Under the pieces are notes generated by a model. That model did no database searches, was not told where the DNA came from, and saw only the letters and a program-made list of their open reading frames with translations. This document shows, one piece after another, positions 1 through 64,000 of a DNA stretch of 64,000 bases. Numbering within the stretch: position 1 is the first letter of the stretch; each line of letters starts with the position of its first letter. The stretch spans positions 14,973,835-15,037,834 of the forward strand of contig OZ038527.1 of NCBI GenBank assembly GCA_964036665.1, given 5' to 3'. The stretch is from Gordius sp. MW1. Its lineage: Eukaryota > Nematomorpha > Gordioida > Gordea > Gordiidae. A program made the translations under genes and the position numbers.

Positions 1-2395
1 CTATACCCCAAGCTCCAACGTATCACTCAGTGGCTTGTAACAGCTTTCCTTCCTTGGTGTTTAATGCCCATGTTTCACTTCCATAGAGTAACACCGGTCT
101 TACGATGGATTCGTAAGCTTAGCTCTTCAGCCATATTGGCATTTTCTTGTCGCACATTACATTGGATATACTTCGCCATTTAAGCCATCCTTTTTAGATC
201 CGGGTTTTGGCTTCTGTTGCGCAACCTCCTTCTTGATGTAGCATCGAGCCGAGGTATGTAAACCTGTCTACTTTTGGGTACTTTAGATGATCATCCAGCG
301 ATGGGCTGCCTGTAACCTTCATTTCCATGTATACCGCTTTTCAATCGTTGACCTTTGGCCACTTTTAAATTTCTTCGAATACTTTCCCCTTCGTTTCCTC
401 GCATAGTATTATATCATCGGCATATAGCATACACCATCGATGGCTTTAGAATGTCTCTTGTTATTGTATCTATAATTATATGAAATAAAAAGGGACTTAA
501 AGCAGATCCTCGATGTAATCCATTTTTAACCCGAAAGGGTTTAGAGTTTCCAACTGTCTTCGTAACGCAAGAGTTTGAGGCTTCATAAATATTTTTCATA
601 AGACGTATATATGCGTCAGGAATTTTTTGTTTTCTCAAGCACCACCATATTAAATGGCGAGGGAAGATCTTTTCCATAAGCTTCAAGGAGTGGCAAGTTA
701 GCTTGATACCTCTGTAATTGCAACCTTTAAATAAGGATACAATCGTGCTTGATATTCATTGATTAGGAGTTCGCTCCTCTACCAATCTTGTGAAAGACGT
801 TCGTAATGGTCGTAACTCTTTCTTCATGGCATTCGAGCAATGCTTCCATAGGTAATTTATCTGGGCCATTAGCTTTTCCTTTTTGCATCTTGTTTATTTG
901 GGTCCTAACTTCATCCTCCTGAAGTAGTTCGACTTATGTTTGGCTCAATATCGGGAAGGAAATCTTTGTCATTTGCAATATTCATAATTTCTTAAAATAT
1001 GCTTTCCATCACTTCCTTCGGCTTGAATATTGACTCTTCTCGTTTTTTAGTATTATAAGAACCGACATTTCTTCATCCTTATCTTGGCCATTTTGTACAT
1101 AAGCTTATCACCCCCTTTATGGTCCAGTTTTTTTGCCATTTCGGTGTACGGAGCATTCTTCGCTATCGCAACTGCCTTTTTGCGGCTGTCTTTGCCTTCC
1201 TATAATCTTGATAATCCTCCGATTTTGTATGCCACCTTCTATATATATTTTTCTTTATTTCGGTGAAATCCCTAACCGATGGATCTCACAACCATAGTTC
1301 CCTATTCATAGCTTTGCCTTCTTTGGTCTGTCCTAGAACTCGAATCGCTGTTACCTTTATGACCTTAGTTAGCGTCTCCAAATCGTCGCCTGTCCCCTTG
1401 CAACTTCCTTGCACCAAAGAATAAGGAGGCTTTTAGATGGTATTTTTCGTTTGTCGACGTATCCCTTCGCCTTTCATATCGAATTCGAGGTTCATAGATC
1501 TTTCTTCCTTTGAAAAATACTTTTTGTCAAAATCCATAACAAGTTGCCTGGTGATATCTTCTCCTGGTATAACTTTTCGATCCTTGTAAGTCCTTTTGAC
1601 GTATGAGCAGATAGTCAATTTAACTAAAATGCTTCCCACTTCTATAAGTCACAATATAATTTTTGCGTTTTCGAAAATAGGTATTAACGATCGCCATGTC
1701 TTATGCTTGGGATACTTGAAGAATTTTCCATTTCTTCGTTCTTCAAACCATGCCTATAGCCTCCATGATTGCACCCGAGGCCATCTTTCGCTACGTGAAC
1801 TTTGAAATCTGCCCCAATAATTAGCCATTCTACCTGTCCTATTCCCTGTAATTCCTTTTCCAATGAACCAACAAATATGTCTCTCTCTGATTCCATAAAC
1901 CCAATTTGGAGAGCATGCGCGCATTTAACGGTTAGGAGGCCCTTTTGATTTGCAATCTTAACCCACATTGGCCTATCCGAACAACGCTTGACTTGCACCA
2001 GCTTGTCCTTAAACGATTTGCTTAGAATGGTACCGACCACATTTCTACGATTTAGTGACCCACTGTAGAATAGTTTGTATCCTTCTCCTAATTCCCGAGC
2101 TTAGGTTCCTTTCCACCAGGTCTCTTGTCAGGCGATTTGTACCTTTCTTCTTTTTGGCATTTGAGGAACCTCGATTCTCGTCAACGTTCCCACATTCCAG
2201 CACGTTATTCGCATTCTTTCCACAACTAATTTTCTTAACCGCCTTTTTTGTAAGTTAAGCAGTAACTAGTTTATTTTTCACATTGCACGGGCGAGGTATG
2301 CAGTGCAAACTATTATGATTTTTGAGTTGGTTCTTATAGCCGATTTTCGACCTGACGCCAACCCTCCACTTTTTGCACACGGTCTGTGGACCGTC
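1..2395 (-). mobile_element. RTE-like non-LTR retrotransposon, copy 1 (decayed, cut by window start)
   Basis: Reading the minus strand, an AP-endonuclease-like segment lies at about 2040-1684 (contains IIGADFKVHVAKDGLG, the family's ViGADfNgHVG motif). A reverse transcriptase segment follows at 690-390 (LHRGSALSPFLFHIIID, then YADDIILC in a shifted frame near 425-395), and then a tail reading PVLLYGSETWAL near 100-50. This order, EN-RT-tail, and these motifs are those of RTE-clade elements. Frames change between the segments and stops are frequent, so the copy is dead. A second copy at 8870-10640 aligns over most of its length, including the 5' part at 2200-2395. The 3' end lies beyond the window. 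Confidence 0.85.
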
Positions 2396-2880
2396 GTAGG
2401 TAATGTTACTCGTAATATATACTATAAATATATATTTGTTTGTAACGAGTCGAGTTGCACTTTATATGATATATATATATAGCAGATGTTATGGTAATCA
2501 TTCGTTCACTCTTTTGTATTTTTTAGTATCAATAAAGGAAGTTCTGCTCCACATCATTTATATAATCCTTGTTTAGAAGCTAATAACTCCACCTAGTAAT
2601 TGAAGGCTTGCATCCTCCCATAATCCCCCACCCCCCTGTGGCAAGCATTTACCACCAATAACTAGACCCAATATCCCCTTTACCCCCCCCTCCGATTTTA
2701 ATAACTTGATAAACTAACTATGCCAGTATATTTAATGTTTTGAACCAAGATACAGGAGCCGTTTTTGCTTGAAACATTTATAAATTTTATAAGTGTAATA
2801 TAAAGTATACTTGACTTGAAGGTTCGACACTTAGTTTAAAAGACAATAAGATTACCAAAATGCTCAGGCTTTAATCACCT
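2396..2880. other. AT-rich spacer, nothing recognised
   Basis: It contains a short TA-rich run near 2410-2480 and C-runs near 2625-2690. I see no coding segment or paired termini. Confidence 0.5.
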
Positions 2881-3880
2881 TTATAAAACCTAAATTAATG
2901 CATAGCTTTATGTCCTTCGCAGTGTTCTTACACCGGGAGGCCTTGACCAAGTTTGCAGAATTGAGGTCTTTAACAGAAAAAATAAGTAATCTAACCCAAG
3001 GCTTCACCAACTGGCAACAAGCTTGCTTTCCATTGGGGGGGGGGTTAGGGTTGGGCTCAATAGCCTCCGCTTTTATTTAGGCATTTATATCAAGCCGCCC
3101 GTCCAATGAGTTTATTTCAACTTTAGCCTCACTGCAGGACAACTTACTCGACGTTGCCTTCCAACAAAGAAATTTTTAGCGTCCTTAGTCAAATACCTGA
3201 AGTAAACAATCAAAAGTGTTGGTATGGCGCTTCGGCAGAGTAACTTCCAGCGCTTAGGAGCTTAGCTTCACGCTCAAGTCACGAATGGCTCAAAGTTTTA
3301 CCAAGCCTTAACTTCGTTCTACTCTTATCCAACAACGAATGCCGCATCGCAATCGGCTTAAATTAGGATGCAATATAGTTGCTGAAGGCACCTGTTCACT
3401 TTGCAATAATTCCGTGAAATCTAATGGTCATCATGGCCTTCACTACAATGGCAACAAACTCGGTACCTTCCACATACCGCGGTTAACAAACTCATATATA
3501 ACTATCTTACCAAAGCTGGTTTCCCTTCCATTCTTAAGCAAACAGGCCTATGTGAAGATAAAAAACGACCCGATGGCCTTAAAAAGGCTCTTGGGTAAAA
3601 GGACTAAGTTTAGCATGGGACTATACACGTCATGACCTATTTGTCCCATCTAATCAGCTGAGGCAATGAAAATTTCTAAATACTCGATAATTAATAATAC
3701 AAAATTTTTTTGTCCCATTGCGACAACCACCCTCATAATTATTGGCCCCCAAGCCTTACAAATCATTTAAAAAATGGGGAAACAAATTTCTTTACTACGC
3801 CATCATAATCGCGAATTGTTTTTTTAAGACAGAAAATTGGCATGACTACATGTAAATATAATTCAATAGCAATATAATTC
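2881..3880 (+). mobile_element. Retroelement RT C-terminal fragment with PD-(D/E)XK-like end, copy 1
   Basis: The translated plus strand shows WQQACFPLGGGLGLGS at about 3010-3058, like the 'LPvkLGGLGiRs' stretch near the end of many RT proteins. A C-terminal segment follows at 3339-3600 with LGCNIVAEGTCSLC, a GLH, and a degraded KRPDG-type motif. A second copy at 40491-41260 keeps RPDGQTIGAWEKG. In known animal elements this C-terminal module (C..C, H-G-L, RH..N, KRPDG..W..GK.L.WD) follows an RT domain. A nuclease role is my inference from the PD...D pattern. Similarity to copy 2 continues into the non-coding tail to about 3880. Frames are broken. Confidence 0.6.
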
Positions 3881-4650
3881 TCAACTTTTTTTTTTTTTCA
3901 TCTTTACAGAATATGTATTAAAAAAATGATTAGTATATTTTTAAAAGCTATTTGTATTAATTTTTTTCCCCATATAAGAGGGAGGGAGGCTGCCATTCCT
4001 GCCTCCACCTCCCCCCCCCCCCGCCTACTCCCATGCATAATGGTTAAAAATAACCGTCCTTTCAATTTGAAAGGTATGTGTTTGTCCATGATACGCATTT
4101 TAGAGGGATTTTTAAGCGCTGATATAAAGAGCTACATATAGTGGTAAGATTACGTTAAGGTAAAATAAATTTTAATGGATATAGCGCAATTAAGTTTGCT
4201 AGGAATAGCTCGGACAAATATTTTAATCAAAATAAGTTGACGAGGGATAGTTTAAACATAATCAGTAACATGAAAAGAGTTATTCACGTTTTATAAATAA
4301 CCTTGCCTTATTTAAAAAATTAATAGCACAATACAAAAATATCTTATTTTTGAGTTCATCTCATAAATCATTGTAACCTTATATAATAATCATATAAATT
4401 GTTGTATTAAGAGAAAATTATTAATAACTCGTTAGCCCTTCAAGAAATAACTGATGCTAATATGTTACACATTAACTAAGGAAAATAAATTATTTCAAGA
4501 TTAGAAAATATGTCGTTAGTTGAAGTTGTTGGAATCATTATTTTAAAAATGATATATTTTTTCTTATCCGCATATTTTGAATTATTTACATGTTGAACAT
4601 TAAACAGAGCCTTGCAAAAATATATCATTGCTTTTATTACATGTTTTACT
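3881..4650. other. AT-rich spacer with C-run
   Basis: Holds a 15-base C-run near 4008-4022 and otherwise AT-rich single-copy-looking DNA. The open frames here are short and have low-complexity translations, so I call no gene. Confidence 0.5.
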
Positions 4651-4652
4651 GT

Positions 4653-5560
4653 TCATATTTTTATATAATTACATATCGTATCTAAAAATTCATAACAATC
4701 AATTTCATTATTTTTATGAAGAATTTGTAGGCGTATCACTTTTTTAGCCTTTGTTTCCATTTTCCTTTTACCTTTAAACAATATATTTCCATTGTTGATT
4801 TGTATTATTTTTGTTTCAGTATTCCTCTGATATTCCTTTATCATTTGTATAAAACTATAGATATTAGGATCTGGTTGTTTCACTTTCTTTTTTAAGGCAC
4901 TGTGATAACCTTCCAAGTGGTTGTTGGTGGTTATGCCCGGGGTTAGGGTTAATATGTTTTATAATTGTACGAATTGTTCGATCTTTAATATAGTCTCTAG
5001 TAAGATTCAATTTCTTAGATTGTCCAATTATTGCTTGTGAAAAATGGAAATAGTAACCTTAAAAGGTTCCATAACACCTAGGGCATTATTGTTAGAATCT
5101 ATTTACAATAAATTTAATAGTTAATAGTAACTAACAGTTAATGTCTATGATAATCAATCATGTGACATTACTTGGTATTATATCATCCACTGAGTTTAAT
5201 AAAATTGCACCTTGACTAGAAACTTAAAAAAATCTCAAAAAATTATGGACATATCTTACTTTCTTGATTTTCTATGGGTGTATAGATATTTTCTATAACC
5301 ATAACACTTGTTGTTTTTTCATTCAAAGCTAAATTTCTATTAAAAAACTTTTAAGTTTTTTACTTTGGAGATTTTGTTTTTGTATACAATTTTGGGAATG
5401 TTCTGATGTTATCATAAAATTATTATATCTAAGGACAGCTTTTCCTGGGCATTTACATATACTGTAGTGCCTGCACTTATAGTATACTTGTCCCATCTTA
5501 CCTGCTCTGATCTTGATATAGTCAAACTTTTTGAAAGTGACTATATCATTTTTTTATTAG
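4653..5560 (-). pseudogene. FLYWCH / MULE-type transposase remnant
   Basis: On the minus strand a FLYWCH-like zinc finger (YYKCRHYSICKCPGKAVLR) reads at about 5500-5414. Further along, a transposase C-terminus reads FHFSQAIIGQSKKL near 5050-5010 and TTNNHLEGYHSALKKK at about 4935-4870, followed by PNIYSFIQMIKEYQ. These match the end of MULE transposases that carry FLYWCH fingers (the '.C.FHfsQalwrkiq' and 'TNN.lEgwH..l' motifs). The catalytic core expected between finger and C-terminus is not visible, and frames shift, so this is an internally deleted fossil. It ends about 300 bp upstream of the alpha-2/delta start codon, on the opposite strand. Confidence 0.7.
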
Positions 5561-5857
5561 ATTTTTTAAACCTTTAACAATATGTGTCTACTTGCATAAT
5601 AAAGCTTACTTATATTCTCTTTGTTATCTTGATTTGCAATAGTTAGAGAGTTTTCCAAATTTCCCATATGTTGAAATTGGCGGAAAAACGTAGTTTCGAA
5701 ATTCGAAATTCTGCGTTTTCGGGATTCTGCGTTTTCGGGATTATGCGGGGGAACCCATTGAACCATTTCTTCTTACATTCAAGTTTTTTCGTTTCGATAT
5801 ATTTTGGAAACATTATAATACCATATGATTGGACAATGTAAAGATTTTAAAATAAAA

Positions 5858-8800
5858 ATGAAAGTCGATTTTTGCCTATGCTTAATTTTGCCACTGGCTT
5901 TAATTAATTCGCAAAAAATTAAACCTGTGTTGTAAGCTTATGAAGATTTGTATAGAATTGGATTTTAGAATACAAGAATGGGCTGAAAGATTTGGCAAGG
6001 AAATTTTTGATATATGTTCTAAAGGAACTTCATTGGATGCCATAACAAACGTTTTTTAAGATCATATTATACTCATATCATCCTTATAGAGCTATATTAA
6101 AAATGGTGCAACCATAACTAAGCTCGATGGTTTAGATGTAGTCCAAACTATGGCTAATAAAATAGAAGCTATGCTACAATCCAAAGTTGAAACTGTGAAG
6201 GTAATTATGCACCTCAGGAACAATAATAAATTAATAGAGATTAGTTGATACTGCGGAAGAGGCTTATAAAGAACATTCTTATGATAAAAATATTGATGTA
6301 GGTTATTCATGGAACATTTGTAATCTCTAAATAGATTTCTTATTACAATGCCAAAGAAGTTCTGGATGCAAATTCCGCCCATGCAACAAGTTTGGTTGAT
6401 AAAATGGCAATGATATTTAAACCACATGAGCAATTTGATAATATTCCAGTTAATTTATCTTTGAGTACAATCCATGTTCCTACAAATGTTTATAACAGAG
6501 GTTTATTAATTATATTTTTTATACAACTTGCATTAAATAGATACTGAAGTATTAAATGGGATAGCATGGTCAGAAAAATTAAATAAAGTATTTGTGGACA
6601 ATTATAATCGAGATAGAACATTAATGTGGCAATATTTTGGAAGTGAAACTGGATTCTTTAGATTATTTCCAGGTTTAAATTTATTATTTCTTTCAAAATT
6701 ACTTGCAGAATATTCAAAATATATAATTGTTTTTAATATGTTTGAAATATTACATATATAGTAATCTTTAAATTTTTACACTGCTGCTTGAGTTTTAAAA
6801 TTAAAATTAGTTGTCATTTTAACTATTGAATATTTTGCATAATTATCTATGAAATTCATAGGAAAAATAATTATAGCTATGATCATGGGCGTAGCCAGGT
6901 TTTGGATTGGGGGGGGGGCAAAATGTAAATTTTTTTAATTTCTAAGGGTTTTTGCATTAAAAATTATTTTTCGCCATTTAGGGGGGGGGGCCATGGCTAT
7001 GATCAATTATTAATGAATTTTCTTTAATTTATGTGACTACAATAGTGTGCGTCTTAAACGTGGCATACTCTGCTTTGGCCTAAGCATTGTCTTAGCTAGC
7101 TTTAAGATTTTAAAATTGTACCTGAAAATTAACCCTTAGTTTATCTTTATTCTTATCCTGAGCGCCCTTTGAATACAAAATCGTTACTTTAATGCGTGCT
7201 AATTATGAATCTCAATACTTTTATATACTTTAATAGAATTATTATGCCTAAATAGCACGGTTTATTAATAAATAACAAGTTGATTTTTGTAGAAATTTTA
7301 GGCGATGACTTTGGAAATTATTAGGCTTGTCTTTTTATATTTCTAGTTTGGTAGCAAAATTTATAGATCTAATATATTTTATTAAACATATTGTTTTTTT
7401 ACACAACCTCAATCGCCTCTATAGGTCTTAAATGGGAATTCGACAAAAACAAAATCGATTTATACGATTGCCGGGTTAAGGATTGGTAAGACCTGTTTAA
7501 TATTAGATATTGATTTTATATATACATAACTTAAATATCGGCTATTTTTAAATTTTATTGGCGCCCATTATATAAATTGGCTCCTTTATTAATTATTCTA
7601 TGTACGTTTGTACTCTAAACGAATTAATCTTTTGCGGTTAGACATTATAAAATTGCGTTTTAAATGCCAACACACACCGCACATTTTCTATATAAGTGTT
7701 TTCTTGGGGAATTTATATTTAGTGTTTTGAAACTGGAAAATTCTATGTCGAATCAATATTAAAGACAATATTTGGCCATGATATAAATGATACGCTTGTT
7801 TTTAATTACTAATATAAATATTTGAATATTTTGACCACTTTTATTACTCTGGCCTGCTAAAATATTTCCATAGATATCTTTGTGATGAACACGAATATGT
7901 TCTCCGTCTTTTTCCTATACCTCTAGCGATTTGTTTTTGCATTTTACATCTTTTTAGGGGCAAAAACGCTAATTTGAAAATAAAATATCTAATGTATTTA
8001 TACCACCAACTTAGGGTTAGACTTAAAAAATTGTGCTACCTGAGTTAGTTTTTTATTTATATTAAAAATTCACTTATGCCTCTATTCATATATCGCCCAC
8101 TCCTTTATCGCTTGGACTTAAATAAATGCATATAAAACTATGGTAAATACTCTACACAGGCTTGTTGTTTAGTGTAACTTAAACTCTGCGGGGGCTGCCT
8201 GACCCGGCGAGGCCAGAGTGGGTTTTAGCCAAAATTTAATCAAATGATGGGACCCGGATCTGGTCTAATTGGCCAGCCCGAGCCGGAAGTAAACTTAAAC
8301 TAATATAGTATTTACATATATGTTTTGGGGAAATACGATTCTCTATAAATTTTTTAAGTGTACATAATATGGGTTATTTAGCCCCCTCCTTCCTGTAGAT
8401 AATCATTTTTTGATCAGATCGCAAATATATAAAGATAAGACATAGTAGGCGTAAAAACTTTTTTAAAAAGTCAACACAAAACTTATTTGTCATAATGTTT
8501 ATTAAACAAAAAAGTTTTCCTCGGTTGCCTACGCCCATGGGCGTGGGTGGGCTTATATGTTTAAATTCGGAGTTAAAATAAAATATTAATATTAGGCCTC
8601 GCTATAATTAGCCTATAAAAACTGCTAGTGCCATAGCGCTAGGGGCTGATTAAGCGAAGAATTAGCTAGCACAAGGCGCTATGCTATATAGCGAGAAGGC
8701 GCTAAGCGCGCTAATGTTAAGTTTCTTCATCGATATATTATTGTTTTTCTCTATCTTATCATAAATTCATCTATTAATATTGACTTAGGCAGAAGGGAAA

Positions 8801-11800
8801 ATATAATAAAATACCCTAAATTAAAAATATTCTTTTGCTAAACGTCTAGCGAAATTTTGCAACATCTCTTTTCCTTTATCTCGTATTTGGTCCCACAATC
8901 ATTAGGTGTTTGTTTTGATATGATTCTTCCCTCTTGATCCCTTCTCTTCCTCGACAACTCCATGCCCTACCAACTTAGCCGATTTTTATTAGGTATGTCC
9001 GCTCTAGGGTGGACATTTTTGCCCAAAGACAGTCCCCAAGCTCTACCATATCATTCAACGCCTCACTTTCATAGAGTAACACCGATAACAATGGTTTTGT
9101 AAGCTATGCCCGCCCAGTGGTGTTAAATTGCTAACTAACTTCAACTCCAAACGCGAGCACGCACACTGAGCTGTGTAATATGCTCGTTTAGCACAAGGAG
9201 TGCTGGCTGTTCGGTGCACTAGGCAGAACAGTGGCATATAAAAATGCTCGTGTGCGTGCTCGAGCAAAGCAAATAGTGAGCATTGCTCACGCGAGCAATT
9301 TAACGACTCCAGCTACGCCCTTCAACTTTATTGGCGTCTTGTTACATTCGCCATTTAAGCCCTTTATTTTGTGAATTGGTTTCATTTGCACAACCCCCTT
9401 TTGATACAGCATTGAGCGGAGGTATGTGACCCTCTTTTTTAAAAATGATTATTCAGCGATTGGCTGCCTTTTAAGTTTATACCCGTGTTCACCGTTTTTT
9501 GATCGTTGACCTTTAAACCATATCCCGCAAAGCGGTTTGACCATTTTTCATTTTCTTCGAATACTTTTCCCTTTCTTACTTCGCATAGTACTATATCATC
9601 GACATGTAGCATACACATGGTGTTTGAATGTATCTCTTTATGCGTACATAATTTTATTAATATAAAGGAGCTTAAAGTAGATCCTTGGTGTGATCCTATC
9701 AACCTGAAATGTTCCCAATTTTCGTTTTAACGCAAGAATTTGAGGCTTAATGCATATTTTTTTCTATGCCTTACCTCTGCATCAGGGGTATTTTGTTTTT
9801 TTCAATCACTACCTATTAAATCGCGAAGGACCGTGTCATAAGCTTTCTCCAAGTCGATAAAGACCTAAATTAGATTGAGTTCACATCAGGCCCTCTCTTC
9901 ATAAGTCATAATATGTTCTTCGCGTTTTTTCAAATAAGTGTTAAGGATCGCCATGTCATATACTTTGGTTATTTAGATAAGTTTTTTCCCTTCCTTGTTC
10001 TTCAGGCCATGCTCAAGGCGATCGTTTTCTACGTTTGCGTCAAAGTCAGTCCCACTAATTACTTTTTCTTTTTCTCCTATTTCAATGAATAGAAGAACAT
10101 CTCTTCCAGAAAATCTTTGGTCTATTTTAATTGCTACTAAAACCAAAGGTGGACCAAACAAAACCCAGCCGTTTTTACAACATTAATATGCACACTTAAT
10201 GGTTAGAAGGCATCCGTGATTTACAATCTCCACCCACATTTATCTGCTTGACCAACACTTGACTTTTACCACCTTGTCCTTGAACCATTCGCCTTGAAAT
10301 ATACCGACCCAGTTTCTACGATTCTATCTCCCGGGCTCTAGTTCCATTTCACATTGTCTCTTGTAAGCAGGCAATGAATACCTTTCTTTTTAATTGCTCG
10401 TGCGACCTTGATGCTCTTTCTTAATGTGTCCACATTAAAGCATGTTATTTGCATTCTATCCACAACTAAATTCCTTAACCGCCTTCGTTGTGAGTCGGGG
10501 GGTAACCCTCGATTTTTCACATTCCACGGGCGAAGATGCAGTGCGCGTCGTTTGTGGAGAACCTCTAGCTTTCTGTTGTAAATGGGTTTTGCAGCTGGTT
10601 TTCGATCTGACGCCAACGCTACACTTTTTGCACATTGACTTGGGACTAATTAATTTTCAATTTAAATTAAAAAAAAACAAAATTCACCACGATAACCTCT
10701 AGCTAGTCGTAACTCTTAGCTAGTCGTAGCTCTGTTAATTTTGCATGGCCATTATTTGTTGACTTCAGAGTTAGTGTATAATGGGGCACATTAGGGGGAT
10801 CTTAGATCTAAGGTGAGATGTAAGCTTTGGGGAGGTTTCGGGAGGAACGTGAGAAGGCCTAATTGAGATTGTAGAATTTTATTGGAAACTGCATAAAATT
10901 ATGTTGCCTGTGCGGATTTATTTGGCCACTAGCGATTTAACGACAATGCAAATTATTAATGATTAAAATTGATTGCGATATAATTAGAATCTAAATTCCA
11001 AATAATGAAATACATTTGGAACTAATCAATAAGCAAAGTTAACCTGTTTTCTGGTTATAAAAAACTAATATCCTGAAATAAACCTTAAAAAAGTTAAGAT
11101 AAGAGAAGCATTATTTTTCCGAGGAAAGGGTAAGTCAAGTTCCGCCCTCTGGTAATTATATTTCGCAGTATACTTGCCCGGAGATCCTACTTTGACATTT
11201 TAAAGTTTATTTTAAAACTCCTATCTAACTTTATTATTCAGACATACTAAGCAAAAAATTATGTATTATATATATTTGGAAAACATTCTGGTATAGCAAG
11301 TGAATTTAAAATAATTGGCGCAACAAATTGTCATATAAGTATATGTTCGGTTAAAAACATGGCAAATAATTTGTTCTGCTAATGGCTATCAATTTTGCTA
11401 AATTACGGTATAATGCTAAGATGAAAGCTACAAATACGACATACGATACATGTAACGTTGCTATTAACAACGCCCGCCCTTTACTGAAATTGTCGAAAAA
11501 GGGATCTTGCACTAGAGGGACATTTCTCACGAATGACTTTATTGATGATTAGGGTACAACTTGCTCCTTTTACCAGTGTATGTGAGTAGAATATAGCGCC
11601 CCAGTAAAGTTTAAAAATCGATGTTTTGTAACGTTGCTTTAAGACAATAAATTTGATAAGATCTTTAACCATTCATCTCATTACTAGTCTGACATTACTA
11701 TATGATACTGGTAAAACGCTTTCGAATACTACTAAAACCAAAATCATACAAATACTCATGGGATAATGTAAAAAACTTATTTTATTGAAAATTATAGCAT

Positions 11801-14800
11801 AAAATATTTCCAATGAAAAATATGTTTTTTTCTGTGAAATATTTTAGTATATATAATAAAAAATATTCATCGCAATTCGCAACTCATTTGACACAAAACT
11901 TTTCATTCTTATTTTTATTAATAATTCTCAATTAAATTAAGGTATATTCAAGCGGCAACCTCACCGAAAGATCTAGTGATTCTATTAGATGGATCCGGCA
12001 GTATGACTGGATTGCGAATAGAAATAGCCAAACTTGCAATTGAAACTATTATGAACACTCTGAGTGACGATGATTTTTTTAATGTTATTCAAGTAATTCA
12101 GCGTTATAATTGATAAATATTTTTACCTGTACCTTAGTTTACAACCGAAATCATCTATATTGAGCCCTGCTTTAACGACACTTTAGTTCAAGGAAATGAA
12201 GACAACAAGAATGTAAACATATTTTTCTGAGATTACGATAAAAACTTTTTTTAAATATAGAAAATAAAAGAACAGTTGGATTACATTTATCCCAAAGATA
12301 TAGCCCGTTTTGATGTAGCCTTGAATAAAGCATTTGAGTTGCTCAAAGAAGTATGATTATATTAAAGTGCCGTTAGAGATATCTAATTGTATTAACGAAG
12401 TTGATTTAACTTTTTAATTCATTTTTTACAGTAATATTTACGATATGAATTTAAACGTTATCAAGGTTAAAGAAAAAAATCGTGGGACAAATTGCAATCA
12501 AGCTATTATGATCATAACGGATGGAGCCCCAGATGCTTATTCAGAAATTTTTAATAAATTTAATCCCGATAAACAAGTAAGCCACTATGTGGTTAAGATA
12601 AATGATTTATTGTTTTCATATATTTTAATTTTATAAATCTTACTTACGCTAAAAATTTTGTGTTTGATTCTTTTTCACCTACGCCGCTTGTGGTCAGTCC
12701 TTTCAACATTAATATTTATTTTTAATATCTACACATTTTCTATTTATATCTCATACGTTTTTATAGCGTGGTTTTAATTGTGATTTCACAGTTTGGCCCT
12801 CCTCTCTTCGTTTTATCGTGAGTTATATTCTCACTTTCTTTTCTGACATCATTTCGTCTCTCTTCATGTCCCTTATCTTAATATTTGTCACAACTTTTTA
12901 TTCCATAAATATTGTAATTACGTTGATCTTTATTCGTTTCGTTCGTGTTCCTTCTTGCTCACTCTTGACATTCATCTTAGCGTTCTCATCGCAATAGACG
13001 CTAAGTATTGCTCTTCTTTTTTCTGTACAGCACATTATTCACACCTATAATGTTGTGTTGGTTGTACAAGTACCTATACAGTTTACCTTCTGTCTTGTTG
13101 GCATCCGTTCATGGGCGTAGCCAGGTTTTGGATTGGGGGGGGGGCAAAACATAAATTTTTTTTCGCCATTTAGGGGGGGGCGGCTACGCCCATGTATCCG
13201 TTTCACACACAAAACCCTTGTTAAATCTTTCCATCCAAGCCACCCCATTTATCATTGTTTGGATTTTTTAATCATTCTACCGTTCGCTTGATGATTACAT
13301 TCCAGATATATGAATGCCTGTACCCTTCTTAGGTCCTAATTATAAGCGATGGGGTTTGCAAATTTGCATCAGATTTAATGCTGGATCTCATGTAACAAGA
13401 GACCACCTTCCCATATTGCATTTCCCTGTCTTTTTACAGTATTTCCCAATTCATTTCTCCTACACGTGATTTTATCGCCTGATGCTAATGGCGCGTCTTT
13501 GGCCAATTTTTTCGTTATACAATTCATTGTCATTATGAGCAGGAAGGGACCAAGAACTGAACTTTGGTGGACTTTAGTGTTAGTGGCTATGCTGGAACCG
13601 TGGTTTTAACAAACATTCAATATATAATGCACATATCTTCTTTAGCCATAACTTTACTTTAACACCTTGTTTTATTTTAACAATTTCTCAGCTTCTTCCA
13701 GATGAATGGAATACATGTGCAAATCTTCCTACCTTTCTTTAAATTTTTTCCTTTTCACATTCTAATTTGACCTCTTTGGCATAAATAAGATCTAAACCAT
13801 TTCCTTTTTTCTTTGCAGTAATTCGTTAGCCCAATCCTTTTTTAGTTAATACAATCCTGGATATTATCTTTATTCTTGTATGTCGGAATGAATAACCATA
13901 CACGAGAGGGCGAGGATTTGGATTCCCATATTTTCCTTTTCCTGACTTCAGTGCATTCACAGTTTACACCTTTGAATTCGCTTATCGACTTGAACGGTTA
14001 ATTGAGCTCGTAACATACTTTTGGTATAAAAGAAATGTTCAGTTCATTATAAAGCAAGGTGGTTTTATTAAGAGTCTCATTGATGAAAAAGTGGAAGGAA
14101 AAGGATTCCAATATTTTGGTCCGCTTGTGGTCATTATCGAGTTAATGGATAATATATAAAGTATATATATAAACACATTTAAATACATGTAAGATGGATA
14201 TACACTTTTCCCTAATTATGCCTTTATTTTAAAACACCTTTTTTTTCTTCGATAATGGTCACAAGTGGGCCGAAACATTGGAATCCTTTTCCTCCCAACT
14301 TTTTCATCAATCATATGAAACCATTAATAAGACCCCTTGCTTATACTTTTGATTTTGATAGCTAAATATAACTATGTGTTGGGGTCACCCCTCTGTCGTA
14401 GACGGCAAAGAGTGAGATTATTGGTTGTTTTAAATTAAAGTGCGATGGTTAAATTGCTAGACTACAAATTTAATAATACACGTTGAGTTTTCATTAATGG
14501 TAAAATTCACAAAAAATTTGTCATAAAATACCGTCGTTCTTGGTAAGTCTGAGCATTAAAACTTCCTCATTATAAATAAAACAAAATGTGTTTTGTTAAA
14601 AATGAGGATTTATAGTTAACCTATATTTTTCAGTGTAATAATAAAGGACTGGCAATCAATTTAATCAAATATGTCTTTAAATAATTATACGATCATTGAT
14701 TTCTAATAGGTTCGAGTATTTACCTATTTAATTGGACGTGAAACCACTGAATCTCAACAACTAAAATCAATGTCGTGCAATAATAAAGGTACCCTTATAT

Positions 14801-17800
14801 AATGAACGATTTATTTCTGTATAATATCCTATAATAAATATCCTTTTAATGATGATGAAATTTTTAATTATTAAAAAAAACTTTTTCTACTAGTATTATT
14901 TTATGTATATATTATGAACAAAATTTAAAATCCTTTCTATATATTTTTTATACCTAACTGCCTTCTTTTATTATAAATTGAATGATTTTTAATAATAACC
15001 GTAAGGGAACAAAATCTTAATTTAGTTATGATCAAAAGTTTAACCTAGCTTTTTGAAGTATCTATAACAACTTTAATTAGGATTATTTTCAAAAAATAGT
15101 ATTCTTAATGTTTCACAATTAATTTTGATATATTAAAATTTGTCCACCTCGTGATTAAAAGTAGTATCTTTAGTTAAAGTATATTATTAAATCAATGACA
15201 CGAGGTATCATCAAATAATCTAATTTTTTTTTGGTATTAGGTTATTTTACCCACATTGCTACTTTGGCTGATGTACAGGAGAACGTTCAAGTAAATTGTA
15301 TAGAACAAGATGTTGAGGTAGTATATTTTTAGGAATACATTAAAGTAATCAGTAGACCTATGGTTATTGAACAAGAGCATGTTACTATTTGGACAGGCAT
15401 ATATCATACAAAAGCTGTAATTATAAATTGTTTTACTTAATAATTTATTCAAGGACCCTAAAACAAAAAATTGGTTAAATTTATTGGAAGAAGAATTAAA
15501 CAATGACCAAGATGTATTTTATTTTTAATTTTCTATAATTTTATGTAAGACTATAAGACTCATGACCTCTGTAGCTCAACCAGTATTTGATAGGAAAAAC
15601 ACCTCGGTAAATTAATATAGCTTTTAATTTTAAAAAATGTGAAGTATGGAGAAGGTAATCTGTTGGGTGTTATGGGAACTGACGTCCCCATCGAAGAAAT
15701 AATAAAATTAACTCCACAATATAAAGTAGTCTACAAGATATATGAAGTTTTATGTAATTTAGTTAGGGCCAAATGGATATCCCTTTGCTATTACAAATAA
15801 TGGGTATATACTTTTTCACCCGGACCTAAGGCCTCTAGTAAGTATATAATATAAGTTAATTAATTTACTTCTCTTCAACACAAAGTATGGGAAATTGACC
15901 AAGCCTAATTACAACAGCGTCGATTTATCCGAGGTTGAGTTCTCTGATCAGGAAAATTCTTACGGACGAAATTACGAAATGAAATTACGAAAAGATATGC
16001 TCGATCAAAAAACGGCAAATCACACGATGTCTGTCAAAATGTCTTTCGATTTGATGGTAAACCTTTAAAAAATCACGTAGTCTATCTACATGGGCTTACC
16101 CAGGTTTTGAATTAGGGGGGGGGGATAAAACGTTTAAAAGTTCATTTAGAGGGGGGGCGGGCAAAACATTAATTTTTCAATGTTTTTGCATTGAAATTTT
16201 TTTTTCTCGTAAATTAGGGGGGGGGGGGGGGGTAGCAGCCGCCCCCCCCCTGCGTACGCCCATGTCTATCTATAATCTATGCCTTTCATGTAGCGAAGGG
16301 TAATCCTACGACGTCATCATTATTTCTATACCACCTTGATGCGAACACCATTTAGCCTAGGGATAGCACTCCCTGACGATGGCCTTTACGCGGTTAAAGG
16401 GTTGTTAGAGCTTTCCGAAATCGACGTTGAAAAAGATTTTGCCGGTTCATTATGGCGCGTCGTACCGGATTGGGTTTATTGCCGTTTGCCTAACGAGGAA
16501 AATAAACATAATGATCGCGCTCGCTTAAGGAACTTTGTAAAACTCGGACAAGCCAGTTATCGCATGACGGATGATAAATTTCAAGATGCCTACCGTTTTT
16601 ATACGGAAAATTGTAAAATTAATGTTAAATATAATTTTTTACCTACAATTTTAATTATTGTCATGTGAAATGCAATTCTATATACATCTAATATGCAAGG
16701 TGACAAAGATTTGATGATGAGTTTAGCATTTGATGCTAAAGTTACGTCAGACATTGTTAAAGATTGGCAGAATAATGCTAAACTGCCTATCGCTCGCGGG
16801 ATACAAATGGTTTTTTTGGGGACAAGATCTGGGCTTACCCGTTTTTATGAATACGAAGAAAAGGGTATTCTTTTTTATATAAGTTTTCATTGAGTCCGAC
16901 TTTTTTATTAAAACTGGATTACAAGTATACCATTTTTTATCAGCCAGCTGCTGCACTAAATCCATATTTTTTGACAAAACAGTCGGTAATTCTGATTGCC
17001 GACTTATCCATTTAAACTGTTTAAAAATTGTTTATCAGTTGTTAGGAGAATATTCATTTTAATAAATATATGATACTTGCATATATTTTAGCAAAGGCCT
17101 ATAAATTATATTTTTTAATATTCGAGGAAATATTTTTTGCCTTATTAATTTCATATTTCAGATTTTGCTTGTTAACACTTTATGAAAAGAAATAGCTTTT
17201 AAGATTGCAACGTGATGGAAATTATTTCAGTGTATAATCTTATACATTCATGTTATATTTAAATTTCAAAGGCGATATTATCTATGTCTATCTAACATTA
17301 AAAATAAAGGATGGAAAAGTTGAGCAATTGTACGACATTATTTCTAATCATATTCAGTTTCCTAATGCCATATCTTTTATAGCCCTACAAAATTGCTTTT
17401 TATGGCCTGATCTCGCCTCACGCGTTTTTATCTTTTTTAACCAATTTTTAGGAAAATTTTGCATATAAAATTTATTTTACCGCATAAGTGTATAAAGAAA
17501 TTGCTATTAATATATGGCTTAAACAAAGAGAGTATTTAATTAAGAATCCATTTTATATTGCTACACTTTATAAATTGTCAATTTATAAATTGTCATAATA
17601 AAACTTGAACTTTAATTCGTTAATAAATAATATTTGCTTTATTTTTAAATTCAAATTTAGTTTGTGGTAAATGGCGTCGTCATAGACTAAGGCAAGTCGC
17701 CCATAACTGCCCCGACCCCTATCATCTTTCACATTTATGTTAGAGCCAATGGAAACATAGCGATATTGTGTTTATACTTAGCATATCTAACGCTCAAGAG

Positions 17801-20564
17801 ATTAACTTATCATACAAAATATTATGTTTACTGTTAACAAGTCGTATGGTTGGATGGCGAAATGAGTAGGGAAAAGAGAGTTAGATATTTTGGGCCATAG
17901 GGGCGCACTTGTTTGGAATTTCACCTCAACATTCTATTACGCTTCCCGAAGAAGGGCCCCTATGGCCAAAATTATTGAATTCCCTTACGCGGCGCATTCA
18001 TAATGTGCGCGGTGCTATGCAAAAATTTCGAGCATTAATTACAGATGTTTTGAGTTGTTAGTAGGGAAATATATAATATTTTGAACTTGTTCGATTAAGT
18101 CCTTTATAGAAAGAGCCAAATTTATGCATTATCTTACACACTTTATGAATAAGTGTCCTAAATTTGCGCACATTATTAATGCCGCGTTAGGCAGCATCGC
18201 AATTTTTTTTGCCTTAAAGATATATGTTCCCTGGATTGACATTAGTAGGCCACGCATCTAGAGCAATCACTAAAGTTGGGTCTTAATTCTCTTTTATAAG
18301 CATGTTAGACCATGAACAATTTTACAAAAATAAATAATCGGGCCTAATGAGATTGGTGCGCGTTTACCAAACTCCGGCTTTGCAGTCCATCGTGGATGGC
18401 ATTTTACAATCCACGTTAAACGCATTAAAAGTCTATCTATTATAACCCTGTCTTCCTCTTTACATCTTAAAATAAAGAAATTTTGTCAATCCTAGTGTCA
18501 TCAACTATCTAAATTGTTCAACTTTTGCATCTAAAATGATAAAGCTAAAAGTTAAACCCTTAGCTCTTTTCTGTTTGACATCTGTCTATAATTTTATCAA
18601 TGTTGCGCGCGTCTTTATTCATGATAACTTTATTTAATTATACACCCACTTACTTATAAATTGTATATTATCCCCTATATATAGATGATTACGCCGATAA
18701 CGTTGCAAATTCAAAATTGAATGATGGCAATAACGAGTTTATTGAAAGACATTCCAAAGCACTCGAAGAGCAGTATTACAAACGTGCAAGTACACATGGA
18801 CCTGGATATTTTGTTTTCGCTGTTGAGCATAATAACTTTCCCGATTATTCTTTTACCGTCGATATCGTGGAAGATACAAACGATACCTTTACCAATAAAA
18901 GCCTAAATTCTGAAGACGAAAGTGCTACTACTACAACAGTTGAAGAGAAAATAGAAAGTTTTGGCGCCTCAAATTATCCACATCAATTTGGATATAAGAA
19001 TATGTTGATCACGGGTAGTAGCCCCATTGTCATTGCTTCGGATAAGAAGAAAGATAATATACCTGACGATACTTTTGCTACAGCCGCTGTAGTGGGTCTT
19101 AGAATAAAATTAGAACGATTTTCTGAGATATTTTTCAATACCTCTACCATTAATGTATGTTATTAATTTTTAATATCAATGTCTTAATATTATTGTGTGT
19201 AGTGTTTTAGTGAAGGGACTATGTGTTATCTTTTGGACGAACATGCATATGTAGTATTATCATCTACCAAAGATCCAAGACATATAGGAAAATTTTTTGG
19301 ACAAATTGACGGTCGAACTATGCTAACATTATCCAATCATGTTTATAAAAAGTAAAAGTTTAATTAATGTTTTAATTTTTTAGAATTCAACTTTATGATT
19401 TTCAAGCTATGTGCGAAACGCAAGTTTCTATACGAAGTTTTTCCTCCGAAAAATTCAATTTATTTATTACTGCATTTATAAAATCAATTGTGAAATTTAT
19501 GCGAATCGCAATTTCTTACTTTTATAGTTTATTTAATCATTATTTAAAAAATCACAACATTTTTCAATCATGGAACCAAATTTCAGTGTTGTCCCCGATC
19601 TCAAGCAGATCTTTAATTGCCTTTAACAAGCTTCTTAAACAATTGATATACGGATATCTTCTATACCCTAGTTCATTAATCTCGTCATTGCCGATTTCCC
19701 CAGATAATTCAATTAATATAGCCCAATCTACAACATACGAATCGACTTTAGAAGAAGATGATGAAGAAGATGACAGGAATATAAAGGTGTTTAAGCCTCC
19801 TCATCATTGCGAAAAAAAGTTTAATCTGTTCTTAGTTAATCGAGAACTGCTTGCTAGCGAGGTAATAACTTTTGATTTTTTATCGTTTATGCAATCGATT
19901 TATTAGGCAAAATGCATTTAATAAATTTTATCCATACCAGGGCCCCGTATCTCTTATCTCCAACTGCGCCGGTGCAGCTATTTATACATCGTCTGCCAAA
20001 AATTACGATAAAATGAAGTTTTGTGGTAAACCTTTTACCGTGAGCCTAGTGCCTCACACTAATCTAGTGTTAGTTGTAGTGCGAAAAGCTCAATCTGGAT
20101 TTTTTGCTGATTCAAATTTAGGCAAGGAATCAAAAAAAGTTGAATCCCATCAGGGTGGTCAGGGCACGGAGTACTCTATGTACCGAGATATATGTGCTCA
20201 ATGTGACGATCTTAAATATAATTATCAACCTAGGGCCGTGTCTTTAATTCACGAGGAAGTTCGTGATTTTGATGACGAAATATACACTGACGATTTATCC
20301 TTTTCAAATAAGGATGTCAAGAAAAAAAGTAAAGAAGTGGATACAGAATCTCAGCTCGAGTCAGAGGGTAAAAAAAGAAAGAGGAAAAAATATAGGTGCT
20401 ATGGCGTAAAAACTCATGTATACCGTCGAAGACCAACTACTTGTTATTCTCACAATCAGCTTGAAAATTCAGATACATGTGGATCAGCTGTGACCCTGTA
20501 TAATACAAAAGTCAAATATTTTGTATTTTCATTATTCGTTGCTATGTGGTGTATGTATCATTAA
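5858..20564 (+). CDS. CACNA2D3: Voltage-gated calcium channel alpha-2/delta subunit, CACNA2D3/4-like, 25 exons
   Basis: Auxiliary subunit that increases surface delivery and current of voltage-gated Ca2+ channels; extracellular, usually GPI-anchored. CDS exons: 5858-5931, 5969-6050, 6090-6200, 6238-6297, 6335-6500, 6541-6672, 7425-7485, 11942-12092, 12138-12212, 12261-12350, 12466-12576, 14710-14788, 15241-15290, 15333-15416, 15454-15513, 15550-15606, 15645-15725, 15763-15837, 15886-16056, 16294-16612, 16700-16864, 18685-19154, 19203-19351, 19384-19861, 19941-20564. All junctions are GT/AG and keep frame: 1,324 residues. Signal peptide [22 protein letters not shown] region; VWA domain from about residue 230 with intact MIDAS DGSGS (246-250) and ITDGA (351-355); Cache-like region ([29 protein letters not shown], about 485-533); [20 protein letters not shown] near the end; CGS followed by a hydrophobic tail, as for a GPI signal. 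About 200 residues longer than vertebrate members, partly from acidic (exon 24) and Lys/Arg-rich (exon 25) stretches. The exact paralogue assignment is less sure than the family. Confidence 0.93.
6884..6995. mobile_element. CATGGGCG-family MITE, copy 1 (intron 6 of alpha-2/delta)
   Basis: Begins CATGGGCGTAGCCAGG, has two poly-G runs inside, and ends CCATG. It is flanked by a perfect 8-bp direct repeat, GCTATGAT, at 6876-6883 and 6996-7003. Two more copies with their own duplications lie at 13110 and 16089. Confidence 0.85.
7486..8869. other. Start of 4.46-kb intron 7; degraded palindromic patches
   Basis: This intronic DNA holds a GC-rich patch at 8170-8300 flanked by similar aacttaaact ends in inverse orientation, a near-palindrome GCCTACGCCCATGGGCGTGGG at about 8528-8548 (probably a degraded CATGGGCG element), and an AGCGCTAG-type patch at 8630-8710. 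No coding segment seen. Confidence 0.45.
8870..10640 (-). mobile_element. RTE-like non-LTR retrotransposon, copy 2 (internally deleted, in intron 7)
   Basis: Minus strand. The endonuclease N-terminus lies at about 10550-10340 ([21 protein letters not shown], cf. the 'tWNvRTL' start). An endonuclease fragment [18 protein letters not shown] lies near 10060-10000, and RT motifs HQGSTLSSF and [10 protein letters not shown] at about 9690-9585. Much of EN and N-terminal RT is missing relative to copy 1. The 3' part carries a younger 201-bp MITE at 9112-9312. Multiple stops and frame changes; dead. Confidence 0.8.
9112..9312. mobile_element. hAT-like MITE inserted in RTE copy 2
   Basis: Terminal inverted repeats GTTAAATTGCT / AGCAATTTAAC, preceded by CAGTGGT on the left and followed by GACTCCA on the right. 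Near-identical 8-bp repeats ctatgccc (9104-9111) and ctacgccc (9313-9320) flank it. RTE copy 1 at about 100-125 lacks this insertion and so acts as an empty site. The termini are related to those of the large hAT-type element at 22548-33248. Confidence 0.7.
10641..11941. other. End of intron 7, nothing recognised
   Basis: AT-rich intronic DNA up to the acceptor at 11940-11941. I found no coding similarity and no paired termini. Confidence 0.5.
13110..13194. mobile_element. CATGGGCG-family MITE, copy 2 (intron 11)
   Basis: Compact 85-bp element, CATGGGCGTAGCCAGG...GGCTACGCCCATG, with poly-G runs inside. It is flanked by catccgtt (13102-13109) and tatccgtt (13195-13202), 7 of 8 identical. The terminal repeats are near-perfect over 13 bp. 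Confidence 0.85.
13195..14053. other. Intron 11, non-coding
   Basis: This stretch of the 2.1-kb intron is less AT-rich than its surroundings (13250-13700 in particular) and may be an old repeat. I could not match it to a family or find a coding frame. Confidence 0.4.
14054..14340. repeat. 287-bp inverted repeat (hairpin), probable MITE
   Basis: The left arm, about 14054-14145, and the right arm, about 14243-14340, are imperfect reverse complements: GCAAGG...GGTTTTATTA against TAATAAGACCCCTTGC, and GAAAAGGATTCCAATATT against AACATTGGAATCCTTTTC. The spacer is AT-rich. The target duplication is not clear. Confidence 0.65.
16089..16264. mobile_element. CATGGGCG-family MITE, copy 3 (intron 19)
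   Basis: Starts CATGGGCTTACCCAGG and ends GTACGCCCATG. The core has several G-runs and one C-run. A perfect 8-bp duplication, TCTATCTA, lies at 16081-16088 and 16265-16272. It almost fills the 237-bp intron between exons 19 and 20. Confidence 0.87.
16865..18684. other. Intron 21 with a small palindromic element
   Basis: A 1.8-kb intron. An inverted pair TTTTGGGCCATAGGGGC (17888-17904) and GCCCCTATGGCCAAAA (17955-17971) marks a small hairpin element of about 85 bp. The remainder is AT-rich with no recognised feature. Confidence 0.5.
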
Positions 20565-20682
20565 CTGTCGATCACGTTTATTGTAAATGCTTAGAAATTT
20601 GCAATTAATTGTTGTAATCATCATAATATACACAAAGTGCAATTTTTATTATATATTGCCTATAATTTATAAGAAAATCATG

Positions 20683-20688
20683 AATAAA
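20683..20688 (+). terminator. Candidate poly(A) signal of the alpha-2/delta gene
   Basis: AATAAA about 120 bp after the TAA stop at 20562-20564, the first canonical hexamer downstream. Confidence 0.5.
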
Positions 20689-20994
20689 ACAATATCAACC
20701 TGCACTTTCTTTCTGATTGCGTAAGCCAATTATTTTGTCGTGCAAAAGTAGGTAAATAATACATATGTTTTATATAGATTGAATATTGTTAAGGCTAATT
20801 ATTTATTTCTTGTAATTCAATTTAATTACGTTAATATGGATGCATGGAGGGACAGCTGTTCCACCTCCCTAAAAAAACTCTTTTAAATCATTGTCAAACC
20901 CTTTGCCTCCCCTTACCACTAATTCTAATTTTGCCTTGAGTGTGGATTTTAATAAAAAAGACAATTTCTTCCATAGAAGACATTTCAAATATAT

Positions 20995-21540
20995 TAATTG
21001 CTATGCAATTTATGGGCTCGCTTTTCGTTGTCCGTCCGTCCGTTGTCAAACTTGTAATTTTTGCTGCCGTGGAATTTTAATGGCTGTGCTGTGGACTTGC
21101 TTTTGTAAAAGACTTTTATTTCGCTTTTGCAAATACACTAGCCTATGACCGCTGGTTGGCTTTAAATTTTTGACCTCGCCTGTTGTTGGGCCCACCGATT
21201 AGCTTTATACATAAATTTCTTTGGGCAACTTGCCTAGGTTGTTGCTATACATCGAATAATTGCTGATGACCTTTGCTTACTTCTACTTTATTTGACCCCG
21301 GCATGCCAAAATCTGGTTTTATTTATATTTACTGTTTTGTGAATCTTTTGACAATCTGTCTACGTTGTTGCTTTATAACGGATGCTTGCGAAACTGGCTA
21401 AAAAATTCCCTGCAAATTATTGATGACCGTTGCTCTACTTTATTTGACCCCGGCCAAAGGCCAAAATTATTAATTTGGTTAATTGCTATTTTAATTGTAT
21501 ATTTGCTGCTTTGTGAATTTTTTTCTTTTAGTTATTAACC
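20995..21540 (+). repeat. Dispersed repeat family R1, copy 1
   Basis: Begins near AATTGCTATGCAATTTATGG and continues with GGCTCG, a GACCGCTGGTTGGCTTTAA block, GTTGTTGCTTTATAACGGAT and GCGAAACTGGCT. The same blocks in the same order occur at 46592-47030. No coding frame or clear termini, so class unknown. Confidence 0.65.
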
Positions 21541-21774
21541 TAAATTTTGCATTGATAATATATGTTCTTGTTAATAAGATGGAACATATAGGCTTTTTGG
21601 CCATCTGCTGGCTACTGACCAATGGATAAAATGACGACTGGCCAAAGTGTAATTGCAAATTTTTTTCGTTTTTTTAATATGGCCCTTATGTATTTATACG
21701 CTTCTTAACCGTCTGCCGACCATAAATGACCACTGACCTAAGTGTATATCGAATTTTTTTTCTATACACAACAA

Positions 21775-22115
21775 ATTATTTGCTAAGTATTTTATTCATT
21801 TGCTAAGTATTAAAATCGTTTGCTAAGTTTTTAAATTAATTCTAAGTTTTACATTCAAATGCTAAGTATTTTATTCATTTGCTAAGTATTTTTTATTTGC
21901 TAAGTATTTCATTTATTTACTAAATATTTTAATGTTTTGCTAAGTATTTAAATTATACGCTAAGTATTTAAATAAATTATGCTAAGTATTTATATAAATT
22001 GTGCCATGTATTTAAATTATTTGCTAAGTATTTAAATAATTAATGCTAAGTATTAAATTAGCTAGGTTCATAAATAACTTAGGCTAAGTATTCAAATGAT
22101 TCTATAAATTTTAAA
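21775..22115 (+). repeat. GCTAAGTATTTAAAT minisatellite
   Basis: About 14 degenerate units built on GCTAAGTATT plus an AT-rich filler; the period is irregular, about 18-25 bp. The constant core against a variable filler suggests selection for, or repeated templating of, the core. Confidence 0.8.
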
Positions 22116-22539
22116 ACAAATTAAGCTGTCTGTTGATTTTAAATTCATGTTTCAAAGTTTGACTAGTGAGGTCATGAAATTAAATAATAAAATTCAGTTT
22201 TTGAAGTTCTTGTCATTGATGCAGCCAGTGCAATTCATAATGCATTTAAAGCTGTTTTGGGGAAGGGGGGGGGCGGGGGGGGAATGGTTGTGGTATGCTG
22301 GGCTCATGTCAGTAGAAACATGGCAAAAAAGTACCTAAGCAGAATTTAGAATTATATTATTCTGAAATAAGTGATGTTAGTTGATAAGCAATATCAAGAT
22401 GAATTAATTGAAGACATTATCAATGGGGAAAGCTCAACAAAAATGCAATAATATACTACAATAAAAATAAAAAGTTTATGTTGTACTTGTACCTGCCAAA
22501 ATAAATCAAAATTCAGCAATCAGGATAGATGATGGGCCT
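22116..22539. other. Spacer with G-run
   Basis: A G-rich patch at 22258-22285 lies in AT-rich DNA. No gene or termini found. Confidence 0.4.
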
Positions 22540-23588
22540 CCTATGAGTAGAGTTGTTAAATTGCTAACTTTAGCAATGCTAACTATGTGCTATGCTCGAG
22601 CACGAACACTAGCTGTGTAATATGCTAGTTTAACACAATGAGTTCTACCTGTTCGGTGCAATAGTTTTAACAGTAGCACGTAAAAATGCTCGAGAGGTTA
22701 GTCGAAGCAGCCAAATATGTTAAAAAATTTAGCAGGAGCTCGAGCAGTAAATTCGAGCAGATAGTAGATTGAATTGCTATTTGTTCAAATTACAATTTTA
22801 ATCATATTATATATCATAAACTAGCTGACCCGGCAAACGTTGTTTTGCCATATTAAAAATATTTTTAAAAAGTAAAAAATTTAAATAAGAAAATTTAAAA
22901 CTACTAAAAAAAATTTAAAAACTCAACTAATAAAATTGGCAACAAAATTAATGAGCTGCCATTATTATCACATGGCCATAGAAGCATGTAATTTATTTCG
23001 GGACACGACCTTGCATAAATGTAATAACAATGAACATTATAAGAACGTATTATATAAAAAGATACAAATGTCACACGTATGGGGGCGATGTGGGATCCAT
23101 GTTTCGGGCCAAGCGTTGATTTGGCTTAGTCCCTAATTAGCTAAATAACAATGTAGAAAAAAATTTTGAGTTCATCAAACGAAATGCATAAACATCCTTC
23201 GAGCTAACCTTCTTGTTTGTTTCTGCTACTGTAATAATGTGTATTCCAATTAATTGAAAATTAGTAATCGTGTTTTTAATAATGAATAAAGTACCTGTTA
23301 GGATATCTCGTTTTTTATCAACAATCTCTAAGTGCGATGGAGTATACAATATTTTTGGTTAGTCCATCTTTAGCCAACACAAACAAACGGGATGGTTTAC
23401 CCGCGCGAGAACATGCCACGTATAGCTGTCCGTGGGAAAAGCAAGATGCGCCCAAATCTAAGCCACAAATAGACATCGTTTGACCTTGAGCCTTATTGAT
23501 TGTCATTGCGAATGCCAATCTTATTGGAAATTGAAAACGTTTGAATTCAATTGGCACATCTGAGGGAATCATAGGGATTCGTGGTAGC

Positions 23589-23963
23589 TGTAGAGGCTCT
23601 TTCGCACGCTACTTTCCCTTGACCCCGTCTAGGCGAATTCTAACACGTGATTTTTATTTTTAATAGCCCCTCGCTTGTACTTAACCATCACGTGATTTTT
23701 ATTTTAATAGCCCCTCGCTTGTACTTAACCATCACGTGATTTTTATTTTAATAGCCCCTCGCTTGTACTTAATCATTACGTTATTTTTATTTTAATAGCC
23801 CCTCGCTTGTATTCAACCGTCGCCTGATTATTCAAATGATAATGGGCTCGCGCAGCTACATAAGCACAACCTTTAAAACTAACAGAATTATATTCATTTT
23901 TTCGCATATACTTTACACTAGAATAAACAAGATTACTTCTAATTAATGAAGTAATCCACTTCA
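23589..23963 (+). repeat. 5' LTR of the CsRn1-type element
   Basis: 375 bp, differing from the 3' LTR by three substitutions and one 1-bp indel, so the insertion is young. It holds about five 44-45-bp tandem units, each with a CACGTGATTTTTATTTTAAT-like block followed by AGCCCCTCGCTTGTACTTAA. The first three units carry the E-box palindrome CACGTG, lost in later units. Confidence 0.93.
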
Positions 23964-23965
23964 TT

Positions 23966-23983
23966 TGGTGACCCCGACGTGAT
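23966..23983 (+). promoter_or_regulatory. Primer-binding site, tRNA-Trp type
   Basis: TGGTGACCCCGACGTGAT begins 2 bp after the LTR. It is complementary to the 3' end of animal tRNA-Trp (…ATCACGTCGGGGTCACCA). Confidence 0.85.
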
Positions 23984-23999
23984 CACGCAACCATCTGAT

Positions 24000-24772
24000 A
24001 TGGAGGTTAAAAGCGAAAATGCCACATATTTTAAACTGCCACAGTTTAACAATATAAACCCCGCTCATGGTTCATCCAAATAGAGGCTCTTTTCTTGGTA
24101 AGAAAGATAAAAAGCGAAGCTACCAAAGTTGGGTACTTAATAGAAGCCTTGCCACTGGAAATAACCATCGAAATTCAAGACATCCTACAAAATATGCCCG
24201 ACATTTTACCCTATACAACCATGAAAGCAGCCATCATAGACCGCACTAGCCAATCCGATTCTGCTAGACTTCGTGCTCTTCTCACAACTGTCGAATTAGG
24301 AGATCGCACCCCATCCCAGCTTCTGCGTTTCATGAAAAATCTTCTGGGAACGAATTCCATGGATGAACGAGTTCTTAAAGAACTTTGGTTAGAAAAACTT
24401 CCAAAAAACATGACCGGCATTTTGGCAATTGTTTCTGACGAGCAGTCCCTCTCCAAATTGGCCGAAACTGCGGACAAAATTGTAGAGACCTACCACAACT
24501 CCACATGTCCAATTGTAAATGTAGTCACGGAAGATGAATCGACTCGGCTTAGGGAGATGATTGCAAAGCTCACACAGGAGGTACAAAATTTAAAAATCTC
24601 AATCAATAGGCCACGTGATCGTTCCAACTCGAGACGCCGCAATCCCTCTACCGTTCGCCACCCTAGCGCGCATATTCAACCAAATATACTTTGTTGGTAC
24701 CATTACCGCTTTAAAGACAAGGCGCTCAAATGCGTGCAACCTTGCGCATTTAACCCCCCTTCGACAAACTAG
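24000..24772 (+). pseudogene. gag of the CsRn1-type element (frameshifted near its start)
   Basis: Structural polyprotein. A start region with FKLPQFNNINPAH near 24030-24065 is separated by a frame change near 24070-24095 from the long frame 24095-24772, which carries the capsid-like segment (IEALPLEITIEIQDIL, ELWLEKLPKNM). Near the end is a zinc knuckle CWYHYRFKDKALKCVQPC: C-x2-H-x9-C-x3-C. The CHCC order is characteristic of the CsRn1 group. Confidence 0.85.
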
Positions 24773-24786
24773 TAGACCACCCAGGG

Positions 24787-27700
24787 ATGGCGACGCCTGG
24801 ACTTGGTCTAAAACTTAGTCGCCTATTTTACATATTCGACAAATCCACGGGTCAGCGATTTCTCATTGACACAGGCGCGGAAATTTCCGTTATTCCGCCT
24901 TCTCGAGGCCATTCCTTGACCCCTTCATATGTGCAACTTCAGGCCGCCAATTCTACCCCTATCAAAACATATGGCCAAAAGCTTTTCACTTTGGACCTCG
25001 GCCTACGCAAAGAATTTAGATGGATTTTTACAATAGCAGACGTTAAACAGCCAATCATCGGAGCCGATTTTCTTAATCACTACCATCTAGTAGTTGATAT
25101 AAAAAAGAAGCAGCTCTTCGACACTCAAACGACATTAACATCTGCAGGCAAGGCTACACTCGTTACGTCAATCAACATACAAGTTGGGATAATTGGCACC
25201 TCCCCCATCAAATCACTACTTCAGAAGTATGCCTCCATAGTGTCCCCTTCTGATTATAAGGCTCAAGTAACTCATAGCACTCAACACCATATCCACACCA
25301 ACGGCCCCCCGGTTCGCTCAAAACCAAGGAGACTCTTCCCGGACAAGCTTAAGATTGCCCGAGACGAATTTACTCACATGCTCGAACTTAATATAATCCG
25401 TCCCTCTAACAGTGACTGGTCCTCACCCCTGCACATGGTACCCAAGAAGGCCGCGGGAGATTGGAGACCTTGTGGCGACTATCGCATGCTCAACAGTCGT
25501 ACAATTCCCGACTGTTATCCACTTCCCCACCTCCATTATTTTGCGCTGACCCTTTGCAATAAAACGGTATTCTCCAAGATCGACTTAGTCAGGGCATACC
25601 ACCAAATTCCAAGGGCCCCCGAGGATATTTCTAAAACCGCCATCACAACCCCGTTCGGTCTTTTTGAATTTCTTCGCATGCCATTTGGCCTTCGCAACGC
25701 TGCCCAGACGTTTCAACGCTTTATGGACCAAGTTTTTAGAGAACTTGACTTTGTTTTTGTTTACCTTGACGACGTACTCATCGCGAGTTCTTCCATTGAT
25801 GAACACCACAATCATATTAGACTGGTTTTTGAAAGACTCAAGTCTTTCGGTATTAAAATCAGTCAGGATAAATGCGTATGGTGTCAAAACGAAATTAATT
25901 TTTTGGGACACAAAATCACCCCTCAAGGTTTGTCACCCCTTCAGGACAAGGTGGAAGCAAACCTCAATTTCCCACAGCCTACTTCGATGACTCAGTTGAG
26001 ACGCTTCTTAGGGATGATTAATTTTTATAGACGGTTTATTCCGATGTGTGCCGATTTACTCAAACCTCTCCGATTTGCTCGACGGTTTAAAGAAGACAAT
26101 TTCCTGCACCCCGGAAGCTTCGACTGCTTTTAACAACGCCAAACTCGCTTTAAGCAATGTCGTGCCTCTCTCCCATCTTCAAAAAGACGCTCAACTCTCA
26201 ATCACCACCGACGCCTCCAACTCAGCTGTAGGAGCCGTATTACATCAAACATCTAACGGTAATACGCTGCCTTTGGCCTTTTTTTCCCAAAAGCTAACAA
26301 AAACTCAACAGCGATACAGTGCATTCGGTCGCGAATTATTAGCAATATATTTAACAATCCGCCATTACCGCCATTTTTTAGAAGGTCATGAATTCACTAT
26401 TTATACAGACCACAAGCCACTAACTTATGCTTTCAGTACACCTATCCCCGCGGGAGATTAGACAGTTAGACTATATTTCGCAATATACTACCGATCTCCA
26501 ATATATAGCTGGCAAATCAAATGTAGTCGCTGACACCCTCTCAAGGTCTGAAATTGATTCCGTTGATTTTAAAGACAGGCCCCTAGTAGAAAGGTTAGCT
26601 TTGGCTCAGATGGAAGAAAAGTCGGCATTTCAGGACCTAAAGTCCCTAAAATTAACGCAACTTCCTATACCTGGCTCTGATTTGACCGTGCAATGCGACA
26701 TGTCCACAACCTCACCTCGACCACTTGTTCCAACTTCACTCAGACGCGTAATTTTTGATAACTTCCACAACTTATCACACCCTGGTACGCGTGCAACACT
26801 TAAGCTGATTTACGTCGATATGTTTGGCCCTCCATCAATATGGATGTAAGGAAATGGGCCAAATCATGCGTTGCTTGACAAAAATCGAAGATTCATCGTC
26901 ACATAAAAGCCCCTTTAGGCACATTTGCTGAACCTGACGCTCGATTTAGCCACATCCACGTCGATCTCGTTGGTCCACTACCACCGTCGAATGGATATAC
27001 CCACTTACTCACCATTATTGACCGTTTCACACGATGGCCTGTCGCCATGCCGATCCGTGACACCTCAGCCCAAACGGTTGCAAAAGCTCTGATCAAGTAT
27101 TGGATAGCTGACCTCGGAGTACCATCAAGCCTCACAACATATAGAGGTCCCCAGTTTGAGTCCCAATTATTTCGGAATCTCACGCAACTCCTTGGTGTAA
27201 ATCACATCACAACCACTGCCTATCATCCACAAGCCAACGGCATGATTGAGAGATTTCATCGACAGTTGAAAAGTTCCTTGATGGCACAAGGTGACACAAA
27301 CAAATGGGATGAGCTCTTACCATTAATTTTGCTTGGCATTCGAAGCACAATCAAGGAAGACTTAGGTTGCACTCCAGCCGAATTAGTTTATGGCACTACA
27401 CTTAGACTTCCCGGCGAATTTTTCACGAACTCAAGAACCCCTCATAACGCGTCCGAATTTATTAAATGCCTAAAACAACATTTTTACCATTTACCTTTTA
27501 AAAAAGTCAGGACACAATTGACAAATGCGAGTACAACTTCACTTCTTAAGGACTGTAAATACGTTTTTATCCGTAATGATTTCGTTCGAAAAAGTTTGGT
27601 GCCACCATATGACGGCCCGTTCAGAGTAAAGTCCAAACATGCTAAATATTTCATTATTGAAAAAAACGGAAAAGCTGACTCAGTTTCGATCGAGCGATTG

Positions 27701-27892
27701 AAACCTGCATATTTAGATACTTCAACTCAGCCGCTTACGGATACCGAAAATGTAAATCCACCCAAAGTTTGTCCCTCCGACGACATCGCCGGACCAGCTA
27801 ACTCCGACCCAGACCTAACAAAATCAAAAGAAAACCCATACATCACATCGAGAGGAAGGCACGTGCATTGGCGCTATAAACTACTACACTAG
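24787..27892 (+). pseudogene. pol of the CsRn1-type element (PR-RT-RH-IN, broken)
   Basis: Protease active site LIDTGAE at 24859-24879. RT with GDYRMLN and YLDD at 25762-25773. RNase H with TTDAS near 26203 and YTDHKPL near 26404, in a shifted frame after a break near 26095. A further frame change near 26455 leads to the integrase zinc-finger region, followed by a stop and frame changes at about 26850-26920. The integrase core and C-terminus run in one frame at 27047-27892. Of the D-D-E triad, the first Asp (GAT, 26962) and the Glu (GAG, 27248) are present. The second, expected before RGPQF, is Tyr (TAT, 27140-27142). Inactive. Confidence 0.9.
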
Positions 27893-27925
27893 CCACAACT
27901 CTCCGAGTGGAGCCCCGAGGATAGT

Positions 27926-28301
27926 TGTAGAGGCTCTTTCGCACGCTACTTTCCCTTGACCCCGTCTAGGCGAATTCTAACACGTGATTTTTATTTTTAA
28001 TAGCCCCTCGCTTGTACTTAACCATCACGTGATTTTTATTTTAATAGCCCCTCGCTTGTACTTAACCATCACGTGATTTTTATTTTAATAGCCCCTCGCT
28101 TGTACTTAATCATCACGTTATTTTTATTTTAATAGCCCCTCGCTTGTATTCCACCGTCGCCTGATTATTCAAATGATAATGGGCTCGCGCAGCTACATAA
28201 GCACAACCTTTAAAACTAACAGAATTATTATTCATTTTTTCGCATATACTTTACACTAGAATAAACTAGATTACTTCTAATTAATGAAGTAATCCACTTC
28301 A
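27926..28301 (+). repeat. 3' LTR of the CsRn1-type element
   Basis: 376 bp, nearly identical to the 5' LTR and with the same internal 44-bp tandem units. The sequence immediately upstream (GCCCCGAGGATAGT) is only a weak polypurine tract. Confidence 0.93.
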
Positions 28302-29995
28302 GAGCAATACATTTTCACCTCGGAACTTTCCATTCAAAATGGTGACTTCGAGAAGATTCTTCATGCATTTTTTAATCACTAATCTTGTGCCATTGCACAG
28401 CCGTGGTGGGTTAAAATTACGAAGCAAAATTACCGGAGAGCCAACCTTCAATTGTAAAAGGTGCGGAGGCATGCCTGACAAATCCAATGAATTCAAAAAC
28501 TCTATTGGATAATTTACAGCTTCGTTAGCATCGCAAAGTGTATCGATAGATTTGTATGACACCAAGTCACCTGGCAACAACTGTGTATCTTGGAATTTAA
28601 ATCATTGACATCTACATTCTTTGCTGACAATATTGCTCTTTCGGACATCCAAGCGAGATTTTTGTACTGTGTATGTAGATCTGGAAATGTGGTCCATGAG
28701 AGCAATTTGCGTGTCGACGATTGTGCAAAAATCCGTCGGTAATTTTATGCATCCAGTATTTTGATACAAAGCTACTTTTCCATCATCAATATCTAAAAGT
28801 TGTTTTGAGAATGTTTCAGCGGATGGATCTTAAGCATACGAACGCGCATGTATAATTTCAGTTCCAACTTTTCAACATTACGCCACAATGACGATTCAAG
28901 CAAGCGTTGATCTCATCAGCGTACGTTGAACGTGGAATGACGGGAAGTGTTTGTCTGAAATCACCTGAAAGGAGTAACAGAGTGCCTCCAAATAGTTTGT
29001 CATTGTTTTTTATATCTTTCAATGTCCTATCCAATGCCTCAAGGGAATGTTTGTGTGCCATAGTACATTCTCCCAGATGATAACTTTACACCGTTTAAGT
29101 ACTGTGGCCATAGACGACTGTTTTTTTATGTTGCACACTGCCTCTGGGTTATTTTGGATATTTAGTGGCAGCTTAAATGCAGAATGAGCTGTTCTGCCAT
29201 CTAATAAAATAGCTGCAATGCCAGATGATGCAACTGCCAATGCGATGCCATTTTTGATCGTATCTTGGCAAGAATTATCGAAATGTGAAATGTTTTGCCA
29301 GTTCCACCTGGTGCATTCAAAAAAAGGAAACCACCTTGTCCTGCCAAAACTGCAAGCATAATTCGGTCGTAAATGGATTTTTGTTCATCATTTAGTAGTG
29401 GGACATTGTGAGTAACAATTTCTGCCATTTCTACAGTATTGTGTTGCAGTTCAAGACTCATATTAGTGTTGAGGAAATCAGATGCACTTCGATTAGGTGA
29501 ATTCATACCAAAATGACTAATTTTTAAATTGGCAATGACAATGCAAAGATCCTCAATAGCTATCAATGCTTCATTGTACATAGCGTCGCTGAATAATATC
29601 GCTAGATCGTTGCACCTTGCTCGATATCGATGTAATATATCCTCAACCATTGAATCTTTGTGCTTATCCCACAACGTTACGGGCAGGGAAACATGTAGTC
29701 AACACCATAGCAAATAGGAGACGAATTTGTGTTGCTGTTGAGTTTAATGCTGCTTCAGTAAGCAAACTGTCCCTGAGTGCTTATATATGCGATTGTTTTT
29801 ATTATTATGTGGGATTTTAGGGCATATATGATGATAAAGCGGGTATTGAAGTAAAAATAAATTTTGATGTCTATATGTTCTACTTCTATTGTTCTATTTC
29901 CGTATACAGTGCAACGCATACGAATATAACATAGCGCAATAATATATCAAAGTTGTTAAAATATAAAAAAATAATTAAATTATTAAATGTAAAAC

Positions 29996-32330
29996 TTTTA
30001 TAATTTTTTTTATCCTTCTAAAGAATGACAAAGGCAATTATAAATACATGCCAAAGTATAAGTGATAAAATTTGCAACTAATCTGTACTAAAAAATTAAT
30101 AATAGATGAAAAATGATATTTATATATATTGCAATACTAAATAGCATTTACTCAGAATAATCAACATTGGATGACTGTCTCATATCATTATAAAATGTAT
30201 TTTCAATTAAGAAACACCCAGATCTAAATATATCCTGTAATAATAGTCTATTTGGAAAAATTTATTATACCTTTGTAAAATAAGATACAGGTTTTTTGGG
30301 GTTCTCACTAATGTCCTCACATATTCCAAAGTCATTATTACAAAATATTTTATTTTTTAATGCAGATAATGAGGTATGTCCAAGAACATCAAAACTCTGA
30401 TCAACATTAGCTGTCAAATATAAAGATATTTTTTTATCCTTCTAAAGAATGACATATGCATAAGACAATTATAATTGCATGCCAAAGTATAAATGATAAA
30501 ATTTGCAACTAAGCTGTACTAAAAAATTAAAAATAGATAAATCATGACATTTATATATATTGCAATACTAAATAGCATTTACTCAGAATAATCTAGGTTG
30601 GATGACAAATTTATTATACCTTTGTAAAATAAGATACAGGTTTTTTGGGGTTCTCACTAATGTCCTCACATATTCCAAAGTCATTATTACAAAATATTTT
30701 ATTTTTTGATGCAGATAATGAGGTATGTCCAAGAACATCAAAACTCTGATCAACATTAGCTGTCAAATATAAAGATATTTTTTTATCCTTTTAAAGAATG
30801 ACATTTGCATAAGACAATTATAATTGCATGCCAAAGTATAAATGATAAAATTTGCAACTAAGCTGTACTAAAAAATTAATAATAGATAAATCATGACATT
30901 TATATATATTGCAATACTAAATAGCATTTACTCAGAATAATCTACGTTGGATGACAAATTTATTATACCTTTGTAAAATAAGATACAGGTTTTTTGGGGT
31001 TCTCACTAATGTCCTCACATATTCCAAAGTCATTATTAAAAAATATTTTATTTTTTAATGCAGATAATGAGGTATGTCCAAGAACATTAAAACTGTGATC
31101 AACATTAGCTGTCAAACATAGATAAAGATATTTTTTATCCTTCTAAAGAATGACATTTGCATAAGACAATTATAATTGCATCTAAATATATCCTGTAATA
31201 ATAGTGTATTTGGAAAAATTTATTATACCTTTGTAAAATAAGATACAGGTTTTTTGGGATTCTCACTAATGTCCTCACATATTCCAAAGTCATTATTACA
31301 AAATATTTTATCTTTTAATGCAGATAATGAGGAATGTCCAAGAACATCAAAACTCTGATCAACAATAGCTGTCAAATATAGATAAAGATATTTTTTTATC
31401 CTTCTAAAGAATGTTTGCATAAGACAATTATAATTGCATGTCAAAGTATAAGTGATAAAATTTGCAACTAAGCTTTACTAAAAAATTAATAATAGATAAA
31501 TCATGACATTTATATATATTGCAATACTAAATAGCATTTACTCAGAATAATCTACGTTGGATGACAAATTTATTATACCTTTGTAAAATAAGATACAGGT
31601 TTTTGGGGGTTTTCACTAATGTCCTCACATATTCCAAAGTCATTATTACAAAATATTTTATTTTTTAATGCAGATAATGAGGTATGTCCAAGAACATCAA
31701 AACTCTGATCAACATTAGCTGTCAAATATAGATAAAGATATTTTTTTATCCTTCTAAAGAATGACATTTCATAAGACATTTATAATTACATCTAAATATA
31801 TCCTGAAATAATAGTGTATTTGGAAAAATTTATTATACCTTTGTAAAATAAGATACAGGTTTTTAGGGATTCTCACTAATGTCCTCACATATTCCAAAGT
31901 CATTATTACAAAATATTTTATCTTTTAATGCAGATAATGAGGTATGTCCAAGAACATCAAAACTCTGATCAACAATAGCTGTCAAATATAGATAAAGATA
32001 TGTTTTTATCCTTCTAAAGAATGACATTTGCATAAGAAAATTATAATTGCATGCCAAAGTATAAGTGATAAAATTTGCAACTAATCTATACTAAAAAATT
32101 AATAATAAATAAATCATGACATTTATATATATTGCAATACTAAACAGCATTTACTCAGAATAATCTACGTTGGATGACTGTCTCATATCACTATAAAATA
32201 TATTTTCAATTAAGAAACACCCAGATCTAAATATATCCTGTAATAATAGTGTATTTGGAAAAATTTATTATACCTTTGTAAAATAAGATACAGGTTTTTT
32301 GTGGTTCTCACTAATGTCCTATTCCAAAGT
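29996..32330 (-). pseudogene. Tandem array of a captured SNAPC3-like exon inside the Helitron
   Basis: Six full 140-bp exon copies at 30271-30410, 30620-30759, 30969-31108, 31229-31368, 31579-31718 and 31839-31978, and a truncated one from 32274. The spacing is 349, 349, 260, 350, 260 and 435 bp. On the minus strand each is preceded by an acceptor-like ATATTTGACAG and followed by a donor-like GTATAAT, with repeated intron sequence between. The translation carries VDQSFDVLGHTSLSALK and NNDFGICEDISENP, resembling the SNAPC3 (SNAP50) core (V-L-G..T-L..L-k-D-k-I.C..D). SNAPC3 is the DNA-binding subunit of the snRNA gene transcription factor SNAPc. I read it as a host exon plus intron edges captured by the Helitron and then multiplied. 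The family call comes from recall, not a search. Confidence 0.7.
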
Positions 32331-32611
32331 CAAACGGAATATGTCTGTTCGCGGAAGAATACATTCACAACACGATAGATACGCAGTATACGTCATGAGG
32401 TGGCGTTTGAGTGACATTTTAATAAACGTCAAAACGTATAAAACTAAATAACTTGACCGTCTTATGACTTAGAGATTTTAAATATAGTTAAAAACCTATT
32501 CTCAGACCTACCAATCAATCGCAGAAATTTCCATCTAAATCGGTCCAGCCGTTTCGGAGGAGTTTAATAACTAACACCTTTTTACGTGATTTTTATATAT
32601 ATAGATAAATT

Positions 32612-32960
32612 CAGAACTTTGCCCTCCCCCCCCCCCCCCTTATTTTTTACCCTCTTTCTTACCAGAGGGGGGGGGGGGCACCCCCCCCCCCCCTTATTTT
32701 TTATTCTCTTTCTCAACAAAGGGGGCTTTTTTACCCTCTTTCTCACGAGAGGGGGGGGGGTTTGCCCCCCCCCCCAACCTTATTTTTTTTTTCTTACCAG
32801 GCGGGGCACCAAAAGAGGGATAAAAACAAGGGGGCAAAACACCCCCCCCCCCCTTCCATCTCCCCTCTGGCGAGAAAGAGGATAAAAAATAAGGGGGGGG
32901 GGGTAAAAATAACCATCTGGTAAGAAAGAGGGTAAAAAATAGGGGGGGGGCAAAGTTCTT
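32612..32960. repeat. C/G-run palindromic minisatellite, core of the hAT-type element
   Basis: Alternating C-runs, TTATTTTTTACCCTCTTTCT and G-runs, ending in an inverted pair AGAACTTTGCCC / GGGCAAAGTTCT. The same unit builds the arms of the fold-back element at 55947-60126. Confidence 0.8.
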
Positions 32961-33256
32961 AATATATTTATGATATATAATAGGATTAAAATTGTAATTT
33001 TAACAAATAGCAATTCAATTAATTGCTATGCAATTTATCTACTATCTGCTCGAATTTACTGCTAGAGCTCATGCTAAATTTTTTAACAGATTTGGTTGCT
33101 TCCACTAACCTCTCGAGCATTTTTACGTGCTACTGTTAAAACTATTGCACCGAACAGCTAGTACTCATTGTGTTAAACTAGCATATTACCTAGCTAGTGT
33201 TCGTGCTCGCGTTTTTAGTTGAAGCTACTTAGCAATTTAACAACTATACCTATGAG

Positions 33257-34092
33257 GACTTTAAAGAGCAAAATTTTAAAGGCTGGTCCATAACCTTTTT
33301 TGAAGAACGATATGTGACAGAAGGATCAATGCTGTTACCCCTTATTTCACAACAATTGCATATGCAACCATATAATAGGATTAGCCTTAACATTCATTAT
33401 GCAAACCCCTATGCAAGCTAAAATGTCATAATAGGTGAAAAAAGAAGAAGAGGAAGACCTTCCAAAGCTAAAAAGCTTTGATAGTCTACTAAAGCTTCCA
33501 TTTATATAATTATATTTTGTTACACGACTTTACTGTATATTCTGTAACTAAGAACTATCACAATGATCCTTCGCCAGCTTTGCTTAAGCGTATGGGAGTG
33601 GGGGTGAAAATTAAAAAATTTATATCAATATTGGCGTTAACCTACAGCGCTAGCGCCTTAAGTGTCTATGGGTTCTAGCGCTAGCGCCTCGAAGGGATTC
33701 TGTGCTAATGTCTACCGTCTCAATGTGACTATCTATGGCTCCAACGTCCCCAAGATACTATGCTCTATAGCTCTAGCGCTGTAAAGTGATTATGTGCCAT
33801 AGCCTATTATACCATAAAGTATGCATAATATCTGTAATTTACATTTTATTGTCTTTGTATTTATCTAATTTTGTGTATTTCTATTTTGACTGCTTAGTAA
33901 TTTTTGATTAAACTAAATAATCTATATAGTTTGCGATTGTTTTAATGTGTTTTATATAATTAAATCTTTTTGTAATTAAGGAAAGTGTAAAACCCTAAAT
34001 TTAGCTAGTATAGCATAGTGCTAAGCGTTTGCGCACGCAACACTGAGGGGGTAATTTAGGTGTCACCAATTAGCCTTTTTTATTTAAACCGT
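33257..34092. other. Intergenic DNA upstream of BUD31
   Basis: Contains GC-rich patches with CAGCGCTAGCGCC at about 33645 and TTCTAGCGCTAGCGCCTCG at about 33672, resembling a patch at 8630-8710. The 100 bp before the BUD31 ATG include a short purine tract and no clear TATA box. Confidence 0.4.
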
Positions 34093-36277
34093 ATGCCAAA
34101 GGTACGAAGGAGTAAGAAACCTCCACCTGAAGGATGGGAGCTAATTGAACCCACATTAGATGAATTAGAGCAAAAAATGCGAGAAGGTTTGTGTGTGTTT
34201 AACTTTTGTTTAAATAATATTGTCTTAATATACCTATATGTATATTTTTTTTAACTATTTTAGCTGAAACTGATTCTCATGAAGGTAAAAGAAAGGTTGA
34301 GGCTTTATGGCCTATATTTAAAATTCACCATCAAAAAACAAGATACATATATGACTTATTTTATAAAAGAAAAGCTATATCTAAAGGTAAATTAACATTT
34401 TTTATAATGTATAATGTCTTTTAGAGCTATATAATTTTTGTCTTGATGAGGGATTGGCTGACAAAAATTTAATTGCCAAATGGAAAAAAGAAGGCTATGA
34501 AAATTTGTGCTGTTTAAGATGTATACAAACTCGTGACACAAATTTTGGCACTAATTGCATATGCAGAGTTCCCAAAAATAAACTTGAAGCTGTAAGTTTT
34601 AATAATTTCTAGGATAAAGATTTTTTATTATATTAAGAAAATGGAATAATATTCATATACTTATGTATAACCTAAGGATCATTTTTTTAATTGTTTTCTA
34701 CTAATTGATAATCAATCATGCAGGATAGAAGGGGGTTATTTACTTTTATTTTTTTATATTATAAAATTTTTGATAAACAGTACTTTCTTGATATTAATTG
34801 TTATTAATATTTTAAGTATGTTAATACATAGCATGCAAATGATATTTTGCTGCTCAAAAATTTGTAAACATTTAAGGCCCATATTTTACCTATTTAAAAT
34901 TTAATCTCACAATATTTATGATAAAATCCTTAAAAAATTTATCAACATATCTGTTCTAACCTTTAAACATTGGTATTGAGATTACAAGTTTTATATTTCT
35001 AGAAAAATGTAAATTCATTCAATTTTTTAAGATATTAAATTTTGTCCATGCTAGCCATGTTTGATTTTGCTTTTTAATCTATTTGACCGAATATATTTTA
35101 AATCAACATATGCATACAGCTTTGAGTATAGGCATCTTAACTTAGCTTTACCATTGAACAACATTGCAAGTTTATGCAATTTCATGAATAGCTTAAATAA
35201 CAATTTCTGGCTTATGTCTCAAAATAATTTTCAAATATCCTGCCAATAATTTTCATTCTTATATTATTCTTTTTGAAAAAATATGGTGTATTTTCAACAT
35301 TGTAAAGCTAAATTTGGGGGATATTGAAGATTAGAAATTTAACACTATGCAGAAATTTATAAGTTTATTTTATAATAGACCCTGATGCACAAATAAGTTT
35401 ATATCAGTTTTAAATTTATTCTACTGTAATTGAATGTTTAATAAATTTTTTTTTTAAATTGAAAATTTATCATTGGTTTAAAGTTAACAGACAGGTCTAA
35501 AGAAGTCATTACTTTAATTGCGTAACTTAATATAATATGCTCTATATTATTTCAAATTTATAATGCATTTTTCAAGATCCAGTTATGTTAATTTACTTTA
35601 AAAACCATATATCTTTTTCAAATCATAATTAAATATAAATATATGCCATAAAGGCCTGGCACAATTCGAGTAACTGGCAGGGCCTGGCCCACAATAAACC
35701 TAAGTATATTAATGCTGTTCTGTTCATATTTCAATATAATTTAAAATTTTTCATTTAGCATAAACTACAAATTTGATTAAAAATTATAAGTGTAAAAATT
35801 GTAGGAAGTTCTAGCTGGACAGACACCTTTTTAGCATTATATTACAACATATACAAGTCCAATGTGTTGCTAATGGTAAAAAGGTTTTGAATAGCTAAAT
35901 TAAATTTAGAGAGCCTATTCAAATTTTTTATTAATTTTATCATTTTTTTCATCCTATTTTTTAAATTTTTTCTTTCCATGGTGGGTAACTTTACAAAATT
36001 GCACATTAATTTGTGCTCAGCTTTTCATGGTTATTATAATTTAGTTTTCCTAAAATTGGTTTGTATTTATGATTGCTCTAATAATACTCCCTTTTAACTT
36101 TCTATTTTAAATAAAAAATTTACTTTATTTCATTAAGTAGAAACATGTATTATTAACCATAAATAGCATAGCAATTGATATATTTATTTCCAATATATTA
36201 AGTCATTCTAACTATCTTAAATTTAGGGACGAGTTGTTGAATGTATACATTGTGGATGTCGAGGATGTTCAGGATAA
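34093..36277 (+). CDS. BUD31: BUD31 / G10 pre-mRNA splicing factor, 4 exons
   Basis: Nuclear spliceosome component of the activated complex. CDS exons are 34093-34186, 34264-34386, 34425-34591 and 36227-36277; introns are 77, 38 and 1,635 nt, all GT/AG with frame kept. The product is 144 residues, the usual animal length. It starts [20 protein letters not shown] and continues with [20 protein letters not shown], the Cys cluster [20 protein letters not shown], and the end [11 protein letters not shown], which form the zinc-binding sites of the G10 family. An in-frame ATG 33 bp upstream (34060) was not chosen because the conserved family start is at 34093. A TATAAA at about 36353 could serve in 3'-end formation. 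No sign of decay. Confidence 0.97.
34592..36226. other. BUD31 intron 3, nothing recognised
   Basis: AT-rich 1.6-kb intron. Short frames only, and no inverted termini noticed. Confidence 0.5.
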
Positions 36278-37400
36278 TATATGATAATTGAGTGCCTATT
36301 ATTGTTTGTATATATCCTAATTTATGTTATATATTGAACATGTGAATGACATTATAAATACATTTTAATATGTGCTTTTACCACATTTTAATAATATATT
36401 GTCTTGTTTATGTGACAAAAAAGTCCAAGCAGTGGCATATTTCAATTAAATCAAACTGCATCATTTTAGAGAAGCAAAACATATTTTAACCAAGCCGTCC
36501 AGTTAAAGTTGCCAATCATTTTGATTTTAATCATTTAATTTAAGGTTTGTATGTATTTTTAAACATTAGTCTTAAGCGCTTAGTCAGGATTTTCTCAAGA
36601 GGGGCCTATTTCCGAAATTTATTTTTATAATATAATCAAAATATTAGTTTTGCGTGATATACATGACGTTATAAAAATAATAGTCATTATAATACAATGT
36701 AGATTTTTATTTTGCCCAGCGATAATATATCTTGGATTTAGCTTGAGGTAGGAGCATTGTAGATGAATTGTTATTAACCCATTTATTTAAAAGATGTTTG
36801 GCATACTATTTTAAATAAATTTAAATCATTAAGTGTGGAAAAACTTTACCCATTGTTCCATTTAGTTTTGGGGAGACTGTCTATGTATTAAATTAGTCTT
36901 TGGGTTAAATTTCTAAAAGTTGATTGAGCGTCAAGAGCATTCTTCTTAAGTTTGGGGCAATTATACCAAAAAATTAAGTCTAATTTTAGGCTTGTGTTGT
37001 GCAATTTAATCACCAGATTTAAGGTCATTTTTCTTTCATTTCTGGCAAAATGATTGACGGATTTTGTTGTATCAAAAATTGAAAGGATCTTACGCAAACA
37101 ATATGTGAAAGTTAGCTTCATCTTGTTTTTCGGAAAATCATTTATTTGTTAGTTAAATGAAGGATTCAAGCATGGAGTAAATATTGTTACTTTATAATAA
37201 AAATGTTAAGTAGATTCTACCTCTTGGCAGATTGAGGTTTTTTAATTAAAAATCATAAAAATTAGCTATAAGTTCCGCTAGGTAAGAAATTTGATGAAAC
37301 TTTTTGTCGAGATTGTTTCTTGTAGATTGCATCTGAGTTCAAAAAAGGTACCTTTAAACATTTAAGGAAATGTTAAATCAATAGACCGCTACAAAATGTA
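36278..37400. other. Intergenic AT-rich DNA
   Basis: After the BUD31 3' end. No coding frame with credible composition, and no paired repeats seen. Confidence 0.5.
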
Positions 37401-38305
37401 GGGGAGACCGGGGACTAAACGGTCATAAAAAATTAAATCACGTTTTAATAAAAACTAATAAAATTTTTATCATTTTTTTTTGAATACAGTTTTATGTCTA
37501 TTTCTACTATAAGAAAAAAAGTGCTTATAGTTTTTTCATGAATTGTGTTTGAAAAATCAAAAATCCTAGAAATTTTAAAAGTGCTTGGGGCTACTTATAG
37601 CCCTGTTCAGGGGAAAGATTAATCTTGACGATTTTACTTTTTAATAGTGTATCTTAACTCAATAAAAATATTGTTTTATTATAAAAAACATACAAAATGC
37701 AAATGTAATATGATTGTATTTTATATAATACAAATAAAAAAGGGTCAAGATGACAATCTGACTTAACTTAAGTACACTTAAACAGATTCTGCAGTGGAGC
37801 AAAACTTTTAGTCGTTTTTTAAAGTATAATCATAGTCTATTTCTATTCTAAATTACACTCAGTTGGATAATAAACAAAATTTTTGTTTTTCAAATCTTGT
37901 CATTTGTAAGACACAATGAGTAATGGCTAGAACTAGCCACTCACCGACTAACCTCGACCCCTATTTTTATAAACAATCAATAATTTAACATGTTATATTG
38001 CGAATAAAAATATAATCATTAGACGGTTTTATATAAAAAATATCCCTTTATAAAACTTAAATTAGTCCAAAATATACAGCCAAAAAAATATTATGCGCAA
38101 AATACCAAATTTTGTCAAGGCTACAAATAGCCCCCTAATCGTTTTTCTTCTATAAAATTTTTTATTTTTTCTAAACAAAATTTTTTTTTACTTATACCTT
38201 ATGAAAAAATACACATATGGTTTAAATTTTAATTATACATCATTATTATTTTAAAAAATAATTACAAAGATAATAGTACCCAGCTACGACTAGCCCCGGT
38301 CTCCC
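37401..38305. mobile_element. 905-bp TIR element (GGGAGACCGGGG termini)
   Basis: The left end GGGGAGACCGGGGACTA and the right end TAGCCCCGGTCTCCC are inverted repeats differing at few positions. TA flanks both ends (37399-37400 and 38306-38307), so a TA duplication is possible. The interior is AT-rich with repeated GGCTAC..ATAGCCC palindromes. No transposase. Superfamily not assigned. Confidence 0.65.
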
Positions 38306-40490
38306 TATAATAAATTATATAACATTTTATAAAAAAAACTAATTCGAGTTTTAAGAATTAATTTTAATAATTAGTACTATGTTCTTTTTAAATAAAATTT
38401 TACTATCGCCTCCCCCCCCCCCCAAAAAAAAAAAGGATTAAAAATAATGGAAGAATAACGGATAAAATTTTAATTTTATTTAAAAATTAATCAAATTGCT
38501 GCAACGCAAAGAATGAACAAATATTATAGTATTTTAATTTAATTATTTTAATTGCGAGGCTAACCCCAGAGTTAGATAAAGTTTTTGTTTTCTGAAGTAG
38601 TTAAAGCTTAATTATGCAAATTTCATTTTAAAAAAAGTTAAATTGCAAGGCGCTATAAAAATAAATTTAGAGAAGTTTTATTTTTATATCTATTTTTCAA
38701 ATTTAAAAAATTCAGGTGATAATATCCTAATTCCCGAAAAAGCAGAATCCCTAAACTACAATAATGTTCTTTCTACGATTTTGCAATTTTCATACGTTTT
38801 TTTAAACTTTTATCACATCCTCATGAATATTATGTATATTGAAATTATTTTAAATTTATAAAAATTTGTAACAAAATTTATACATGTTGTAATAATAACA
38901 ACAAACATTGAAAATACTACATAAGTTTTAAAATTAACTTTATACATTCCATTTATCAATAAATAAGTATTATAGATCATGGTATTCACATAGCATTTGT
39001 TATAATTAAGATATTCAAGTTAGTATCTATCTCAAATTTTTTAAAGGGCAGATGAGGGTTGTAAAATAATATGCAGTATTTGGAACAAACTACTTATTGG
39101 TATTAAACTTATAAAGCGTTAGCTGATTTTTAATAAAAGCAAGGTATTGCATTCAATTGGGGTCCTCAAAATTAAATTTGATCGATATCCTTGTGACTGG
39201 TTAAATGTCATATATTTTGATATAACTTTTAAATAAATGCATTTAAAAAACGCTAATGTGTAAAATTATCTCAAGCAAATCTAAATATAGTTTAATGGAG
39301 TCTTAATTATTGCTTTATGAATGTGCCTAGGAACCCTGCTTTTATATATCAAAATTAATATATAAAGCATATCCAATATCATTATAAGTATTTTACTAAC
39401 AATCTAATCAAATATTTAAGAATCAAGATGAATGTCAAAAATTAGATCGCTTTTTAATAAGGGTTCCGCAATTTATTAGTCCGTGTATCGGCCTAAACAG
39501 CCAGACCATCCCTATATTTAACGAACCATTAAATCTCCGCGACTTTCCTGCCTTCTTTGATGCTTTTCGTCATTTCACCATATTTAATCCTAGTTTGCAC
39601 TCAATCTTGCTCACTGGTCAATATTGCCTTGAAGTATAATCGGTAGATTAAATCATTAGCTCCTACGTACTGGGTAAACGCCCTAGAACTATTATCTCCC
39701 ACATGTGTTTATTTCTAAGTCTGATAAACCCCTCGTATATTAAACCTTCCTATATGTTATATTTAAAATTTGAGGATTTACCCACTTACCCTTCATTGAT
39801 CCTCTTATATTGAATTCACTAGCGGAATCAATCTAGCAACAAGATTCACATTAAAAACACCCTTTTATATACCCCTGACCCCAGCTACTTACACTTTTAT
39901 CACAAAATGTGAACACTGATCACACACTCATGACAAGCTGGACAAAATTCCTATCCCCTCGCTACAACATTTTTGAAACGAAATACCTTTAAAACTTGAT
40001 TTTAACTGAAAAAATTTATAGAACTTTAAATGGTAAGCGAAATTATAATGTAGATTTAATTATAGCAATATGATTTTATAAGAACTACAATAACTTTGAC
40101 AAAGGATGACGAGCCTACTCTCGTTTTCGCATATCACTTGCACCCACGATTCCTTGAAAGTATCATGCCCAAGTAAGTCAATACGTGCAGTACTTACTAG
40201 TAGAGTATCAGGAAATCATCATTAATTACTAATTAATGATAAATATTAAGCGATCTATTAATTTTTTTAAATTTGAACATTTTTTTCTAGCTGCTAAATT
40301 TACTGTCGTTACGTTAGGCTAATCAATCAATATATCACCAAGGAAACTTTATTAAGTAAATTAAAATATTGTAATAAAAGGGTTCAGGCACAAGGCAAAA
40401 AAAGATGGCAATATAATTAAAAGGCAAACAGATTTTAATTTCAACTATTAATTATTTATCTACTATTAGTCCTTCAGTCAAAATAAAATA
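38306..40490. other. Intergenic AT-rich DNA
   Basis: A C13/A11 junction lies near 38410-38435. The block 39480-39970 is less AT-rich and may be an old repeat. No coding call is justified. Confidence 0.4.
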
Positions 40491-41260
40491 AGAAATTACA
40501 ACCTAACAACTTATTCGACGTCGCCTTCCAACAATGGAAGAATTTTGTTAGCGTCCCTACTCAATTCCCTGAAGTAAACACTCAAAAGTGTTGGAATAAC
40601 CCCCTGTTCGAGTGCCTTTTAAAGTATCTTATTAATGGCGCTTGGGCAGAGGAACTTCCAGCGCTTAGGAGCTTAGCTTCACGCTCAGGTCACGTACGGC
40701 TCGAAGCTTTTCCAAGCCGTTACCTAGGGCTACTCTTATCCATCAACGAATTCCGCATCGCATTAGGCCTAAGATTAGGATGCAATATAGTTGCTGAACA
40801 AACTTATTCACTTTCGAATGGTTATCATGGCCTACACTGTAATCGCAACAAAGCCCGGTACCGTCGACATACTGCGATTAACAAACTCATACATAACTAT
40901 CTCACCACCGCTGGTTTCCCATCTATTCTCGAACCCACAGGCCTTTGTGAAGATAACAAACGACCCGATGGCCAAACTATAGGCGCTTGGGAAAAAGGAC
41001 TCAGTTTAGCACGGGACTATAAATGAACTGACGTATTTTGCCCCATCTAATCACAACAAAGATCCCTTGTCATCAACCGAGGCTCTGAAAATTTCGAAAT
41101 ACTCTGAAATTAACAATACTACTATATTTTTTTGTCCCATTACAAATTATTAAAAATATAGGGATACAAATCTCATTACTATCACATGATAATCGCGAAT
41201 CGTTTTTTATACGACAGAAAATCGGCATAACTATCTGTAAATATAATTCATTAGCCATAG
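40491..41260 (+). mobile_element. Retroelement RT C-terminal fragment with PD-(D/E)XK-like end, copy 2
   Basis: Aligns with 3100-3880. It is better preserved: LGLRLGCNIVAEQTYSLSNG, YHGLHCNRNKARYRRHTAIN, AGFPSILEPTGLCEDNKRPD and GQTIGAWEKGLSLARDY can be read with frame changes. The KRPDG..W..G..L..D pattern is that of the C-terminal module found after RT in some animal elements. A nuclease function is inferred. The homologous non-coding tail ends near 41260. Confidence 0.6.
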
Positions 41261-41419
41261 CGGAATGTTTTCCGAGTATTTACAATTCTTAACTTCCTTA
41301 TTTATTAATCTCCATTTCAAATCTTTTTATAAAAAATAATAAATGATTATAATTTACTATTATATAAAAAATTTATTTCACATTTTTCAAATTATAATGA
41401 CGAATATTAGATTTAGGCT

Positions 41420-42610
41420 TGTAGAATCGTAATTGACTTAATTGTATACAAATAGTCAAGGGCGTTTTAAAGCGATGATTAACTTATTCACTTTACTATA
41501 TAAACAACACCATACTCTTACAAAGCACTAATTCTTTTCTTTTCCCTCACTTTATTATACTTAATAAATAGTGTCCCTTTCCAATAACTAGTGACCCCGC
41601 ATTTCAGGGAGCCGTTTTTTAACTTCCCCAGAACACTCCCTTCAGTAACGGCGGCTTATGGTTCAGAGTTAAAATAGTGCAACTCAGATATGGGCACTAC
41701 TTTGTCCAACCGTCCAATACAAATATTGTAAAGACAAGATCGAGTTGCAACAACCAACCACTTCAACCTCTCAAACTTAACCTTGAGCAATACGTGTCCG
41801 ATTGCTGTGAGGGAAACAAGCTGATTACCTACCTGATTGCTACGGCAACCTGCCCTACTAGACTCTACATAATCAACAACAACGTCTATCGAACGCCCAA
41901 ATTGTCCACTGCTCTGCGCATGGCTCTAATCACAAAACGCATCTTCTTGCAACGAGCAAAGACTGCACGTCCGGCACAACAAGACACCTACTACAATCAG
42001 AACTTTCACCACCGCTGACCGTAATTGATGACCGATTGCGATTCCAATATAAATGCGTCTGCCCGCGGCATTTATCTTAGTAATATATTGGATAGCACTA
42101 CAACTTTAACAATTATCACACAAAACCATCACACACACAACTATCACACACACAACCATGATTCACACCTAGGTCACCTCACTAACAACCACGGTAGGCA
42201 AACAACAAACTGGCTTGTAGTGCGAACATCCCTTACACCTCCATTTCATCAAATAAATTGTTTTTTGTTGAACTCCTTTTTTACCCAAAGAAGTATTTGT
42301 AGAATCGTAATTGAATTAATTATATACAAATAACCAACGGCGATTTAGAGATTTAATAGACAATTACCTTAAAATGATTATTCAAATTAACCTTTTTACT
42401 TTCCTAAAATTTGTAGTAATTACTATATTTTAGAGAATCGTAATCGAATTAATGGTATACAAAAGGTCAACAGTGTTTTAAGGCGTTAATTGAGAATTAC
42501 CTTAAAATGATTAACATCTTTACTTTATAATATAAACAACACCACCTTTACAAAGCACTAACTCTTTTCTTTTCTCTCACTTTATTTAATTAATAGTGTC
42601 CCTTCCCAAT
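41420..42610. mobile_element. TRIM-like miniature LTR element
   Basis: LTR-like direct repeats TGTAGAATCGTAATTG... at 41420-41585 and 42298-42610; the second has an internal duplication. Both end ...AGTGTCCCTT(T)CC(C)AAT. A 5-bp direct repeat AGGCT flanks the pair (41415-41419 and 42611-42615). After the left LTR, TAGTGACCCCG resembles the start of a tRNA-Trp primer site, as in the CsRn1 group. The interior, about 700 bp, has one 113-codon frame with no recognised domain, so it is probably non-coding. Confidence 0.6.
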
Positions 42611-42615
42611 AGGCT

Positions 42616-43819
42616 CACTTGCAGTAAACTATATACAGAATCTTCAGTAAAAATTGCATGCTGTCTTTACAATCTAAAAATATTCACATTTCTTATTAAA
42701 TCTTAATGTGTTATATAGTTTAACTATAATACAACTCATTATATTATATTATAATCTATTTATTATTTACATCTTACATGTCTAGCGAAAAATTAATAAC
42801 ATCGATGTAATGAAAAAGTTGTACTACGACACATGGACACTAAAAAATTGGAACAACTTAGCCGAGAGTAAGTGTGCCGTATTTGATAAATACCTAATTT
42901 ATAAATCTTGATATTTAGTTGCAAAAATGATATCCCGTTTACGTTTATTTTATTATCAAAAGCAAATATAAATTAAATTCATAAAAAATATGGCTTTTTA
43001 GAAATTATTTTTTTATCTTTTTATGTTTTTATATATTAACATAAATATTTACACGACTTAAGCCCATTGTTATAGTATATTGGCATCTTGCCCATTTAAA
43101 AGTATATATGATAAAATATGTTTGTTTTGTTAATAAAAACATTTTGATTTAGTAATTATATTAATATAAAGTTTTTTATAAGTAACTTTTAATACAAAAA
43201 ATCTTTAATTTAAATTAATTATTCATGCCCCTATCCAAATATCCCAACTTTGTGAAAGCCTTCATTATTATTTTTAGAGTTTTAAAAGGTTATATACCTC
43301 AATCTTGTTTTTAGCCAATTTTTTAAAATTTTAATGTGTTGCTTATTAATCTAATTATTCAAGTTTTTTACAGAATAAAGTTTATATTGACTATCTATCA
43401 AAAATGACTATTTTAATTTCTATTCTTTGCTTTGGAAATTACTTTGTTTTATAAAAGTTTTCAATTTTTATAATTCAATTTAACTATTAATAATGTTACA
43501 TTAAAAACTTTTTATCTTTAATTTGATAATAAAATGAATATGATCATGATAAATTGATGTCAAATATTATACCTTATTTATACCTATGTCTTCAGCAGCG
43601 TTTTTCAGATGCTTATGACCTAGTTACACTTTTGATAAACACTTATAAAAGATTAACAGCCTTTAAAAAGTTATAAAGCAAAAAAATTTGCGTTGTTAAT
43701 ATGTTAATACAACATTTTTGTTGTACTATACTGACTAAGGTTGGACTTTAACTTTAAAAATTGAACATTTTTAAATTTAGATTTTGTAATATGGCAAAAA
43801 ATTTATTAGAATAAATTCA
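42616..43819. other. AT-rich intergenic DNA
   Basis: Nothing recognised. Confidence 0.5.
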
Positions 43820-43823
43820 TATA

Positions 43824-45748
43824 GGGACATTCCATGTCAAATCGCCACGTTTTCGGCCGACCCCCTCAGAATTTTATAAAATTTGGTGGAAATGTTAAAA
43901 CTAGTAAAATTATTAATTTCCGAAAATTTTAGCTCATTTGGGCCACTACTTTTCGAGTTGTGTGCTCTCAAAGGTCGAAAATCGGCCATTCAAAAAATCG
44001 GGTTGTGACGCTATATTCAATAAAATTCATAAATTATTGGCCCCCAAATCATAGAATCTTGTTGTAGTAATAGGTAAGACCTATCTCCATAGGGAAAAAA
44101 TCCAAAAATTTTTTTTTGTCGATTGGTCATCTCATAATGGCCGAAATGGCCAATATGGCATAACTACTGTTGAACTCTCTCAACCCGTTTCAAATTTGAG
44201 ACAAATGTTTTATACTACCTATTAACCAAATTAAATAAAAGAGAAAGTTGGGCGGCCATCTTGAAGTGGTCATAAATTGCTAGAAACGGTATTTTATTTA
44301 TTTGGTGCCAAAATGACCCTCTAAAATTGGTTTTATTACTCATTTAGCCATCTTATAATATTATTATATCTATTATACAAATATTTTTGCTATAAATTAA
44401 CACCCCAACCCCCCCCCCCCCCCCCCCCATATTTCCTATAAATTACAATCAAAATAGGGAGTGGTTTTTCTTCGAATTTTGAAATAGAAACAGCTTTGAA
44501 AAATCACCTTAAATAATAATTTATTTCAAAGTATATATTCATTGTTTGTTATTCGATATGTAAAAGTATTAAAAAAAAGTATGACGGAGGGCATGTCTTC
44601 AAGCGCATATAAAAAATTAATTTAACATATCTGAAGTATATTTTAGGTAAGGCAATATGTTTTAGTGTCGCATCAAGCATTTCGTTTTAAATAAGGTATA
44701 AGTTCTCCGGTTGAGGTTAAAGGTGATACAATTTTTAATATATCCCATTTCTTTAGAGATATTTTGTGAAATTTATCTAAGCGAAAGGGTTCGCATGGGT
44801 TAAGCAAACTAACTATTATTTTTTCATCGTCATAATTTTTATTATAAATTAGATTCAAAATTTCGAACGTCTAGGGGATAATTAGTTGATAGTAAAATTA
44901 AACGATAAAGTAATTTTATTAAAAGAATTCGACATCATTTAAAATTCGCGCTAGAGGACATACAAATTAATTCATACGCGCCAAAAAAGAAATCAATCTG
45001 TGTTGATAAGGCAATTTTAAAGCCTATATTCAATAATCCTGACGATTTTATTATCTATTTCACGAGCCTGTTTCCAAATTACAATAAAATAATTTGTGGG
45101 AAAAAATTACTCGCTATTTTGATTTAAGATTAAAGGGGGGGGGGGGGGGGGGGTTGGGGTGTTAATTTATAGCAAAAATATTTGTATAATAGATATAATA
45201 ATATTATAAGATGGCTAAATGAGTAAAAAAACCAATTTTGGAGGGTCATTTTGGCGCCAAATAAATAAAATACCGTTTCTAGCAATTTATGACCACTTCA
45301 AGATGGCCGCCCAACTTTCTCTTTTATTTAATTTGATTAATAGGTAGTATAAAACATTTGTCTCAAATTTGAAACGGTTTGAGAGGGTTCAACAGTAGTT
45401 ATGCCATATTGGCCATTTCGGCCATTATGAGATGACCAATCGACAAAAAAATTTTTTTGGATTTTTTCCCTATGGAGATAGGTCTTACCTATTACTACAA
45501 CAAGATTCTATGATTTGGGGGCCAATAATTTATGAATTTTATTGAATATAGCGTCACAACCCGATTTTTTGAATGGCCGATTTTCGACCTTTGAGAGCAC
45601 ACAACTCGAAAAGTAGTGGCCCAAATGAGCTAAAATTTTCGGAAATTAATAATTTTACTAGTTTTAACATTTCCACCAAATTTTATAAAATTCTGAGGGG
45701 GTCGGCCGAAAAACGCCTTTTTATGATCGATTTGACATGGAATGTCCC
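43824..45748. mobile_element. Long-TIR (about 610 bp) fold-back element with TATA duplication
   Basis: The left arm 43824-44430 and the right arm 45135-45748 are near-identical reverse complements, starting GGGACATTCCATGTCAAATC and ending in C-run/G-run tracts next to AACACCCCAACC. TATA flanks both ends (43820-43823 and 45749-45752). The 0.7-kb centre has no recognisable transposase. The arms contain GGCCATTTCGGCCATTATGA-type sub-palindromes. The superfamily is undetermined; a 4-bp duplication rules against a simple hAT or Tc1/mariner call. Confidence 0.85.
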
Positions 45749-45752
45749 TATA

Positions 45753-46590
45753 TTTATAAGAATAAATAATGAATAAAATGTGATAATAAATACAAGTTTT
45801 TAAAACTTTGTAACAAATGCCAATAGTTAGAATTTACATTAATGCCTTCATTGTTTAATACAAAATTATTGGTAATATTTACAATCTTGCCTATTCATTA
45901 TTAAGTTCCTGTGGTTCCTTATAATTCATTCTTTCCTTGAATCCCTTAAAACTCCAATCACTTAGTACTTTGTCATTAAAGCAAATTCCCACATTTACTA
46001 GTATAAAGCATCTTACCAATAATTTAAAAATGAGTATCCTGTTGAAAGGCATGCACTTAGTATGAAATGAAGTTGAGCAAGTCTATCCTTTATGATTCTG
46101 ACTTTTTGATAAATTTCATCGTAAGATTTTAATTACAATCGCAAACAGGATTTTTTGGGTTTATTCAAACCAACCCTTCAACACTTCTGCAAAAAGTCAG
46201 TTGGAAATTGCATATTTTATTATCCAAACCAGACCCACCTTAATTTTAGAATAAATATTTAACCCGAACCATATTATATTAATTTTTAACCAATTCCTAA
46301 CCTAACCCCTACTCGATTAAGAGGCGATAAAAGATGGCACCTAAATAAACTCCAATAAATAGGTTTCTAACACTACTTGCAAATTATATTTAAAAACGCA
46401 TTTTTTGCCCATCCTATCGCTAATTAATAAAATAAAATTTTTTTGTTAATAGCCATAATCAGTTTATGGAAAGGGGGCGGTAGGTCGGGTTTTGTATTTT
46501 TTGTCTACGAATCTGCCATCTCAGTTACTACGGGCGAACTGACCTGATAATATAATTAGCTTTGAAATTTTTTTTAAAATGCGTAAAAAA
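45753..46590. other. AT-rich intergenic DNA
   Basis: No gene or repeat structure recognised. Confidence 0.5.
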
Positions 46591-46591
46591 G

Positions 46592-47030
46592 TTATTTTTA
46601 TTGCTATGCAATTTATGGGCTCGTTTCCAATTGTCCTGTACGCGTGGTCTTTCTAACTTTTAATTTTTTTAATGCTAGGAAACTTATACTTCTGTAAAGA
46701 CTTTTTTGCTTTCGCATTAAGATCAGCCAATGACCGCCGGTTGGCTTTAATTTTTCTGACCTCGGCGAGCCCAAATACCATTTTTATTTTTGTGCCTCGA
46801 CTGATTACGCTTATAGAAAAATTTGTTTTGGCAACATGTCCAGCTTGTTGCTTTAAAACGGATAATTGCGAAACTGGCTTTATAATTCCCCACAACTAAT
46901 GATGACCGTTGCTTACTTCTAATTTGTCTGACCTTGGCCTGAGGCCAATATTTTTTTTTTTACTTTTTATTTTTGCTGCTTTTGAAAGCTCGCCCCGCAT
47001 TTAATTTGTCTGGCCCTGTTCCCGGCCAAA
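46592..47030 (+). repeat. Dispersed repeat family R1, copy 2
   Basis: Same ordered blocks as 20995-21540, starting ATTGCTATGCAATTTATGGG, with ATGACCGCCGGTTGGCTTTA, TTGTTGCTTTAAAACGGATA and GCGAAACTGGCT. Confidence 0.65.
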
Positions 47031-47394
47031 GACTAACTTTTTGCTCTTTCTTGGACCTTAATTCTCAATTTTTGTGACTTTTTTTGAATTTGTCCAATTT
47101 GTTGTTTTGGATGACTACTCTATTTACGCCAAAAATGAATATATATTCTTACCCCCTGCTTATAGTTTAGCCTAATTCCTGTGCTTCTTTCTGTATTCTT
47201 ATTTTGATTATATGATTTTATCACTTAAAAGTCAAATGTATTATGAAAACTTCAGTTGGGCCCTCTAAAATAGAATTGTCTCATTTAAGTATGACACTAA
47301 GGTTTGATATGAGTTGTTATTTTTGTGTGAAATTCTTTATACGAAATGGTAGTATCTCATGTTGCGGCGGTGCTCAAAAGCCTTAATTTTAAAC

Positions 47395-48029
47395 TCAAGG
47401 AATTTTTCGCATCTAAAAATTGCCGAGTTCCTTGGCAAAATTGTCAATGAGTTGACAAAGCGACTCATATCGGACATTTCGTTTATAAAAAGGGATGAAC
47501 TCTGAAACTACCTGCCCGATTCGCGCGAAAATTTAGCCGTAGATGCCCAGGGCGGCCAGGGGTAAAATAGCTTTTTCAGATTCCTAAAATTCTTTTTAGT
47601 TTTAAAAATAACGGACATTACGTTTTAATAAAGGGCTAACTGTGAAACTACCGGCCCGATTCGCGAGAAATTTAGCCGTAGATGCCTAAGCGGGCAGGGG
47701 TAAAATAGCTTTTTCAGATTCCTAAAATTCCTCTTAGTTTGAAAAATATCGGACATTTCGTTTTAAAAAAGGGCTAAACTCTGAAACTACCGGCTCGATT
47801 CGCGCGAAAATTTAGCCGTAGATGCCCAGGGCGGCCAGGGGTAAAATAGCTTTTTCAGATTCCTAAAATACCCTTTTGTTTTAAAAATATCGGACATTTC
47901 GCGGCCAGTTTCATTTATAGCATCATATACAATCATGACGTCATACATACAAGGCTGAAGTTTTCTCGAATTTTAATATATTAAATTAAATTGTATTTTT
48001 AGCAAAACAACGTTTGCCGGGTCAGCTAG
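47395..48029 (+). mobile_element. Second Helitron, 3' end with minisatellite
   Basis: The 3' terminus is GGGTCAGCTAG followed by T (48030), with the hairpin GCAAA-ACAACG-TTTGC at 48002-48017, matching the Helitron at 22821-32605. Before it lie about three 140-145-bp tandem units (47460-47900), each with CTGAAACTACC, CGATTCGCGCGAAAATTTAG and GGGGTAAAATAGC. The 5' terminus was not found, so this may be a truncated copy. Confidence 0.75.
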
Positions 48030-48858
48030 TCTATTATAAAATAAAGTAAAAATAATTGTTTACGTACATTTATATACAACTTGGCGCCTTTTTGATCTTA
48101 GTTTTAAACGTAAATTAAACGATTATTGCCTTTTAAACCCTTTAAGCATGCCTTAGTCGGTTTCATTTCAACTGAGAGGGGGGGGGGTATAACAGTGCGA
48201 TAGTGTTGTAGTTAAATAAGGCCATTACTTTGGCCTCTATGTAATGTTCAAATATTTGTCCAAACGTTGCGCTATTTAATAATAACCCACCTTTGCTTGG
48301 TTGAACGCCTTCGCACGCAACCGAGATCATTTTCCCTGCAAATATTTTTGATGAAATCCACGAAGTCTGCCCGAAACATATTATCAAACTTATTGTATTG
48401 GCCGCCCCCCCCCAAATATATGTCCCCTTTTTAAATCAATTTTTTTAGATCCGCGCATAATGAGCCCCATAAATTATAATTTTGCAATAAGGTTAATGTT
48501 AGGTGCGAATAATTTTGGCAAAGGATGAAGGAGCACGTCGGAAGGCGTCCTGTTTAACCCTTCGCTGGACTTAATTTTTCACGAAGTTTATTTATACACG
48601 ATGTTTACACTAAATTATATAAACCTTTGCGTGCGCTTAATTTGGGCTCATAAAATCTATTTATTGACTAAGTTTACATTTGATATCTATTGTTAGGTTA
48701 ACAAGCAAAGTTGCAGATTATTTTTCTTAGGGTATACCATTTATTATCCACTTAAAAATTTAAGTAAATAAAATTTATATCATCCTTTCTCGTCTAAAAA
48801 TAAGGTTAATAGTTCGTTATAAAGTAAAAGATCTGAGCCGTAAATATCAATTTTAAAC
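48030..48858. other. Intergenic DNA
   Basis: G-run at 48177-48186 and C-run near 48403-48411; otherwise nothing recognised. Confidence 0.4.
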
Positions 48859-49441
48859 CAGGGGTTTGAACCCGCCCAAAATAAAATCGGGTTCGTGATC
48901 GGGTTTGGCATAAATTTTGAATTCGGGTTCGTGTTCGAGTTTAAGGAATTGGGTCGGGTACAGGTTCGGGTTCAAGAAATTATATTATACTAATAATACA
49001 TTATTACCTTCAAAAAATTAATGAATAGTTAACTTAATTTTTAAATAGCACCTAATTAAATTCACATGCCAATTATTTCATTTCATTGTGCATATGTATT
49101 TATTGAATTTTTAATGTTCTAATTTTTTGGATTTAAAAGCAATAAAAATAAAAGCGAGCCCATAGATTGCATAGCAATTAATAATAAATATAATAATAAA
49201 AGCCATACTTTATAATAAATTACATAAAAATATTGAAATTACAATCGTATGGTTTTCGTTACACTGTCATGATAGAGAAAACTGAGATTTTCAATTCACA
49301 ATATATTTTTGAATTAAAAACCCGAACCCGAACCTTTTTTTGTATTCATCGGGTTCGGGTTTTAAGGGTATTTTTAAAAAATGGGTTCGGGTTCTGTAAA
49401 ATATCGAGTTTTACCCGGTTCGGGTTCGGGACAAACCCCTG
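48859..49441. mobile_element. hAT-type MITE rich in GGGTTCGGGTTC
   Basis: The ends CAGGGGTTTGAACCCG and CGGGACAAACCCCTG form inverted repeats. The flanks ttttaaac (48851-48858) and tttttaac (49442-49449) match at 7 of 8. CAGGG starts are common in hAT. Both ends are expanded with GGGTTC-type hexamers, in opposite orientation at the two sides. Confidence 0.75.
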
Positions 49442-49449
49442 TTTTTAAC

Positions 49450-50558
49450 TATATATTTTAGAATCCTAGATTTTTGAACGAATATATGCACTTGCTATGC
49501 AATTTATATTCTAAGCCTTTGCTCTCAATTCGAGCCCATTAAGTCTATATTGTGACGCTGACGATAAGTTTACATATTAAAGCCATCTATAGTTTAGGAG
49601 GCAAAATTGTAAATTTTTTTCCATTGTATTCAATTGATTTTTCACCCGAAAATCTAAAGCAATACAATTTATATGAATAATGTTTTCTGATAACATAAGG
49701 TTATCATTAATTATTGGAAAAATGAACATTATTAAGTTAAAATTAAAAAAGAATTGAGACCACGAATTCTTTTTAACAATGTAATTGGAACATATAAATT
49801 AGTTATTAATCGGTATTTTAATGACTATTTTGCCCTTTTTGTTTAACTATAATTTTGTCGCCTGAACAAATAATCCGTTTTTTAATTTTAACCTATTTTA
49901 TGATAATTGCCATCCATTAAATTTTAAAATGATATTCGATCTTTTAATGTCTTCATTTTTTATAATTGTCTAAATACTCTCAAATAAAATAATTTATGTT
50001 AGGGATCAAAGTTAGAAGCCTGTTCGGGTGACTCGCGCCTTTGGTTAGGACTGAAAAATTTGAAATGTCCTGGAGTGTTGGGGTCGGGTTGGATTAAAAT
50101 AGTGTCGGTTTGGGTTGAAGACTGACCCATTTTAAAATATCTTTAAATTAAAATATCCTTAAACTTGACGAAATTTAGATTAAAGGTTTACTGGATATTT
50201 AATCTAAAATTCAGCCTTAAACTTCATTTTGTTCCAATTTAAGACTAACTTTAATCGCTCTATTTATACGCTATTCAGGTAATTTCATTATTTAAATTTA
50301 ATTTTTTGGACCTTAAAGTCCGAAATCGAAAAATATTCGCTTAAAAAATTTTGTATATGTATAATGGATCAAATTGACAGGGTTTAGTGTTAAGATTCGT
50401 GCAAGCAGGTGGCCACTTGCGGAGGTCCATAATATTATTGGTATATTTTTGTGACAATTATAGTAAAAATCCGCAATCGATCGTTGCAGTCCATTTCCAT
50501 TACCAACAAATTAAATTGTGAAATTTTCTACAAAATTAATGCCTGAGTTTTGTTATCG
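49450..50558. other. AT-rich intergenic DNA
   Basis: Contains one more TTGCTATGCAATTTAT near 49492, otherwise nothing recognised. Confidence 0.45.
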
Positions 50559-50566
50559 ACTTTAGT

Positions 50567-50840
50567 CAGGCGCGTAGACAAGGGGACGGGAAGCGGGACT
50601 TTTCTACCCCCTTGCCCAAAATTTGATAATTTTTTTAAAGGTCCATGTCCTTTTTTAAGGTATAAAAGCGATAGTAAATGCTCTGATTAATGAAGAGAAG
50701 AGATTTTTCCAAAGCTGGTTTTAATAGCACCTTGAATCGCATATATTGTACGCGAAGTTTATATTTGTTACATTATAAATAAAGGTCGAATTTTTTTTGA
50801 ATATTTCCTCCCCCTTGAGAAAATCCTGGCTACGCGCCTG
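50567..50840. mobile_element. CAGGCGCG MITE with perfect 8-bp duplication
   Basis: CAGGCGCGTAGAC...GGCTACGCGCCTG, 274 bp, flanked by ACTTTAGT at 50559-50566 and 50841-50848. The inner end reads CCTGGCTACGC, sharing GCGTAGCCAGG with the CATGGGCG family. Confidence 0.88.
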
Positions 50841-50848
50841 ACTTTAGT

Positions 50849-51362
50849 GTTGTTATCGATGTTACTCATACATGCTGCGTGTATATCACGCAAAACACCC
50901 AAATCAAGTATATTTTACATTAGCATAAAATGATTTTAGTAGCGATTTAAAAGAGAGGTGGGAGAGTGAAGGGGAATTTAGCACTTCGGGTCAAAATATA
51001 TAATGGCCAAAATATATAAACCAATCAGAACCTTTAAAAATATAGCCGGTTATCGTGTATTTATACACCGTTTCAAATAGTTCCCAAAATGACTATTATT
51101 TTTGGTCCATTATATTAAAAATATGATTATTAAATCTTTAAATTCTGATGTTTACAAAATGTAATATTGGCAAAATGTAATATAGGCAAGGGTTAGGGTT
51201 AGATTTAGTTTGGGAAATATATTTGATATTATGTCCATTATATATTATGGGTCCAAATCGAATTTAGCTAGCCTTTCCATTGCGCCTAAGGGCTTATTTT
51301 AACGATTCATAGCATCTAAAATAAACATAGGAAAAAATTTGTAAATTATGTGCTACTCCTCC
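50849..51362. other. Intergenic DNA
   Basis: Nothing recognised apart from a short GGGTTAGGGTTAG near 51187. Confidence 0.4.
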
Positions 51363-51365
51363 TTA

Positions 51366-51642
51366 GGGCTTGTCTTAATATCGGAGTTTGATGCGCAGCA
51401 AAAATCGTTGTACGGGTTATAACATGTGTCTCCACTTCGAATTCATAGCAGATTTACATTTCAGACGCATAACATAATAGCGATTAATCTCGAGAGTTGA
51501 AATAAACAAAAAAAACGTTTTTAACTATCAAAAAACAAAATATTAGTAATAACAACCGAGTTTGACACATGAAATTGAATCGGATATTTGAGAAAGATAA
51601 ATTCGCGCCATTTGAGTCTGAATTCGATATTAAGACAAGCCC
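51366..51642. mobile_element. PIF/Harbinger-type MITE
   Basis: The left end GGGCTTGTCTTAATATCG and the right end CGATATTAAGACAAGCCC are perfect 18-bp inverted repeats, flanked by TTA on both sides (51363-51365 and 51643-51645). A 3-bp TTA/TAA duplication and a GGG start are typical of PIF/Harbinger. No coding capacity. Confidence 0.85.
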
Positions 51643-51645
51643 TTA

Positions 51646-52103
51646 CTTGTTGGAATCATTCATAGACGTTTACGTATAAAAGACTCATTAAAAAAGAACA
51701 CTTTTTAAGTTTTAACATTCTCCGATGAAAACAAACCAAAAAAATTTAACTTACTAAACTTATTTACTCAAAAGTTAATTTATTAAGCTATAAATATTCG
51801 TATGTATGTAAAGGACATTAAAGTAATTGCCTAAAACCTATTGAAAAGACTCGATTTCCTTATGAATTACGTGGATAAACGACATCGTGCTACATTGTAA
51901 TGACCTATTTTTCGAGCAGTCTACCATTTTTTAACGCAGTCTACGTATGCAAATTACAAATTTGTTTAAATTCGTGCACCTCAATCAAATCAATAAATTG
52001 TTTATATCTAAGCTGAACCAAACTACGCCCCGCCATAATTCCGGCCTATGAACCTCGCTCGTTCGTTATAACCCTTGCTCGCGCCCGCCAATCCCATCCC
52101 ACG
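51646..52103 (+). promoter_or_regulatory. Presumed GALNT upstream region
   Basis: AT-rich until about 52020, then 52020-52103 becomes GC- and CpG-rich (ACGCCCCGCC, GCTCGCGCCCGCC) just before the ATG. This is a possible promoter/5' UTR. No TATA box at a clear position. Confidence 0.35.
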
Positions 52104-55100
52104 ATGCCATCAGCCATACACCTATGCCCCCGCCTCCTGTCCCCCAAACTCAGGGTATACCTCAATTCTCTCCTCTCGAGTAAAAGCGGTAAAGGGAGGC
52201 ACAAACACGTCGGCCCCTACCTCCCCTTCTCCTGCAAATGCCTCTCTCTCTTCGTCCTGGTTTGGGTCGGGGTCCTTTGGTTGTTCCTCGCCTTCACTAC
52301 AACCACAGACGATCCCGTCAGCCCCCGCCATCATGATAAGGCCTGGGGTGGGGGCGTCCATAAGGCTGCTCACCACTTCACCGGAGGGATACGCGGTTTT
52401 TCGGCCCCGTTACCACAACTACAGCCTTTCGACATTCACCGCATCGGCCAAAATATCGTTAATTTACCCAAAAGGTTTTACCAAAATTTTGCCAACGCCG
52501 TCGATAATTGGGCCGGCGGACAACCGGATCAAGCGGGAGTCGGAGTCTTACCACCTCCCGACCGCCCTGACACCGTTAATCCCAAAGGCTACGGTACGTG
52601 ACCTCACAATTCTTCTTGATGCTTGGATCGGGGATATTTAATATTGATTTTGTGAAACTCGATGTATGGAATTGAGCGGGAAAAGGTTTTTTGTTCTTTA
52701 AAAACATACTCGTGCTTATTTGTTTACTAGATATATTTTATGGTCACGACGATTTATTAGTTTTGTCTTGGATAAACTGTCTAGATATTTTTTAGATTGA
52801 GAAATGGACAAAGATATTATTTGTGCCTTTAACAAATGCAATCTACTAGCGTTGTGCCAAATTAGCTTTAACACCATACAAAGTATTCTCTATGTGAGGG
52901 CCTTTATTATTTATTAAAAAAGATGGAAATTTAGATTCCATGTGTGTTAATGATCTTAATCCTGCATTTATTTTAAAAACCATATATTGAACCTCGATAT
53001 ATTATATTTGTCTTCATATTTATCTAGGAGAAAACGGGGAAGCTGTTGTATTTAATAACCTGAATCCTGAGCAACAGAAGGAAATGGACGATGGTTGGCA
53101 ACGGAACGCCTTTAATCAATATGTGAGCGATAGGATATTTTTGAATCGCTCTTTGCCTGAAGTCCGAGACCCGGAGTAAGCAAAATTAATTCTCAGTTTA
53201 GTCACATTGTAACCTTCTTAAATGAAGCTCTTGAATTCAACTAATTATTTCGAGTTAATATTTGTAATTTTATATTTAGCTTATATAACCAAGGTATAGA
53301 GCAATGATTTCCAAAGTGAGCGATATCCCCCCTTTCCCCTGTGGGTCGATTTAGGGGGGGGGGGCGGAATATAAGGGGGCCATGAATTTTTAACATTTTG
53401 TGCATTTTAAGAAAATTTTCAGGGTATATTAAATGTCCAAGTCTACGAAAAATTTATATAAATTGAAAATAAACAATTTGTGGGGAAAATTTGGGAACCA
53501 CTGGTTTATTGGATTAAGTCCTGTATTAATTGTTGCCCTAAAAAATGATGAGATGATTAAAATTTTTATCATCAAAGCCAATGGCAGTCCCCGAGTCATC
53601 CCTTCTCAGGCGTCAACCATTAAGAAATAATTGCAAATTTTTGGAACACAATTATCCTTTTTTAACATGTAGAGGTTTGATTAGGTGGATAAGAAGCAAG
53701 GCTTAATCGAGGTTTTTTAATAATATGCGGCTCGCTTTTTACTATTTACATTATTATTATTTGCCTTGAACAGATGCCTGAAAGTAGAATACGCTAAAAA
53801 CTTACCCGATACCAGTGTCGTGATGTGCTTCCACAACGAAGCTTGGTCCGTTCTGCTTCGCGGAGTCCATTCCATAATAAATCGAACACCAGCCTCATTA
53901 CTCAAAGAGATCATTTTGGTTGACGATTTTTCCGACATGGGTACTTTTCTTTATTCCTTTCGGGGTTGCGTTTTATTTTCACCTAGGTTGTATGTTTATA
54001 ACGAATATTCCGTTTAAGTCATGGATCCGCCTGTGGATTTCGAATTTTCGACGAATAATAAACTGAGGATTCTGATTCGATTTAAATTTTAAAGATTCAA
54101 ATTCGATTCGAAGATGTTTTAAATTTTTTATAAGACAGTATAAATACATTTCAAAAAATTAATTTAAAAATATTTTAGGCAAAAATCATATATTCAATAG
54201 CATTGGACATTATTATTTATTATGTGTCAAAATGAAGTTTAAATAAGTATGTTTATGATTACGAAGTTTAAAAAAATGATAGTGGGAAATATAATTAAAT
54301 TGCGTTAAGATAATAACAGCTGTCATCTATGCGTCTCGTCTATTTAAAATAAATTGAAAGTTAAATTTGAGATTCGATTCGAATTTTCCAATCTCAGCAA
54401 GTTAAGATTCGTTCGAAATTTACACATAAGGATTCAGATTCAAAATTTCGATTCCAATCTCGAATATATACCATAGGCTTAATCATGGATGATAAGAAAG
54501 GAGATCGGTCGCCACTACAAAAATCTTTGTTAAAATGTCATATATTTGTATAAAACCATGTTTAAATAATGATATGGGCGCAGTGACTTTATGGTTTTTT
54601 CTCATTTTTAGATCATCTCAAGGGGAAACTTGACATGTACGCCGCCAGGTTGGGTAAAGTTAAAGTAGTGCGAACCAAAAAGCGAGAAGGTCTTATTCGA
54701 GCTCGCCTATTGGGCGCATCTGCGGCCACCGGCGCCGTTATCACTTTCCTCGACTCTCACATCGAATGTGCCAAAGGTTGTTTACCTTGTCGCTAGTTAA
54801 AATGATTGTTGTGCGCTATATTACTGTGAGGGTTTGCAAACCGTTATAGATTATAGGCTGCTCAATAGAATTAAACAAGTCTTGGTATCAATTAATTTAA
54901 AAAATAATTATTGATTTCAATTTCGATTTTTATCTTGATTCTAAAATTGTCTGTCATTTTTTGAAATAATGGCTTTTCTCTCATAATGAAGATCGCGAAA
55001 TAACATAAAATCTATCTTTAGCACAGGATTATACCGTTAAAGCATCTAGCCCTTCCATATAAGGAATTATAAAATAAAATGTTCAAATATTTCTCATCTA

Positions 55101-58100
55101 AACACAAAAAAAGAAAGATTAATTTTATTTCCATCGGTACAAATCGCAATTGTAATTATTCTGAATAAACCTACAATGAAGTTTTTTTCAAATCTAACCA
55201 ATAATATTTCCGCCCCCCCCCCTCCTTTAAAAACCACGTTAAGCAATCTTATGTTTATGAAATCCATAGTTAATAGGCTACACAAATGAAATTAGAAATC
55301 TTCACCATTAACAAAGCATTTAGTCCTTTGAATTTTCTAATTCTTGATGAGTTTTTTATATGTGTCTGCCAATGATTTTGGTGTTAGTCGCGATTTCCTA
55401 GGACTTATTGGCGCATGTTTAACATTAATTATATTAAAAGCTAGACTAATTAGGGAAAAATAAAATATTGTGAATTAAAGTAAAAACTATTACAATTGTT
55501 TACAACCCCCTCGTTAAGTACTATAATTTATTGACTTATGTCCCATGACGTATTTATTATTTTAAGTTTATTATACTTCATTGGTAAAACGGCTACCACA
55601 TATTAAAATAGGCAAAGTCTCTACGTTAATAAATTCTTACACAATCCGAGAAAATGGAATCATCGTATATGCAAAATAAAAAAAGACATTTAGTCATCTA
55701 TCAAATCAAATTTGTCATCGTGGGATTTCCTCCAATAAAAATGAATAAGTTTGCATCACATCAAAATTCCTCATTTATTTCAGCAGGGAACTAACTTGAG
55801 ATTCACAGCAATGTTGCACCTTTGACGCATAAAGCGAATTACCAGACGCAAACCTTTGCATCAACTTAATTTTCATTGATCTATTAAACTTTATGCATTT
55901 AGATAAATATCATTTTGTATATTTTACAGTTGTTTAAGCTTCCTACTAGTGTTGTAAAAAACCAAGGGTTTCTATTGGTTGCCTGCAAGCGTTGGCGTTT
56001 TTTTTCACCCAACCTTTTCAGTGTTAGGTGAATTTTCTTGGGAGGGCTTTGGCGTTTGGCGTTTTCGTAAAAAACACCCAAAGCGTTTTGGGTGTTTTTT
56101 TGGGGGCACCTTTGGCGTTTAGGTTTGGGAAAGAGCTAAAGGGTTTGGGTGGATAATATTATTAACCTTTTGGTTTGGTTTTGGTCGTTTTGGGTTGGGC
56201 ATGCAAATATATCAATTTGTTTATATTGTTCATCATATTTGTGTATTTAGATTTAGGTAATGAACTTTTAGTTTAAGAAAATAAAAATAAATGTATCATG
56301 ACGTCACAATGTAGTTAATTCAGTAAATTATAGTTAATTATTATGCATTATAGAAGTAGGTAGTGAATCAATATGTTTTATTTATGAAAAAAAAATTTGT
56401 GAAGATTTGCCCCCCCCCCTTTATTTTTTACCCTCTTTCTCACCTGGGGAAGAACGGCGGGCAGGTGGGGTGTTTGCCCCCCCCCCCTTATTTTTTACCC
56501 TCTTTCTGATCCGGGGGAGAGGCGGGGGGGGGGGGGGCAGGGGGGTGTTTTGCCCCCCTCCCCCCTAAATTTTTACCCGCTTTCTGATGCGAGGGAGAGG
56601 GGGGTGTTTTGCCCCCCCCCCTTATTTTTTACCCTCTTTCTGAGCGAGGGAGAGGGGGGGCAGGGGGTGTTTTGCCCCCCCCCCTAATTTTTTACCCTCT
56701 TTCTGATGCGAGGGAGAGGGGTTGGCAGAGGGTGTTTTGCCCCCCCCCCCCTAAATTTTTATCCTCTTTCTAATGCGGGGGAGAGGGGGGCATGGGGGGT
56801 GTTTTGCCCCCCCCCCAATTTTTAACCCTCTTTCTGATGTGGGGGAGAGGGGGGGGGGGCATAGGGGGTGTTTTGCACCCCCCCCCCCTAATTTTTTACC
56901 CTCTTTCTGATCCGGGGGAGAGGCGGGGCATGGGGGGTGTTTTGCCCCCCCCCCCCAATTTTTTACCCTCTTTCTGCGAGGGAGAGGGGGGGGGCAGGGG
57001 GTGTTTTGCCCCCCCCCTCCTAATTTTTTACCCTCTTTCTGATGCGGGGGAGAGGGGGGCAGGGGGGTGTTTTGCCCCCCTCCCCCCTAATTTTTTATCC
57101 TCTTTCTGATGCGAGGGAGAGGGGGGTGGCAGGGGGGTGTTTTGCCTCCCCCCCCCCCCTAATTTTTTACCCTCTTTCTGATGCGAGGGAGAGGGGGGTG
57201 TTTTGCCCCCCCCCTTATTTTTTATCCTCTTTCTGATGCCGGGGAGAGGGGGGGGGGGGTGAATCGACCCTCTTCTTATTTTTTACTCTCTTTCTCACCC
57301 GGGGGGGGGGCCGAAAAGCCCTTTTTAACCCTTTCAAAATATTTTTGTGAATTTTTGCGGTCACAGTGGTGACAAATGTCATAATCAACATTTTCTATTG
57401 AGATTAATATTTTTTTTTTAAATAGACTTATTATATGACTGAAAGATGTTCTACTATTATAAAAAATATTTTTGGGAAGATTTGCGGTCACAGTGATGAC
57501 AAATGTCTTAATCAACATTTTCTATTGAAATTTATTTTTTTTCTGAAAATTGCCTTATTATATGGCAAAGATTTTCTAATATTCGAAAATATATTTTTGA
57601 AGATTTGCGGTCAAAAATTGTCTTAATATACCATATCAATTAAAATAAATTTTTTTAATTTAACTTCATTTACGAAATAAGCTGTATTATTAAATATAAT
57701 ATTAATATGAAATTTTACCAGTTTAAAAAAATTTGCCATCATGGGTAAGTAAGTTTTACTATTTAAGTTATCTATCTGGGCATTTAATGGAAAAACTTGG
57801 TATTTCCAAAAAGCATATCATGCTATTAATTACTATGCTTTCACAAGGCACCAACATTCTACGTCCTGTTGACTTAGACTTCGCGTTTACAATGCTTATA
57901 AGGATCATAAAAAATATCGGACTTTTCGAGTAACAAAAATGAGTTAAGCATCTTAATTTAAATTATTGCTTATTATTTAATAAGAAACTTAATTTTCTAA
58001 TTGATTATGACTTAATTAGTAGTTGACATAATAAAAAAAAGTTTAATTTTCATTTATTTTATTTATAATAATATGATTTGCAACCTCTACATACCTTGAT

Positions 58101-61100
58101 ATGTTGTACGTTAAAAAAGAAATGAATGTAAAATGATGTAATAAAGAGCCTAGCCAGCCCACGCCACACCATGCCTTGTTGTGCCATGATTTTTTTATAT
58201 ATTTAGTTTAGTACTTAACTTAAATCTGATAGGTTTAAATCTGGTTTTGCGCATGCATTGCAACGAGAGAAGGAAGAGAGAGGGTGGATTAGTACATGAA
58301 CATGTACATGCTACATGGGAGTGGTGATATGTCGAGTCGCGCGGGATGCCGTTCTCTGATATTGAAAATAGAGTTTAAATATAAAATAAAAGGGACATTA
58401 TATAATTAATAAGTCTTTATCTTTTACAAGAGGCGAGGAATTTAAAATATATTTGAAATTAAATTTTGTGATTAAAATTGCTATTGCCGGGAATATTTAG
58501 AGGAGGATCTCTTAGCTGTTTTTAATTTAGAATGAATTAAAATATTAATTTTTAATTGAAGGATTGAATTCTTTATCTTTTACAAGAGGCGAGGAATTTA
58601 AAATATATTTGAAATTAAATTTTGTGATTAAAATTGCTATTGCCGGGAATATTTAGAGGAGGATCTCTTAGTTGTTCTTAATTTAGAATGAATTAAAATA
58701 TTAATTTTTAATTGAATTCAAAATATGCTCTCGAATGGCCAGATAAATCTCACTTTATAATCGTTTTCTATTTATTGAAAACACCCCCTATGCCCCCCCC
58801 CTCTCCCCCGCATTAGAAAGAGGGTAAAAAATAAGGGGGGGGGCAAAACACCCCCCATGCCCCCCCTCTCCCCCTCATCAGAAAGAGGGCAAAAAATTAG
58901 AAGGGGGGGGGGGTAAAACACCCCCTATGCCCCCCCCCTCTCCCCCACATCAGAAACAGGGTAAAAAATAAGGGGGGGGGGGGCAAAACACCCCCCCCCC
59001 CATGCCCCCCTCTCACCCGCATTAAAAAGAGGGTAAAAAATTAGGGGGGGGGGCAAAACACCCCCTGCCCCCCCCCTCTCCCTCGCATCAGAAAGAGGGT
59101 AAAAAATTGGGGGGGGCAAAACACCCCCCATGCCCCGCCTCTCCCCCGAATCAGAAAGAGGGTAAAAAATTAGGGGGGGGGGTGCAAAACACCCCCTATG
59201 CCCCCCCCCCTCTCCCCCACATCAGAAAGAGGGTTAAAAATTGGGGGGGGGGGCAAAACACCCCCCATGCCCCCCTCTCCCCCGCATTAGAAAGAGGATA
59301 AAAATTTAGGGGGGGGGGGGGCAAAACACCCTCTGCCAACCCCTCTCCCTCGCATCAGAAAGAGGGTAAAAAATTAGGGGGGGGGGCAAAACACCCCCTG
59401 CCCCCCCCCCCTCTCCCTCGCATCAGAAAGAGGGTAAAAAATAAGGGGGGGGGCAAAACACCCCCCTCTCCCTCGCATCAGAAAGCGGGTAAAAATTTAG
59501 GGGGGAGGGGGGCAAAACACCCCCCTGCCCCCCCCCCCGCCTCTCCCCCGGATCAGAAAGAGGGTAAAAAATAAGGGGGGGGGGGGCAAACACCCCACCT
59601 GCCCGCCGTTCTTCCCCAGGTGAGAAAGAGGGTAAAAAATAAAGGGGGGCGGGGCAAATCTTCACAAATTTTTTTTTCATAAATAAAACATATTGATTCA
59701 CTACCTACTTCTATAATGCATAATAATTAACTATAATTTACTGAATTTACTACATTGTGACGTCATGATACATTTATTTTTATTTTCTTAAATTAAAAGT
59801 TCATTACCTAAATCTAAATACACAAATATGATGAACAATATAAACAAATTGATATATTTGCATGCCCAACCCAAACGACCAAAACCAAACCAAAAGGTTA
59901 ATAATATTATCCACCCAAACCCTTTAGCTCTTTCCCAAACCTAAACGCCAAAGGTGCCCCCAAAAAAACACCCAAAACGCTTTGGGTGTTTTTTACGAAA
60001 ACGCCAAACGCCAAAGCCCTCCCAAGAAAATTCACCTAACACTGAAAAGGTTGGGTGAAAAAAAACGCCAACAACTAAGCTTAGCAATACGCTGGGAAAA
60101 ACCAGCCAGCCGTTTTTACAACACTACTTCCTACATGTTGTCAGCCATCCCCATCATTTTTTAAATTGGCAATACGAATATTTTAGGATGGGCCGAACCC
60201 CTTTTGCAACGAATATACGAGGACCGGAAGAGAGTGGTTTGTCCCGTAATTGATGTCATTGACGATTCCACGTTTAAATTTCATTATTCCGGCGCCATCG
60301 GTACAAACTTGGGAGGTTTCGATTGGAATTTGCAATTTAATTGGCATCCCATCCCAGAACGGGAAAAACAGAGGAGGAAAAGTGTCATCGATGCCTTGCA
60401 GTAAGTACATTGACTTGCTTTATAAAGCTTTAATATTTATTTTTACGATAATTATTAATATTGTTCCCCATTTTAGAAAGATTTTTTGATTTGATTGAGT
60501 TTGGCTAGACGATTTTACCCTAGCTTCATTTCACGACTTCTAATCCACTTTCGTGAAAACATTTAATCTTGGAATTTGGCTTATTGGTCATTGACTAATT
60601 GCGACAGTTTGCTCTTTAAGCTTCAAACCTAGTCTTGATATTTCGCATGCCTATAAACACTCATTTGACTTAAATATTAGGGTAATAATGAATGCTTGTT
60701 CAAATCTTTCCTAGCTCACCTACTATGGCCGGTGGACTCTTTGCTATTGACAGAAGTTATTTTGAAGAAATTGGCACATACGATGCCGACATGGAAATAT
60801 GGGGTGGAGAAAATTTGGAATTATCCTTTCGAGTATCGTAGCCCAAAATTTTTATACACAAATCAAATTTCAAAGCTTCTTTAATTTTTAACGAAATATT
60901 TTTAATCAATACCTCCGTTTTAAGTTACTCTATTATATGATTTGAGGTTTGGATGTGCGGCGGTACGCTAGAAATAGTACCTTGCTCTCATATTGGGCAC
61001 ATATTTCGTAAACGAAGTCCCTACAAATGGAAGGCCGGTGAAAATGTTCTGAAAAAAAATTCTGTCCGCTTAGCTCTCGTATGGTTGGATGATTATGCCA

Positions 61101-62347
61101 AGTATTATCTTCAACGGATAAACAACGACACGGTAATATGACTTCTAAAAACTTACACTATCGAAATGTTATGATTTAATCATTTTTGAAAATTCTATAT
61201 TTCTAATTAATAATTAAACAGGGCGATTATGGAGATATTTCTTCCAGAGTTGAGCTTCGTAAAAAGTTGCAATGTAAAAATTTTAATTGGTATATTAACA
61301 ACGTTTTTCCCGAATTGTTTGTTCCGGGCGATGCCTATTCTAGCGGAGAAGTTAGTCAATACATTTTTTTATTTTATACGTCTTGACTATGATTAAAATC
61401 TATAATTTATAATTTCCTTTTTTAAGATTCGGAATCTGGGAAATAATTCACTCTATTGCTTGGATTCAGCAGCAAATAAGCAAAATGTAAATAAACCTGT
61501 TAGTATGTATCCTTGCCATAGAAGCGGTGGAAACCAGGTATATGCTTCACTTATTAGTTTCTATATAAAAAATGCGCTTTAATTTATGGCTTTATTGCTA
61601 TGATAACAAAGCCGAGGATAATATCCAATATTATTGCATTTTACTTTAGATTCATAAATATTTAATAGTTATGATTTTCGTGTACATTTTTGATTAAGTG
61701 TTTAAAAGTTTACTACTTTAAATTAATATACCATTTTTTATGTAGTATTGGATGATTAGTAAAGATGGAGAAATAAGAAGAGACGATATGTGTATAGATT
61801 ACGCTGGTAAAGAACCCGTCATTTTCCCTTGTCACGGTCAAAAGGGGAATCAATTTTGGGTTTACGATCCAACGGTAAATGCCGATAGAATTTACAAAAT
61901 ATAGGATAAATTTAACTCAAATTCTTAATATGCAAACGCTAACCGACTACATTTTTTCACCATTTTTATTTGATTTGGTGTTAAAGTTAAATACTTTTGT
62001 CGATAATAGCTTTAGTCGACTTAAATTTTGCCCAAATTATACACCAATATTAATGTAAAGAGTAAAAAATATTTGGTTTCTTAATAATAAAATTAAAATG
62101 CGCTATGGCTTATCAGTCGTTTTTACCGTTTTGCTCTATTCTTTCTGCACAAACTCATATTAAATTGTTGTTGCAGAAAAAAACGATACTCCATTACTTC
62201 AGTAAAAAATGTCTGGAAATGAACGCTGACGGTCAAAGTTTAAGAATGGATCTCTGTCATGAAACCCCATTTCAAAAATGGTCCGTGGAAAATTACAAGC
62301 ACGACAAAGCTTCAAATGAAATAGTGGACTCTTCCAAAAGCATTTAA
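52104..62347 (+). CDS. GALNT: Polypeptide N-acetylgalactosaminyltransferase (GT27), 11 exons
   Basis: Golgi type II enzyme that starts mucin-type O-glycans by adding GalNAc from UDP-GalNAc to Ser/Thr. CDS exons: 52104-52593, 53028-53175, 53774-53940, 54612-54776, 60187-60400, 60715-60832, 60947-61132, 61222-61350, 61427-61537, 61746-61874, 62177-62347. All introns are GT/AG and phases agree; 675 residues. A basic N-tail is followed by a membrane segment at about 46-64 ([19 protein letters not shown]) and a Pro-rich stem. Catalytic domain: [16 protein letters not shown], the metal-binding DSH at 316-318, [22 protein letters not shown] and the His of [11 protein letters not shown]-terminal ricin-type lectin domain, about 540-660, has three QxW repeats with CLD, CID and CLE motifs. 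Intron 4 (5.4 kb) holds a fold-back transposon. I cannot assign the paralogue. Confidence 0.96.
53302..53503. mobile_element. Probable hAT-like MITE (intron 2 of GALNT)
   Basis: The left end CAATGATTTCCAAAGTG and the right end TTTGGGAACCACTG are imperfect inverted repeats of the common hAT form CAGTGGTTCCCAAA. The core holds C- and G-runs. The flanks (gtatagag / gtttattg) are only a poor duplication. Confidence 0.5.
54027..54482. mobile_element. GATTCGAAT-rich MITE (intron 3 of GALNT)
   Basis: A perfect 8-bp direct repeat TCATGGAT (54019-54026 and 54483-54490) flanks it. Short subterminal inverted repeats GCCTGTGG / CCATAGGC. Both halves are rich in GATTCGATTCGAATTT-like words in opposite orientation. 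Confidence 0.65.
54777..55938. other. GALNT intron 4, left of the fold-back element
   Basis: AT-rich intron with a C-run near 55212-55221. No coding segment. Confidence 0.5.
56410..57310 (+). repeat. C/G-run minisatellite, left arm
   Basis: About 13-14 units of about 68 bp: a C-run of 7-13, TTATTTTTTACCCTCTTTCT, GATGCGGGGGAGA, a G-run, then CAGGGGGTGTTTTGC. Homopolymer lengths vary from unit to unit. The open frames across it are low-complexity artefacts. Confidence 0.9.
57335..57640 (+). repeat. Tandem repeat of about 125 bp in the fold-back centre
   Basis: Three degenerate units sharing GAAGATTTGCGGTCACAGTG and AATCAACATTTTCTATTGA. GAAGATTTGC also stands directly at the start of the C-run array near 56401, which suggests the array arose from this sequence. 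Confidence 0.65.
58415..58715 (+). repeat. Two-unit direct repeat, period 156 bp
   Basis: 58415-58560 and 58571-58715 are nearly identical (CTTTATCTTTTACAAGAGGC ... GGAGGATCTCTTAG), inside the non-inverted centre of the fold-back element. Confidence 0.85.
58785..59660 (-). repeat. C/G-run minisatellite, right arm
   Basis: Reverse complement of the left-arm array, with the same 68-bp unit and unit order largely mirrored, for example the irregular CCCAGGTGAGAAAGAG unit at about 59615-59630 mirrors 56430-56450. Confidence 0.9.
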
Positions 62348-64000
62348 GTTTTCCAATTACATTGCACCACTACTGTATGTCCGAAATCTTTGCGAACGCG
62401 CGCCATATTTTAATATATTCCTATTTTGTCAAGGTGAATGTGTTCAACGCCCATACTTTTTTGGCATGATTGAAGTTAGGGGGTTTTAGTCATTTAAACT
62501 TAAATCTGTCTAAAAAGTGCTTTATCGATATATAATGGGTTTAACGAAATTTTTATAAATATACGAAATATGTATGAAACTTAGCAATATGTTTTATATA
62601 TGATTGTTGGTTGTTATTTCCTTTTGTCAAATAAATTTGTAAATAATTTATTTGTTGAAAATTATTGATATATGCCAGGGTTCATAAAAGGTTTTTCAAA
62701 TAGAGGTTTTACTTGTTATCGGCTTCGACTTTAAATTTAGGTATTTGTAAATTTTTGTTTTGTAATAAATACATAGACAAAATATGGTGAGCTAAAGATT
62801 TTATTAAAAATACAGTAGTGCCCAGACTGACTTTATTAGTAAGTTAATTTATAAGGTTTTATAATGAACATCTATGTACTCGGTATATCTATATATTATA
62901 GGCAAGATAATTGGTAATTATTTACAAATTATAATGTTTTCAACCGACCTTCTCAGATTCGATAGGTTTGCAGGAGGTATATCTCATATTGTGGTGAAAT
63001 TATAGTTTTGGGCTTATATAAATTTGTGTATGTGTAAGTGGCAAAAGTCACGCAGGGCACAATAATTTTGTCATAATTTCGAAAAATATTAACGCTCTTT
63101 ATAAATTCATGCGAGCTATTTTTTAAATTTTATAGGTATTTGTACTTTTAAAAATTTGAATTATAAATAGAGGGAGGGTGATACTTTAATTGTTATAAAA
63201 GTGTTGGGGAATCAATGGTTTAATCAATTTTAAATTTAGACTTTAAATATTAAATTGTTTGAATTATGGGGAAAAAAACAAGAATAAACCAACCAATGAA
63301 CAGGGAAATTGAATTTTCGGATAAGTGCCGAGTAGGTTGGAGACTCAGGGCAGTAAACGAGGCACAAGCAAAAGCAGGATGGAGCGAATCTGAGTCTTTA
63401 GCACACGATTAGTAGAAAAATGATTGCGCGAAGATTAATGCTTGATTCTTCTTCGACAACCCTTAGGTCAATATATAATCCTCCAAGAGCATAAGGTCTG
63501 GAAGGCTTGTTTCTTCAGGAGCTATTTCCGTTTCCACATTCAGGACTATCTTAAGTTCTAGTAATAGACTTGATAGACTGCTCATGCCATATGTTGCATA
63601 TGGTTAATCGTGTGTCAAATTTTCCCCCTCTTTTGAAGAGTGCAACTCGTGTATTTTAACCACGTAATTTTGCCCTATAACAGTCAATTTACCTTCCTCA
63701 CTATAAATTAAAACGAACGTCAATAAATTAATATTATACAAAATATTGATGGCGCTATATTATTAAACAAACTTTAATCGCATTTTTTACATTTTTATGT
63801 ATTGTTAATGATATTTATTTTAAAATGCTGTTTGTGATATCTACCCAATTCAATATTTTTTTATTTACCTCTTTAAGATTATTTAATTTGCGAAAATTAC
63901 TAATTTCTATATGATCACCACTTTACCATGTTAACATCAAAATGGTGGTAAAAGGGTACACATTTTGTGCGTTGATGAGCAGTCTATCTAGTCTATGGTT
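62348..64000. other. GALNT 3' region and AT-rich intergenic DNA
   Basis: A canonical AATAAA lies at 62630-62635, about 285 bp after the stop, and is the likely poly(A) signal. Beyond it I see no coding region, repeat or RNA gene. Confidence 0.5.

Follow-up and report, generated by a model that had tools for sequence, protein, structure and literature searches.

A captured piece of the SNAPC3 gene multiplied in tandem inside Helitrons of Gordius sp. MW1

The window Helitron and its exon array

The window, i.e., the whole 64,000-nt stretch of Gordius sp. MW1 DNA analyzed here, lies on C1 (14973835-15037834) in a genome that was searched over 211.8 Mb in 12 contigs. It contains a Helitron copy on the minus strand (22821..32605), which begins with TCTATATATATAAAAATCACG at 32605, ends with GGCAAAACAACGTTTGCCGGGTCAGCTAG at 22821, and is preceded by an A and followed by a T. 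Helitrons start with a 5' TC and finish with a 3' CTRR, with a hairpin just before the 3' end; these features are present in the window element, like ends occur in other copies, and the window termini match other insertions with different flanks. The textbook Helitron termini proposed in the first-pass annotation therefore hold at both ends, but the element is much larger than had been described and is split by an LTR retrotransposon. The TC is preceded by an A in the window element and at 10 of 12 further loci that have this 5' end (L036 after allowing one extra TA), the exceptions being L074 (T) and L027 (G), and a second, diverged 5' hit in L025 is preceded by a C. A T follows the CTAG in all six loci with a hairpin match (seven were queried, and L024 gave none). 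As to target site duplications, which Helitrons lack, the window element has TTTA at either end, perhaps by coincidence given the richness in A and T, and by eye the two flanks of L074 have nothing in common.

Two inverted arms (22547-22820 and 32967-33249; 84% identical over 293 columns) flank the Helitron, and because the end of the left arm coincides with the 3' end of the Helitron, the element probably landed inside an inverted-repeat element. G/C-run minisatellites occur at 32616-32960, directly beside the Helitron 5' end, and at 56410-57254 and 58778-59658, and they match each other in both orientations. The window further holds a BUD31 gene about 1.5 kb from the Helitron 5' end (34093-36277, plus strand; Pfam E 2.2e-69, exons joined by eye), a weak match to the calcium channel alpha2 family at 19872-20561 (22.7 bits against a cut-off of 22), and a 141-bp tandem repeat of 3.1 copies at 47467-47901.

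Read from its 5' end, the Helitron opens with a terminal region (32334..32605, minus strand), the first ∼256 bp of which recur at many places (41 matches among those listed, with 40 of 962 first-look candidates scored), whereas its last ∼17 bp are common mostly to SNAPC3-bearing elements. The exon array described below is followed by a junction block between SNAPC3 and helicase sequence (29640..29966, minus strand), whose first ∼163 bp make up the 3' subterminal part in L011, L016, and other Helitrons that bear SNAPC3, and by a broken PIF1-type Helitron helicase with its pieces in different frames (28302..29698, minus strand; three pieces match Pfam PIF1 and one matches Pif1_2B). The helicase frame is cut off by a nested LTR retrotransposon (about 23589..28301, plus strand; LTRs 98.7% identical over 380 columns), across whose insertion site L075 is continuous, and its C-terminal end was placed at 23318..23588 (minus strand) by eye and by continuity in L075, without a Pfam hit. 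The retrotransposon itself has 44-bp repeats inside its LTRs, an RVT_1 match, and an integrase match below the cut-off.

A Rep domain was found neither in the six open window stretches scanned with Pfam, which gave PIF1 and Pif1_2B pieces only, nor at any window position among the Rep hits listed for the genome (150 scored, out of 714 candidates). As judged from the lack of a Rep hit and the broken helicase, the window element is a non-autonomous Helitron copy. The suggestion that the array had taken the place of a lost Rep domain fared less well: no Rep was found, but the array sits near the 5' end, and the helicase is a separate block. Moreover, at five loci (L011, L016, L024, L069, and L076) the SNAPC3 piece is followed immediately by the 163-bp block and then by the Helitron 3' end, with no helicase match between, so that the array does not clearly replace Rep. 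Elsewhere in the genome, Helitron Rep domains occur in many open frames (e.g., C6:4549760-4550302), the longest among those listed having 1441 aa, which suggests that Helitrons may be recently active in this genome.

The array of exon copies occupies 30271-32332 on the minus strand. A blastn comparison of the 140-nt stretch 31229-31368 with the window returned six full copies, 95-100% identical, and a partial seventh of 59 nt at 32274-32332 (89% identical). The six full copies, first seen by reading the letters, were all recovered in place, each with an AG before and a GT after it. By blastn and alignment, these exon A copies lie, from the Helitron 5' end and all on the minus strand, at 31839..31978 (copy 1), 31579..31718 (copy 2), 31229..31368 (copy 3, the query), 30969..31108 (copy 4), 30620..30759 (copy 5), and 30271..30410 (copy 6, within the last and least deleted unit). 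Copy 1 is given as 140 nt from a cryptic acceptor, the parental boundary lying 4 nt further 5', and it carries an in-frame stop at codon 40 in the parental register.

The first unit (32003..32332, minus strand; parental index 2678-2997) comprises the 3' part of exon A, intron A, a complete exon B, and part of intron B, and the last unit (29967..30422, minus strand) comprises exon A, intron A, exon B, and intron B up to parental index 3048; the latter spans index 2590 to 3048 in the alignment to the gene, with which it is 85.8% identical. Complete exon B copies, two in all, are confined to these two units (32155..32237 and 30152..30234, both minus strand and 83 nt, with ends read by eye). The five middle units measure, from the Helitron 5' end, 260, 349, 260, 349, and 349 bp; the 260-bp type lacks about parental index 2791-2957, and the 349-bp type lacks about 2759-2815. 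By eye, GTCA is common to both sides of the 349-type deletion, with little microhomology at other unit edges. A repeat search gave copy spacings of 349, 349, 260, 350, and 260, which is far beyond chance. The alternating periods noticed earlier are therefore real, and they resolve into a higher-order repeat, in which two deletion derivatives form a 609-bp dimer (260 + 349) that was copied as a block: identity is 97.0% between the window's two dimers and 98.3% between its neighboring 349-bp units.

The SNAPC3 donor gene and its dispersed pieces

The donor of the array is a SNAPC3 gene (L073; C4:11234747-11237014) with a Pfam SNAPC3 match of E=2.7e-65, and in one search of the genome, matches to the C-terminal half of the SNAPC3 domain fell on C4 only. 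This gene aligns with the seven exon-bearing window units at 85.8-93.5% DNA identity (best E 1e-153). Profile matches in the window are weaker: of two 49-residue window translations that hit SNAPC3 (PF12251), the better reached E 3.2e-4 for one exon alone (20.9 bits against a curated cut-off of 23.8) and the other E 5.8e-4, likewise short of that cut-off. The SNAPC3 origin that the first-pass annotation had read from the letters is thus borne out, by a profile match that falls under the cut-off for a lone exon and by the alignment to the donor. A parental gene was also present in the same genome, as had been supposed, and its intron DNA is collinear with the window's last unit (exons A and B with intron A); in L036, L076, and L068, the collinear order extends to exon Z. 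However, exon A of the gene measures 144 bp (phase 0-0) rather than 140 bp, its acceptor lying four bases upstream of the start of the 140-bp stretch.

Nor was it just one exon that was taken up. Intron DNA is indeed included, and the stretch, captured as DNA, spans exons Z, A, and B with their short introns and ends within intron B (about 640 bp, parental index about 2406-3048), covering the first part of the SNAPC3 domain only; exon Z sequence is kept in L036, L033, L076, and L068. The 3' edge falls at parental index 3048 in 11 of 23 aligned places (the window, L074, L075, L076, L007, L008, L016, L018, L025, L033, and L069). Two introns of the SNAPC3 gene measure 34 and 36 bp, and by eye there is also a 32-bp GT...AG intron, which accounts for a frameshift initially suspected in the parental gene. 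Introns of 32-36 bp are very short for an animal.

The donor gene's best protein match among three hits in all, obtained (as was the Pfam match) with a query containing one X and a few wrong residues at the 32-bp intron, was to the horsehair worm Gordionus sp., with 55% identity across 97% of the query length. In exon A, the Helitron copies diverge from the gene by 5.6-10.5% and most of them from their nearest relatives by 0-3%, and their majority differs from the gene at 7 of 144 exon sites. At three residues, the Helitron copies have G (VLG), I (DKI), and V (SNV), as does Gordionus SNAPC3, whereas the present gene has S, V, and S. Such agreement would be expected if the Helitron-borne piece had come from another species' SNAPC3 by horizontal transfer. 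We regard this as quite improbable, because identity between the Gordionus protein and the gene is just 55%, as against a DNA difference of 5.6-10.5% between the copies and the gene in exon A, and because an older state of the same lineage's gene is the simpler explanation; a search of viral contigs with one exact 32-nt pattern, which is a weak test of horizontal transfer, gave no match. From their agreement with Gordionus against the present gene, the Helitron copies seem to preserve an older state of SNAPC3, and some of the changes common to them may have arisen in the host gene.

Besides the gene, a SNAPC3 piece was found at 24 places, the window included (genome hits merged by hand), of which 23 were aligned and one, at C5:7.61 Mb, was left out. 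The first-pass annotation had left the copies at other Helitron loci to be counted; of the 14 places holding a complete exon A, 8 hold several (with L007 and L008 as separate places). Complete copies number seven each in L074 and L076, six in the window, three each in L075, L007, L008, and L033, two in L004, and one each in L010, L016, L018, L011, L036, and L068; the remaining nine of the 23 places have either a partial exon A (three) or exon B sequence only (six). Tandem copy number thus varies between copies, as in Helitrons with an internal array. L007 and L008, 28,258 bp apart on C6, have identical exon A units and represent a segmental or assembly duplication.

These pieces are associated with more than one kind of Helitron end. 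A window-type 5' end is present at 92-96% identity in L074, L075, L010, L018, L025, L027, L033, and L036, and in more diverged form in L004 (88%) and L071 (90%). A second 5'-end type was recognized by eye in L011, L016, L029, L030, and L070 and, as a short match, in L024, L069, and L072, and the 3' hairpin is nearly alike between both types. In L072, the 163-bp block and 3' end lie 4.4 kb from the piece, and no 5' end was found for L076, L007, or L008 at those loci. In L068, the piece corresponds to parental index 2406-2750 and lies about 50 bp after the stop codon of a helicase that is 66-69% identical to that of the window.

Two of these observations could indicate repeated capture of SNAPC3 sequence, with different Helitrons as the captors, namely (i) the differing edges of the L068 piece behind its helicase stop and (ii) the content of L029, L030, and L070, which hold exon B only (index 2748, 2758, or 2764 to 2841) at 93-99% identity to the gene. 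However, the lost exon A acceptor and most of the other diagnostic changes are common to L068 too, and the exon-B-only copies have the GGA to GGG change, as do nearly all other Helitron copies covering that site; we therefore consider repeated capture unlikely. By parsimony, we infer that one capture, comprising at least exons Z, A, and B, was passed among Helitron types.

Splice sites and reading frame of the copies

Exon A was aligned for 49 Helitron units and the gene, and 38 units were compared, after leaving out eight partial first units and the three L008 units identical to those of L007. The parental acceptor in the gene reads TATTAG|ACAGC, and its AG is absent in all 38 Helitron copies: TTAG has become TTTG in 36, and the other two (L011 and L016) have different DNA upstream. 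A cryptic AG four bases further on is kept in 37 of 38 copies, and the donor GT in all 38. The view that the exon travels with its splice sites is accordingly correct for the donor and the cryptic acceptor but not for the true acceptor, which is lost throughout.

Among the 38 copies, 64 distinct substitutions were recorded, of which 50 change a residue, as compared with 50.3 expected (computed from the same mutation types; P(N<=50)=0.53), and 4 stops were created by substitution, as compared with 2.9 expected. The substitution pattern of these copies therefore gives no sign of selection on exon A. The frame is broken by an indel or stop in 10 of the 38, including one of the six in the window; a cruder script count of 12 had included L011 and L016, whose sole change lies at the edge of the captured piece, and among the ten, L076_3406r counts as broken because of a base inserted right where the exon ends. 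The frame is thus open in most copies, as the first-pass annotation had observed for several, but this is attributable to the copies being young rather than selected. By the standard of constrained coding sequence, the copies fail as members of the SNAPC3 family, given the neutral substitutions, the lost acceptor, and the partial domain.

We considered whether the array might act as a coding or splicing device, in which Helitron transcripts with exon copies in series would yield a repeated SNAPC3-derived peptide. The well-kept donors (38 of 38) and cryptic acceptors (37 of 38) are what such a device would need, and the six window exons, joined at the lost 144-nt edges, would be nearly open, with one stop in frame 0. 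However, the acceptor for that edge is absent from every copy, and joining at the available 140-nt edges shifts the frame and so places stops in every frame (21-22 in each). On these frame and acceptor tests, and with the neutral-looking substitutions and the ten broken copies, we reject the exon series as a protein, contrary to the earlier proposal that transcripts could include exon copies in series, and the kept frames are explicable by short age alone. A coding device is therefore highly improbable on sequence grounds, and a coding or exon-series function is not supported. The good preservation of donors and cryptic acceptors is the point that tells against a non-coding reading; youth accounts for it but is no proof. 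The copies appear to evolve as non-coding DNA, and the array would be a fossil of gene capture and not a new protein.

Tandem growth, proposed history, and relation to known Helitrons

Tandem arrays with a higher-order structure resemble satellites, and a satellite or local tandem duplication that the Helitron merely adjoins could in principle produce the same pattern. In element after element, however, with different flanks, the array stands behind the same Helitron 5' end or before the 3' end, which makes mere adjacency extremely improbable. The unit edges differ between elements: window-type units run from 2580 to 3016, with deletions, whereas those in L076 and L033 run from about 2530 or 2440 to 2774, that in L071 from 2801 to 2949, and L070 has two copies of exon B with other DNA. 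Since same-type units are alike across different elements, the 260- and 349-bp types seem older than the dispersal; the unit tree, which is without support values and whose intron columns carry the deletions, serves as an illustration only. Later duplications are also evident, in a two-unit block of L074 (98.8% identical) and in the 202-bp units of L076 (99.5% identical).

Two relatives, L077 and L078, have the window-type 5' region and no SNAPC3 in the 2.5 kb read. Both of these SNAPC3-free relatives hold other tandem arrays behind the 5' end, which may lie within the elements, and from this, tandem growth looks like a habit of these elements. A 3'-region probe gave 85 hits, of which the 60 longer ones form 40 clusters, with tandem copies in 10 of these 40, a proportion that is not a rate, as 40 of 1406 candidates were scored. 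It is conceivable, and we propose it tentatively, that one captured piece grew into tandem arrays on several independent occasions, separate Helitron lineages of this genome each arriving at unit edges of their own.

Taken together, we consider the following history probable, in which a single SNAPC3 capture was spread by several Helitron types as a passenger array without protein selection. A Helitron would have taken up, as DNA, a single stretch of host SNAPC3 sequence that reaches from intron B back at least to about where exon Z starts, or beyond, and the true acceptor of exon A would have been lost before the copies spread. Several Helitron types would then have carried the piece through the genome, some of them exchanging 5' ends, and short tandem arrays with different unit edges would have arisen in several lineages, through the same internal tandem growth that seemingly acts on unrelated DNA in sister Helitrons. 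In the window, the 260- and 349-bp deletion derivatives would have formed the 609-bp dimer, which was presumably then copied as a block. Amplification may have been due to slippage during replication or to unequal exchange, to which rolling-circle copying perhaps contributed.

Each half of this history has counterparts in print. Helitron capture of gene fragments is reported from maize, bats, silkworm, and the insect Hel1 (PMC6544945), and there, as here, a piece of a host gene is carried as DNA in a rolling-circle element at many loci. In the accessible text of that paper, "tandem" appears once, where it describes a 247-bp repeat in two copies that the text does not connect with any captured gene, whereas in the window the captured piece itself is multiplied. 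Helitron/Helentron elements with satellite-like central arrays are exemplified by Cg_HINE of oyster (PMC7492417; reviewed in PMC12628747). From the portions available, these resemble the present elements in having short internal tandem arrays between conserved ends, with different arrays in related elements and the same array in different ones. Their monomers are satDNA-like, however, whereas the monomer in the window is a host-gene piece with a known donor locus. Plant Helitron rolling-circle concatemers (Xiong et al. 2016, via PMC12628747) likewise link tandem growth to Helitrons but, as described in that review, many of them combine several 5' ends with a single 3' end, in contrast to the window array, which is internal and lies behind a single 5' end. 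The titles of the Helitron papers listed include none on a tandemly multiplied captured exon, and a search whose coverage is thin for subscription journals found no paper joining SNAPC3, or Nematomorpha, with Helitrons. As far as these partly available sources go, gene capture and internal satellite-like arrays are each documented, and their combination, with a multi-exon gene piece as the monomer, looks new.

The way in which Helitrons acquire internal arrays is difficult to follow if one does not know what sequence they grew from. In the present case, that sequence is a host gene of the same genome, against which each edge of a duplication or deletion can be read, and the array copies also seem to preserve older SNAPC3 residues. 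If the independent tandem growth proposed above is true, Helitron copying would regularly give rise to internal tandem growth, and arrays derived from a gene, for which the original sequence is known, would be a natural recorder of it.
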